Shown here: positions 1 through 38,123 of the stretch, one piece after another | Layout of the letters: the number at the start of each line of letters is the position of its first letter | How positions within the stretch are numbered: the first letter of the stretch is position 1 | DNA from: a bacterium | GTDB lineage: Bacteria; Margulisbacteria; Marinamargulisbacteria; JAHFDA01 | Reading direction: 5' to 3' | Assembly (NCBI GenBank): GCA_023249225.1 | Contig: JAHFDA010000025.1 | Coordinates: forward strand, 1 to 38,123 | DNA: 38,123 nucleotides | Notes under the pieces: generated by a model | What the model was told of the DNA's origin: nothing | Seen by the model: the letters and a program-made list of their open reading frames with translations, nothing else | Database searches by the model: none | Made by a program: the position numbers and the translations under genes

Positions 1-339
1 GTGCGTTATCCTCTGCAAACACGGGCGGGCAAGGCTGGAATTCTGATTTGTTTCGAAAGCACGCTGCCCCAGCTTGCGCGTCAGCGCAAACATGACGGGG
101 CGGACTGGCTGGCCGTATTGACCAACGATGCTTGGTTTCTTGACTCGCCGGCCGCCGCCATGCACTTGCAAATTTCGCGCTGGCGGGCGGTGGAACAAGG
201 CCTGCCGCTTTTTTTTGCAGCCAACACCGGTATCTCGGCAGTGGTGGATCCAGCGGGTCGCGTGTTGCAGTCGCTGGCATTGGGCAAGCAAGGACAGATC
301 GTTTATTATTTTGAGCGTGCCTATCGTCCGGTTATGTGA
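1..339 (+). CDS. lnt: Apolipoprotein N-acyltransferase, C-terminal part
   Basis: Open at the left edge, so only the C-terminal 112 residues are visible. Lnt is an inner-membrane enzyme that adds the third acyl chain to lipoproteins through a periplasmic nitrilase-fold domain. The fragment shows the nitrilase-domain end: ILICFES with the likely catalytic Cys (about residue 17 here), then LTNDAWF, a WRAVEQGLPLFFAANTGISAV block and a DPAGRVLQ block, all typical of Lnt. The first GTG of the window is not necessarily the start; the full protein is usually about 500 residues. The stop codon lies inside the next gene, so the two are probably co-transcribed. Presence of Lnt points to a diderm cell envelope. 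Confidence 0.9.
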   Translation: MRYPLQTRAGKAGILICFESTLPQLARQRKHDGADWLAVLTNDAWFLDSPAAAMHLQISRWRAVEQGLPLFFAANTGISAVVDPAGRVLQSLALGKQGQIVYYFERAYRPVM

Positions 340-1108
340 AGATGCACTCGTTCTGCATAAGCATCATTACAATGCACAGTATTACAAGTTGACCCTGCGC
401 GCACCGCGCATTGCGCGTTTGGCGCGTCCGGGCCAGTTTGTGCATCTGCGCGTGCCACATTCAGACGCTTGTTTTTTGCGGCGTCCTTTAAGTTTGGCAA
501 ACACCAACCCGCAGGCGGGCACGGTAGACATCATTGCCAAGGTGCTGGGGCAGGGCACCCGTCAACTGGCCGATGTCGATACCGGAGTCGCCCTGGATCT
601 ATTGGGACCGCTTGGCAAAGCCTGGCCCGTATTGCAGGCCGGTCAGTCTGTGGCCATGGTGGGGGGTGGTGTTGGTTTTCCGCCCTTGTTTTTTTATGCG
701 CAACAGTTGCATCCGGCCTGTCGAGTGACCTTTTACTATGGTGGCCGCAGCGCCGATGACATTCTTGAAGAAGCGGATCTGGCGCGGTGTTCTGTGCGAG
801 TGGCGATTGCCACCGAGGATGGATCCAAAGGTGTCCGCGGTCGTGTGACGCTACCCTTTGAGCAGGGACTGTTGCAAGACCGGCCTGATGTGGTGCTTAC
901 CTGTGGGCCTACCGCCATGATGCGCGCGGTGGCCGAGCTCTGCCAGGCCAGGCAAGTAACTTGCTACGCTTCGCTCGAGGAACGCATGGGTTGCGGTCTG
1001 GGGGTGTGCATCGGTTGCGTCGTGCGTACGTCGCGCGGTTTTGAGCGCGTGTGTACCGAAGGCCCGGTGTTCAATGTCCAGGATGTCTGGGAGTGGGCGC
1101 ATGCTTGA
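317..1108 (+). CDS. pyrK: Dihydroorotate dehydrogenase electron-transfer subunit (PyrK-like)
   Basis: A 263-residue flavoprotein reductase with an FAD-binding beta-barrel (RRPLSLAN), an NAD-binding region (VAMVGGGVGFPPLFF, then YYGGRS) and a C-terminal 2Fe-2S motif with cysteines at about 226, 231, 234 and 246 (GCGLGVCIGC...VC). This is the PyrK signature; PyrK passes electrons from PyrDB-type dihydroorotate dehydrogenase to NAD+. The chosen start is the GTG at 317, overlapping the end of lnt by 23 nt, because the conserved domain begins right after it; an in-frame extension to 128 would run through lnt. No pyrD lies beside it, so the partner must be elsewhere or this is a PyrK-like reductase with another partner. 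The stop overlaps the next start by 8 nt. Confidence 0.85.
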   Translation: MPIVRLCEDALVLHKHHYNAQYYKLTLRAPRIARLARPGQFVHLRVPHSDACFLRRPLSLANTNPQAGTVDIIAKVLGQGTRQLADVDTGVALDLLGPLGKAWPVLQAGQSVAMVGGGVGFPPLFFYAQQLHPACRVTFYYGGRSADDILEEADLARCSVRVAIATEDGSKGVRGRVTLPFEQGLLQDRPDVVLTCGPTAMMRAVAELCQARQVTCYASLEERMGCGLGVCIGCVVRTSRGFERVCTEGPVFNVQDVWEWAHA

Positions 1109-3053
1109 AAATGAGAGTCGGCGGCTTGCGATTATTCGGGATGGGGCTCGCACCTATCTCCGGGGCATGGCGATGCATCTGGGCTGGGTGTCCCTGCTGG
1201 TCGGAGCCTTGCTTGCGATCTTCTCCCTGCCCGCCGTAGGAGCTGAAGTTTTGTGGCTGGGTCTGATTTTTGTGGCGGGCAGTGTGGTGAGTTCAACCCT
1301 GTCACTGACGGGCCAATACCTGGTGTTGCGGCTGACTGCCTATTTGCTTGCGCTGACGGACGAAGATCGCCTGGACGGTTTGCGTTACCGCAGTTTTGCT
1401 TTCAGTGTTATTTTTGGAGTGCTGTATGTGCTGCTAAGCGGACTCATGGCTTACGGTGTGTACCAATATCTGGGGCTTTTGTATTTGCTGTGTTATATCA
1501 GCGGGGCCTGTTTTGCCAGTTTGTTTATACGCGTGGCGGGCGGTGTATTTACCAATGCAGCCGACATGGGCGATTCACTGGTGCAACGTTTGTCCGAGCA
1601 GCCGGTACTCGACGATAGCAATGTGGCCCGTGTACTCAATCAGTTTGGCGAACACGTCAGCGATATTGGTGGTTTTGCACACGATGCGGTGACTTCTTTA
1701 TACGTGGTGATGCTGGCTGGGGTCTTGCTGATGACTGGGGCCGATGCCGAGTCCATGCCAGAACTGTCCTTTAAGTTGATTGGTGATTTGTCATGGATCA
1801 TTCCCGGCCTAGGTATTTTTAGCAGCGTGTTGGGGGGACTGCTGGGCTACGTGCTGATCTGGCGAAACCGTGACAGCAACCTGCTCATGAACAGCTTATA
1901 CATGACATTGATATCAGGTGCTGGCGCGGTAGCCTTGATCTACCGCCCGGGTTTGCTGCTGGGGTCTAATTTTGTAAACCATGGCTTTAGTGAACATTAT
2001 TTTGTGCCGCTTCTGGTGGCTTTGGGTGTCTTGGGATGTGGTCTCATTGGAGTAGGTTGCGAATGGTATACCAGCACAAATTTTAGACCGCTGCGCAGTG
2101 TGCTGGAGTGGGCTCAAAAAGGACCAGCATTGACCATCCTGGCCGGTTTCATGGTGGGCTTACGGAGTACATTTTTCATGGTGCTGGTGTTTGTGGCTGT
2201 GTATCTTTTAAGTTATTGGCTCGGGGGTTATTACGGTTTTTTTGTGGCGGCCCTGGGTTTGGCCCTGCCGCTGGCCATGATTGTGGCCTTAAACGCTTAT
2301 GGTGCCCTGACGCATTTTTTGCATGATCTGGCGGCGCTGAACCCGCAACTCGAAAAACGTTTGCGTGTGATCAGCCGCATGGACATGCTGACTTACACCA
2401 CCACGGCCGTTGGAAAGGGATTTTTGGGCGGGCTGACATTTTTTACGTCGTTGGCGCTTTTTCATGCGGCCATGGCTTACCTAAACGTTCCAAACGTGCA
2501 GGTCTTTGATGTGGCGTTTATGACGGGCGTTTTCTTGGGTGCGGCCATGCCGTATGCTTTTTCAGCGCTCTTGCTGCCCGGTATGCTCAAGGCCGTGGGT
2601 GGGGTGATCGACGAAAGTTTCAGGCAATTGCGCGACATACCTTACCTTAAAGAAGCCAAAGCCAATCCAGATGTGATCAAGGCCACGCGCTACACACTGC
2701 GCAGCGCTTTGCAATCGATTGTCGGACCGGGCCTCCTGGTGCTGGGTATGCCGCTTTTGGTAGGCTGGATTTTTGATTTTACGGGCTTGACCGGTCTCAT
2801 GATTGGCGCGCTGATTTCAAGTTTCTTTTTTGCCTTTCAATATGGCAACACCGGTGGCGCGCTGGGCAACGTCAAGCACTATGTTGAAAAGGGTTACCAC
2901 GGAGGGCCGGGCACGCCTACGCATCGCGCCACATTGGTGGCCGACACCTTTGGCGATGCGCTCAAGGATTCTTTGGGGCCGGCCATGAACGTCATGGTAA
3001 AGTTGTTGGTGCTGTGTTCCCTGCTGACTGGAATCTTTATGCTCGGAGGTTGA
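1101..3053 (+). CDS. Degenerate membrane pyrophosphatase paralogue (HppA-like)
   Basis: A 650-residue polytopic membrane protein homologous along its length to the canonical HppA encoded at 5314-7503, but with the active site eroded. Around residues 145-195 it keeps the RVAGGVFTNAADMG frame, yet the acidic run [12 protein letters not shown] of the active enzyme reads NQFGEHVSDIGG. Near residue 397 it has NAYGALTHFLHD where the active copy has [12 protein letters not shown]. Near residue 584 it has GGALGNVKHY instead of [10 protein letters not shown]. Several Asp/Asn residues that bind Mg-PPi are lost, so it probably does not hydrolyse PPi as the normal enzyme does. The start is the ATG at 1101, overlapping pyrK by 8 nt. 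A regulatory or altered transport role is inference only. Confidence 0.85.
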   Translation: MLENESRRLAIIRDGARTYLRGMAMHLGWVSLLVGALLAIFSLPAVGAEVLWLGLIFVAGSVVSSTLSLTGQYLVLRLTAYLLALTDEDRLDGLRYRSFAFSVIFGVLYVLLSGLMAYGVYQYLGLLYLLCYISGACFASLFIRVAGGVFTNAADMGDSLVQRLSEQPVLDDSNVARVLNQFGEHVSDIGGFAHDAVTSLYVVMLAGVLLMTGADAESMPELSFKLIGDLSWIIPGLGIFSSVLGGLLGYVLIWRNRDSNLLMNSLYMTLISGAGAVALIYRPGLLLGSNFVNHGFSEHYFVPLLVALGVLGCGLIGVGCEWYTSTNFRPLRSVLEWAQKGPALTILAGFMVGLRSTFFMVLVFVAVYLLSYWLGGYYGFFVAALGLALPLAMIVALNAYGALTHFLHDLAALNPQLEKRLRVISRMDMLTYTTTAVGKGFLGGLTFFTSLALFHAAMAYLNVPNVQVFDVAFMTGVFLGAAMPYAFSALLLPGMLKAVGGVIDESFRQLRDIPYLKEAKANPDVIKATRYTLRSALQSIVGPGLLVLGMPLLVGWIFDFTGLTGLMIGALISSFFFAFQYGNTGGALGNVKHYVEKGYHGGPGTPTHRATLVADTFGDALKDSLGPAMNVMVKLLVLCSLLTGIFMLGG

Positions 3054-3054
3054 T

Positions 3055-3840
3055 GTGGCACGTAAATCCTTGATTGCCGGTAATTGGAAGATGAACGGTA
3101 CGCGTCAAAGCGCGTCAGATTTGATTGCAGCCCTTAAGGTTCTCAATTGGGAAACGCAGGTTTTAGAGGTGGCTGTGTTTCCGCCCTTTCATTTGTTGTC
3201 GCTGGCGCTTGCAGCCGTGAGCCCGGCTCTGATTGCAGTGGGGGCCCAGGATGTATCGGCGCAGAAACCAGGCGCATTTACCGGCGAAGTGGCGGCCGAG
3301 TTCCTGGTAGATGTCGGCTGCCAATATGCGCTTGTGGGTCACTCGGAACGCCGTCAGTATCACCGCGAGGATGATGCCTTGGTGGCGGCCAAATTACGCC
3401 GTTTGCTCGAAGTAGGGCTTAAACCAGTGGTATGTGTGGGCGAACTGTTGGCCGAGCGTGAACAGGGTCAGACCTTTGACGTGGTGGCCCGGCAGTTGTC
3501 CGGCGCCCTGGGTGGACTCAATGCCGAGCAGATGGGTAACGTGGCACTGGCTTACGAACCGGTCTGGGCCATTGGCACCGGCAAGGTGGCCAGCCCGGCG
3601 CAGGCTCAAGAAGTGCATGCTTTTATTCGTCAGTGCCTGATGCAGCAGTGGAACAAATCTGTGGCTGATGGCCTGCAGGTGCTATACGGCGGCAGCGTCA
3701 ATGCGGCCAACGCCAAGGATCTGTTGGCACAAAAAGACATCGACGGCGCTCTGGTGGGCGGAGCTTCCTTAAAAGCGCAGGAATTTGCGGGCATTATCGC
3801 GGCGGGCATGGCTGTGGCCACTGCGGGTGTGCGTGTCTAG
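3055..3840 (+). CDS. tpiA: Triosephosphate isomerase
   Basis: A 261-residue cytosolic TIM-barrel enzyme interconverting dihydroxyacetone phosphate and glyceraldehyde 3-phosphate. Catalytic residues are all present: Lys12 in GNWKMNG, His96 in VGHSERR and Glu168 in AYEPVWAIGTGK; the phosphate-binding YGGSV motif and GGASLK loop follow. Length is normal for the family. The GTG start at 3055 lies one base after the stop of the previous gene. The stop overlaps the next GTG start by one base, so tpiA is in the middle of a tight operon. Confidence 0.97.
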   Translation: MARKSLIAGNWKMNGTRQSASDLIAALKVLNWETQVLEVAVFPPFHLLSLALAAVSPALIAVGAQDVSAQKPGAFTGEVAAEFLVDVGCQYALVGHSERRQYHREDDALVAAKLRRLLEVGLKPVVCVGELLAEREQGQTFDVVARQLSGALGGLNAEQMGNVALAYEPVWAIGTGKVASPAQAQEVHAFIRQCLMQQWNKSVADGLQVLYGGSVNAANAKDLLAQKDIDGALVGGASLKAQEFAGIIAAGMAVATAGVRV

Positions 3841-4190
3841 TGGGAGTCGAATATTCCCAGTCGCGGCCCTGGGGTTCGTGGTATGTCCTCGAAGAAGGTC
3901 CTGGGTACAAGGTTAAACGCATCGTGGTGTTGCCAGGCAAGCGTCTTTCGCTGCAGAGCCACCGTTACCGCGAAGAACATTGGACAGTGGTGCGCGGACA
4001 GGCGTTGGTGCAAATTGATGAGCGCCAGTTTATGTTAAGTCCGGGTGAAAGGGGTATTGTTCCCCTGGGTGCCAGGCACCGCTTGACCAATCCTGGGACC
4101 GATGAATTGTGGGTGGTCGAAGTGCAGTGTGGCAGCAGCACAGCCGAGGAAGACATCGTGCGCTATGAAGATGATTTTGGGCGTCTATAA
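3840..4190 (+). CDS. Cupin mannose-6-phosphate isomerase (type II, ManC C-terminal-like)
   Basis: A 116-residue single-domain cupin matching the stand-alone form of the isomerase domain found at the C-terminus of ManC/AlgA. Visible features: RPWGSWYVL near the start, LSLQSHRYREEHW with metal-binding His/Glu, PLGARHRLTN with the later metal His, and an EEDIVRYEDDFGR tail typical of this family. It is expected to interconvert mannose 6-phosphate and fructose 6-phosphate, which fits its place between tpiA and phosphofructokinase. The GTG start overlaps the tpiA stop by one base. A good TATAAT (4186-4191) overlaps its stop codon, but I see no convincing -35 for it. Confidence 0.85.
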   Translation: MGVEYSQSRPWGSWYVLEEGPGYKVKRIVVLPGKRLSLQSHRYREEHWTVVRGQALVQIDERQFMLSPGERGIVPLGARHRLTNPGTDELWVVEVQCGSSTAEEDIVRYEDDFGRL

Positions 4191-4254
4191 TATTTGCATT
4201 CGTCAAAAGTTTGTTAAAATAAAATCGTTACCTTAATTCCCAAAGGATGGATAT

Positions 4255-5295
4255 ATGACCAAAAAAGTTGTAGGTGTGCTGACGGGCGGAGGAGACTGTC
4301 CCGGACTTAATCCGGTGATCCGCGCCATTGTTCGCAAGGGTATCGATACCTATCATTTCGAATTTTTGGGCTTGCGTAACGGTTGGCTGGGTTTGCTGGA
4401 GCAAAATACCTTGCCGCTCGATGTCAATGCCATCGGCGGTATCTTGCATCGCGGGGGCACCATTTTGGGCACCAGCCGCACCAACCCCAGCAAGTCCGAA
4501 GATCAAATGCAAAAGGCCATCGCCAACTTTAAGGCGCTGGGTTTACATGCGCTGATTGCCATTGGCGGTGATGATACGCTAGGGGTGGCGAGCAAGCTGC
4601 ACAAGCGCGGCTTAAACCTGGTGGGAGTGCCCAAAACGATCGACAATGATCTTTCAGCCACAGACGTGACTTTTGGTTTTGACACCGCTGTGCAAATTGC
4701 CACCGAAGCCATTGATCGTCTGCATACCACCGCCGAGTCACACAACCGCGTCATGGTGGTGGAAGTCATGGGCAGGCACGCCGGATGGATTGCTTTGCAT
4801 TCTGGCATTGCGGGGGGTGCCGACGCCATTCTTATTCCTGAAGTGCCTTTTACCGTGGATGATGTTTGCAATATTATCCGCCGACGCGTCATCCGTGGGC
4901 GAAATTTCAGCATTGTGGTGGTGGCCGAAGGCGCAATGCCTAAAGACAGCCATGATTTTGTAACCCAGAGCGATGAAAAAGATTCCTTTGGTCATGTACG
5001 CCTGGGCGGCATTGGTAACCTGATTGCCATGGAAATTGAAAAACGCACTGGTTTTGAAACGCGCACGACAATTCTGGGGCACATTCAGCGTGGGGGCACA
5101 CCCACGGCGTTTGACCGCGTACTTGGAACCAAGTACGGCATCTGTGCCATCGACCTGGTGGCCCAGGGTCAGTTTGGCCAGATGGCTAGTTTGCGCGGCA
5201 CGTTGGTGGTGGGTGCCAGTCTCGAAGAAGCAGTCAGTAAACCTAAACTGGTCGATGCAGCATCCTACGAAATTGCCAGGGTATTTTCTGGCTAG
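4255..5295 (+). CDS. pfp: 6-phosphofructokinase, predicted PPi-dependent
   Basis: A 346-residue PFK-A family enzyme (GVLTGGGDCPGLNPVIRAIV at the N-terminus; GRHAGWIALHSG and GHIQRGG further on). Phosphoryl-donor choice in this family depends on two positions: ATP enzymes have Gly-Gly (GGDG, PGTIDND), PPi enzymes have Asp and Lys. Here residues 102-106 read GGDDT, with Asp at the discriminating position, and near 126 the sequence is PKTIDND with Lys. I therefore infer reversible PPi-dependent fructose 6-phosphate phosphorylation. A Shine-Dalgarno AAAGGA lies at 4242-4247 and the gene appears to have a leader of its own. The following hppA gene makes a PPi-handling pair. Confidence 0.93.
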   Translation: MTKKVVGVLTGGGDCPGLNPVIRAIVRKGIDTYHFEFLGLRNGWLGLLEQNTLPLDVNAIGGILHRGGTILGTSRTNPSKSEDQMQKAIANFKALGLHALIAIGGDDTLGVASKLHKRGLNLVGVPKTIDNDLSATDVTFGFDTAVQIATEAIDRLHTTAESHNRVMVVEVMGRHAGWIALHSGIAGGADAILIPEVPFTVDDVCNIIRRRVIRGRNFSIVVVAEGAMPKDSHDFVTQSDEKDSFGHVRLGGIGNLIAMEIEKRTGFETRTTILGHIQRGGTPTAFDRVLGTKYGICAIDLVAQGQFGQMASLRGTLVVGASLEEAVSKPKLVDAASYEIARVFSG

Positions 5296-5296
5296 C

Positions 5297-5305
5297 TGAT
5301 AAACT
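5297..5305 (+). promoter_or_regulatory. Extended -10 box for hppA
   Basis: TGA followed directly by TAAACT gives a TGn-type extended -10 (TAAACT at 5300-5305). The second in-frame ATG of hppA (5314) lies 8 nt downstream, which fits the leaderless spacing seen at several other genes here. No Shine-Dalgarno is visible before either ATG. Confidence 0.4.
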
Positions 5306-5313
5306 AGATGCAC

Positions 5314-7503
5314 ATGATTTCCCCGGCTACGATGTTTGCCTTGATTGCTCCGATTTCGGCGGTGCTGGCGTTGGGACTGGCCTTTTTCTTTTATACCCAG
5401 ATGAAACAAGAAGATGAAGGCTCTGCCATGATGATCAAAATTGCAGCCGCAGTGCGGGCAGGGGCCCGGGCCTATCTTGCACAGCAATATAAAGTGGTAT
5501 TCATTATTTTTGCGATGACGTTTGCCTTATTATGTTTTATTTCTTATTACCTAAAGGTGCAGGGCCCCTATGTTCCTTTTGCATTTATCACCGGCGGTTT
5601 TTTCTCGGGTTTGGCTGGTTTTATCGGCATGAAAACCGCCACCTATGCTTCGGCGCGCACGGCCCAGAAATGCCGTCAAAGCCTTAACCAGGGTTTACAA
5701 ATTGCCTTCCGCAGTGGTGCGGTGATGGGCCTTACCGTGGTGAGCCTGGTGCTGCTTGATATTACGGCCTGGTTTGTCATTTTAAAATACGTATTCCGCG
5801 TGGAGAGCCTGGGCGAAATTACCACGTCCATGCTGACGTTTGGCATGGGGGCATCGCTGCAGGCCCTGTTTGCGCGCGTAGGCGGGGGTATTTTTACCAA
5901 GGCGGCTGATGTGGGTGCTGATTTGGTTGGAAAAGTCGAAGTGGGCATCCCCGAAGACGATTACCGCAACCCGGCCACCATTGCCGACAATGTGGGCGAC
6001 AATGTAGGTGACATTGCCGGCATGGGCGCAGATTTGTACGACTCTTATGCCTGTTCAATACTGGCCACCATGGCCATTGGCGCCGCCGCCGGTTTTTCGA
6101 TTGAAGGTGTGTTGGTACCCATGGTTATTGCCGGAGTGGGAGTGCTGTGTTCTATTGTGGGAATTTTTACGGTGCGCACGGGAGAATCGGTGACCCAGAA
6201 AAATCTTTTGCGATCGGTCGGTATGGGAGTCAATGTGGCTTCAGTGTTAATCGGAATTGCCAGTTTTTTTGTGATTCGGTATTACCTTCCGGAACACACG
6301 GGTGTTTTTTGGGCCATCCTGGTGGGATTAATCGCAGGAGTTTTAATTGGATTCTTTACTGAATATTACACATCTGAAATTTATAGCCCGACGCGGCGGA
6401 TTGCGCATGAGTCCAAAACCGGCGTGGCCACGCTGATTATTTCTGGCATGGCGGTGGGTATGGAAGCCACGGTGGCGCCGGTGGTGATCGTGGTCTTTGG
6501 AACTTTGTTTGCCTATTATTTGGCTGGAGGCCTGACCACTCCCATTTTGGGCCTATACGGGGTGTCGATTGCGGCAGTAGGCATGTTGTCATCGTTGGGC
6601 ATTACGTTGGCCACCGATGCTTATGGGCCCATTGCCGACAACGCCGGTGGTATTGCCCAGATGGCTGGTTTGGAACCCGTGGTGCGCGAGCGCACAGATG
6701 CCTTAGATTCGCTTGGCAATACAACGGCAGCGATCGGCAAGGGGTTTTCGATTGGTTCCGCTGCCCTTACAGCCATGGCGTTATTGGCTTCCTATTTTGA
6801 AGAAGTCCGTTATGGCTTGTTGCGCGCGGGCATGACCACCATCGAAGTGATGGGTCGTCCGATTGACGTGATGCACGCCGAGTTTATTGACTTTGTAAAC
6901 TATTATGGCGTTCACTTGATGAACCCCAAAGTTTTGGCGGGTTTGTTTCTTGGATCCATGATTTCATTTGCCTTTTGCGCGCTTACCATTAAGGCCGTAG
7001 GCACCGCTGCCAGTCTGGTGGTGATGGAAGTGCGCCGCCAGTTTAAGGAAATTGTCGGACTAATGGAAGGCAAAGTAGATGCCGACTATGCCAAGACCGT
7101 AGAAATTTGCACCCGTGGCGCACAGCGCGAAATGGTGTTTCCATCCATGGCTGCTTTTATGCTACCGATTGTCGTAGGTTTTCTTCTGGGAGTTCCAGCC
7201 GTGATGGGTTTGCTCATTGGTGTGCTGGTGACTGGTTTTTGCTTGGCCATCATGATGGCGGCATCGGGCGGTGCTTGGGATAATGCTAAAAAATACATCG
7301 AGTCCGGGCAGTTTGGCGGCGGAAAAGGTTCTGAATATCATAAAGCGGCAGTCGTAGGCGATACGCTGGGGGATCCTTTTAAAGACACCGCAGGTCCAAG
7401 CATTAGTATTCTGATTAAACTTTTGGCCATGGTATCGGTGGTATTTGCCGGGGTGACCGTTAAATATGGCATGATTGTCAGCGCATACTTAGGCATGGGT
7501 TAG
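5314..7503 (+). CDS. hppA: K+-dependent membrane pyrophosphatase (H+ or Na+ pump)
   Basis: A polytopic inner-membrane enzyme that couples PPi hydrolysis to H+ or Na+ export. All signature segments are intact: [20 protein letters not shown], the acidic [21 protein letters not shown] region near residue 227, [12 protein letters not shown], and [12 protein letters not shown] near the C-terminus with [24 protein letters not shown] near residue 470 has Ala rather than Lys, the mark of the potassium-dependent class. The pumped ion cannot be decided from what I can see. The ATG at 5308 (MHM) is an alternative start; 5314 is preferred because of the -10 spacing. It ends convergently with tatA. Together with PPi-type PFK it forms a pyrophosphate-using energy pair. 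Confidence 0.97.
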
Positions 7504-7526
7504 TTCAACCCACTTTTTTAGTTAGA

Positions 7527-7685
7527 TCAGGATTTGTTTTCAGTCGAATCGTCGGCACTGTGCTTTTTAAAATTCTTAATGGTTTCACCCAGCGATTTAC
7601 CCATTTCGGGCAGACGCTTGGGGCCAAAGACCAAAAGCGCAATGATCAGGATCACGACCAGTTCCGGAAGTCCTAAACCAAACAT
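7527..7685 (-). CDS. tatA: Sec-independent translocase TatA/E
   Basis: A 52-residue protein. Read on the minus strand it begins [20 protein letters not shown], followed by [20 protein letters not shown] and a short charged tail rich in K, D and E. This is the TatA layout: a short N-terminal transmembrane helix with a Glu at position 8, the FGPKRLPE hinge, then an amphipathic helix. TatA oligomers form the passage for folded proteins with twin-arginine signals. No tatB or tatC is next to it, so it is a lone tatA as in many genomes. It has a strong promoter and no Shine-Dalgarno. It is convergent with hppA with 23 nt between the stops. Confidence 0.95.
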
Positions 7686-7693
7686 ACAAATTT

Positions 7694-7722
7694 ATTATAC
7701 GCTGTTTCAAAATCTTTGTTAA
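7694..7722 (-). promoter_or_regulatory. tatA promoter (TTAACA-17-TATAAT)
   Basis: On the minus strand TTAACA (7717-7722) and TATAAT (7694-7699) are separated by exactly 17 nt, close to the sigma-70 consensus. The -10 box ends 8 nt before the tatA ATG, so transcription would start at or within a few bases of the start codon. Confidence 0.75.
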
Positions 7723-7731
7723 AGTAAATCC

Positions 7732-9507
7732 ATGCATCCTGCCGAACGTAAAATTGTCTATTTTTCTATGGAGTATGGGCTTGACCCGCGACTTTATATT
7801 TACAGTGGCGGTTTGGGGGTGTTGGCCGGGGATACGCTTAAATCCTGTGCCGACCTCAAAGTTCCAGTCGTGGCTGTGGGGCTGATGTACCGGGATGGTT
7901 ATTTTAAACAAAGTTTCGATGCCCATGGCTGGCAAATGGATGAGCGCCGTTTTTGGAAGCCCAAGGAAGTGCCGGGTCTCAAACTTCTGGATACCCAGGT
8001 TGAGGTCTCTTTTAAAGATAAAAGTACCGCCAAAGTGCGTATTTGGCAGTACGATGTGATCGGGCAGACGGGCGGCGTACTTCCCTTGCTGCTCTTAGAC
8101 ACGCATTTTGAACAAAACCAGGGGCGGCTCAAGGAAATTACGGCGGAACTTTACCGCAGCGATGATCTGTGGTGGCGCATGGCGCAAGAAGTGGTGCTCG
8201 GTTGGGGCGGCGTATTGGCGTTGCAGGCTTTGGGTTACAGTGGCATCGAAAAATTACACCTCAATGAAGGCCATGCGGCATTTGCCATACCGGCATGGCT
8301 TAAACAAAAGGGACAGGATCTTAAAAAACTGACCCCTGAAAGCTTTCAAGAAGCAGCCAAGTGTTTTGCTTTTACCACCCATACTCCCGTACCGGCGGGG
8401 CACGACCGCTTTAGCGGTCCGCTGGCCGAAAGTGTGCTGGATCCCGAATTGTTTGACTTTGTGTCGCGCTTTGGCCGTGAGCGTGGCAATGAACATTTTA
8501 TTAATCTGACGCATATTGCCTTGCATGCCGGATATGTTAATGCGGTTGCCAAAAAACATGGGGCCGTGTCGCAAGCCATGTTTCCATGGCGGCCAGGCGT
8601 GGATGCCATCACCAACGGAATTCATGCCGGCACCTGGGTGTCTGCGCCGCTGGCCGAGTTTTTTAACCGTCATCTGCCCGGCTGGAAGCAGGATCCCGAG
8701 CGTTTGCGCGAATTGCTGACGCGGCGGCTCGACAGCAACCTGCGCCGGGATCTTTGGCTCGCGCACCAGCAGGCTAAAACCGTCATGATCGACCAGATCA
8801 AGGTGCGGCAGCCGGATTGTGGTTTTGAACCCAACGTTTTTACGGTGGGCTTCGCGCGCCGGGCGGCTACCTACAAGCGCAGCGATCTGATTTTGTCAGA
8901 TCCCGATCGCTTGCAGCGGATTGCGTTGGAACACGGCGCCATTCAATTGGTGTTTGGTGGCAAAGCGCACCCGCGCGATGATGGCGGCAAGCAGGTTCTG
9001 CAGCGCATTATTCAAAAATCAAAAGAATGGCAGCGTGGGCCGGTACGGGTGGTATTTATTGAAGACTATGACATGGACTGGGGTGGCTGGCTGACCTCGG
9101 GCGCGGATATCTGGCTGAACAATCCGGTGCCTCCGCTTGAGGCTTCGGGAACCTCTGGTATGAAGGCGGCCATCAATGGGGTGCCCAGTTTAAGTACCGC
9201 CGATGGTTGGTGGTTAGAAGGGGCCAATGCCGACCGCTGCGGTTGGACTTTTGGACAGGTGCCGGTTACAGACCAATTGCCCAATGAGTTCCGGTATCAG
9301 GAAGACGCTGCCAATCTGTATTTTTATTTGATGGATATCGTGCGCATGTATTATGAGAGTATTCAAAATCCGTCCGCCCAGGTATCTTCGGCATGGATCG
9401 ACAAGATGGTTGATGCCATTGGTTTAAACGGTTCCTATTTCAATACGCATCGCATGGTTAAGGAATATGTGGGTAAGGCCTGGCAGAACGTGTTGGTGCC
9501 TTCGTAA
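7732..9507 (+). CDS. glgP: Alpha-glucan (maltodextrin/glycogen) phosphorylase
   Basis: A 591-residue GT35 phosphorylase of the short type. It releases glucose 1-phosphate from alpha-1,4-glucans using pyridoxal phosphate. Visible blocks are YFSMEYGLDPRLYIYSGGLG at the N-terminus, LHLNEGHAAFA, FTTHTPVPAGHDRF, TNGIHAGTW, GFARRAATYKR, FGGKAHPRDDGGK, and EASGTSGMKAAINGVPSLS with the likely PLP lysine at residue 478. It is shorter than the E. coli enzyme, as expected for the subfamily with the GTSGMKAAINGV signature. It is divergent from tatA. A TAAAGT box at 7720-7725 ends 6 nt before the ATG and there is no Shine-Dalgarno. The product feeds the glycolytic genes just upstream. Confidence 0.93.
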   Translation: MHPAERKIVYFSMEYGLDPRLYIYSGGLGVLAGDTLKSCADLKVPVVAVGLMYRDGYFKQSFDAHGWQMDERRFWKPKEVPGLKLLDTQVEVSFKDKSTAKVRIWQYDVIGQTGGVLPLLLLDTHFEQNQGRLKEITAELYRSDDLWWRMAQEVVLGWGGVLALQALGYSGIEKLHLNEGHAAFAIPAWLKQKGQDLKKLTPESFQEAAKCFAFTTHTPVPAGHDRFSGPLAESVLDPELFDFVSRFGRERGNEHFINLTHIALHAGYVNAVAKKHGAVSQAMFPWRPGVDAITNGIHAGTWVSAPLAEFFNRHLPGWKQDPERLRELLTRRLDSNLRRDLWLAHQQAKTVMIDQIKVRQPDCGFEPNVFTVGFARRAATYKRSDLILSDPDRLQRIALEHGAIQLVFGGKAHPRDDGGKQVLQRIIQKSKEWQRGPVRVVFIEDYDMDWGGWLTSGADIWLNNPVPPLEASGTSGMKAAINGVPSLSTADGWWLEGANADRCGWTFGQVPVTDQLPNEFRYQEDAANLYFYLMDIVRMYYESIQNPSAQVSSAWIDKMVDAIGLNGSYFNTHRMVKEYVGKAWQNVLVPS

Positions 9508-9528
9508 GAAGCCAGGGAAAATTAACCT

Positions 9529-10185
9529 TCAGGATTCCGGCGCATACTCCCTGAATTTGACATCAAAAGAACCTTTTAAAGCAAAAGACCGGTTGTCTTC
9601 GGTATGTCCGGTAAGGGTAAGGTTGGCGATGGCGTCAATTTCCAAACCACCCGCAACCGTGCCAGCCAGGTCAACCAAATCTTCTTGTGCCGTGGTGCGC
9701 ACTACTTGAATAAGGCTGCCCAGCGTTGTTCCAGAAGTAAAAGTCTCTCCATTTTGAATATGTAAATACAAACCGCCAGAGGTCGTTTCTAGCCGGCTGC
9801 TTACATCAGTATCTGCGGTTACATTGTTGGCGGTTACTACAGTGTAAGCAATTGAATAACCCGTAATATAGTAGTCAGCATAACCCTTGCTGGTACCATC
9901 GAGCAGTTTGGTAAAACCGGGATTCGGCGCCGCCTGAAAATCTGTAGCCAGGGTAAACACAAGATTCGGCACAGCGTTAATCACCACGTCCGAGGATGTG
10001 GTGGTGTAATAAATGTCAACCGCATAGGGGCCCCCCAGGTTCTCGATGGTAAGGTTGATGCCGGTGTCTGATTCCATCAGGCCACAACCACTCGGGCCAA
10101 GGTAGAGCAGGGCCGGAATCACAACGGCGATGACCCCAAATGCCAAAACCACCTCACGTGCCCGTTTTAAAAATGATGTACCCAT
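9529..10185 (-). CDS. Hypothetical secreted or membrane-anchored protein
   Basis: About 218 residues from the ATG at 10185; an in-frame GTG at 10218 would add 11. The N-terminus has a basic stretch (KRAREV) and a long hydrophobic segment (VVLAFGVIAVVIPALLYLG) followed by SGCG, so it is exported or anchored. The Cys could be a weak lipobox, but the preceding residues (PSG) are not the usual LAG. The rest is a beta-rich, Thr/Ser/Asn-rich domain with few charges, as in surface proteins. I recognise no family. It is convergent with glgP, and its codon use resembles that of the neighbouring lipoprotein gene. Confidence 0.75.
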   Translation of the reverse strand: MGTSFLKRAREVVLAFGVIAVVIPALLYLGPSGCGLMESDTGINLTIENLGGPYAVDIYYTTTSSDVVINAVPNLVFTLATDFQAAPNPGFTKLLDGTSKGYADYYITGYSIAYTVVTANNVTADTDVSSRLETTSGGLYLHIQNGETFTSGTTLGSLIQVVRTTAQEDLVDLAGTVAGGLEIDAIANLTLTGHTEDNRSFALKGSFDVKFREYAPES

Positions 10186-10355
10186 GCGCTTACTTTTAAA
10201 TATATACCCGGCTTTCACGACTCTCTACTGCCAACATCATTTATATAATAAACAAATGTTTAATATTGGTTATTTTAGGGAAAAGATAGGATCTGCGGGT
10301 AAGCGTGTGGCCAGACGCTGCTCCCCACAATCTAAATCCGAAGTGAGGTTTTATA

Positions 10356-10568
10356 ATGCGCTTTTTAAAGCCCCGACATTACTATGCCAATTTGTTTGCG
10401 GAAAGCATTAAAGACGCCATTTGCAGTGAAGTGGCGCACATACGTTCACCCCAGGAACTTGATCAACACATCGAGCGGCTGCGGCAAGAAGATACCCAAA
10501 AGATGCAGTTGCTTGCCGATGCGCTCGACTCCATCAAATCTCTTAATGCTAATTTTGAAACACGATAA
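10356..10568 (+). CDS. Small hypothetical protein
   Basis: A 70-residue charged protein with a predicted helical C-terminal half (ELDQHIERLRQEDTQKMQLL), no signal peptide and no recognised domain. A Shine-Dalgarno-like GAGGT lies about 8 nt before the ATG. Its last 20 nt overlap the end of the convergent lipoprotein gene on the other strand. The Shine-Dalgarno and the even amino-acid composition support it, but it is short and could be spurious. Confidence 0.5.
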   Translation: MRFLKPRHYYANLFAESIKDAICSEVAHIRSPQELDQHIERLRQEDTQKMQLLADALDSIKSLNANFETR

Positions 10569-12774
10569 TCCGGTTGTTGCCCTGGTCAACCACATAGATC
10601 TTTAGCCCGCCCGGCGAGATAGCCACGCCGGTGGGATTGTTCAGCTGGTTGCTGCTGCTGCCGTAATATCCAAAACTGGTGATGAATTGTACCGATGTGC
10701 CCACCTGTTTGCATTTAACAATGCGGTGGTTTTTGGTGTCGGCAATAAAAAAGAAGCGGTCAACGCCGTCTTCGTAGATGGCCATGTCCTGGGGTTGGTT
10801 AAAGTAGATGTTAAGGTCGCTGTCGCCAATGTTATTGGTGGCGGTGCCATAGCTGCCAAAGTGGCTTTGGTAGTTTCCGGCGGCATCCAAGGCCAGGACG
10901 CGGTGCTTGCTGGTTTCCACCACAAACACAACGCCATTCGAGTCGATCTCCACGTCACGCGGATTTGAAAGCGGCGCGTAGACCTTGGTGTCACTGCTTG
11001 AGCCAAATCCAATATTGGTAGACACATCGTTAAAGTCATAACGCACCACTTTGCCTTGCACCGTGGCATCCACATCAGTGGCATAGACATAACTGCTGTT
11101 AAATCCAATACCAAAAGCTTCGATCAATTCGTTGGCAGATGTCCCCGAGTCGCCAAACTCCTGCTGTAAATTAAGGGCGTTATTTTCGGAGAGATATTTC
11201 TTAATTTTTCTTTGATTTGTTCCCAGTTGGTCGGTGGCCAGCACCCAGATATTGGAGGTGACGGTCTTTACGGCAATGTTGGCTGGTCGTAGCAGCGACC
11301 CTGAAATCGAGGTGACCGGCGTACCGTTGCTTTCGAGTACCTGGATACGGCTGTTTAAGTAGTCGGTAATATACACGCGTCCGTTGCTGTCGATGCCTAT
11401 GCCCTGGGGTGTAGAAAATTCGCCCAGAGACGAGCCTTGGCGACCGATCTCATCGATCTGGGTATAAACTTCGGGCGCGGTATACGTGGCGTTGGCTGAA
11501 AAGTCGCTTAGCAATGCAGTGGGGTCGCCATCGGTGTCGGCGGCTTTAATACGGTAATGATAACTTTGGTTGCTCGAAACCTGGGTGTCGCGATAAGACG
11601 AACTGGTCAGCATCGTGCTGTTTACAGTCACCGCATTTTCGGTGGTAACTTCACTGTTGGCTGTGGTGGTGCGGTAGACCCAGTAGCCTGCCAAATCGCC
11701 CTCGCGGTTGTCGCTCCAATCCAGTTCCAGGCCACCGACCACGGCCGAGATGGTGAGTCCGGTGGGGGCGGCGGGAACCTCGTCGTTGGGTTGTAATGCA
11801 ATGTTCAATGTATTGCGTTTGGCAGCCAGGTCTACTGCTACAACGTCATAATTGTATGTGACTGCATTGCTAAGATTATTAAAGGCGTAGGTAAAGTTGC
11901 TTCCGGCTGAAAAATTGCTGGTCACCGCATACAGTTCATAAGGGTTTCCGCCGCTACTCTGCCATACTTCCAGTGCCCAAACCTGCCCGCTGCCATCGGC
12001 GTCACCATTATCTAGCACGTTAAACGTAAGGCTTTTTTCGCCACGGGAACTGCTTTGCAGACTGGGTGCCAGTGGCGTGTTGCTGTCGCTGTATAAAGAC
12101 GCTGGCGTGTGACTGGGTCGGCTGCTGTAGTTTCCGGTGACGTGGTCGCTGTCGTAAGCCTGGACAGCATAATAGTAACTGCCCGAGCCAAAATTACTGC
12201 TGACATCAATGTAATAGGCCGAAACAGTAGGCACAGTGGCGATTGCTTCAAAAGGTCCCTGGTCTTGTGTGGCGCGCAAGACCACATAGCCGGACAAGTC
12301 GCTTTCGGTATTCGAGTTCCATTGCAGGGCCGAGGAACCCAAGCTGCCAGAGAGCGTCAATCTGTCAGGCGATGCCGGATCGCTGGGGTTGGGTATGGTC
12401 ACTGAAGTGGTTACAAAGGTAGTTAGTTTAGCATCGCTGATGGTGATCAAAATGGTATCGGTGTTACCGGGATTAATCGGGGCGCGGTATTCATATTGGG
12501 TATCGCTGATTTTTGTCAGTGTCCCATTGGGACTGCTGCTGCCAGACAAACTCCATTGAATGGTGAGGTTGTCGCCTTGCAGGTCGCGCGCGGCCAAGGT
12601 AAAAACATCGGTCCAACCGGTAGGCTGGGTCAGTTGGGTCCCAGGGCGCACAGCCTGCACTTGAGGCGTTTGGTCGGCTATCGAAGTAAGGGACGCAGGC
12701 CGTGATGAACAGGCAGTCCACAGGCAGGCGGCCAAGGTCAGGCAACACCATGCCAGCAAGAAGCGTTTTTTCAT
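10549..12774 (-). CDS. FN3/NHL-repeat lipoprotein
   Basis: A 741-residue lipoprotein. The N-terminus is a lipoprotein signal (MKKRFLLAWCCLTLAAC, with a second possible lipobox Cys at residue 22, WTACSS). After a short Ig-like segment come two or three fibronectin type III domains at about residues 130-425 (LQWNSNTESDLSGYVVLRA; LELDWSDNREGDLAGYWVYR). From about 440 to the end there are NHL-type beta-propeller blades, each with a pattern like PQGIGIDSNGRVYITDYLNS or RIVKCK; the last reads VAISPGGLKIYVVDQGNNRI. Such proteins sit on the cell surface or in the periplasm, often in adhesion or complex assembly; the exact role is unknown. It overlaps the gene upstream by 4 nt (ATGA), so the two are co-translated. 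Confidence 0.88.
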   Translation of the reverse strand: MKKRFLLAWCCLTLAACLWTACSSRPASLTSIADQTPQVQAVRPGTQLTQPTGWTDVFTLAARDLQGDNLTIQWSLSGSSSPNGTLTKISDTQYEYRAPINPGNTDTILITISDAKLTTFVTTSVTIPNPSDPASPDRLTLSGSLGSSALQWNSNTESDLSGYVVLRATQDQGPFEAIATVPTVSAYYIDVSSNFGSGSYYYAVQAYDSDHVTGNYSSRPSHTPASLYSDSNTPLAPSLQSSSRGEKSLTFNVLDNGDADGSGQVWALEVWQSSGGNPYELYAVTSNFSAGSNFTYAFNNLSNAVTYNYDVVAVDLAAKRNTLNIALQPNDEVPAAPTGLTISAVVGGLELDWSDNREGDLAGYWVYRTTTANSEVTTENAVTVNSTMLTSSSYRDTQVSSNQSYHYRIKAADTDGDPTALLSDFSANATYTAPEVYTQIDEIGRQGSSLGEFSTPQGIGIDSNGRVYITDYLNSRIQVLESNGTPVTSISGSLLRPANIAVKTVTSNIWVLATDQLGTNQRKIKKYLSENNALNLQQEFGDSGTSANELIEAFGIGFNSSYVYATDVDATVQGKVVRYDFNDVSTNIGFGSSSDTKVYAPLSNPRDVEIDSNGVVFVVETSKHRVLALDAAGNYQSHFGSYGTATNNIGDSDLNIYFNQPQDMAIYEDGVDRFFFIADTKNHRIVKCKQVGTSVQFITSFGYYGSSSNQLNNPTGVAISPGGLKIYVVDQGNNRIIVFQN

Positions 12775-13526
12775 GGCGTCACGTCCCAGTGCAAACTGAC
12801 GGTATAAGCGGCAGCGCTCTTACTGTAAGCCAGTTGGTACAAGGTGTTGGCCTGCGACCATGCCTGCCACACGTTAAATCCGTACAAGGCCGCCGCCAGC
12901 CACAGTAGTGTGTTGTTGAGGGTATAGGCGCCCAGCGCGTTTTGATAATAAAGGTCTTGTTCGCTTTGCGTCAGGGCGGCTTGGGCCAGCGCATAGTTGC
13001 TGTTGCGCACTTGCTGATAAAGCAAGGCGCTGCCGATCAACGCTGCCTCGCCAGCGCGGATCAAGTTTGCAGAAAGTTCATCGTTAAGTTCTACTTGTCC
13101 CTGGCCGGGAATAAACATGGATTTAAGCGCGTAGCTCAACGGATGGCCCAGCGCTTTGTCCGGGCGGGCAAAATCCCCCGGGGGTTCAAACACAATGCCT
13201 TCATCCTGGTCCGATGACTGCGGTGTTTCGGGAGCCCAGTTGGGCGCCAGTTTATCCAATTGAAAGGTAGACCGAAGCGGAGCATTGCCTTCCAGAGGTT
13301 TGGCGTAAGTATCTAGCGCAGTGGGCGCATTGCGGGTGACCGTGGGCATATTTAAGCCGGACGGTTCTAATTTTAAAAACCAATCGGCTGGTTTTTCAGG
13401 AGTGTCCAGCGCATCCCGGCTTGCCAAGTCATCTAACATCGACGCAGCTTTAAGCCCTGACGAAAGCGTGAGCAAGGGTAGGCAGACCAGGTAAAATAAG
13501 ATGAATATGCGGTACAACAGCTTCAT
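12771..13526 (-). CDS. Signal-peptide protein, DUF5683-like
   Basis: 251 residues with a cleavable signal peptide (hydrophobic residues about 5-25, ending GLKAAS). The middle is Pro-rich and low in structure. The C-terminal half contains YALKSMFIPGQGQVELND, resembling the (S)xxxPGxGQ motif of DUF5683-type envelope proteins, followed by two hydrophobic helices (AALIGSALLYQQV; LLWLAAALYGFNVWQAW). The ATG at 13526 is fixed by an in-frame stop just upstream. It forms a two-gene unit with the FN3/NHL lipoprotein, suggesting a joint envelope role. The DUF match is by motif memory only. Confidence 0.75.
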   Translation of the reverse strand: MKLLYRIFILFYLVCLPLLTLSSGLKAASMLDDLASRDALDTPEKPADWFLKLEPSGLNMPTVTRNAPTALDTYAKPLEGNAPLRSTFQLDKLAPNWAPETPQSSDQDEGIVFEPPGDFARPDKALGHPLSYALKSMFIPGQGQVELNDELSANLIRAGEAALIGSALLYQQVRNSNYALAQAALTQSEQDLYYQNALGAYTLNNTLLWLAAALYGFNVWQAWSQANTLYQLAYSKSAAAYTVSLHWDVTP

Positions 13527-13577
13527 GGTTCAGGGCGTGGGTATGGGTACGCAACCTCCTATCCATTATGATGCGCC

Positions 13578-14354
13578 ATGCTAGTTTTTGCTTGTTTTAC
13601 GCCACACCCACCTGTGATCGTCGCAGGCGTGGGACGGGGTCGGGAAGCGGACGCCAAGGCAACGGTCATGGCCATGCAGCAACTGGGGCGCGAGCTGGTA
13701 CAGCAGGCACCAGAGACCGTGTTGGTGCTTTCGCCACATGCCACTGTCTCCCGCCACAGTCTGCCCTTGCATGTTTGTAAACGTTACCAAGGTTCGTTCC
13801 GGCGCTTTGGTGTGGCGCAACCCACCTGGAGCTTTAACGCCGCTGCCGAACTTTTGACGCTTTTACAAGCGGTTCCGGGCGTGATGACGGTGCCGCAATC
13901 TAGTCTGGATCACGGGGCTTTGGTTCCCTTGGCGTTTATGGCCGAAGCGGGTTTTAAGGGTTCGCTGGCGCTTTTGGGATTACCCTATATGCCAGCCCAA
14001 ACTGTTTTTCAGTACGGACAGGCAGTGTCCCGAGTGTTGTCTGCGTATCCGGGCAGAGTGGCCGCCGTGATCAGCGGCGATCTGTCGCACGCGCTTACGC
14101 CCGATGCGCCGAGTGGGTACAGTCCGTATGGCAAACAATTTGACGAGACTTTTGTGGATGCCATGCAGCGCTGGGATGTTCCGGCCTTGCTGCAATTCGA
14201 TTCCGAACTTTCCGAGCGCGGGGCACAGGATGCGCTGGGGTCGGCGCAATTTCTGGCGGGCTTGCTTGCGGATCAACCAGCGGTCAAAGCGCAGATGTTA
14301 AGTTACGAAGGGCCCTTTGGGGTGGGATACCTGGTAGAAAGTTTTTACTTTTGA
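13578..14354 (+). CDS. Class III extradiol dioxygenase-like (LigB/MEMO-type) protein
   Basis: 258 residues of the LigB superfamily. It has TPHPP near residue 8 (metal-ligand position), SPHAT, SSLDHGALVPL and SGDLSHAL, which correspond to the conserved His/Asp positions of class III extradiol dioxygenases. Closest in style are the MEMO-like proteins of AmmeMemoRadiSam systems, whose reaction is not firmly known. No AMMECR1 or radical-SAM partner is next to it in this window. A TATGAT box (13567-13572) ends 5 nt before the ATG, suggesting a leaderless transcript. It is divergent from the DUF5683-like gene. Confidence 0.8.
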   Translation: MLVFACFTPHPPVIVAGVGRGREADAKATVMAMQQLGRELVQQAPETVLVLSPHATVSRHSLPLHVCKRYQGSFRRFGVAQPTWSFNAAAELLTLLQAVPGVMTVPQSSLDHGALVPLAFMAEAGFKGSLALLGLPYMPAQTVFQYGQAVSRVLSAYPGRVAAVISGDLSHALTPDAPSGYSPYGKQFDETFVDAMQRWDVPALLQFDSELSERGAQDALGSAQFLAGLLADQPAVKAQMLSYEGPFGVGYLVESFYF

Positions 14355-14356
14355 TT

Positions 14357-14746
14357 TCATTTGTATTTAAAGTACTTGCGTGAATCGGGTCTGATTTCTC
14401 CGGTCATGCGATTGTAAATCCATCCGCCGTTGTCCTGGCCATCCTGGGGCTTAAGGGGTCGGGCCATTTTAATTTCGGTGACTTCATTGGAGGGTGCGGG
14501 AATCGGGTTAGACGGTATCTTGCGATCCGAAAAGAGTTGCGGGGTGATGGCCGGCCATAGGGGTGAATATTTTATTTTGATTTGCCGGGTGTATTCCAGG
14601 GCCAGAGTGTTTTTGATGTCGGCCAGGTTGTTTTGCATTTCAAGCAGTTTTTCACGGTGCTGGTACTCACGATAGCCAGTGGCAAGCAGGGCGATAATGA
14701 TAAAGATAAAGATGCCGCGTGGAATCCATTCAGAAAGATTAGCCAT
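14357..14746 (-). CDS. Orphan pseudopilin-like protein
   Basis: 129 residues. A single N-terminal hydrophobic helix (GIFIFIIIALLATGYREY) is followed by a long amphipathic helix (HREKLLEMQNNLADIKNTLA), then a Pro-rich linker and the C-terminal motif GGWIYNRMTGEIRPDS. That tail resembles the GWxYxxxTGEIRxNS end of type II secretion and type IV minor pseudopilins. The usual Glu at position +5 of the mature helix is missing. No other pilin or secretion genes are nearby, so it is an orphan. It ends 2 nt from the convergent LigB-like gene. Confidence 0.6.
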   Translation of the reverse strand: MANLSEWIPRGIFIFIIIALLATGYREYQHREKLLEMQNNLADIKNTLALEYTRQIKIKYSPLWPAITPQLFSDRKIPSNPIPAPSNEVTEIKMARPLKPQDGQDNGGWIYNRMTGEIRPDSRKYFKYK

Positions 14747-14762
14747 CTGTTTTTAGTTTACC

Positions 14763-14778
14763 CTCTCCCGGGGGAGAG
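14763..14778. repeat. Short GC-rich hairpin
   Basis: CTCTCC-CGGG-GGAGAG is a perfect 6-bp stem with a 4-nt loop in the gap between the pseudopilin-like gene and the DHH gene. It resembles the CCCTCTCCC/GGGAGAGGG palindromes scattered in many bacterial intergenic regions. There is no U-tract, so it is not a classical terminator. Confidence 0.45.
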
Positions 14779-14842
14779 AGGAATTCTCCCAACGAATTTC
14801 ATAAATACAGCCTTTGTCGTCAACGTACGACAATCAGGCAGG

Positions 14843-15880
14843 ATGGGGCAGGTGCTTGTTTACAAACGGCTGGCAGAGCCGACCGAAACTTCCGAAGGTT
14901 ACCTTAGTGAAACCGCGCGCCAAGATGTTTTTGACAGCATGGTCAGGCGCGTACAGAACGCTCGGGGCATTGTGCTTACCACCCATGCCACACCCGATGC
15001 TGACGGACTGGGAACGGCCCTGGCGGTGCGTGACCTTTTAGAAAGTCTTGGACGGCCTTGCAGGCTGCTTTCTGAAGAACCGATAGATCATCTTAAAGTG
15101 CTGCCGGGAACGGATCGCATACTGCAGCGTATTCCAGAAGGCTTTGACTATGATACGGTGATGACTTTCGATTGCGGTGTGCGCGCGCTGATTCCTGCAT
15201 TTGAGGGATTGGATTTTGCGCGTGCCTTTGTGATCAATATCGACCATCACTACAAAAATTCTAAATTTGGCCAGTGTAACTATATCGTCGCAGGCGGTTC
15301 TTCCGCCGAAATTACGTATCCGCTCTGGCAGGCCCTGGGTATTCCACTTTCAAAGCACGCAGCCACCAATCTGTTTGCGGGTGCGTACTGCGATTCGGCC
15401 AGTTTTGACCGGCCACAAACCGCTGAAACCTGGTGCTTTGCGGGAGCTTTGGTCGAAGCGGGTGCCGACCAGGAAACCGCCATGCGGGCCTATAACGCGT
15501 ATAGTCTGCGTGACTTTGCCATGTGGCGCGACATCGTGATCAAGGACAACATGGAATTTTGGTTTGATGGACGCGTGGTGGTGGCAGTGGTGGACGGGGA
15601 TCGTTTTGAGCAAGAGTCGATCCATGTGCCCGATTTTGTCAGCCGCATGGAGAAAGCGCTGTTATCTTTTACTTTGATTGCCAAAAGTGATGGCCACATT
15701 AAGATTAGTATTCGTTCCAGCGATAAGCGCTACAGCGCGCCGCGCATTGCCTGGATGTTAGGGCACGGTGGCGGACGCGAAGGTGTGGCAGCCACAGTGG
15801 TGCGAGGCAGGGTAGACGAGTGGAAACAGAAAATATATTTTTTGTGTCTTTATAAGGGTCTTGGAAATATCAAAGCCTGA
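14843..15880 (+). CDS. DHH-family phosphoesterase (NrnA-like)
   Basis: 345 residues of the DHH/DHHA1 family, related to NrnA (oligoribonuclease and pAp phosphatase) and to c-di-AMP/pApA phosphodiesterases. Metal-site motifs: TTHATPDADGLGTALA, then TFDCG, then NIDHH. The C-terminal DHHA1 domain ends GHGGGREGVAATVV, where the usual glycine-rich substrate loop has His (GGGH); here it is Arg. The start is the ATG at 14843, 8 nt after a GACAAT box; an open frame reaches further upstream but that sequence is not domain-like. Expected role: hydrolysis of very short RNAs or pAp. It precedes argC by 30 nt. Confidence 0.85.
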   Translation: MGQVLVYKRLAEPTETSEGYLSETARQDVFDSMVRRVQNARGIVLTTHATPDADGLGTALAVRDLLESLGRPCRLLSEEPIDHLKVLPGTDRILQRIPEGFDYDTVMTFDCGVRALIPAFEGLDFARAFVINIDHHYKNSKFGQCNYIVAGGSSAEITYPLWQALGIPLSKHAATNLFAGAYCDSASFDRPQTAETWCFAGALVEAGADQETAMRAYNAYSLRDFAMWRDIVIKDNMEFWFDGRVVVAVVDGDRFEQESIHVPDFVSRMEKALLSFTLIAKSDGHIKISIRSSDKRYSAPRIAWMLGHGGGREGVAATVVRGRVDEWKQKIYFLCLYKGLGNIKA

Positions 15881-15897
15881 AGGCAAGGGGTTTGCGC

Positions 15898-15903
15898 TAC
15901 AAT
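15898..15903 (+). promoter_or_regulatory. -10 box of argC
   Basis: TACAAT ends 7 nt before the argC ATG, with no Shine-Dalgarno between them. The -35 is not clear. It fits the leaderless pattern. Confidence 0.45.
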
Positions 15904-15910
15904 AAATTCC

Positions 15911-16936
15911 ATGACGCACAGCATTAAAGTGGCGGTTGCGGGTGCCACTGGCCATACCGGATGCGAACTGATTCGGCTGTTGCATGGCCATCCCCAGGTC
16001 GAACTTGTGGTGGCCACCTCGCAAAGCCAGGCTAAAAAAACCTGGGCCGAAGCCGTGCCCGAGTTGGCACCCTATTTTAAGGGGCGGCTTGAAACCTATG
16101 ATGTGGCGATATTCAAGCAGCGCGAAATCCAAGCGGTGTTTTTGTGCCTGCCAAACGGAGAGGCGGCCAAATGGGCGCCAGCCTTGCTCGAAGCCGGACT
16201 GCGCGTGATTGACCTGTCGGCGGACTTTCGTTTTTCAGACATCAAAATATATGAAAAATACTACGGCAAACATTCGTCTCCGCAACTGCTTTCCGAAGCA
16301 GCATACGGGCTTCCAGAACTTGGGCGCGAGCGCATCTCACAAGCACGGCTGGTGGCTAACCCGGGTTGCTACGTCACCGCCGCCACGCTGGCGCTCAAGC
16401 CTCTGGTGGATGCGGGTTTGATCGATACCGAAAGTGTGATCATTGATGCTGCCTCGGGCGTATCCGGCGCGGGACGTGCCCTCAAGGAACACACCCAGGC
16501 CATCCACGTTCAGGAAAATTATTCCGCTTACGGCGTGCTGGAGCATCGCCATCAGCCCGAAATTGAAAACAATCTTGGAATTCCGGTGGTTTTTACGCCG
16601 CACTTGTTGCCGGTGAATCGGGGTATTTTGGCCACCTGCTATGCGCGGATCAAAAAGGATGTGGATACTCAAGATTCCGTGTCCCTGTCCAAGCTTTACG
16701 AAAGCGCTTACGCCCGCGAACCCTTTGTCGATTTTCGCCTTGCGCCATTTTTGCCTAGCTTGCACGATGTGGTCTATACCAATCGTGTGGCGATCGCGCT
16801 GCGTTACGATCCGGCACGGCGGCAAGTGATTGTCTTGTCGGCCATCGACAACCTGGTGAAAGGTGCCAGTGGCCAGGCCATTCAAAATCTTAATGTGATG
16901 TTTGGGTTGTCTGAAACAGCCGGATTGAATTTGTGA
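15911..16936 (+). CDS. argC: N-acetyl-gamma-glutamyl-phosphate reductase
   Basis: 341 residues, the NADPH enzyme of the third step of arginine synthesis. The N-terminus has the nucleotide-binding motif VAGATGHTGCELIRLL. The catalytic Cys153 lies in VANPGCYVTAATLAL. SGVSGAGRALKEH and FTPHLLPVNRGILATCY follow, typical of the family. First gene of an argC-J-B-F-G run, with its own TACAAT box. It is cytosolic and of normal length. Confidence 0.96.
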   Translation: MTHSIKVAVAGATGHTGCELIRLLHGHPQVELVVATSQSQAKKTWAEAVPELAPYFKGRLETYDVAIFKQREIQAVFLCLPNGEAAKWAPALLEAGLRVIDLSADFRFSDIKIYEKYYGKHSSPQLLSEAAYGLPELGRERISQARLVANPGCYVTAATLALKPLVDAGLIDTESVIIDAASGVSGAGRALKEHTQAIHVQENYSAYGVLEHRHQPEIENNLGIPVVFTPHLLPVNRGILATCYARIKKDVDTQDSVSLSKLYESAYAREPFVDFRLAPFLPSLHDVVYTNRVAIALRYDPARRQVIVLSAIDNLVKGASGQAIQNLNVMFGLSETAGLNL

Positions 16937-16941
16937 TAGTT

Positions 16942-16947
16942 TAAAAT
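16942..16947 (+). promoter_or_regulatory. -10 box of argJ
   Basis: TAAAAT ends 7 nt before the argJ ATG, in the 18-nt gap after argC. No Shine-Dalgarno and no clear -35 are visible. Confidence 0.35.
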
Positions 16948-16954
16948 CATAACG

Positions 16955-18136
16955 ATGAAATATCCCCGGGGGTTTTTGGTCTCTGGTATCCATGCGCGCA
17001 TTAAGCGCAATCCGCGCAAGCTTGATTTGGCGATTATTCACAGTGTGGTACCCGCTACCGTGGCGGGCGTGACCACCCAAAACCGCGTGGCGGCGGCGCC
17101 AGTGCTGTATGCCCGCAAAGTTTTTCGGCAGGGTGTGGCGCAGACTATCGTGGTCAACAGCGGTAATGCCAATGCTTGTACGGGCAAGGCCGGCTTGTAT
17201 GTGGTTGACCGCGAAGTTGAAGCCGTGGTGGCAGCCCTGGGAGTCAAGCTTGCACATGTCCTGGTGGCCTCGACCGGTATTATTGGTGTGCTACCTGATG
17301 TGGCCAAACTCGAGGTTGGCATTGCACGGGTGGCCAAACAACTGGCGCCGCGCAAATGGCCGCGCGTGGCTCGCGCCATTATGACCACCGATCTCACGCT
17401 TAAGCAGGCTTGGGTGGGCGGCAGTTTTAGGGGACAAAAATACGCCCTTGGAGGAGTGACCAAAGGCTCTGGCATGATCCATCCCAACATGGGCACCATG
17501 CTGGCATTTTTGGTGACCGACCTGGGCATGACACAGCGTCTTTTGCAAAAAGCCCTGGCCGAGGCCAACCGGGTTTCGTTTAATCGTATCAGTGTCGATG
17601 GCGACGTCAGTACCAACGACATGGCGGTGGTCATGGCCAATGGTCAATCGGGAATCATGCTGACCTCGGAGAGCGAGCCTTTGTATCAGCGTTTCTGCAA
17701 GCAACTGACGCAGGTGTGCATTGATCTGGCCAAAGAAATTGCCCGCGATGGCGAAGGGGCCACCAAGCTGATTGAATGTTTGGTGACGGGGGCACGCAAT
17801 GAAGCCGAAGCGGAACAGGTGGCTAAAACGGTGATCACTTCTTCGCTGGTCAAAGCGGCGGTGCATGGCGAGGATCCCAACTGGGGCCGGGTGATTGCGG
17901 CGGCCGGGCGTAGCGGGGTACCGCTTCCGCCTTCGCGCTTGCGCCTGTGGTTTGGCGACAAGCTGATCTACCGCCGGGGTGCGCCGGTACGCAAGCCGCG
18001 CGAACATTTTCGGCCTGCCCTGCTTAAGCGGGACGTCCTTATTTACCTTGACCTGGGTATGGGAGACGCCCGGGCAGTCTGCTGGGGCTGCGATCTTTCG
18101 GCGCGATACGTTCAAATTAACGCGGCTTACTCGTAA
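16955..18136 (+). CDS. argJ: Glutamate N-acetyltransferase / ornithine acetyltransferase
   Basis: 393 residues. ArgJ moves the acetyl group from N-acetylornithine to glutamate, and in the bifunctional form also uses acetyl-CoA. It self-cleaves before a nucleophilic Thr; here KGSGMIHPNMGTMLAFL puts that at Thr181, preceded by Gly where Ala is usual. Other landmarks are TTDLTLK, SVDGDVSTND and the C-terminal LGMGDARAVCWGCDLSARYV with the conserved Gly-Asp-x-x-x-x-x-W-G-C pattern. Presence of argJ implies the cyclic acetyl pathway. No argD is found beside it. Confidence 0.95.
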   Translation: MKYPRGFLVSGIHARIKRNPRKLDLAIIHSVVPATVAGVTTQNRVAAAPVLYARKVFRQGVAQTIVVNSGNANACTGKAGLYVVDREVEAVVAALGVKLAHVLVASTGIIGVLPDVAKLEVGIARVAKQLAPRKWPRVARAIMTTDLTLKQAWVGGSFRGQKYALGGVTKGSGMIHPNMGTMLAFLVTDLGMTQRLLQKALAEANRVSFNRISVDGDVSTNDMAVVMANGQSGIMLTSESEPLYQRFCKQLTQVCIDLAKEIARDGEGATKLIECLVTGARNEAEAEQVAKTVITSSLVKAAVHGEDPNWGRVIAAAGRSGVPLPPSRLRLWFGDKLIYRRGAPVRKPREHFRPALLKRDVLIYLDLGMGDARAVCWGCDLSARYVQINAAYS

Positions 18137-18165
18137 TTCACAATTTCCTACCCATATCGCATAAT
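18137..18165 (+). promoter_or_regulatory. argB promoter (TTCACA-17-CATAAT)
   Basis: TTCACA (18137-18142) and CATAAT (18160-18165), each 5 of 6 to consensus, are spaced 17 nt apart. They start immediately after the argJ stop. The -10 ends 9 nt before the argB ATG, so the leader would be only a few bases. Confidence 0.6.
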
Positions 18166-18174
18166 TAAGATTCC

Positions 18175-19056
18175 ATGGTCAGCCAACAAGTCAGCCTGCG
18201 TGCTCATGTGGTGCTTGAGGCGCTGCCTTACATCCGCAAGTTTTATGGCAAGACTATTGTCATCAAATACGGCGGGGCGGCCCAGATTGACCTTAACCTG
18301 GCCAAAGAGTTTGCCCGTGACGTGGTGCTCTTAAAATATGTGGGCATGAACCCGGTGATCGTACACGGTGGCGGGCCAGAGATCACCCGTTTCATGGAAA
18401 AAATGGGAAAAAAATCTGAATTCGTCAATGGCGTGCGCGTCACCGATGCTGAAACCGTAGAAATGGCTGAAATGGTCTTGTCCGGAAAAATCAGTAAAAG
18501 CATTGTCAGCATGATCAATCATGCCGGCGGACGCGCCGTCAGTTTAAGCGGTAAAGACGGAAACCTGATATTGGCCAAGCGCCTGCGCGGCGGTCGCAAA
18601 GACATGGGTTTTGTAGGTCAGATCACCGGCATCAACCCGGCCATCATTGAATCGCTGGATAAAAGTGGTTTTATTCCGGTCATTTCGTCCATTGCCGCCG
18701 GCGAAGAAGCCGAGTCGCTCAATATCAACGCCGACGAGGCTGCCAGCGCCATTGCGGTTGCGCTTAAGGCCATTAAACTGATTTATCTTACAGACGTCGA
18801 TGGCATCCAGGACAAAGACGGCGAACTGCTGGCACGCCTGTCACTTTCGGATACCAAGGCGCTGATCCGCAAAAAAGTCATTGTCGGCGGCATGCTGCCC
18901 AAGGCCAAATGTTGTATGGAAGCGGTGGCCAACGGCGTGATGTCGGCGCATGTGATCGATGGACGCATCATGCACAGCGTGCTTTTAGAACTATTCACCG
19001 ACACCGGTATCGGAACCATGATCAAGCCGGGAATTACGCCCCATGCCCAAGTTTAA
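18175..19056 (+). CDS. argB: Acetylglutamate kinase
   Basis: 293 residues of the amino-acid kinase fold, phosphorylating N-acetylglutamate with ATP. It shows VIKYGGAA near residue 28, VIVHGGGPEI with the glycine-rich substrate loop, SLSGKDGNL, VISSIAAG, NINADEAASAIA with the catalytic Asp, and YLTDVDGI. The N-terminal helix (about residues 1-20) is of the type found in arginine-inhibited hexameric kinases, so feedback inhibition by arginine is possible. It overlaps argF by 14 nt, implying coupling. Confidence 0.96.
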   Translation: MVSQQVSLRAHVVLEALPYIRKFYGKTIVIKYGGAAQIDLNLAKEFARDVVLLKYVGMNPVIVHGGGPEITRFMEKMGKKSEFVNGVRVTDAETVEMAEMVLSGKISKSIVSMINHAGGRAVSLSGKDGNLILAKRLRGGRKDMGFVGQITGINPAIIESLDKSGFIPVISSIAAGEEAESLNINADEAASAIAVALKAIKLIYLTDVDGIQDKDGELLARLSLSDTKALIRKKVIVGGMLPKAKCCMEAVANGVMSAHVIDGRIMHSVLLELFTDTGIGTMIKPGITPHAQV

Positions 19057-19972
19057 GCATCTGGTTTCGCTCCATGCGCTGAAACCCGAGCAAATCCACG
19101 AAATTCTTACTTTGGCAGCGCGGTTTAAAATCGAACTCAAACAAGGCAAGGAACATGCCTTGCTCAAGCAAAAAACTCTGGCGATGATTTTTGAAAAACC
19201 TTCGACGCGCACGCGGGTCAGTTTTGAAGTTGGTATGGTGCAGCTGGGAGGTCACGTGATCAACTTGCGTCCGGATGATATCCAAATGGATGGGCGCGAA
19301 CCCGTCTCGGATATTGCCCGTACCCTCTCGCGTATGGTGCAGGGCATCATGCTACGCACCTTTGCCCACGAGACCATCGAACGCTTTGCCGAGTTTGCCG
19401 AGGTACCGGTGATCAATGGGCTGTCAGACTATGAGCATCCCTGCCAGGCCCTGGCAGACATGCTTACGCTCATTGAGCACTTTGGGCACCTCGATGACAT
19501 TGTGCTGACTTATGTGGGCGACGGAAACAACGTGGCGCATTCATTAATGTTTGCCGCCGCCAAGGTGGGGCTCAAGTTGCGCGTGTGCACGCCCAAGGGT
19601 TACGAGCCCAGCCGCAAGGCGCTTAAAGCCCTGGGAACGCTTAAAAATAAGCGTCGCGGAATCGATATCGAACTCTTGCGTGATCCCAGGCAAGCCGTGG
19701 CTGGCGCACAGGTGGTTTATACCGATGTGTGGGCCAGCATGGGGCAGGAAGCCGAGTCCGCGCAGCGGGAGCGTGATTTTCGGGCGTATCAAGTGAATGC
19801 GGCCTTGTTAAAACACGCCGATCCAAAATGTCTGGTGATGCATTGCCTGCCAGCCCACCGTGGCCTTGAAATTACCGCCGCAGTGATTGACGGACCGCAG
19901 TCGATTGTGTTTGACCAGGCTGAAAACAGGTTGCATGCGCAAAAAGCGGTGTTGGCGCTGTTGATGTCGTAG
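19043..19972 (+). CDS. argF: Ornithine carbamoyltransferase
   Basis: 309 residues that make citrulline from ornithine and carbamoyl phosphate. Carbamoyl-phosphate motifs are FEKPSTRTRVSFE and HPCQALAD; the ornithine side has VYTDVWASMGQE and the catalytic HCLPAHRG. Length is normal. The start inside the end of argB (ATG at 19043) keeps the conserved N-terminus (FKHLVSLHAL). Followed 9 nt later by argG. Confidence 0.96.
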   Translation: MPKFKHLVSLHALKPEQIHEILTLAARFKIELKQGKEHALLKQKTLAMIFEKPSTRTRVSFEVGMVQLGGHVINLRPDDIQMDGREPVSDIARTLSRMVQGIMLRTFAHETIERFAEFAEVPVINGLSDYEHPCQALADMLTLIEHFGHLDDIVLTYVGDGNNVAHSLMFAAAKVGLKLRVCTPKGYEPSRKALKALGTLKNKRRGIDIELLRDPRQAVAGAQVVYTDVWASMGQEAESAQRERDFRAYQVNAALLKHADPKCLVMHCLPAHRGLEITAAVIDGPQSIVFDQAENRLHAQKAVLALLMS

Positions 19973-19981
19973 GAGGATCCA

Positions 19982-21187
19982 ATGTCTGTAAGAGTGAAAA
20001 AAGTTGTGCTGGCTTATTCTGGAGGATTAGACACCTCTGTCATTATCCCTTGGCTGATCGAAAACTACGGCTGCGAAGTCATTGCCTATGCTGCCGATCT
20101 GGGACAGGGTGACAAGGGTTCTGAAATTATCAAAAAGGCCAAACGCAGCGGGGCCAGCAAAGCCTTTTATGAGGATGTCACCGCAGAATTTGTGCGTGAT
20201 TATTGCTTTCCATGTTTGCGCGCCCAAGCCAAATACGAAGGCAAGTACCTGCTGGGCACATCTATGGCCCGGCCACTGATTGCCGAAAAACAGGTGCGTG
20301 TGGCCTTGCGTGAAAAAGCCGATGCGGTGGCGCATGGGGCCACTGGCAAGGGCAACGACCAGGTGCGTTTTGAACTGACCTACATGTCGCTGGCCCCACA
20401 TTTAAAAATCATTGCGCCGTGGAAAGATGACAAATGGACCCTCAACTCACGCGAGGAGGCCATCGACTATGCCCATGCGCGCGGCATTCCGGTACCGGTG
20501 ACCAAGAAAAAAATCTACTCCGAAGATGGCAACCTGTGGCATCTCTCGCACGAAGGCGGCGAGCTTGAGGATCCAGCGCGCGAGCCGCTCGACCGCGTCT
20601 ATAAAATAAGTTCACCCCTAAGCAAGGCACCTGGCAAACCTGAATACGTGACGGTGGAGTTTAAGTCCGGTACGCCGGTGGCGGTTAACGGAAAGCGCTT
20701 AAAACCAGTCGAACTCCTCAAGCAGCTCAACGCGCTGGGCGGCCGTCACGGTGTCGGTCAAATCGACATGGTCGAAAACCGGCTGGTGGGCATCAAGTCG
20801 CGCGGGGCTTACGAGACGCCCGGCGGGACGATTCTGTATGAGGCGCACGAAGCCCTGGAACGCCTGGTGCTGGATAAAACCACTTATCAGATCAAGCAAC
20901 CGCTTTCACTTAAGTACGCCGAACTGGTATACAACGGTCAATGGTTTTGCCGCGCCAAAAATAGTCTCGATGTTTTCTTTAACAAGGTAAACGAACGGGT
21001 CACCGGTACGGTACGCGTTAAACTCTTCAAAGGCCGGGCCACAGCCGCCGGAGCCAAGTCACCTTATTCGCTTTACGATCAGGGCCTGGGTGGTTTTTCT
21101 AACGTTAAACTTTATGACCAAAAAGATGCCATTGGGTTTATCCGACTTTTTGGTTTGCAGCAAAGGCTTGAGAATCAGATTAGATAA
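19982..21187 (+). CDS. argG: Argininosuccinate synthase
   Basis: 401 residues that join citrulline and aspartate using ATP. The PP-loop is VLAYSGGLDTSVIIPWL near the start; ARPLIAEKQV, HGATGKGNDQVRFE and YEDGNLWHLSHEGGELEDP-like blocks follow, all characteristic. A strong Shine-Dalgarno AGGAGG sits 6 nt before the ATG. In many genomes argH follows directly; here it is nearly 15 kb away, separated by the CRISPR-Cas island and two unknown genes. Confidence 0.97.
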   Translation: MSVRVKKVVLAYSGGLDTSVIIPWLIENYGCEVIAYAADLGQGDKGSEIIKKAKRSGASKAFYEDVTAEFVRDYCFPCLRAQAKYEGKYLLGTSMARPLIAEKQVRVALREKADAVAHGATGKGNDQVRFELTYMSLAPHLKIIAPWKDDKWTLNSREEAIDYAHARGIPVPVTKKKIYSEDGNLWHLSHEGGELEDPAREPLDRVYKISSPLSKAPGKPEYVTVEFKSGTPVAVNGKRLKPVELLKQLNALGGRHGVGQIDMVENRLVGIKSRGAYETPGGTILYEAHEALERLVLDKTTYQIKQPLSLKYAELVYNGQWFCRAKNSLDVFFNKVNERVTGTVRVKLFKGRATAAGAKSPYSLYDQGLGGFSNVKLYDQKDAIGFIRLFGLQQRLENQIR

Positions 21188-21207
21188 AGCCACACGCGGT
21201 CATCTTT

Positions 21208-23853
21208 ATGAGTACGGGTTATTTTCGATATTGGGGCAAAGCTGATAGAGAAGATCCGTCTCAATTTCACCTATTGGTTTATCATAGTCTCGATGTCGCT
21301 GCGGTCGGGCGAGTGTTACTGGAAGGTCAGCCAAAACTGCTTAGAAATCTTTCCAATCAATCGGGTATTAGACCTGAGCGCTTAATCGATTGGATTACTT
21401 TTTTGCTTGCTCTCCATGACATTGGCAAGTTTGCAGACAGTTTTCAAAATCTTATTCCAGATCTATTTAATCAGCTTCAGGGTAGAGCTTTTGATACGGT
21501 ATATCGACAACGCCATGATACCTTGGGGTTTCGGTATCTTGATCAATATTTGATAAAAGCTATTTCACGTGAAGAATCGAGTGATTTACGGGATCTGCTT
21601 TTGCCTTGGCTGAATGCGGTTTGTGGCCATCATGGGCAACCTCCCAAAAATGATACGGATCCCAGGCCCTTAGGCAAAGATTTTCCAGCAATGATACTGA
21701 CCGATGCTAATAGTTTTGTAGCATTTGTTCGGGATAAATTTTTACCCGATGGTTTTCCGTTTGGCGTCGAAGAGTATCGTTTGTTTTGCGATCGCTTTCC
21801 GCGAATTTCATGGTTAGTCGCCGGGTTGGCGGTGGCTTCTGATTGGATTGGATCAAATAGCAGTTGGTTCCGATATTGTAAGGATCAACAAGATCTAAAT
21901 AGTTATTGGCAAACCAAGGCCTTACCTAACGCATTAACGGCTGTTAATAAAAGCGGTTTTATTCCTGTCGTGGCACAAGAATATTTAAGTTATCGACGTA
22001 TCTTTCCGGGCATTGCCCAGCTTACCCCGTTACAAGAACATTCCGAAAATTTGAAAATAACGGATACCCCTGGCTTGTTCATTTTGGAAGAGGTGACGGG
22101 TGGCGGAAAGACGGAAGCGGCCTTCATATTAGCCCAGCGCCTAATGGCAAAGGGTTTGGCAGATGGAATCTTTATGGCCCTGCCTACCATGGCGACCGCA
22201 AATGCAATGTATAAGAGAGTTCGTGCTATTTATAAAAAATTATTTCAAGACGATGCCGATCCATCGTTAGTTCTGGCCCATAGTTCGGGGCCCATGGTTT
22301 TAAAAATGGAGAAAAATACCCGACTAGATCATGGTTATGGAGGCGATGAAAGTAGTGCTACACAGGATTGCGCGGCATGGTTTTCGGACAATAGAAAAAA
22401 AGCCCTACTGGCGCATGTAGGTGTAGGTACTATTGATCAGGCTTTGCTTAGCATCCTGCCGGTTAGACACCAATCCTTGCGCTTACTTGGTTTATACGGA
22501 AAGGTTCTTGTGGTTGACGAGGTGCATGCCAACGATGATTATGTGCACAAGCTGCTGTGTTCACTATTAAAGTTTCATGCATCGTTTGGGGGCAGTGCCA
22601 TTTTGCTCTCGGCTACGCTTCCACAACAAATGCGCAAGGAATTGCTAAAGGCCTATGCCGAAGGCCGGCGATTACCAGCCCCTGAAGTGATGGAAGTTAA
22701 GTATCCCTTGCTTACATATTATTCCGAAGGTCAAATTTGCGAGCATGCAGTTGCAGCGCGGCGAGAGATGTCTCGTGAGGTGCGAGTAAATCTGATTTAT
22801 ACAGAGCAGCAAGTATATGATGCTATTCAGGCTGCCTTGAATAAAGGGCACTGCGTTTGCTGGGTTCGCAACACGATTGTCGATGCGCTGCAGGCATATC
22901 GCTATTGGCAAACTCGCATGGAACTTGAATTATTAACCTTATTTCACTCCCGCTTTGCATTAAGTGACCGCTTGGAAATTGAAAATAAGGTTTTGGATTA
23001 TTTTGGACCAGATAGCGCCAGTAACGTGCGAAAGGGCAGATTGCTAATTGCCACACAGGTGGCTGAACAGTCGTTAGACTTAGATTTTGATTTTATGGTC
23101 ACAGATCTTGCTCCGATTGATCTTGTTATTCAAAGGGCTGGTCGTTTGCAGCGCCATGCACGAGGCAATCGCACGCCAGTTTTGGCTGTCTATACGCCCA
23201 TGCCGGAGCCCGAAGCTAAATCAGACTGGTACAAAAAGCATTTTCCAAAGGCCGCCAGGGTGTATCCGCATCACGGGCAACTATGGCTAACTGCTCGGTG
23301 GTTATGCGAAAGAAGATCTTTTCGTATGCCCGAATATGCAAGGGATATGATCGAATTTGTGTTTTCCGAGTCGTCTTACAATGCGGTTCCGCCAGATCTT
23401 CAAATGACTGAAGATAAGTCGCAAGGGGCAGATCAGGGTAAAAAAAGTATGGCTCGTTTCAATAGTCTTGATTTGAATCAGGGGTATAAACAAACACTAA
23501 CCCATTGGCAGGATGACGCCTTTGCACCAACCCGTTTGGGAGAACCTACCGTAACGCTGCGTCTGGCGCGTTGGCAGGATAATCGCCTGGTGCCCTGGAT
23601 TGAAGTGCATGATGAGTATGGTTGGCAGCTTTCTCAACTGAGTGTTAGAAAATATTATGCAGCGGCAGAATATGTGGGTGAACATGCAGTGGCCTTTGAT
23701 GAGGCAAGGCGGAGTATGAGAGATCAGGGCAAATATGTGCTACTTGTGCCTTTGATCGAAAAGAATGGAATTTGGTGCGGGAGCGTTCTTAATTGCGAGG
23801 GTGCAGTGGTGGACGTTGTATACACCGTTAAGTTTGGTGCCGAGTTTGTATAA
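21208..23853 (+). CDS. cas3: CRISPR-associated helicase-nuclease Cas3 (type I-E)
   Basis: 881 residues, the effector nuclease recruited by target-bound Cascade. The N-terminal HD nuclease domain has YHSLDVAAVG (His near 26), ALHDIGKFADSF (HD near 70) and VCGHHGQPP. The SF2 helicase follows: Walker A EEVTGGGKTEAAF near residue 297, DEVH near 437, LLSATLP near 470, and motif VI VIQRAGRLQRHAR. The C-terminal domain is of the type I-E kind. It starts 20 nt after argG with no obvious promoter of its own, so read-through from argG is possible. Base composition is more AT-rich than the arg genes, consistent with transfer. Confidence 0.96.
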   Translation: MSTGYFRYWGKADREDPSQFHLLVYHSLDVAAVGRVLLEGQPKLLRNLSNQSGIRPERLIDWITFLLALHDIGKFADSFQNLIPDLFNQLQGRAFDTVYRQRHDTLGFRYLDQYLIKAISREESSDLRDLLLPWLNAVCGHHGQPPKNDTDPRPLGKDFPAMILTDANSFVAFVRDKFLPDGFPFGVEEYRLFCDRFPRISWLVAGLAVASDWIGSNSSWFRYCKDQQDLNSYWQTKALPNALTAVNKSGFIPVVAQEYLSYRRIFPGIAQLTPLQEHSENLKITDTPGLFILEEVTGGGKTEAAFILAQRLMAKGLADGIFMALPTMATANAMYKRVRAIYKKLFQDDADPSLVLAHSSGPMVLKMEKNTRLDHGYGGDESSATQDCAAWFSDNRKKALLAHVGVGTIDQALLSILPVRHQSLRLLGLYGKVLVVDEVHANDDYVHKLLCSLLKFHASFGGSAILLSATLPQQMRKELLKAYAEGRRLPAPEVMEVKYPLLTYYSEGQICEHAVAARREMSREVRVNLIYTEQQVYDAIQAALNKGHCVCWVRNTIVDALQAYRYWQTRMELELLTLFHSRFALSDRLEIENKVLDYFGPDSASNVRKGRLLIATQVAEQSLDLDFDFMVTDLAPIDLVIQRAGRLQRHARGNRTPVLAVYTPMPEPEAKSDWYKKHFPKAARVYPHHGQLWLTARWLCERRSFRMPEYARDMIEFVFSESSYNAVPPDLQMTEDKSQGADQGKKSMARFNSLDLNQGYKQTLTHWQDDAFAPTRLGEPTVTLRLARWQDNRLVPWIEVHDEYGWQLSQLSVRKYYAAAEYVGEHAVAFDEARRSMRDQGKYVLLVPLIEKNGIWCGSVLNCEGAVVDVVYTVKFGAEFV

Positions 23854-23868
23854 AATTAAAGGCAAATT

Positions 23869-23958
23869 GATGGAATCCCCACACCTGTGGGGAACAGGTT
23901 TTCGCCAAGCGATGTCAATAATCGCCACTCGGGACATCCCCATAATCATGGGGGACAT
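23869..23958 (-). ncRNA. Predicted crRNA-like regulatory RNA (CreR-like mini-array)
   Basis: On the minus strand two degenerate CRISPR repeats flank a 32-nt pseudo-spacer. Pseudo-repeat 1 (23930-23958) matches the array repeat at 20 of 29 positions and ends ATGTCCCG, 6 of 8 to the crRNA handle ATGAACCG. Pseudo-repeat 2 (23869-23897) matches 20 of its first 23 positions but has lost the handle, which would not be needed there. Both keep the Cas6e stem: CCCCAC/GTGGGG in repeat 2, and CCCCAT/ATGGGG in repeat 1, a compensated pair change. The repeat-to-repeat distance is 61 nt, identical to the array. The pseudo-spacer (23898-23929) targets the adjacent cas promoter. No third copy is seen. Confidence 0.8.
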
Positions 23959-23978
23959 CGGTAGAATGCTGCCAAAAA

Positions 23979-24013
23979 TTCATAGAGTTAATTTATCATT
24001 AATCTCCACTCTT
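23979..24013 (-). promoter_or_regulatory. Predicted Cascade-binding site of the crRNA-like RNA
   Basis: On the minus strand the PAM AAG (24011-24013) is followed by AGTGGAGATTAATGATA. The pseudo-spacer begins AGTGGCGATTATTGACA. Positions 1-5, 7-11, 13-15 and 17 match. Mismatches up to 17 are at 6, 12 and 16; type I-E Cascade leaves every sixth base unpaired, so 6 and 12 should not matter. Beyond 17 there is almost no match, which fits binding without cleavage. The PAM overlaps the -35 box of the plus-strand promoter. Confidence 0.8.
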
Positions 24014-24018
24014 TACAA
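23990..24018 (-). promoter_or_regulatory. Possible promoter of the crRNA-like RNA
   Basis: On the minus strand TTGTAA (24013-24018) and TAAATT (23990-23995) are 17 nt apart, each 4 of 6 to consensus. Its -35 shares bases with the divergent Cascade promoter, and the Cascade site covers it, so the RNA would also repress itself. Confidence 0.4.
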
Positions 24019-24040
24019 ATTATTTGTTTGTAGTTATTAT
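24012..24040 (+). promoter_or_regulatory. Promoter of the Cascade operon (TTTACA-17-TATTAT)
   Basis: TTTACA (24012-24017, 5 of 6) and TATTAT (24035-24040, 5 of 6) are 17 nt apart. Transcription would start near 24047, about 5 nt before the small ORF at 24052. Its -35 overlaps the predicted Cascade site. Confidence 0.7.
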
Positions 24041-24051
24041 CCTACTACGTA

Positions 24052-24177
24052 ATGGTAGAAAGTTTACTTCTATTGATTAAAGATGCTGTATCGGCGGGTA
24101 ATCTTGCTCAACCTCAGGCCCTTGTAGCACTTGCGCTATTGGTAGCCTTGGTGGCTGTATTTAAGATTAAGGCTTGA
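24052..24177 (+). CDS. 41-residue hydrophobic membrane peptide, toxin-like
   Basis: A short gene between cas3 and cas8e. The product has an N-terminal helix (MVESLLLLIKDAV), a short polar turn (SAGNLAQPQ) and one transmembrane stretch (ALVALALLVALVAVF) ending in basic KIKA. It is the first gene behind the predicted Cascade promoter, and its TGA lies 6 nt before the cas8e ATG, so cas8e may depend on its translation. There is no Shine-Dalgarno; the expected transcript start is about 5 nt before the ATG. The size and layout recall small membrane toxins of type I toxin-antitoxin systems, but I recognise no family. Alternatives: a leader peptide for cas8e, or a chance ORF. Confidence 0.6.
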   Translation: MVESLLLLIKDAVSAGNLAQPQALVALALLVALVAVFKIKA

Positions 24178-24183
24178 TTATTT

Positions 24184-25734
24184 ATGAACCTGATTGACGA
24201 TCCTTGGATCCCGGCACGTCGCAAAAATGGAAATATTGAACGTATTGCGCCGTGGCAAATTGTTGAAGGTACGGGGGATAACGAGATTATCGAACTGGCT
24301 GCTCCGCGTCCCGATTTTAACGGTGCGCTGATTCAGTTTTTAATTGGCTTATTGCAAACAACGTATGCGCCGCATACACCCAAGGAGTGGCGTGACAAGT
24401 TGGAAAACCCACCATCCTCCCAAGAACTGAAATCTGCGTTTGCACCGGTTGTACATGCTTTTGAATTGGATAGCGATGGGCCACGGTTTATGCAGGATCT
24501 AACGATGGAGGTGAATTATGAGGATGCTAACCCTATTGGTAGTTTGTTTATTGAAGCTCCTGGAGAACAAACCCTAAAGCAGAATAAAGATCACTTTGTG
24601 AAGCGTGACCAAATTAACCAAATTTGTGAAGCATGTGCTGCTGCTGCGATTTATACCTTACAAATCAATGCACCCAGTGGTGGTGCTGGTCATCGTACGG
24701 GTTTGAGAGGTGGTGGACCACTGACGACCCTTATTAGGGGAGTTAATTTATGGCAACTTGTTTGGCTGAATGTTTTAGAAGAAAAAGATTTTCTGGCTAA
24801 AAGTGGTAACCACGAAAAAGATGCGTTTGAAGCAAAGTTTCCGTGGCTGGGAGCTACGCGTACGAGCGAAGGAGATAAGGAGACGACACCCGAGGATGTC
24901 CATCCGGTTCAAAATTATTGGGCAACTCCTAGGCGGATACGACTGTTATCTCCACTTGGCTCAGGTGTCTGTGATATATGCCTAAAACATCAACCACGTT
25001 TATATGATAAGTATGTTGCGCAGAACTATGGCGCTAATTACAAAGGGCCGTGGCAGCATCCATTGTCGCCTTATTTTATTGATTCTGATGGAAAGACTAG
25101 CGCAATCCATTTGCAACCTGGTGGTATGCGCTATAAGCATTGGCTAGGATGGATTTTGGATGGCGCTTTAAGTACGAAAGGGCAAAAAATATCGGCACGC
25201 GTTGTTTCGCGGTACCGGTATGATACGGAAAAAAAACAGACCGTCTGGGCCTTTGGTTATGACATGGATAACATGAAGGCGCGCTGTTGGTATGAGGGAA
25301 TCTTTCCATTAATTCATATTAATCCTGAAATGCTAGAGGAATATCGATATTTGGTTAAAATTCTTATTGAATCTGCCGAGCTTGCGGTTAAGGAAACCCG
25401 AGGGGCAGTTAAAAAAGCTTGGTTTCGTGAGGGTGTAGAAGTTAGGGGAGATATGTCGCGGGTTGATGTTTTTTTTTGGAACCAAACCGAAGCCAGGTTC
25501 TATGACGAATTAAAAAACTTGCGAGATAACTTAGAGTCCGGAAATAAAAATAATAAGCCGCTACTGGATCAATGGTCAAAATACTTACTCGATGTATCCT
25601 TATCCATATTTGATGATTTATCCCAAACCGGTTCCTTTGATGCAGTAGACCCGGCCCGTATTGCCAAGGCCATGAATAGTTTGGAGAGAAATTTGAGAAG
25701 CAAAAAATTTCGTGCGATTTTGGATCTATCATGA
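24184..25734 (+). CDS. cas8e: Cascade large subunit Cas8e (Cse1/CasA)
   Basis: 516 residues, the PAM-reading large subunit of type I-E Cascade. The start MNLIDDPWIPARR and the ELAAPRPDFNGALIQFLIGLLQT block are diagnostic of Cse1. The middle region has PSGGAGHRTGLRGGGPLTTL, the loop that contacts the PAM area in this family. The C-terminal four-helix bundle follows. The ATG comes 6 nt after the stop of the small membrane-peptide gene. The last 4 nt overlap the next gene (ATGA). Codon use is AT-rich, like the rest of cas3-cas6e. Confidence 0.95.
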   Translation: MNLIDDPWIPARRKNGNIERIAPWQIVEGTGDNEIIELAAPRPDFNGALIQFLIGLLQTTYAPHTPKEWRDKLENPPSSQELKSAFAPVVHAFELDSDGPRFMQDLTMEVNYEDANPIGSLFIEAPGEQTLKQNKDHFVKRDQINQICEACAAAAIYTLQINAPSGGAGHRTGLRGGGPLTTLIRGVNLWQLVWLNVLEEKDFLAKSGNHEKDAFEAKFPWLGATRTSEGDKETTPEDVHPVQNYWATPRRIRLLSPLGSGVCDICLKHQPRLYDKYVAQNYGANYKGPWQHPLSPYFIDSDGKTSAIHLQPGGMRYKHWLGWILDGALSTKGQKISARVVSRYRYDTEKKQTVWAFGYDMDNMKARCWYEGIFPLIHINPEMLEEYRYLVKILIESAELAVKETRGAVKKAWFREGVEVRGDMSRVDVFFWNQTEARFYDELKNLRDNLESGNKNNKPLLDQWSKYLLDVSLSIFDDLSQTGSFDAVDPARIAKAMNSLERNLRSKKFRAILDLS

Positions 25735-27125
25735 AATCTCCTAGCCGAAAAGAAAATCAAAATCTGGAATGGAAAGAGATTTGGCGGGACGAGTATCTTA
25801 AATGGGTTTGTGGTTTTGCCAATGCCGAGGGTGGCACGCTGATTATAGGTAAAAATGATAAAGGCCTAACGGTTGGAATAGAAAATGCCAAGGAACTTTT
25901 GGAGCTTTTGCCGAATAAAACCCGCGATCTGCTTGGTATTTTGGTTGATGTCAATCTTCGCAGGTCGAACGCTAAGGAATCCGTTGAAATCGTGGTCTCT
26001 GCATACCCTAACCCGATCAGCTACCGGGGTGAGTACTATTACCGCAGCGGTAGTACCAATCAGGCCCTAAGAGGATCCGCCTTGGATCGGTTTTTGTTAC
26101 GCAAACAGGGCAGGCACTGGGATGATGTCCCCATGCCTTCTTTTAAGCCGCAGCATTGTAGTGCAAATGCTTTAAAACTTTTTAAACAAAAAGCCAAGCA
26201 AAGCGGGCGCATGTCTGATGCTGTGCTAAAAGACGGTCGTGAGTTTCTGTTTGAAAATTTGGAACTAGTCGATACCCATGGGCTAAGGCGGGCTGCTTGC
26301 CTGCTTTTTTCTGATCATCCTCAAAAATATTTTGCTGGTTCATGGATCAAGATTGGATACTTTGCTTCTAACGATGACCTACGTTATCAAGATGAGGTAA
26401 ATGGAAATTTGTTTGAGCAGATCGAAAAGGCTATGGATCTACTGCAAACCAAATATTTAAAAGCCTACATCACCTACCAAGGCATACAGCGAGTCGAAAA
26501 CTTTCTCTACCCATCAGATGCTTTGCGCGAGGCCTTGATCAACGCTGTTGTCCACAAGGACTATGCCAGCGCAGTTCCCATACAGATTAGCGTATACGAA
26601 GATAAGATTTGCCTTTGGAACCCTGGGCAGCTTCCAGACGGCTGGACGATGAAGCGTTTTTTAGGCAAGCATCCTTCCAAGCCCCATAACCCGCTTCTGG
26701 CCAATACCTTTTTTAGAGCAGGTTATATAGAGGCTTGGGGGAGAGGTATTGATAAGATCAAAAAAGAGTGCCAGGAGCTTGGAATTCCGAAGCCAATGTA
26801 TGACTTTGAGATGTCGGGCCTGATGATTACCTTTAACGCGAACCCAGATCATATAAAGGCTGCCGGTTCACAGACTGCTGGGAGCGTAAAAACTTCGGTA
26901 GAAACGCGGGTAGAAACGCGGGCAAAAACGCCGGTGAAAATATTGCAATTGTTGCAAAGTCATCCAGAGATGACCTTGGCACAAGTCGCTGCAAATATTT
27001 CTAAATCACTTAGCGCAGTTGAGAGGGCCAGTTCAAAACTCGTCAAAGATGGCCAGCTAAAATATGTCGGCCCCCAAAAAGGCGGGCATTGGGAAGTCAG
27101 CAAAAAGGAGGTAAAGGATGTCTGA
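25731..27125 (+). CDS. AlbA_2/Schlafen-like ATPase with C-terminal winged helix, inside the cas operon
   Basis: 464 residues, not a known Cascade subunit. The N-terminal AlbA_2 domain (about 10-90) shows LEWKEIWRDEYLKWVCGFAN and GGTLIIGKNDKGLTVGI. A GHKL-type ATPase domain of the HATPase_c_4 kind follows (YPSDALREALINAVVHKDY; LWNPGQLPDG; WGRGIDKIKKEC). After a Thr/Val/Glu linker made of tandem repeats comes a winged-helix domain (MTLAQVAANISKSLSAVE). Such proteins are seen as DNA-binding regulators and in phage defence. It overlaps cas8e by 4 nt and cse2 by 8 nt, so it is an integral, co-translated part of the operon. Its function here is unknown. Confidence 0.9.
   Translation: MKSPSRKENQNLEWKEIWRDEYLKWVCGFANAEGGTLIIGKNDKGLTVGIENAKELLELLPNKTRDLLGILVDVNLRRSNAKESVEIVVSAYPNPISYRGEYYYRSGSTNQALRGSALDRFLLRKQGRHWDDVPMPSFKPQHCSANALKLFKQKAKQSGRMSDAVLKDGREFLFENLELVDTHGLRRAACLLFSDHPQKYFAGSWIKIGYFASNDDLRYQDEVNGNLFEQIEKAMDLLQTKYLKAYITYQGIQRVENFLYPSDALREALINAVVHKDYASAVPIQISVYEDKICLWNPGQLPDGWTMKRFLGKHPSKPHNPLLANTFFRAGYIEAWGRGIDKIKKECQELGIPKPMYDFEMSGLMITFNANPDHIKAAGSQTAGSVKTSVETRVETRAKTPVKILQLLQSHPEMTLAQVAANISKSLSAVERASSKLVKDGQLKYVGPQKGGHWEVSKKEVKDV
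26897..26932 (+). repeat. 12-bp tandem repeat in the AlbA_2 gene
   Basis: Two perfect copies of GGTAGAAACGCG and a third degenerate copy encode the VETR-VETR-AKTP linker before the winged helix. In-frame slippage here could change linker length. Confidence 0.8.
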
Positions 27126-27657
27126 AGCATCGAACAAAATGGCTCACATCATCAGCGAGTGGTGGAAGGAATGTATCGAGGATGAAAGGGACGAAGAGCC
27201 GGATCAAAAGGCGAGAAAAAATTGGAAGGGTGATAGTGCTGCTTTGAGACGAGCCAGGACACCCAATGAGGTTGTATTTGTTCCGGCCTATCATGATTTG
27301 TATCATAAATTAATTAATGCAGATGTTAACGTAGGGCGGGAGTCTATAGCGATTGTGGCGGGGATCTTATCCCATGTTAAGAAAAATTCTGGTACCGAGA
27401 ATGCCTTTCCTACCGAAATGGGATCTTCTAAGGAGGGAAGTAAAGATAAGGCCAAGGTCAGTAGTTTGCGGTTTAGGCGCTTGCTGGCAGAAAAAGATTC
27501 TCACAAAATGTATCCAATGATGATTCGCTTGATTCGTTTAATGAAGGGCCACGTTAATTTAGTTGATTTGGCCAATGATGTTTATTGGTGGAATGAAAAA
27601 ACCCGTAAAGATTGGGCATACGAATATTATGCGGCTGCCCCAAGTTCAGAAAAATAA
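27118..27657 (+). CDS. cse2: Cascade small subunit Cse2 (CasB)
   Basis: 179 residues, helical, the small subunit present as two copies in type I-E Cascade that holds the displaced strand. LRRARTPNEVVFVPAYHDL, SSLRFRRLLAEKDSHKMYPMM, RLIRLMKGHVNLVDLANDV and the final Trp-rich segment are typical. A strong Shine-Dalgarno (AAGGAGG) lies just before the ATG, inside the AlbA_2 gene. The stretch ENAFPTEMGSSKEGSKDKAK is a polar loop. Confidence 0.93.
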   Translation: MSEASNKMAHIISEWWKECIEDERDEEPDQKARKNWKGDSAALRRARTPNEVVFVPAYHDLYHKLINADVNVGRESIAIVAGILSHVKKNSGTENAFPTEMGSSKEGSKDKAKVSSLRFRRLLAEKDSHKMYPMMIRLIRLMKGHVNLVDLANDVYWWNEKTRKDWAYEYYAAAPSSEK

Positions 27658-27671
27658 AAAGGAGTAATGTT

Positions 27672-28865
27672 ATGACAAAATTTATTCAATTGCATTTGCT
27701 GACCAGTTATCCACCTTCCAATTTGAATCGTGATGATTTGGGTCGACCCAAGACGGCTGTTATGGGCGGGGTTCAACGGCTACGGATATCCTCCCAGAGT
27801 TTAAAACGGGCGTGGCGGACTTCTGATTTATTTCTTGATAGCTTGGTCGGGCATGCAGGGATTCGGACACGTCGCATTGGGCAAGCTATCAAAAAGTCTC
27901 TGATGTCAGGTGTGGATCTGTCTGAAATTCTACGCAATCCCGAAAAAGAGTATGGAAGTGGATCCGGAATACCCGAAAAAGATGCAACGCAGTGGGCATG
28001 GCAGATGGCAGCAGTATTTTCTGATAAATCTGCTAAGGCAGAGGACGAAGAAATTATAGAGGAGGAAGCTGAAGAAAAGTCTAATAAGAAGGGCAAAAAG
28101 GATAAAAAATCCAAAAGTAATGTTGATAAGGATACTTTGGCAGGGGAAGTGCTGGTGTTTTACAGCCCCGAAGAAATCAAAGCATGCGAAAGCTTGGTAT
28201 TAACTTTAATTAAGGAAAAAAGGCCGTCCAAAGATACAGAAATTAAGTCTTTGCCTAATAAGACTGTTTCGGGTGCGGATCTAGGATTATTTGGTCGTAT
28301 GTTGGCGAGTAACCCTAAATTTAATGTTGAGGCGGCCTGCCAAGTTGCCCATGCGATCACTGTTCACAAAGTTGCTGTTGAAGATGATTACTTTACAGCT
28401 GTTGATGATCTTAACAAGCAAGAAGAAGATGCGGGTGCAGGGCATATTGGTGAGACCGAATTTGCGGCTGGTCTGTTTTATCTTTATGTCTGTGTTGATA
28501 GCGATCTTTTGGTTAAAAATCTGTCTGGTAATAAAGAACTCGCTCAAAAAACGATTCGTGCCCTGGTCGAATGTATGGCTACGATTGCCCCAACCGGAAA
28601 ACAAAATAGTTTTGCGTCGCGTGCCTATGCATCCTATGTTCTTGCAGAAAAGGGTAATAAACAGCCACGCTCCTTGTCGGTTGCCTTTCTAACGCCGATA
28701 GATGATAAAAAAGATTTATTGGATACGGCCATCGGTCAGCTTGAGGCTACACGCGATAAAATGGATGCGGTTTACGGAAAGGTTGCAGAAGAGTCTCAAG
28801 AACTCAATGCAAAATCGGGTAAAGGTACGTTGGCTGACCTGATAAAGTTTGTGGCGAGTTTCTAA
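27672..28865 (+). CDS. cas7e: Cascade backbone subunit Cas7e (Cse4/CasC)
   Basis: 397 residues, the six-fold RNA-binding backbone of Cascade. The start is the ATG at 27672 behind AAGGAG, giving the conserved MTKFIQLHLLTSYPPSNLNR. QRLRISSQSLKRAWR (crRNA contacts) and GADLGLFGRM follow. It is longer than E. coli CasC (363 aa): residues about 119-153 hold a charged insertion, first acidic (EDEEIIEEEAEE) then basic (KKGKKDKKSKS). The last residues (TLADLIKFVASF) are normal. Confidence 0.94.
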   Translation: MTKFIQLHLLTSYPPSNLNRDDLGRPKTAVMGGVQRLRISSQSLKRAWRTSDLFLDSLVGHAGIRTRRIGQAIKKSLMSGVDLSEILRNPEKEYGSGSGIPEKDATQWAWQMAAVFSDKSAKAEDEEIIEEEAEEKSNKKGKKDKKSKSNVDKDTLAGEVLVFYSPEEIKACESLVLTLIKEKRPSKDTEIKSLPNKTVSGADLGLFGRMLASNPKFNVEAACQVAHAITVHKVAVEDDYFTAVDDLNKQEEDAGAGHIGETEFAAGLFYLYVCVDSDLLVKNLSGNKELAQKTIRALVECMATIAPTGKQNSFASRAYASYVLAEKGNKQPRSLSVAFLTPIDDKKDLLDTAIGQLEATRDKMDAVYGKVAEESQELNAKSGKGTLADLIKFVASF

Positions 28866-28880
28866 AAGGATCTGATCATT

Positions 28881-29618
28881 ATGATTGAGTATCTTGTTTT
28901 TCGGCTATATGGGCCCATGGCTGCTTGGGGTGACATTGCAGTGGGAGAGGTAAGGCCTACGTTTATGCACCCTTCCAAATCAGCGATTATGGGATTGATA
29001 GCGGCTGCGCTTGGCATCGATCGCACGGATGATGAGAAACATAGGGCTTTGGTAGAGAATTATGGTTTTGCTGTGCAAGTTAACAGTGTGGGTACGCCCT
29101 TAACCGATTACCATACAGTGCAAGTACCTTCATCAGGTACTGGGCGTAACAGACAAATCTTTACTACACGTAGAGACGAAATATTATCGGGACCCAGACA
29201 GGATCTTAATACCATATTGTCACGGCGAGATTACCGTATGGATGCGTCTGCCATCATTGTTATTTGGATGAAAGTTCCCTCGTTCTATACATTGACGGAT
29301 TTTCAAAAAGCCTTGTGTGAGCCCCACTATGTACTTTATTTGGGACGTAAATCTTGCCCGCTTTCACTGCCGATTCAGGCTCAAGTAGTAGCTGCTGATT
29401 CAGTGCGGGATGCTATCAATGTTGCAAAATTTTCACCCTTAGATTTACCACACACCGATAGTCCGGCTTTGTTTTGGGAGGAGGGAGCAGTTAGCGGACT
29501 AAAAGAGCAAAACACCTTTGTGAGAAGGGATGTCACTCTATCCCGCAAGCGCTGGCAATTTGATGTTCGCAACGAACATCACAGTGCAATTTCCAAGGAG
29601 GATAACCATGTATCTTAG
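28881..29618 (+). CDS. cas5e: Cascade subunit Cas5e (CasD)
   Basis: 245 residues. This RAMP subunit caps the 5-prime handle of the crRNA. The N-terminus YLVFRLYGPMAAWGD and RPTFMHPSKSAIMGLIAAA are the Cas5e signature, as are SRRDYRMDA and YLGRKSCPLS. It overlaps cas6e by 11 nt. The ATG at 28881 is preceded by AAAAGGA about 10 nt away. Confidence 0.94.
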   Translation: MIEYLVFRLYGPMAAWGDIAVGEVRPTFMHPSKSAIMGLIAAALGIDRTDDEKHRALVENYGFAVQVNSVGTPLTDYHTVQVPSSGTGRNRQIFTTRRDEILSGPRQDLNTILSRRDYRMDASAIIVIWMKVPSFYTLTDFQKALCEPHYVLYLGRKSCPLSLPIQAQVVAADSVRDAINVAKFSPLDLPHTDSPALFWEEGAVSGLKEQNTFVRRDVTLSRKRWQFDVRNEHHSAISKEDNHVS

Positions 29619-30288
29619 TCGGATTAAACTACGAGACGGGACTGATAGAAACAACGATTTTTATAAGGTGTTTGAAAATCAGTATAAAATCCACCAATCT
29701 TTGTGGCAGCTGTTTGCTGATCGCTCGGATCGCAAAAGGGATTTTTTATATCGGGCTGATCAAACCGAAGGTAAACCATTTTTTTATGTTGTGTCGGAAC
29801 GTAGACCATTGGAAGATTCACCAATTTGGCATGTGGAATCAAAAAACTATCAGCCGCAGATAGCTAAGGGTACAAGGTTAAATTTTATGCTTCGAGCCAA
29901 CCCGACGGTAAAGAAGTTTAAAGAAGGCTCAAAGAATGGTTTTAGATGTGATGTCGTAATGGATGCTAAGTGTCGTCTTAGAGAAAACACATCTGAAAAT
30001 CGAGATTTGCCGGTGTCGGAATTGGTTCAAGTCGAAAGTGAAAAATGGCTAAAGTCTAAAGAAGTTTCAAATGGCTTTAGACTTGATTTTGTTAAAGCGG
30101 ATGCTTACAACCAAATGCGATTTTATAAATCGAGTAGGGGTAACCCCATTCGTTTTAGTACGGTTGATTTTGAAGGTGTTTTTTCAGTTACTGAACCGGA
30201 TGTTTTTATTCCTAAGGCGTTGTTTGGAGGTATTGGGTCTGAAAAAGGATTTGGTTGTGGCCTGATCTTAGTAAAGCTCATTCGTTAA
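29608..30288 (+). CDS. cas6e: crRNA-processing endoribonuclease Cas6e (CasE)
   Basis: 226 residues, which cuts the repeat hairpin to make crRNAs and stays on the 3-prime end. The start at 29608 (after AAGGAGG) gives MYLSRIKLR; His29 in YKIHQSLWQLF matches the catalytic His region of the family. The C-terminal glycine-rich loop GGIGSEKGFGCGLIL is diagnostic. It should process both the array and, if the stem is recognised, the crRNA-like RNA at 23869-23958. It ends the AT-rich Cascade part of the locus. Confidence 0.94.
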   Translation: MYLSRIKLRDGTDRNNDFYKVFENQYKIHQSLWQLFADRSDRKRDFLYRADQTEGKPFFYVVSERRPLEDSPIWHVESKNYQPQIAKGTRLNFMLRANPTVKKFKEGSKNGFRCDVVMDAKCRLRENTSENRDLPVSELVQVESEKWLKSKEVSNGFRLDFVKADAYNQMRFYKSSRGNPIRFSTVDFEGVFSVTEPDVFIPKALFGGIGSEKGFGCGLILVKLIR

Positions 30289-30347
30289 TTTCTTATGACT
30301 TCGACCGCAAAATTAAAAAACTGATCCCTAAATCAAAAAAGTAAACT

Positions 30348-31596
<1,249 letters not shown>

Positions 31597-31647
31597 GATT
31601 TTATCAATATTATTTTTCCGCATCAGCACCTAGAATATGGAGCTAGT
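31597..31647 (+). promoter_or_regulatory. CRISPR leader (short, AT-rich)
   Basis: 51 nt between the cas2 stop and the first repeat. TATCAATATTATT at 31602-31614 is close to the IHF consensus (WATCAANNNNTTR, off by one in spacing), about 34-46 nt upstream of the first repeat, where the E. coli type I-E leader has its IHF site. An array promoter may lie further back in cas2. Confidence 0.55.
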
Positions 31648-33672
31648 CCGTTCCCCACGCGTGTGGGGATGAACCGCACTTTGGCGACGAAAAACACACA
31701 CGCGATATCCGTTCCCCACGCGTGTGGGGATGAACCGTCTGTAGTAAACGTGCGGCTGCCACGGGTTAGCCGTTCCCCACGCGTGTGGGGATGAACCGCC
31801 ACAGATACCGGGCGCTGGTAAATCTCCTTTCCGTTCCCCACGCGTGTGGGGATGAACCGAAAGGAGAAAATAAAATGTGTCCATTAAATAGCCGTTCCCC
31901 ACGCGTGTGGGGATGAACCGCTCCACGGGCCTTTAGTGTGGTGTGTGGTGTTCCGTTCCCCACGCGTGTGGGGATGAACCGTGGTCTTTTGCTAAAATTT
32001 TCATGTTATTCCCCCGTTCCCCACGCGTGTGGGGATGAACCGTCCGGTGATCTAAGTCACGCCTTACCTGACGACCGTTCCCCACGCGTGTGGGGATGAA
32101 CCGTAGAAAATATGTTTTATGTGGGGGCAACCCCTCCGTTCCCCACGCGTGTGGGGATGAACCGCAATTTAAACTCGACAACGGGCTGTATCTGTGCCGT
32201 TCCCCACGCGTGTGGGGATGAACCGTTTTTTACCTGCTTTCCTTGCGTGTTTAGTGTCCGTTCCCCACGCGTGTGGGGATGAACCGCAGCCTTAAATCAA
32301 TTCACGGGTACAGAAAATCCGTTCCCCACGCGTGTGGGGATGAACCTGAGCATTGGTTAGATGAGGATGCCATTAAGCAAGCCGTTCCCCACGCGTGTGG
32401 GGATGAACCGGCGAGGTGCCATTGCGTGGAGCGTAGCGAAACCCGTTCCCCACGCGTGTGGGGATGAACCGAATCTAACTAACTCGTTAGTGAATCTTAT
32501 CTACCGTTCCCCACGCGTGTGGGGATGAACCGCCGTTTGCCTCCATTTGCATGGCACAGAATACCCGTTCCCCACGCGTGTGGGGATGAACCGCCCGAGA
32601 AAATCGTCGTTGCTGTTTGGGGAATCCGTTCCCCACGCGTGTGGGGATGAACCGTGTTGCATTGCAACACTGTTGCGCTTCTAACCCCGTTCCCCACGCG
32701 TGTGGGGATGAACCGAAAATTTTTCTATCTGAGAGGAAAGGCGACCCCCGTTCCCCACGCGTGTGGGGATGAACCGGTCATGTTATTCACCTACCTTTAT
32801 TGTCACTTCCGTTCCCCACGCGTGTGGGGATGAACCGTAGGCAAATGATGGTCAATAAACGTAGTAAGGCCGTTCCCCACGCGTGTGGGGATGAACCGCC
32901 CAAAACGTACAACCTGTTTCACAGGTCACACCGTTCCCCACGCGTGTGGGGATGAACCGAAAGGAGAAAAAAAAATGAACACAAAAACCGACCGTTCCCC
33001 ACGCGTGTGGGGATGAACCGCCAACGAGTTTCTAACCAAGACCGGCACAACCCCGTTCCCCACGCGTGTGGGGATGAACCGGACAGTGTTATTTTTATCG
33101 CGAAATATCTAGGCCGTTCCCCACGCGTGTGGGGATGAACCGAGGCTGAATTCCCGCCGCCGCATGGCGGCGCACCGTTCCCCACGCGTGTGGGGATGAA
33201 CCGAAAAAGCGTTGGAGACGGCGCTAGAGTTAGCGCCGTTCCCCACGCGTGTGGGGATGAACCGCCTTGACCCTTCTACCCTTAGTGTTTGTTCCCCCGT
33301 TCCCCACGCGTGTGGGGATGAACCGGCACAAGATCAACACAAAATAATGCTGGACGCCCGTTCCCCACGCGTGTGGGGATGAACCGCGATTTACCCCCAT
33401 CAGGTCAGGTCGCCAAGCCCGTTCCCCACGCGTGTGGGGATGAACCGCGCGAGGAAACCGGCTTTATGTCGGGCCTGTGCCGTTCCCCACGCGTGTGGGG
33501 ATGAACCGATCGGCGGGAACCGTGCGTACCTGATCGACTGCCGTTCCCCACGCGTGTGGGGATGAACCGAAAACTGAAAAAATCATCGTAGATAGAGGCC
33601 ACCGTTCCCCACGCGTGTGGGGATGAACCGACGCAATTATGTAGCAGTAAATGCTATGCGCTCCGTTCCCCA
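31648..33672 (+). CRISPR. Type I-E CRISPR array: 33 full repeats, 33 spacers, truncated end repeat
   Basis: The 29-nt repeat reads CCGTTCCCCAC, loop GCGT, then GTGGGGATGAACCG, with a 6-bp stem. I counted 33 full copies and a final piece (CCGTTCCCCA, 33663-33672). The period is 61 nt throughout (32-nt spacers) except spacer 12 (32348-32381), which is 34 nt and follows the only variant full repeat I noticed (last base T instead of G). The leader is on the left next to cas2, so new spacers enter there and the array is transcribed on the plus strand. Full repeats are nearly perfect, indicating an active array. Plus- and minus-strand ORFs across it are artefacts of the repeat. Confidence 0.98.
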
Positions 33673-33828
33673 ATCAGCGGATGGCCTTATGTTTTGATTT
33701 AAGTGATTTACCCCAGCCAAAACCCGTTTAGGGGTGGGTGAATGCTCGTGGTTAATGACATTAGGGGAAGCTTACGGCAGGTCTATATCTTTCTATATAT
33801 CTTCCCCAGATTCTAAACGATACAGGGT
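33673..33828 (+). other. Array trailer and upstream region of the next gene
   Basis: No gene seen. It holds a 7-bp inverted repeat GGGGAAG (33764-33770) / CTTCCCC (33801-33807) flanking an AT-rich CTATATC-rich core that could carry a promoter or operator for the gene at 33829. A weak ACCCC...GGGGT pairing further left has no U-tract. Confidence 0.3.
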
Positions 33829-34923
33829 ATGTCTGTCTTACAAAAACGTCTTTCTATTTCGATTGAACCCTACTTGCAGCCGCTGACAGGCCACGTCAGG
33901 AAGTGGACTACCGCAGGCGGAGCAGGCGTGCGTATCTCGGAAGAGCGGATTAGAGCTTACCAACAGGCCGTGCAAGGCGTTTGGCTGGCCGTGCTTTGCA
34001 GTACCCAAACGCGAATACCAGAACTCAACACAGCCCTGCTGCGGGTGCAGTCAAAAGTCTTTCGCCAGTGGATGGATCCGGCGCAGCATGGCGCACGCAT
34101 TTGCGCTTATTTTCTGGCCGAAGACAATCCAGCGGCAGCTTCACCAGACTTTTTATTGTATGAACAGCACCCAGCGGCCTTAGGCATCCACCCCATGGCG
34201 ATTGTGCCGGGTCTTATGGCACCTGACAGCATCGCACTGACCCGCGCTGCCCTTCAGGGAATTTTTTATCCCGACAAAGACTGGCATGACCATGAAGATT
34301 TTGTGGGGGCCATCCATGCCTTGCGTTGCGAGCTGGCCGACGAGGCACGTGAAAATAACGAAGGTTTGGATCTCCGGGCTTATTTCAGCAAGCTCCCGCG
34401 GGTTAATTTTATTTTTCCCATGGAGATGACCGAGGCGTTTAACGGATACATCCATGCGGCGGTTTCGGCGGTGTTCGAGCGGGTCGAGTGGCATGCTCGC
34501 CGCAGCCATTTTTCGCAGCTTCCGGGCAGCGCCTTTTTTGCGCGCTTGCTTCAGGATTTACAACAGGGCACAGGTCTCCTGGCGGTTTCATTGCGGCCCA
34601 ATCAGCCCAATCATATAGAGGCTCCAGCCGTGGCCGAGCAAAATGGCAAACGTATTTATTCGATTTGGATAAAAGAACCCGACATTATTTTAGAACTGGA
34701 TGCCTTTGATTGGTTTAAAGTTTGTATGGCCATGTCTGATCCGTCCAAACTTGAATTGGCGGGTCACGTGACCGACAGCGAACCCAGATGGATCGTCAAC
34801 ATGGCGCAGGTGTGGGAGCAAGCCGAGCAACACCCCGTGCAGTCTGGCACCCGGGACGCCACGCAGGTGGTCATTGATCAATTGTTGGCCGACCCCGCCA
34901 GCGTTAAACCGATTGATGAGTAG
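33829..34923 (+). CDS. Hypothetical protein, paralogue of the next gene
   Basis: 364 residues, soluble, no signal peptide, no recognised domain. The C-terminal half aligns with the following gene: HAAVSAVFERVEW with HAAVASVVERLEL, FFARLLQDLQQG with YFMDLLLFLYEG, and DAFDWFKVCMAM with DASDWMHLFYAA. Also ADEARENNEGLDLRAYFSKL pairs with ADALARRNAGARDIFSRYHL. This indicates an ancient tandem duplication. The sequence is GC-rich like the arg genes, so it looks native rather than part of the cas island. Function unknown. Confidence 0.85.
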   Translation: MSVLQKRLSISIEPYLQPLTGHVRKWTTAGGAGVRISEERIRAYQQAVQGVWLAVLCSTQTRIPELNTALLRVQSKVFRQWMDPAQHGARICAYFLAEDNPAAASPDFLLYEQHPAALGIHPMAIVPGLMAPDSIALTRAALQGIFYPDKDWHDHEDFVGAIHALRCELADEARENNEGLDLRAYFSKLPRVNFIFPMEMTEAFNGYIHAAVSAVFERVEWHARRSHFSQLPGSAFFARLLQDLQQGTGLLAVSLRPNQPNHIEAPAVAEQNGKRIYSIWIKEPDIILELDAFDWFKVCMAMSDPSKLELAGHVTDSEPRWIVNMAQVWEQAEQHPVQSGTRDATQVVIDQLLADPASVKPIDE

Positions 34924-34940
34924 AGCTTTTAGTTAGTCAC

Positions 34941-36116
34941 ATGCTCACAAGGCGTTTGGCCATTGCGGCCCAATATAAACCAGAGTGGCTCTTGGATCTT
35001 AAATGGATGCTGGATCCAGATTTCGAAGGCCACCCACGGGCCATGCTCAAAGAGGCCCGGGCACAGATAGAGTGCGCCTTGCTGGCGCTGTTGCGCTTGT
35101 CGTATCAGCGTGATGCGCAGCTTCGGGAGATCCTCAATAACTTTCAGCACGATATTTATAAAAATCTTTTAGCCGGTCAAGACCGGTTCATGATTTATCC
35201 TTATGGCCAGATCGTCGAAGGTCCGAACGGATTTGAAGGCGTGTCTGTTCCGGACGAGGCGGCCCACATGGCAGCCATGCGTTACCGCCAGGCCAAGCAT
35301 TACCCGCTGTATTTTGCTCCCGAACAAGTGCCACAGTCTGTTTTTATTCAAATTCAGCTTTTAATGTTTGCCGTGGCCAAACGCGATGTGCTGGTGCTTG
35401 ATCCAGTTCAAGCGGTGGAACAGACCCAAAAATATGAAAATCTTATTATGGCGTTGGTTGCCCAGGCCGATGCGCTGGCCAGGCGCAATGCCGGCGCGCG
35501 TGACATTTTTAGCCGCTATCATTTACTGGCGCCGCGCTGCATGTTTGAGTTTGGCGCGGGTTTCGATAGCGAGGCTCGCTGTGCCCTGGTGCATGCGGCT
35601 GTGGCGTCGGTGGTGGAACGCCTGGAGCTTCAGCTTGATGAAATGCCCGAGGAGTTTTTGCCACACCATGAATATTTTATGGATTTGCTGCTTTTTTTGT
35701 ACGAGGGAAAACTGCGTTTTAATATCGAATTGGCAAAGCCCGACACACTCGCGCACCCTATGCGCGTGTGGCATTTTAAATCTCACGAAGCCATCGTGTG
35801 GCAAGTGCAGTTGCGCGACGAAAACGTGATGGGGGCGCTTGACTGTATGGACGCCAGCGACTGGATGCACTTGTTTTATGCGGCTGCCCTGACAGGCGAT
35901 CAGGGAGTCTTTGATGTAGACAGAAATCCATCGGGAACTTGGTCATGGCCCAGTGCTGACGACGGAATTCATGTTTGGTTGCGCCCGACCTCGGTGGATC
36001 GTTTGCGCCAGCAGCTTGCCCTACGCGCGGGCGATCAGGCCTTGGCGTTTGCGGCGCCACTTTTGGAGATCCAGATGCTTAAGCTCACACGGCCCCGCTT
36101 GCGGATTATCAGCTAG
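34941..36116 (+). CDS. Hypothetical protein, paralogue of the previous gene
   Basis: 391 residues, soluble, no known domain seen. It shares the pattern described for its neighbour at 33829-34923, and also has the region PLYFAPEQVPQSVFIQIQLL (about residues 122-141) and a C-terminal WHFKSHEAIVWQVQL. It starts 17 nt after the previous stop and probably shares its transcript. A box TTTAGT lies 7 nt before the ATG. It ends just before the argH promoter. Confidence 0.85.
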   Translation: MLTRRLAIAAQYKPEWLLDLKWMLDPDFEGHPRAMLKEARAQIECALLALLRLSYQRDAQLREILNNFQHDIYKNLLAGQDRFMIYPYGQIVEGPNGFEGVSVPDEAAHMAAMRYRQAKHYPLYFAPEQVPQSVFIQIQLLMFAVAKRDVLVLDPVQAVEQTQKYENLIMALVAQADALARRNAGARDIFSRYHLLAPRCMFEFGAGFDSEARCALVHAAVASVVERLELQLDEMPEEFLPHHEYFMDLLLFLYEGKLRFNIELAKPDTLAHPMRVWHFKSHEAIVWQVQLRDENVMGALDCMDASDWMHLFYAAALTGDQGVFDVDRNPSGTWSWPSADDGIHVWLRPTSVDRLRQQLALRAGDQALAFAAPLLEIQMLKLTRPRLRIIS

Positions 36117-36133
36117 CTTTTTTGCAGTACAAT
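36106..36133 (+). promoter_or_regulatory. argH promoter (TTATCA-16-TACAAT)
   Basis: TTATCA (36106-36111) and TACAAT (36128-36133) are 16 nt apart. The -10 ends 6 nt before the argH ATG, with no Shine-Dalgarno. The argH gene can therefore be expressed apart from the distant arg cluster. Confidence 0.55.
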
Positions 36134-36139
36134 GGAAGC

Positions 36140-37540
36140 ATGCCCACACATAAACCCTGGGGTGGACGCTTTCAACAAGGTAGCAGTCGTCTGACCGAGC
36201 TGTATACCGAATCGCTTTCTTACGATCGGCGACTGGCGCTCTACGATTTACGAGGTACAGGGTCACACGTCAAGGCCTTGCATAAGGCGCGGGTGCTGAC
36301 TTCTACCGAAGTGTCCAAAATGATCGCCGGTCTCAAGGCCCTTGAAAAGGATCTGCGGGCCGGAAAAATAAAATGGGATCCCTTTCTCGAAGATGTCCAC
36401 ATGAACCTGGAAACCTTGCTGGTGAAAAAAATCGGTCCGCTTGGGAAAAAAGTACACACCGGACGCAGCCGTAACGATCAAGTGCTCACCGACTTGCGCC
36501 TGTATGTCAAAGATGCCGTGCTTAACCTGGGCTTGGCGCTTTTGCAGGTCCAGCGCCAGTTCATTTTATTGGCCGAAAAATATACCAATGTTCCCATGCC
36601 CGGGTACACGCATTTGCAACGCGCCCAACCGGTGTTGCTGGGGCACCATTTGCTGGCCTATGTCGAAATGTTCGAGCGCGACAAGCACCGCTTGGCGGCA
36701 ACTTACGAGGCGGCTGACGTGCTGGTGCTGGGGTCAGCAGCTTTGGCAGGCACGGCTTACGCCATTCCGCGCGAGTTTGTGGCCAAAGACCTTGGTTTTG
36801 CGGCTGTTTCGCAAAACAGCATGGACGCTGTGGCCGACCGCGATTTTGTGACCGATGCCTTGTATGCCTGCGCCGTGATGGGTATCCATCTTTCGCGCCT
36901 GGGCGAGGAACTGGTGCTGTGGAGTTCGTCCGAATTCGGTTTTGTCAGCATTGGGGATGCCTTTACCACCGGTTCTTCGATCATGCCGCAAAAAAAGAAT
37001 TCTGATGTGGCCGAACTTTTGCGCGGAAAATCAGGACGCTTGCTGGGGAACCTTGTGGCGCTACTCACGGCGCTTAAGGGTTTGCCACTGACGTATAACC
37101 GCGATTTGCAGGAAGACAAAGAACCGCTTTTTGATTCGCTCGATACGGTTTATCTGGGTTTACAGGTATTGGGCGACTTACTTCCGACCCTTCAATTTAA
37201 TACCGAGCGCATGCGGCGGGCGGCGCTCGAAAATTTTTCTGCTGCAACTGATTTGGCGGATGCGCTGGTTAAAAAGGGTCTGCCGTTCCGCGACGCACAC
37301 GCTGCGGTAGGGCAGGCAGTGGCATATTGCGAACGGCAACTAAAAAATTTCGAGAATCTGTTACCCGATGAATGGCCGCGAGCTTTGGGAAAAAAAGCGG
37401 CCGGTTTGCTGACACCTTTGGAGTGTACAAAGGCCATACGACTTGAAAATATTCTTAATATCCGCAACGTGACGGGTGGCACTGCGCCGGGGCAGGTGCA
37501 GAAACAAATAGGTCGGTGGAAAAAGAAACTGGGGTTTTGA
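36140..37540 (+). CDS. argH: Argininosuccinate lyase
   Basis: 466 residues, splitting argininosuccinate into arginine and fumarate. The start MPTHKPWGGRFQQ (ATG 36140) is the usual N-terminus; an upstream in-frame ATG at 36122 lies in the promoter and is rejected. Signature motifs: HTGRSRNDQV, PGYTHLQRAQPV and the flexible loop GSSIMPQKKNSDVAE with the catalytic Ser. It completes arginine synthesis begun at argC but is separated from argG by the CRISPR island. The stop overlaps the next gene. Confidence 0.97.
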   Translation: MPTHKPWGGRFQQGSSRLTELYTESLSYDRRLALYDLRGTGSHVKALHKARVLTSTEVSKMIAGLKALEKDLRAGKIKWDPFLEDVHMNLETLLVKKIGPLGKKVHTGRSRNDQVLTDLRLYVKDAVLNLGLALLQVQRQFILLAEKYTNVPMPGYTHLQRAQPVLLGHHLLAYVEMFERDKHRLAATYEAADVLVLGSAALAGTAYAIPREFVAKDLGFAAVSQNSMDAVADRDFVTDALYACAVMGIHLSRLGEELVLWSSSEFGFVSIGDAFTTGSSIMPQKKNSDVAELLRGKSGRLLGNLVALLTALKGLPLTYNRDLQEDKEPLFDSLDTVYLGLQVLGDLLPTLQFNTERMRRAALENFSAATDLADALVKKGLPFRDAHAAVGQAVAYCERQLKNFENLLPDEWPRALGKKAAGLLTPLECTKAIRLENILNIRNVTGGTAPGQVQKQIGRWKKKLGF

Positions 37541-38123
37541 ATCATTTTTTTAACTTCTCCCAGCGCCTGGGTTCCAATTCCAGTTGGGTGCAGGCGGGGG
37601 GCGGAAATACCTCTATTAAGGTCGATGCAGGCAGGATGCATGTCAAGGCTTCGGGCTGGCGCTTGCGCGATGCCAATGTCATGGCCGGTTTTGTGTGCGT
37701 GAATGGGCAACCGGTTCGGGATTATTACCGGCGGGCGGCCCAGGCTCAGGATGGCAATGAAACGCAAGCCAATCAACTCATTTTAGACTCGGCTGAACCG
37801 GGGGCCCGACCTTCGATGGAAACCGGTTTCCATGCCCTGATGGATACCATTGTCTTACACAGTCATCCGGTGCTTAGCAATATTTTGTGCTGTGCCTGCG
37901 AAGGGCCAGCGCTGTTTGAAGAGTTATGTCGGGAGCATGGTTTGTCATGGCGTTGGGTGCCCTATGCACGACCCGGACATGAACTGACCCTGGCGATTGC
38001 CCGGCAGTTGCGCGATGCCCCTCTGGTCGATCCGGTGGGAGTATGGTTTTTGCAAAATCATGGCATCATTGTTTCCGCTGCGCATGTAGATGCCGCCTGG
38101 CAGGCGCACGAAAAGGCGCTTGA
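37516..38123 (+). CDS. Class II aldolase family protein, N-terminal part
   Basis: Open at the right edge; about 200 residues visible. Motifs: GGGNTSIK with MHVKASGWRLRD near the start, LHSHP (zinc His pair) and FLQNHGIIVSA (third zinc His), all of the class II aldolase/adducin fold. The start segment looks like the rhamnulose-1-phosphate aldolase-type members with VQAGGGNTS. The frame begins inside the end of argH: candidate starts are GTG 37516 or TTG 37537, the second overlapping the argH stop. The substrate cannot be told, and the C-terminal part that might show a fused dehydrogenase is outside. Confidence 0.85.
   Translation, partial: MEKETGVLNHFFNFSQRLGSNSSWVQAGGGNTSIKVDAGRMHVKASGWRLRDANVMAGFVCVNGQPVRDYYRRAAQAQDGNETQANQLILDSAEPGARPSMETGFHALMDTIVLHSHPVLSNILCCACEGPALFEELCREHGLSWRWVPYARPGHELTLAIARQLRDAPLVDPVGVWFLQNHGIIVSAAHVDAAWQAHEKAL

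Follow-up and report, generated by a model that had tools for sequence, protein, structure and literature searches.

Near the beginning of the stretch of Marinamargulisbacteria DNA analyzed here (38,123 nucleotides, referred to as the window) lies a gene for a relative of the membrane-bound pyrophosphatases (mPPases) that has lost catalytic residues of that family, in one tight run of genes with an intact hppA located 2.25 kb downstream. The question raised by this locus is whether such a protein is a genuine gene product and, if so, what it does. We find that the window gene is real and occurs class-wide, and that it belongs to a clade of putative pseudoenzymes, under selection, within the known mPPase family. 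The protein probably has a new job in place of pyrophosphate (PPi)-driven pumping. The genes of the run, in order, are as follows.

128..1108, + strand, dihydroorotate-dehydrogenase electron-transfer-subunit-like (pyrK-like) gene, with an 8-base overlap with the pseudo-mPPase start
1101..3053, + strand, pseudo-mPPase (H_PPase family, 650 aa), with 8/15 catalytic ligands, R5.50, D6.50, S6.54, and K16.50 kept, and Thr at 6.53 replacing the pump Glu
3055..3840, + strand, tpiA, triosephosphate isomerase (TIM), starting 1 base past the pseudo-mPPase stop; the conserved downstream neighbor
3840..4190, + strand, cupin/mannose-6-phosphate isomerase C-terminal-like protein
4255..5295, + strand, phosphofructokinase (TIGR02483 PFK_mixed, 485.9 bits, cut-off 430.55)
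5308..7503, + strand, canonical hppA, with 15/15 ligands, Ala at 12.46 (K+-dependent type), and Asp, not Glu, at 6.53

The phosphofructokinase (4255-5295) is presumably of the PPi type, as judged by its GGDD and PKTIDND motifs and a motif rule that we assume to hold. The replacement of Glu by Asp at gate position 6.53 of the window HppA was unique among 32 canonical relatives. Elsewhere in the window, a low-GC type I-E-like CRISPR-Cas locus (21208-33631) was recognized from matches to Cas3, Cse1, Cse2, and Cas5; it includes a repeat array at 33419-33631 with a 61-base period and a Schlafen AlbA_2/HATPase_c_4 gene (25731-27125) positioned between cse1 and cse2. Rfam gave no match within the window.

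Frame, fold, and catalytic ligands

The earlier note on this DNA, made from the sequence by itself, had described an intact open frame and a protein that keeps the length and fold of an mPPase, and both descriptions held. The reading frame is uninterrupted and encodes 650 aa when translation starts at the ATG at 1101 or 670 aa from the TTG at 1041. The Pfam H_PPase profile (PF03030) matched residues 10-642, along the full length of the protein, with 320.6 bits (cut-off 29.7), compared to 842.4 bits for the adjacent HppA; the two proteins share 29% identity over 559 columns. The window protein fell below all NCBIfam mPPase equivalog cut-offs, the best score being 306.4 against 546. An AF2 model (pLDDT 79.1, pTM 0.83) exhibited the predicted 16-transmembrane mPPase fold, with a VIA Z of 42.1 and an rmsd of 2.5 over 627 residues in comparison to the Thermotoga maritima mPPase (8b21_A) and a VIA Z of 36.7 in comparison to 4a01_A. 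For another class member, L080, the AF2 model reached a pLDDT of 87.0 and a VIA Z of 47.0.

The active site was examined by using 15 residues that we take to be the catalytic ligands of mPPases (Vigna radiata numbering, transferred through a phmmer alignment) and whose near-invariance was measured in 32 canonical relatives. Seven of these are changed in the window protein (K250N, D257S, D279N, D283E, D507H, N534Y, and D691G), and eight are retained (D253, D287, K541, K694, D723, D727, K730, and D731). These changes agree with the earlier claim that key residues are missing from all three active-site segments, with D691 being the only one of its six ligands lost from the C-terminal segment. The Mg-PPi ligand set was incomplete throughout the clade; among 24 class members, retention ranged from 11 down to 0 of 15 ligands, with four members retaining none. 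K250 and D691 were lost in all 24 members, D507 was lost in 23, and K541 (12.50) was replaced by Asn in 18. Because the loss of K250 and D691 is common to every member, the disappearance of ligands is not a matter of chance. The whole protein has diverged, and the retention of ligands (0.33) did not differ significantly from that of other positions that are invariant in canonical mPPases (0.43, p=0.19). The idea of faster decay at the active site than elsewhere in the protein was thus dropped, and we relied on the analysis of conservation by depth and on the list of charged columns, both described below.

Distribution, selection, and gene neighborhood

Genomes of the window's class (phylum Margulisbacteria; 27 drafts that are 55-97% complete) were searched with profile A1, and the matches were then aligned. 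Full-length orthologues were found in 24 of the 27 genomes and were not found in G013, G023, and G025. A single scan of genome contigs with two short peptide patterns provided 10 confirmed loci from 25 pattern matches. A canonical mPPase (at least 695 bits to PF03030) was present in 15 of the 27 genomes and accompanied the degenerate gene in 14, a family I soluble PPase was detected in five, and no DHHA2 domain (family II PPase) was found in any of the 27. The degenerate copy occurred without a canonical mPPase in 10 of its 24 genomes; among these ten, a soluble PPase was found in four, and G006, G007, and G016 contain a divergent mPPase of the long type, whole or in pieces. Six genomes, G011, G012, G018, G020, G026, and G007 (the last with the long-mPPase pieces), yielded neither a canonical mPPase nor a PPase of family I or of DHHA2 family II, so these six have an unrecognized PPase or missing contigs.

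Three close pairs of degenerate genes yielded dN/dS values of 0.041, 0.023, and 0.117, which are rough since dS exceeded 1 in two of the pairs; five canonical pairs spanned 0.022-0.101. The L044/L045 pair (dN/dS 0.247, dS 2.43) was computed and set aside as saturated. Pairs of the semi-degenerate genes discussed below (SEMI) gave 0.024 and 0.103, with two more being saturated, and one pair of long divergent genes (LONG) gave 0.029. The pseudo-mPPase clade evolves under purifying selection (dN/dS of 0.02-0.12, from clade pairs, none of which includes the window copy). The earlier view that the gene is under selection is upheld by these ratios and by the orthologues in 24 of 27 genomes, with the ratios applying to the clade rather than to the window copy itself.

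The placement of the window copy varied with the tree. A careful, unrooted tree of 29 chosen rows, which has long branches and omits the LONG group along with many of the fastest rows, recovered a degenerate clade in which the window copy branches first (99/97), together with canonical (100/99) and semi-degenerate (100/100) clades. In a quick tree of 71 rows, from which the fragments L062, L053, L070, and L075 were omitted, the window copy stood outside the other 23 degenerate copies, joined with ODD_L024 and the canonical side at a weak fork, and a branch with a support of 99 separated all tpiA-linked copies from the canonical and long ones. The branch of the window copy is very long in both trees. 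The phylogeny that the earlier note had called for thus places the window copy within the clade in the smaller tree and outside of it, by a weak fork, in the larger one.

The gene next downstream on the same strand was tpiA in 28 of 32 loci (24 of the window's class and 8 of other Margulisbacteria) and lay one gene away in two others (G001 and G006); of the remaining two, the 8.4 kb contig of G002 has no tpiA, and the G046 locus stops at a contig edge. The fetched stretches of the class loci also contained recO (17/24), mgtE (14/24), and a cyclophilin gene (19/24); in six of the eight non-class loci, the genes after tpiA were fba and a long pfp of the PPi type. These five names were read by eye from one member per cluster without a family search. 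No tpiA was seen beside the canonical mPPase loci carrying 1.5 kb flanks; the other canonical loci have flanks of only ∼0.5 kb. The tie to tpiA would probably reflect descent from a PPi-glycolysis operon. As judged from sequences and predicted structures, the window protein qualifies as a pseudoenzyme of the mPPase family, in which catalytic residues are lost while the fold and purifying selection are kept and orthologues occur across the lineage.

The retained gate and candidate functions

We take R242 to be position 5.50 and K742 to be position 16.50, assignments of our own that fit the residue spacing in the consulted parts of PMC5150537, PMC6882861, and PMC12614893. Positions 6.43, 6.50, 6.53, and 12.50 were counted from E301 (6.57) and A537 (12.46) as provided in the consulted parts of PMC5150537 and PMC6882861. 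In the same parts of these two papers, the pump glutamate, which is essential for pumping, is a Glu that is semi-conserved and located at 5.43, 6.53, or 6.57, and the sections of PMC5150537 consulted describe the involvement of the D6.43-K12.50 pair in the known mPPase pumping cycle and a homodimeric structure with helix 13 in the interface. The pump glutamate was absent from all three positions in 24/24 class members. D6.43 was kept in 4/24 members and K12.50 in one, the window copy, which is hence the sole member with both residues and which also keeps D16.39. Because D6.43 and K12.50 are still present, the loss in the window copy itself rests on K250, D507, N534, D691, and the glutamate.

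Among 31 charged columns that are at least 95% invariant in the 32 canonical relatives, five were kept in 22-24 of the 24 members: the ion-gate residues R242 (R5.50), D294 (D6.50), and K742 (K16.50) and the helix-13 residues E607 and R610, which were each kept in 24/24. In the numbering of the window protein, the three gate residues are R144, D195, and K634. The next-best column was D731 (16/24). All five residues are present in the four members without any of the 15 ligands. Conservation of the inner ring of the degenerate core was greater at mid-membrane (0.637) than on the cytosolic side (0.533, p=1e-4), whereas the order was reversed in canonical mPPases (0.855 versus 0.892). The interaction of depth with group was significant by permutation (p=1e-4), with the peak of conservation shifted from the cytosolic hydrolytic center to mid-membrane. 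Neither the window copy nor the L043/L044/L045/L137 group belongs to the core; when these five were put back (DEGall), the values were 0.599 at mid-membrane and 0.503 on the cytosolic side (p=3e-4). For the conservation scores, the degenerate set excluded the near-duplicates L010, L042, and L035. The depth analysis also dropped six canonical rows and one SEMI row, took depth from AF2 helix ends rather than from membrane placement, and treated columns as independent. The 24-member residue counts use all rows.

The loss of ligands and of the pump glutamate is well supported, and from the pattern of what remains we infer a new function. Since constraint across the clade is strongest at the mid-membrane gate, we tentatively favor a vertically kept clade of pseudo-mPPases that would act without PPi as conduits, gated or passive, through which an ion or small solute would pass by way of the retained gate. 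PPi would not be hydrolyzed, and there would be no pumping by the known mechanism. The 16-helix mPPase body would work through the mid-membrane gate R5.50-D6.50-S6.54-K16.50, the protein would probably still form a homodimer through helix 13, and the conduit might be controlled from the cytosolic funnel, the former PPi site. Ion conduction without PPi is suggested here by gate conservation. Given that the pump glutamate is absent from 24/24 members, the retained gate could also be a salt bridge that is structural and always closed, and a sealed salt bridge would have the same appearance in sequence as a gate. The PPi-insensitive channel raised in the earlier note is thus possible, being favored by the kept ion-gate residues and weakened by the missing pump glutamate. 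A more specific scenario, which we consider doubtful, is that, in the ancestor shared by the whole class, an ancient primary pump was converted into a gate or channel working without PPi as the fuel site decayed and the gate was fixed; the semi-degenerate tpiA-linked clade, without the water-activating D6.43, could then be PPi-gated and not PPi-driven.

Other explanations would place the function elsewhere in the protein. The cytosolic funnel might bind a different phosphorylated metabolite that is transported, sensed, or hydrolyzed, with triose phosphate being a candidate because of the tpiA linkage. This proposal, which we judge to be unlikely, draws on 18 columns that are conserved in the 19 core members and different from canonical mPPases, including T249K (16/19), G511K (17/19), and, in loop 7-8, one Asn and one Glu that are invariant, all of them new relative to canonical mPPases, as well as on the Asn at position 541 and on the tpiA linkage itself; Lys249 and Lys511, near the old pocket, point to a ligand rather than to a bare conduit. 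It is opposed by the lower conservation of the cytosolic inner ring than of mid-membrane in the clade and by the window copy, which has Thr249 and Asp511, keeps the loop 7-8 Asn, and has Asn in place of the Glu. A regulatory subunit or heterodimer partner of active HppA, as had been suggested earlier, would be consistent with the homodimeric nature of mPPases, with the complete retention of E607 and R610, and with the apparent operon shared by the window pseudo-mPPase and hppA. As to whether the gene always accompanies hppA and a PPi-type pfk, just 14 of the 24 genomes that carry it have a canonical mPPase, and a PFK occurs in 21 of the 27 class genomes. The remaining ten genomes, all drafts, make an obligate HppA partner unlikely; if incompleteness of the assemblies were the only cause, the product of the missing fractions would be ∼8e-8, independence being assumed. 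The two genes are together only in the window and are on different contigs in the other 13 genomes that have both. We reject this partnership as a general role on the basis of co-occurrence and assign it a small chance overall. Similarly little credence is given to a membrane anchor or scaffold for TIM or a glycolytic assembly, with gate charges that are only structural. The position of tpiA, with fba and pfp also present in most non-class loci, would suit such a role, but genes can share an operon without contact between their products, the neighbors also include recO, mgtE, and the cyclophilin gene, and no TIM-specific surface was identified.

A divergent mPPase that still works is highly improbable. 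Some members have 9-11 of the 15 ligands, with 10-11 in G005 and G011, and D6.43, K12.50, and D16.39 persist in the window copy. Given the six genomes in which no other PPase was found among those searched for, some copies could have residual PPase activity. Against this, K250, D691, and the pump glutamate are lost in 24/24 members and D507 in 23/24, and members with 0/15 ligands are still maintained. The pseudo-mPPases of those six genomes have 0-10 ligands and do not exceed the other copies in this respect (p=0.42), and residual activity as a substitute for a missing PPase was rejected on this basis. To a decaying pseudogene we assign almost no weight. Mosaic ligand loss and the long branch of the window copy would fit decay, but full-length frames persist in 24 genomes and dN/dS is low in the clade, on which grounds the pseudogene was rejected for the clade, the ratios having been obtained without a close relative of the window copy. 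The earlier note had held that random decay, or ligands restored at shifted positions, would speak against its reading, and the outcome is mixed: ligands have decayed in a mosaic fashion, and the new Lys249, one residue before the lost K250, is a candidate shifted ligand in most core members and is missing from the window copy. Mosaic ligand decay in a protein that is otherwise selected is no ground for calling its gene a pseudogene.

The pseudo-mPPase lineage is of interest as a natural uncoupling experiment, in which evolution has removed the hydrolytic center and the pump glutamate and has kept R5.50, D6.50, and K16.50. With this lineage, one can test which portions of an mPPase are required for holding or gating the path across the membrane and whether gating is possible in the absence of PPi. 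PF03030 matches in draft genomes are, by themselves, no evidence for PPi-driven energy conservation.

Relationship to known membrane pyrophosphatases

No account of a degenerate or noncatalytic mPPase lineage was found in the literature searched. By term search, the papers checked among those naming Marinamargulisbacteria did not mention a membrane PPase in their main text, and the review PMC11210485 gave no hit for inactive or paralogous mPPase forms. Two related groups were encountered in the present survey. Long divergent mPPases (L063-L072) are 770-837 aa where complete; the ligands are kept in L064, L066-L069, and L071, and some are lost in L063, L065, and L072. The semi-degenerate mPPases from seven genomes of other Margulisbacteria (L025, L026, L029, L034, L036, L037, and L039) resemble the pseudo-mPPase clade in being tpiA-linked and apart from the canonical copies, but they form their own clade, keep 13/15 ligands with D257 and D287 lost, and retain the 6.53 Glu. 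D287 (6.43) is now Asn or Ser in these proteins, and six of the seven genes precede tpiA-fba-pfp, with the contig of the seventh ending there. From their residues, the seven may bind PPi without hydrolyzing it.

The K+-dependent and K+-independent H+/Na+ mPPase subfamilies share common ancestry with the pseudo-mPPase clade. According to the consulted parts of PMC6882861, the subfamilies with a stated position have the semi-conserved Glu at 5.43, 6.53, or 6.57, whereas the pseudo-mPPase clade has it at none of these. With the T. maritima Na+-PPase and the V. radiata H+-PPase (PF03030), the window protein has in common full-length homology, the 16-helix fold, R5.50/D6.50/S6.54/K16.50, and the helix-13 residues E607/R610; it differs from both in lacking 7/15 ligands and the pump glutamate.

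Follow-up and report, generated by a model that had tools for sequence, protein, structure and literature searches.

The interval between cas3 and cas8e of one type I-E CRISPR-Cas locus raises the question of why a degenerate pair of CRISPR-like repeats should lie there, facing away from the cas genes. Regulation is one answer, as permanent expression of cas genes carries a risk of autoimmunity and permanent silence leaves the cell unprotected. We analyzed a bacterial sequence of 38,123 nucleotides (JAHFDA010000025.1), hereafter the window, which contains a complete type I-E locus made up of cas3, cas8e, a Schlafen/AlbA-HATPase gene, cas11e, cas7e, cas5e, cas6e, cas1e, cas2e and an array. The gap between cas3 and cas8e measures 330 bp, and the principal features of the locus are:

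21208..23853, plus strand: cas3.
24184..25734, plus strand: cas8e, first in order among the Cascade genes of the putatively repressed operon.
31648..33634, plus strand: genuine type I-E array with 33 repeats, the source of competing crRNAs.

The array repeat is CCGTTCCCCACGCGTGTGGGGATGAACCG and its handle is ATGAACCG. Two array spacers (31859-31891 and 32959-32991) have nearly identical starts (AAAGGAGAAAATAAAATG, AAAGGAGAAAAAAAAATG), which resemble the ribosome-binding site and start codon of related target genes. The gene at 25731-27125, with SLFN_AlbA_2, HATPase_c_4 and winged-helix domains, is inserted between cas8e and cas11e and overlaps the cas8e stop. The stretch 18175-21208 includes argG, which belongs to an arginine-biosynthesis run, and the cas3 start follows 20 bp after this gene; cas3 may therefore be co-transcribed with metabolic genes and may escape control by a guide RNA.

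The element in the gap is composed of three parts:

23958-23930, minus strand: R1, the 5' degenerate repeat, ATGTCCCCCATGATTATGGGGATGTCCCG, with a stem preserved via a compensated pair and ending in the handle ATGTCCCG.
23929-23898, minus strand: the spacer (guide) of 32 nt, AGTGGCGATTATTGACATCGCTTGGCGAAAAC.
23897-23869, minus strand: R2, the 3' degenerate repeat, CTGTTCCCCACAGGTGTGGGGATTCCATC, with a seven-pair Cas6e-type stem preserved and the handle lost.

The original prediction had placed two CRISPR-like repeats 61 nt apart at 23869-23958, on the strand opposite to cas and around a 32-nt spacer, and these coordinates were confirmed, the repeats being each identical to the array repeat at 20/29 positions with starts separated by exactly that distance. 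Its finer structural claims were likewise borne out: the R1 handle is mostly preserved (2/8 positions differ from the array handle), R2 retains the Cas6e stem without a handle, and one R1 stem pair is changed on both sides from C-G to T-A. The outermost R1 stem pair is broken (C-A, versus T-A in the array). Folding of the entire RNA in silico gave a structure only modestly better than those of shuffled sequences (z -1.77), with part of the guide in a hairpin. Under relaxed rules, a comparable repeat pair was found in 15/810 shuffled upstream regions; a PAM-flanked seed match of at least 11 beside such a pair was found in 0/810.

A search of the window with the 5' end of the spacer returned one outstanding site, on the minus strand from 24010 downward and with AAG in front, which is the canonical type I-E PAM. 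The features of this site and its surroundings are:

24011..24013, minus strand: PAM, AAG.
24010-23994, minus strand: target, protospacer positions 1-17, AGTGGAGATTAATGATA, mismatched to the guide only at positions 6, 12 and 16.
24012..24040, plus strand: sigma-70-like promoter towards cas8e, TTTACA-N17-TATTAT (10/12, a consensus match only), whose -35 element overlaps the PAM.
24018-23990, minus strand: candidate weak promoter for the guide RNA, TTGTAA-N17-TAAATT with TG, speculative, overlapping both the cas promoter and the target.

Guide and target are identical over positions 1-15 except at 6 and 12, and they agree at 14/15 scored positions; of 17/32 identities overall, 14 fall in positions 1-17. 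In type I-E Cascade every sixth position is flipped out of the crRNA-DNA duplex, 6 and 12 among them (PMC5904413). The corresponding pattern, AGTGGNGATTANTGA, has exact matches in the 2.83-Mb genome only at this target and at the spacer itself, and about 2e-7 AAG-plus-13 matches would be expected in the gap. The genuine array spacers (n=32) reached at best 10/15 scored matches in the gap, versus 14 for the mini-array spacer. The sigma-70-like promoter was the sole good hit of a consensus scan of the cas3-cas8e gap; with one found and 1.4 expected, the consensus match is not significant alone and becomes credible because of its position beside the target. The guide's own candidate promoter is weak by consensus.

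The same arrangement recurs in related loci. One cas8e scan yielded 80 loci, in which the cas3-cas8e gap was located by cas3 similarity; it reaches or exceeds 250 bp in 27 loci, one of which is the window, and stays below 165 bp in the remaining 54. Every one of the 27 loci with the longer gap, window included, carries a mini-array aimed at its own gap (26/80 related loci, those with a gap below 120 bp having been scanned by fixed-spacing rules only). A profile scan at fixed spacing identified 9 mini-arrays, that of the window among them; all run opposite to cas and have a PAM-flanked seed match of 11-14/15 scored positions in their own region, that of L068 containing one in-seed mismatch. A rule-based scan added L044, L054, L060 and L061; the last three, from Methylomonas, are almost the same and do not count as independent cases. 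The fixed-spacing scans (60-62 nt) missed arrays with 49-51-nt spacing and some shifted stems (L051, L050, L055, L042, L043); these were recovered by a hairpin scan with flexible spacing, which brought the total to 24/27 plus Escherichia coli. L059 came from the fixed-spacing scan, and L020 and L057, missed by the flexible scan, were read by eye. In a later check, L020 proved to match at 13/13 positions with AAG, and L057, with the PAM AAA, is the weakest of the 27 loci.

Guide sequences differ per lineage, and each fits the gap of its own locus. When AAG was made a requirement and 13 positions were scored, the mean own-region match was 12.1/13 (28 loci including E. coli). When spacers and regions were swapped, the mean fell to 6.4/13 and 1/736 swaps reached 11. 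Two loci failed this strict AAG test through their PAM, namely L069 (ATG) and L057. The R1 stems compared in 15 loci have pairs 2-6 kept in 15/15, through up to five pair types. A short class (L076, L085, L040, L041, L079, L031 and L082) has spacers of 20-22 nt and a repeat spacing of 49-51 nt; the shortfall of about 12 nt relative to normal spacers equals two six-base Cas7 units, which suggests a smaller Cascade. The original prediction had looked to related loci for its 61-nt spacing and its stems, and it survived this comparison, amended by the 49-51-nt class beside a spacing of 60-63 nt. Among 56 relatives of the window genome, none of them closer than class, cas8e was found in two. In an annotated Photobacterium type I-E record, cas8e does not follow cas3.

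The match profile was compiled from 24 loci in which sites were picked solely by PAM and positions 1-5, 7 and 8, so that the profile elsewhere is not imposed by site selection. Positions 10, 11, 13 and 14 match in 24, 23, 24 and 23 loci, respectively, and positions 9, 15 and 16 in 18, 19 and 15. Positions 6 and 12 match in 6 and 7, which is chance, and matching is near chance from position 17 onward. This profile is the signature of type I-E Cascade reading the guide, and because it ends near position 16, pairing stays short of the more than 18 bp that E. coli requires to interfere or prime.

The layout, stems, target, PAM, pairing pattern and recurrence can all be read directly in the sequence, and they argue strongly for a CreR-type guide gene that serves Cascade-mediated autorepression of cas, a reading that we hold with high confidence. 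From these features we infer transcription, processing by Cas6e, loading and binding of Cascade, repression, feedback and a physiological role, as follows. A minus-strand transcript would run from R1 through the spacer to R2, possibly from the weak promoter-like site at 24018-23990, which bound Cascade would cover as well. Cas6e would cut both repeat stems and release a crRNA-like RNA of about 61 nt with the 5' end AUGUCCCG, consisting of the R1 5' handle, the 32-nt guide and the R2 3' hairpin, and this RNA would assemble with Cascade. Through the AAG PAM and about 13 bp in positions 1-15, the complex would bind over the -35 element of the cas8e promoter and block RNA polymerase. Because pairing ends at about position 17, Cas3 would not be activated, and the chromosome would be neither cut nor used in priming. 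In E. coli, the AAG PAM plus 5 bp are enough for Cascade binding, and interference and priming need more than 18 bp (PMC5904413); measured against that figure, the pairing in the window is too short for interference. As a counterpoint, local expression was unchanged at Cascade-bound E. coli sites, which were mostly short seed matches and not 13-pair promoter sites (PMC5904413). The outcome would be negative feedback: free Cascade would turn down the operon that encodes it, and this repression would ease whenever Cascade is scarce, is taken up by crRNAs of the array or is inhibited by an anti-CRISPR. The crRNA-like, cas-regulating RNA of the original prediction is thus supported by the target within the cas8e promoter, with its AAG PAM and seed, and by the recurrence of the layout in relatives.

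Among the other explanations, the one that survives best concerns a small open reading frame downstream of the promoter:

24052..24177, plus strand: open reading frame for a 41-aa microprotein with a single transmembrane segment, MVESLLLLIKDAVSAGNLAQPQALVALALLVALVAVFKIKA, between the promoter and cas8e.

The guide might act as a CreA-type antitoxin that mainly represses this microprotein, a membrane toxin freed on loss of Cascade. Open reading frames that encode 36-64 aa, including a single hydrophobic stretch, occupy the promoter-cas8e interval of the window and of 11 other guide-bearing loci (L043, L057, L020, L037, L050, L041, L054, L060, L061, L063 and L084), and CreTA and protein-toxin variants are already known. 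Between the Methylomonas loci L060 and L061, 16 codon differences in the microprotein are synonymous and 2 non-synonymous, which marks it as a real gene. However, many loci with a guide (L018, L030, L044 and L068 among them) yielded no such microprotein, although their guides likewise target the cas8e promoter; our search returned no family match for it, and its promoter also serves cas8e. We therefore consider an antitoxin function unlikely. The wider proposal that mini-array and microprotein together form a CRISPR-guarded type I-E addiction module, with guide-loaded Cascade keeping both cas8e and the putative toxin low, is doubtful to the same degree. If it were true, loss or inhibition of Cascade would free the toxin, and the cas operon would contain a protein toxin in the form of this microprotein.

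Far less probable is that the hairpins serve as a cas3 terminator or belong to an antisense RNA to cas3. R2 does begin 15 bp past the cas3 stop with a strong predicted hairpin, and a cas3-directed role has been proposed for anti-Pcas of E. coli (PMC10011333). However, no T-run terminator was found in the region, and neither function accounts for the spacer length, the PAM or the seed; the terminator was rejected on these grounds. An additional antisense effect on cas3, alongside the guide role, is compatible with the data. A functionless remnant of a decayed CRISPR array, to which the mere 20/29 identity of each repeat might point, was rejected as hardly credible, since it is contradicted by own-promoter pairing with the flipped-base pattern in 27 loci, by the compensated stems and by the retained R1 handle and R2 stem. 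Equally implausible is an incidental promoter match, in which the guide would serve immunity to some mobile element that carries the seed of the promoter by coincidence. Cascade often binds seed matches on the E. coli chromosome (PMC5904413), but here the lineages share the architecture and differ in their guides, each of which fits the gap it comes from.

The reading as a CreR-type guide gene has precedents. In 2023, Shmakov et al. reportedly described crRNA-like mini-arrays in which, as in the window, two repeat-like sequences flank a spacer with partial complementarity to a cas promoter, that of cas8 especially; their experiment is said to have been carried out in type I-F. The original prediction knew of no such form in type I-E, which did not hold: a 2026 review (PMC13131331), on the basis of Liu et al. 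2023 (Cell Host Microbe), describes cas-regulating RNAs that mediate autorepression in types I-B, I-E and V-A via partial promoter complementarity, so this kind of element is already known, type I-E included. CreR is further described as sensing crRNA abundance (PMC12948488). The window element resembles CreR in being a mini-CRISPR inside a cas locus with two repeat-like elements of the resident system and a guide-length spacer, in combining a PAM with PAM-proximal pairing to a cas promoter (here AAG plus 14/15, overlapping the predicted -35), and in the matching of guide and own promoter region across relatives; it differs in being a prediction from sequence. CreA of CreTA (Li et al. 2021, Science) is likewise a degenerate mini-array that guides Cascade to a promoter by partial pairing, but it represses a toxin gene, whereas the promoter in the window serves cas8e with a microprotein open reading frame in between. 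Racr and solitary repeat units (PMC10651486) are stand-alone, Cas6-processed mimics of CRISPR repeats, much as the window element would be. Racr, however, is a single viral repeat without a guide, whereas the window has two repeats and a guide in a host cas locus and is not a lone repeat on a mobile element.

The same design is present in E. coli K-12 (NC_000913.3), whose type I-E system has been studied more than any other, in the cas3-casA gap and opposite to cas (L100 5354-5570, equivalent to 2884353-2884569):

2884481-2884509, opposite cas: R1, ACCTTCCCTACTTAAGTAGGGATAAACCG, with the exact E. coli handle and a full stem.
2884510-2884540, opposite cas: spacer of 31 nt, TTATTGGTCTTATTATC.
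2884541-2884569, opposite cas: R2, TCATTCCCGAAGTTATTTGGGATTTGCAG.
2884356-2884372: target, AAG-TTATTCGTTTTATTATT, with mismatches at 6, 9 and 17, lying 154 bp from the spacer.

This target sits at a promoter-like TTGCAG-N17-TATTGT with the same geometry as in the window. The region is present in 1126/5426 complete E. coli genomes; across four diverged variants, the element changes at spacer positions 12 and 28 and at target position 17, and R1 and R2 are unchanged. A second E. coli type I-E variant (L105) has a short gap in which no mini-array was found. According to two reviews (PMC7074321, PMC10011333) that report Pul et al. 2010, the anti-Pcas promoter lies just downstream of cas3 on the strand opposite to cas and yields an RNA of 150-200 nt; the reviews describe it as H-NS controlled and give its role as unknown. 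The K-12 sequence at the mapped site of anti-Pcas has the mini-array design of the window. We infer that the anti-Pcas RNA carries this guide, and the design may explain the promoter.

If the E. coli case has not already been reported, the question of what anti-Pcas does can be addressed directly in a laboratory strain. The 27 loci offer a natural readout of type I-E Cascade binding without cutting, in which about 13 pairs are used and positions 6 and 12 are ignored. A guide that lets Cascade measure itself would solve the dilemma of whether cas genes should be on or off.

Follow-up and report, generated by a model that had tools for sequence, protein, structure and literature searches.

The CRISPR-Cas locus in this 38,123-nt stretch of marinamargulisbacterial DNA (hereafter the window, meaning the whole stretch that was analyzed) raises the question of what is encoded by a one-spacer mini-CRISPR with two degenerate repeats, which lies on the minus strand between cas3 (ending at nt. 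23853) and cas8e (starting at nt. 24184), 7.7 kb away from the main CRISPR array. Judging from sequence comparisons, we consider it very probable that it encodes a CreR-type guide, through which Cascade would repress its own cas operon by partial pairing with the promoter (Table 1). A Schlafen AlbA_2/HATPase_c_4/winged-helix gene (nt. 25731–27125) interrupts the cas operon between cas8e and cse2, and argG and argH (nt. 19982–21187 and 36122–37540) flank the CRISPR-Cas locus, as if it had been inserted into an arginine gene cluster.

Table 1. Features of the mini-CRISPR, its predicted target, and the surrounding cas genes in the window (nt. positions).
Feature	Position	Strand	Basis
cas3	21208–23853	+	TIGR01587 and TIGR01596 above cut-off; ends 331 nt before cas8e
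psi-R2, second degenerate repeat, CTGTTCCCCACAGGTGTGGGGATTCCATC	23869–23897	−	8 mismatches in 27 nt; stem perfect
Pseudo-spacer, 32 nt, very probably encoding a CreR-type guide	23898–23929	−	61-nt period and 13/13 target match outside positions 6 and 12
psi-R1, first degenerate repeat, ATGTCCCCCATGATTATGGGGATGTCCCG	23930–23958	−	7 mismatches in 27 nt against the array repeat
Predicted protospacer of the guide	23979–24010	−	14/17 match; predicted to pair over about 15–17 nt
PAM, AAG	24011–24013	−	Direct reading; overlaps the −35 box by two bases; AAG in 24 of 26 loci
Predicted promoter of the membrane-peptide/cas operon, TTTACA (24012–24017)-17-TATTAT (24035–24040)	24012–24040	+	Sigma-70-like, 10/12
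41-aa single-helix hydrophobic peptide, unannotated, first cistron, MVESLLLLIKDAVSAGNLAQPQALVALALLVALVAVFKIKA	24052–24177	+	Similar to 36-aa Methylomonas/Methylococcaceae peptides
cas8e (cse1), first Cascade gene behind the target promoter	24184–25734	+	TIGR02547, E=4.6e-99
cse2, cas7e, cas5e, cas6e, cas1e, cas2e, rest of the operon	27118–31596	+	NCBIfam above cut-off
Main CRISPR array, repeat CCGTTCCCCACGCGTGTGGGGATGAACCG, 61-nt period	31648–33630	+	Direct reading of repeats

The starts of psi-R1 and psi-R2 are exactly 61 nt apart, the same period as in the main array. The stem of psi-R1 is preserved through one compensatory change (C-G to T-A), and this repeat provides the 5′ handle of the guide, AUGUCCCG, the terminal handle of the repeat being ATGTCCCG. 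Compared with AUGAACCG, the window handle differs at two positions, departures that might weaken guide loading; across the 26 loci found to carry the device (see below), the psi-R1 handle is conserved at 77–100% per position. In psi-R2, the hairpin is intact and the handle part has decayed, as it also has in the 26-locus set as a whole. Retention of hairpin and handle in psi-R1, and of the hairpin only in psi-R2, is what would be expected if Cas6e cut both repeats and only the first handle were used. We looked for a terminator behind psi-R2 and found none, and extra self-folding of the 32-nt guides is weakly supported. An ordinary CRISPR array was considered and rejected, given the 7 and 8 mismatches per 27 nt in its repeats and a target that is the locus's own promoter, matched in part. 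Within the main array, one repeat (nt. 32321–32410) ends in CCTG instead of CCG and the next repeat starts 63 nt on, with the rest keeping to 61 nt.

A sequence-only reading had proposed that the pseudo-spacer targets the cas promoter next to it, matching 14 of 17 positions of the minus-strand site that begins at nt. 24010, with an AAG PAM directly 5′ of it and pairing that stops after position 17. Its coordinates proved correct, and the comparison bore out each of these points. It further predicted that Cascade with this RNA would shut off Cascade, an interpretation that the results below support; it made no connection with the CreR class and overlooked the small membrane-peptide gene at the head of the operon. 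The guide AGTGGCGATTATTGACATCGCTTGGCGAAAAC (minus strand, nt. 23929→23898) and the site AGTGGAGATTAATGATAAATTAACTCTATGAA (minus strand, nt. 24010→23979) agree at 14 of 17 positions, with mismatches at positions 6, 12, and 16, and at all 13 of positions 1–15 other than 6 and 12; the PAM (nt. 24011–24013) was read directly, and agreement past position 17 is at chance level. A match of at least 14/17 anywhere in nt. 23957–24183 arose in 9 of 20,000 dinucleotide shuffles, and in none of 20,000 when AAG was also demanded. A search of the complete 2.83 Mb genome with AAGAGTGGNGATTANTGA, which joins the PAM to the 13 seed positions, hit a single exact site, the cas promoter, and no other target with PAM and full seed was found in that genome; the reversed control of AAGAGTGGNGATTANTGA had no match there even at two mismatches.

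The overlap of the PAM with the −35 box, also part of the sequence-only reading, was confirmed (AAG at nt. 24013–24011, TTTACA at nt. 24012–24017). While TTTACA-17-TATTAT was the only sigma-70-like site that a promoter scan found in nt. 23800–24250, shuffled sequences held 1.4 such sites on average, and the promoter by itself is therefore not significant and is given as a reading. A promoter for the guide RNA itself had been suggested as well; a minus-strand TTGTAA-17-TAAATT can be read by eye, but it reaches only 8/12, below the scan threshold, and is weak. The window target extends over the DNA just upstream of the −35 box, and Cascade bound there would be expected to occlude RNA polymerase and its upstream contacts.

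The same arrangement was sought in 80 relatives of cas8e (42–47% identical, from many phyla) by scanning upstream of the gene. Guides were picked solely by repeat-like upstream sequence and compared with PAM-bearing sites, both in their own locus and in all others. Of the 75 own comparisons, 21 matched at 11 or more of 13 seed positions and 18 at 12 or more; among the 6075 swapped comparisons, the corresponding numbers were 18 and 1. Five further loci came from a longer scan, bringing those with the device to 26 of 81 (25 relatives and the window); their guides are mostly unrelated in sequence, and the guide strand is always opposite to cas8e. All 24 loci in which the measured cas3–cas8e gap exceeds about 250 nt carry the device, as do L064, where an overlapping ORF spoiled the gap measurement, and L051, where it lies further upstream.

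Given that the 26 loci were selected partly by seed match, only positions 6, 12, and 16 onward are unbiased in the following counts. Guide and target agree in 26, 26, 25, 26, and 26 loci at positions 1–5, in 26, 26, 21, 26, and 25 loci at positions 7–11, and in 26 and 24 loci at positions 13–14. Positions 6 (8/26) and 12 (7/26) are at chance level, position 16 agrees in 17 of 26, and agreement is at chance level from position 18 on. The PAM is AAG in 24 loci, ATG in one, and AAA in one. All five mismatches at position 9 (L014, L026, L033, L038, and L064) place a guide C against a target T.

The sequence-only reading had named, as evidence that would speak against it, relatives whose guide and promoter had diverged and lost the seed match. 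This was checked, and guide and target were found to change together in the 26 loci. The coevolution of guide and promoter is evident from the loss of the match in swapped guides and from the homologous pair L072/L081, whose intergenic DNA can be aligned and which shows compensatory double changes at positions 1, 3, and 7, with position 6 having drifted. In the Methylomonas trio (L050, L056, and L057), positions 6 and 12 are the sole mismatches of guide and target over the first 15 nt. For such close relatives, we rejected gene conversion between spacer and target, since it would have made positions 6 and 12 agree too, and these are mismatched next to a seed that is either unchanged or changed on both sides. 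No close relatives of the window genome carrying the locus were found, and the evidence of coevolution was drawn from other lineages that have the device. The pattern is that of selection for Cascade binding to the promoter.

A decayed array, its spacer matching the promoter by chance or as an accidental self-spacer, would explain the degenerate repeats. We find this hardly credible in view of the 0 of 20,000 shuffles, the recurrence of the arrangement in 26 loci of mostly unrelated sequence, the swapped controls, the compensatory changes, and the selective loss of the unused handle alone. A chance match was rejected by the shuffles, the genome scan, and the swapped guides, and the decayed-array reading is refuted for the class by covariation.

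Across 18 minus-strand targets, the mean promoter score is highest when the second base of the PAM is also the first of the −35 box (6.7 vs a mean of 4.3, sd 0.6), so that C-TTGACA contains CTT, which is complementary to AAG; the PAM of L072/L081 sits in the −10 box instead. This register bears on another explanation, that the site serves primed adaptation or decoy binding and not repression. In type I-E systems, adaptation can be primed by a partially matching site that has a good PAM; however, priming would not need a recurrent promoter register with the PAM in the −35 or −10 box, and we regard this explanation as very improbable.

Spacer lengths fall into two classes, 31–34 nt in 20 loci and 20–21 nt in six (L027, L036, L037, L072, L075, and L081), the latter being about two 6-nt Cas7 steps shorter. 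In L075, the main array keeps the usual 61-nt period despite the short mini-CRISPR spacer. The 20–21-nt guides should bind without a full R-loop. On the Cse1 tree, the presence of the device requires 18 changes, at least 15 of them on well-supported branches, and 4 of 500 shuffles were as low, which indicates a device that is often gained and lost or that moves separately. Further genomes with more distant Cse1 yielded no device; it is thus not universal in type I-E, and our claim is limited to nearer Cse1 relatives. The last 100 nt before cas8e in L014, L026, L040, and L064 share a leader motif like GGCCTCCAAA, which lies inside a possible hairpin; they have no membrane ORF, and the motif may represent an RNA element.

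The anatomy of the mini-CRISPR, the match of seed and PAM, the position on the promoter, and the coevolution of guide and target can be read from the DNA itself, and from these we infer how transcription, processing, binding, repression, and release may proceed. The minus-strand transcript of the mini-CRISPR would be cut by Cas6e in both degenerate repeats, and the resulting crRNA-like RNA would be loaded into type I-E Cascade. The complex would recognize the AAG that overlaps the −35 box in front of cas8e and form a short R-loop of about 15–17 bp, paired in 5-nt blocks with positions 6 and 12 flipped out. An R-loop of this length presumably does not reach full locking, the state in which Cas3 is licensed. 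Cascade would then stay on the promoter, blocking RNA polymerase with no cutting. When free Cascade is high, the operon would be off; when Cascade is drawn off by crRNAs or anti-CRISPRs, the operon, and the membrane peptide with it, would be released.

Several known systems resemble this one. In type II-A systems, a natural single guide, tracr-L, directs Cas9 through a short partial match to its own promoter. The likeness lies in an effector sent to its own promoter by a short partial match; unlike here, tracr-L involves Cas9 and a tracrRNA, and its guide biogenesis is unrelated. Cas-regulating RNAs (CreR) were reportedly described by Liu et al. in Cell Host Microbe in 2023. Autorepression by CreR has been described for types I-B, I-E, and V-A (reviews PMC13131331, PMC12737573), and the autorepression principle is thus already published, type I-E included, and is not new. 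The window locus resembles CreR in its degenerate mini-CRISPR by the cas genes, its predicted crRNA-like guide, the limited match of this guide to the cas promoter, its type I-E effector, and the predicted autorepression of that effector (PMC12737573, PMC13131331, PMC12948488). The CreR features found here are the separate mini-CRISPR, the seed and PAM in the cas promoter, the limited complementarity, and the coevolution of guide and promoter. It differs, as far as a comparison resting on reviews can tell, in the 20–21-nt guides of six relatives and in the membrane peptide (in Methylomonas also hicBA) that lies between the target promoter and cas8e; CreR generally comes without a toxin gene, and the membrane peptide predicted at the head of the window operon may or may not be a toxin. 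A peptide under such a switch, natural 20–21-nt guides, and a recurrent register with the PAM in the −35 box were not found described, with CreR again compared via reviews.

The CreA guide of CreTA likewise has two degenerate repeats, of which psi-R1 gives the handle, pairs through a seed at positions 1–5 and 7–11, and has its PAM in a promoter element, with positions 6 and 12 free (PMC8501985, PMC9458426). When a CreA guide was mutagenized, changes at positions 6 and 12 were tolerated, whereas each of the ten remaining positions among the first 12 was required (PMC8501985). In CreTA, however, repression acts on CreT, a small toxic RNA that carries a mini-ORF of rare codons, and here the unit under control would be a cas operon headed by a 41-aa peptide. 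CrePA, in which Cascade plus CreA represses a KilA-N toxin (PMC12737573), shares a protein-coding gene under guide-directed Cascade repression, but no KilA-N protein is present here; the 41-aa peptide has no family match, and the next gene is cas8e.

The peptide at the head of the operon would start ~4–6 nt past the expected transcript start and has no ribosome-binding site; we therefore assume that its translation is near-leaderless. It aligns with 36-aa peptides encoded at the corresponding site in Methylomonas and in a related genome of the Methylococcaceae (L050, L056, L057, and L080), and with a longer version in L059. The pairwise similarity of the window and L080 peptides is modest (35% over 31 aa, E 4e-4), and the family profile, which scores the window peptide at E 1.4e-13, includes that peptide and is not independent. 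In L056/L057, the peptide gene shows 16 synonymous vs 2 non-synonymous codon differences of 35, indicating purifying selection in Methylomonas. A small ORF with a membrane helix is present at this site in about half of the 26 loci (the window, L016, L033, L037, L039, L046, L047, L050, L053, L056, L057, L059, and L080). A second, unrelated single-helix type (MPGLLEVIVC...KIDFKD) lies just upstream of cas8e in Gammaproteobacteria (L016, L039, L046, L047, and L053), and L033 and L037 have further small membrane peptides upstream of cas8e. In L050, L056, and L057, the toxin-antitoxin genes hicB and hicA occupy the interval between the peptide and cas8e (about −430 to −17 from cas8e). Peptide family searches of Pfam, NCBIfam, PADLOC, and PHROGs gave nothing above cut-off, with one marginal PHROGs match of a Methylomonas peptide to a family of unknown function (E 0.057). 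Relatives of the peptide were found neither on plasmids (tblastn with the Methylomonas and Gammaproteobacterial counterparts) nor on viral contigs (search with the family alignment).

These peptides admit further readings. The device could be a CreTA-like addiction or abortive module with a peptide toxin as its main cargo, cas autorepression being incidental to a shared transcript, so that losing or inhibiting Cascade would free the peptide and stop growth. The position of a hydrophobic 36–41-aa peptide at the start of the operon, the occurrence of such small membrane-helix ORFs in about half of the loci, the strong purifying selection in L056/L057, and the HicB/HicA pair added in the same interval in Methylomonas all fit such a module. 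However, the remaining loci lack a membrane ORF at this site, and in one of them, L055, the target lies directly before cas8e, which makes the cas promoter the common denominator; the peptide also matches no known toxin family, and we hold this reading to be unlikely. The peptide could instead be an accessory immunity factor, such as a membrane anchor or sensor, merely co-expressed with Cascade. Its place directly before cas8e in the operon and its conserved sequence would agree with this, but it is absent where cas3 abuts cas8e, and at least two unrelated peptide types occur at the site; such a role is conceivable, though somewhat unlikely. A combined module, in which one guide lets Cascade repress both its own operon and a head micropeptide acting as a toxin or alarm, is a tentative proposal that we think will probably not hold. 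If true, a cell whose Cascade is lost or inhibited would at once make more Cascade and free the peptide, tying self-regulation and abortive defense to one promoter.

Autorepression of the cas operon by a CreR-type guide, our preferred reading, would make this locus a clear-cut example of self-regulation by a CRISPR effector via a degenerate guide. The covariation over 26 loci amounts to natural mutagenesis, which speaks to the guide positions that matter, the pairing that is needed, and the placement of Cascade on the promoter. The micropeptide under the switch and the natural 20–21-nt guides offer leads on whether such switches may also guard against anti-CRISPRs.

Follow-up and report, generated by a model that had tools for sequence, protein, structure and literature searches.

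Analysis of a 38,123-nt contig of a marinamargulisbacterial genome (assembly GCA_023249225.1, contig JAHFDA010000025.1), hereafter called the window, revealed a gene of the Schlafen-like family (25731-27125, + strand) lodged inside the Cascade operon of a type I-E CRISPR-Cas locus, between cas8e and cse2. What is new is this placement of a known kind of defence accessory within a Cascade operon, to which a mini-CRISPR situated upstream of cas8e adds one element of the CreR type. The reading that we prefer, tentatively and as somewhat short of an even chance, sees in the gene an accessory of the Schlafen RNase family, acquired horizontally, which would be placed under Cascade's autorepression and would provide a backup layer of defence by abortive infection; the RNase activity, the trigger and the functional link with Cascade are the parts of it that we infer. 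The main rival explanation makes the gene a passenger, and a role as a regulator is a weaker one.

The type I-E locus is complete, and all its genes lie on the + strand: cas3 (21208-23853), cas8e (cse1/casA; 24184-25734), cse2 (cas11e; 27118-27657), cas7e (27672-28865), cas5e (28881-29618), cas6e (29602-30288), cas1e (30348-31259) and cas2e (31240-31596). The CRISPR array (31648-33631, +) has 33 repeats of CCGTTCCCCACGCGTGTGGGGATGAACCG; a search of the genome found no second array of this kind. Pfam, NCBIfam and PADLOC all recognize cas3 as well as the two genes flanking the insert, cas8e and cse2, which confirms the embedding in the Cascade operon. Composition changes within 29602-31596, from 39-46% GC for cas3 to cas6e (with 32% GC at third codon positions, GC3, in cas6e) to 56% for cas1e, a value close to that of the host arg genes; this break between cas6e and cas1e suggests that the interference and adaptation modules differ in origin. 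Within the array, one repeat-to-repeat period (at 32321-32410) measures 63 nt instead of the usual 61. Two spacers (31860-31880 and 32960-32980) begin closely alike, with AAAGGAGAAAA followed by AAAATG, and to judge from these letters they look as if derived from related ribosome-binding-site regions.

The Schlafen-like reading frame is intact: it starts with ATG and has 464 codons with zero internal stops. Its overlaps with the neighbouring genes are exactly as claimed in the original prediction, i.e. 4 nt with cas8e, in the form of an ATGA junction, and 8 nt with cse2. The translational coupling on both sides that had been deduced from them is at most suggested, and on one side only. The ATGA junction suggests coupling at the 5′ side, but cse2 has a strong Shine-Dalgarno sequence of its own (AGGAGGT, 27106-27112, +), located inside the 3′ end of the Schlafen-like gene, so that coupling is not required there. 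That the gene is a real insert follows from the spacing seen elsewhere: the distance between the ends of the cas8e and cse2 matches is 1387 nt here, as compared to 92-237 nt in the other I-E loci in which both could be aligned, and in the annotation of two plasmid operons the casA and casB reading frames share 4-11 nt. The gene thus splits two normally adjacent genes, as had been proposed. A further claim, that it shares the AT-rich composition of its neighbours, is correct for overall GC, since its 45.7% falls within the 38.6-45.7% range of cas3 to cas6, but not for GC3, which at 46.7% is above that of the cas genes (32-43%) and below that of the host arg genes (58-65%).

The predicted protein of 464 amino acids comprises an AlbA_2/SLFN-box domain, a central region, a GHKL ATP-binding domain and a winged helix. 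The three named domains are found in one chain both by Pfam and in a structure model, in agreement with the initial domain reading, and each Pfam match exceeds its curated cut-off: SLFN_AlbA_2 (PF04326; residues 8-113, 8.5e-12, 46.1 bits for a cut-off of 25.3), HATPase_c_4 (residues 283-368, 2.7e-21) and HTH_24 (residues 401-443, 2.3e-6). On the + strand of the window, the AlbA_2/SLFN-box domain corresponds to 25752-26069, HATPase_c_4 to 26577-26834 and the C-terminal winged helix (residues 394-459, MarR/Zalpha-like) to 26910-27107. The model, built from a 72-sequence alignment, is confident over the full chain (mean pLDDT 91.5) and also for the N-terminal domain folded alone (90.9). A bacterial structure of the same build, 3lmm, aligns with the full-chain model over 346 residues (Z 25) with an rmsd of 15.3, so that the relative arrangement of the domains differs. 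The structural match to GHKL ATP-binding domains, e.g. those of SpoIIAB and of histidine kinases, covers residues 202-377, in which E267, N271 and both glycines of G337-x-G339 are invariant across the 72 homologues; residues 394-464 match winged helices. The PADLOC model of prokaryotic Argonautes PDLC02394 also matches the protein (residues 19-381, 1.2e-19; window 25731-27122), which suggests that the same module may be fused to some of these Argonautes.

For the N-terminal domain, the top structural matches are two bacterial structures, followed by SAMD9 tRNase and DNA-binding structures (9o0d, Z 9.9; 7ksp, Z 9.8). The Schlafens SLFN14, SLFN13, SLFN5, SLFN11 and SLFN12 come at Z 6.3-9.2, the best entries of the first four reaching 9.1-9.2, and unrelated folds at about 5. 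Scores mostly between 8 and 10 for the SLFN and SAMD9 structures identify an SLFN-box fold, and the model groups the domain with tRNases of the Schlafen and SAMD9 kinds. Model residue 5 pairs structurally with residue 202 of SLFN13 and 206 of SLFN11. If this pairing continues ungapped, as the SLFN11 sequence alignment supports over the key stretch (ESQSIEFK with ENQNLEWK), then E8 and E13 are the equivalents of E205 and E210 in SLFN13 and of E209 and E214 in SLFN11. Mutation of either E205 or E210 abolishes the activity of SLFN13 (PMC5862951). The two glutamates are conserved in 70 (E8) and 71 (E13) of the 72 aligned sequences. At the position of the third carboxylate (D248 in SLFN13, D252 in SLFN11) the protein has N42; this column contains N in 41 sequences and D in 17 out of 72, and the adjacent D43, a possible substitute, is conserved in 68. 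As far as can be read from the sequence, N42 and the GC3 mismatch with the cas genes both count against our preferred reading.

The original prediction left the choice between a DNA-binding regulator and a second effector. The effector is the better option, because of the Schlafen/SAMD9-like N-terminal domain with both its key glutamates and of homologues found in restriction and BREX operons; the regulator is less supported. As a regulator, the protein would bind DNA through its winged helix near the cas promoter or the array, sense a ligand through the AlbA_2 and GHKL parts and tune cas transcription, with no cutting of RNA. The MarR-like fold of the winged helix and the ability of AlbA_2 to bind DNA, as in the SAMD9-DNA structure 7ksp, are compatible with such a role, and so is the older COG name, 'predicted transcriptional regulator'. 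We nevertheless judge it distinctly unlikely, given that the RNase glutamates are almost invariant, that no operator was identified and that the promoter already has a candidate repressor, guided by Cascade.

This candidate lies in the gap between cas3 and cas8e, which is 330 nt long here and 10-76 nt in two plasmid operons. On the - strand, two degenerate repeats, PsiR2 (23869-23897) and PsiR1 (23930-23958), enclose a 32-nt spacer (23898-23929), a predicted CreR-type guide. Each of them matches the array repeat at 20 of 29 positions, with the stem kept in PsiR2 and a C-G to T-A change that preserves pairing in PsiR1. No other sequence in 31.5 kb matches the array repeat as well as these two, and the distance between them, 61 nt, is exactly the period of the array. 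The predicted target of the guide (23979-24013, -) is flanked by an AAG PAM (CTT on the + strand, 24011-24013). AAG is the canonical PAM of type I-E systems, in which positions 6 and 12 of the guide are flipped out and not read by Cascade. Within the first 17 positions of the spacer, mismatches with the target (23979-24010) occur at positions 6, 12 and 16 only, so that 14 of the 15 read positions are matched. Not one of 20,000 shuffled spacers reached 13 read-position matches in the cas3-cas8e gap, and the runner-up among PAM-flanked sites for the guide in the 38 kb scores 10.

The PAM overlaps the -35 element of a promoter-like sequence, TTTACA-17-TATTAT (24012-24040, +), which is among the three best promoter scores of the region and the sole one of these three on the coding strand, promoter scans being weak evidence in general. 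With a CreR-type guide directed at the operon promoter, Cascade probably represses its own operon and, with it, the Schlafen-like gene, as the sequence would have it. A fixed rule, combining pairs of repeat-like hairpins 60-62 nt apart with a spacer match of at least 12 out of 15 at an AAG-flanked site, retrieved two loci only from 352 kb of I-E stretches, the window and one other (L122), and had no match in 867 kb of other loci taken as controls. The second locus (G259:C12), from another phylum, has an independent CreR-like element, upstream of cas8e as well, with a target at about 3017-3048 and a mini-CRISPR at about 3138-3227; the degenerate repeats again show the 61-nt distance, and the seed, matching at 14/15, adjoins AAG. 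CreR RNAs that autorepress cas operons have been reported for types I-B, I-E and V-A (PMC13131331; PMC12737573). About 12 nt after the -10 element starts a hydrophobic ORF of 41 aa (24052-24177, +), which has no Pfam match and ends 6 nt before cas8e. It could be a small membrane toxin, similar to CreT, or a leader peptide. This ORF and the Schlafen-like gene are the candidates for a CRISPR-repressed toxin at the locus.

Relatives of the Schlafen-like protein were obtained through an alignment-based search of the species collection, from which the best 80 of at least 465 were retained; a single-protein search of the genome contigs had given zero matches. Type I restriction genes adjoin about one-fifth of these 80, often in the order hsdS-relative-hsdR, and the plasmid-borne relatives in Aliarcobacter, Deinococcus and Synechococcus likewise adjoin such genes. 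The restriction-linked relatives commonly start with an ATGA shared with the upstream stop codon, as at the cas8e junction. They are scattered in the tree, where a single restriction-linked clade is not resolved, and the contexts of the homologues are diverse, most of them not being restriction operons. In the tree, the window's protein has as its sister (support 98/98) an orphan that is 63% identical to it and comes from a MAG of the Nitrosomonadales; the gene of this relative adjoins IS elements and an incomplete duplicate of itself. At that locus (L025; 2468-2776 and 3037-4419), the partial copy corresponds to the winged-helix end and lies just upstream, with transposase-like genes nearby. 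In its passages on BREX, one study describes a Schlafen RNase with a minimal histidine kinase and a wHTH as a backup suicidal RNase, present in at least 1017 taxa (PMC12839542). Linkage to BREX or restriction core genes is therefore seen in some homologues and not in the window copy, whose neighbours are cas genes. Because of these homologues, the family can be regarded as a known accessory embedded in defence operons, the Cascade setting being what is new.

Recurrent placement between cas8e and cse2, for which a survey had been suggested, was not observed. Family profiles were run against 79 stretches carrying about 70 other cas8e genes, cse2 being too divergent to align in many of them; the test was for a Schlafen match at most about 1.5 kb away from cas8e, and only the window gave one. 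I-E cas genes were beside none of the best 80 of at least 465 relatives (tblastn), and cas genes were near none of 35 relatives on viral contigs. In the same phylum sample one other genome has cas8e, and its cas8e-cse2 junction is without insert; a literature search found no paper joining Schlafen or AlbA_2 with type I-E. The survey covered mostly small phyla, with large ones such as Pseudomonadota probably entering it only via a few plasmid records, and the order may recur, rarely, in such thinly sampled phyla. Caution is called for above all because the arrangement was seen just once. Of the two observations named beforehand as speaking against the original prediction, a unique position and broken copies in close relatives, the first thus applies in the loci covered, and the copy seen here is intact.

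Given this lack of recurrence, chance insertion without a functional link is possible. A mobile Schlafen module, stand-alone or restriction-linked, would have landed at the cas8e/cse2 junction with no tie to CRISPR, and may defend on its own; it would persist because the operon still works, thanks to the ATGA at the start of the module and the Shine-Dalgarno of cse2 at its end. The uniqueness of the cas8e-Schlafen-cse2 order, the many and mostly not restriction-linked contexts of the homologues, the nearest of them being an orphan with IS elements and a truncated copy as neighbours, the deviating GC3 and the several further members of the family in the host genome all agree with such an origin. 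The intact reading frame, the preserved key residues and the ATGA junction with cas8e do not, and expression from a Cascade-regulated promoter follows from the position, whether selected or not. On balance we hold this explanation to be rather doubtful, while regarding it as a serious contender. Another possibility is that the protein is a subunit or nuclease partner of Cascade, binding Cas8e or Cse2 and used in target cleavage, as its gene is located exactly between those of the large and small subunits. This is highly improbable: Cas3 is present and complete, the protein has no Cas-type domain and the arrangement does not recur in about 70 other cas8e loci. We reject it because homologues occur without any cas gene.

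The mechanism that we favour may be sketched as follows. In the sequence, the Schlafen-like gene forms one gene run with Cascade, behind a single strong promoter-like site. A CreR-type crRNA from the mini-CRISPR (23869-23958) probably steers Cascade to this promoter, repressing the operon, and the Schlafen-like protein would be present at a low, Cascade-buffered level, with its GHKL/winged-helix part keeping it inactive. The operon would be derepressed on infection, especially when Cascade is lost, inhibited by an anti-CRISPR or titrated by crRNAs, so that Cascade and the Schlafen-like protein would rise together. Since the gene shares its presumed mRNA with Cascade, transcription alone cannot hold an active toxin off, and a post-translational trigger is assumed: a phage or nucleic-acid signal received by the GHKL/winged-helix part might free the SLFN-box, leading to tRNA cutting and growth stop. 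The protein would then be a backup (abortive-infection) layer and not a Cascade subunit. A more specific version, which we think unlikely, is that the disabling of Cascade, for example by an anti-CRISPR, derepresses the Schlafen tRNase, so that abortive infection takes over where adaptive immunity has failed. BREX and restriction systems are known to have Schlafen RNases as accessories, animals have them as antiviral tRNases, and CreR guides are known autoregulators of cas genes. Should our preferred reading be true, the locus would be a CRISPR system with its own backup effector, the expression of which is tied to the health of Cascade. Whether there are CRISPR-controlled toxins besides the KilA-N one was listed as open in a 2025 review (PMC12737573), and the locus bears on this question, shared Cascade-guided repression providing a specific and testable hypothesis for the Schlafen-like gene.

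Comparison with known systems helps to situate the locus. One close counterpart is the Schlafen-mHK-wHTH accessory of BREX and BREX-related loci, which by its description has the same three-part architecture, is embedded in another defence operon and is proposed to be a backup RNase, as here; the difference is the type I-E Cascade operon, the passages on this accessory in PMC12839542 naming no CRISPR setting. The AlbA_2 ATP-binding proteins of type I restriction operons (e.g. L023 from Synechococcus, L031 and L063), located between hsdS and hsdR, have the same domains, 45-56% identity to the window protein and a 5′ ATGA, but they come without cas genes and their C-terminal part varies between members. 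With the SLFN-box tRNases SLFN11, SLFN13 and SLFN14 of human or rat and SAMD9, the protein shares the N-terminal fold and the two catalytic-glutamate positions. However, the N-terminal domain of the animal SLFNs is a pseudo-dimer of two lobes, of which the window protein has one, and the C-terminal parts differ. The mini-CRISPR resembles CreR (PMC13131331) in its degenerate repeats and in a spacer that partly matches the cas promoter beside a PAM; unlike in the CreR cases, the operon also contains the Schlafen-like gene and the 41-aa hydrophobic ORF. Finally, in CrePA, where the repressed toxin is a KilA-N protein (PMC12737573), a Cascade-guided RNA likewise controls a possibly growth-stopping protein. 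Here the protein is a different one, and the candidate toxin and Cascade itself have one promoter in common.
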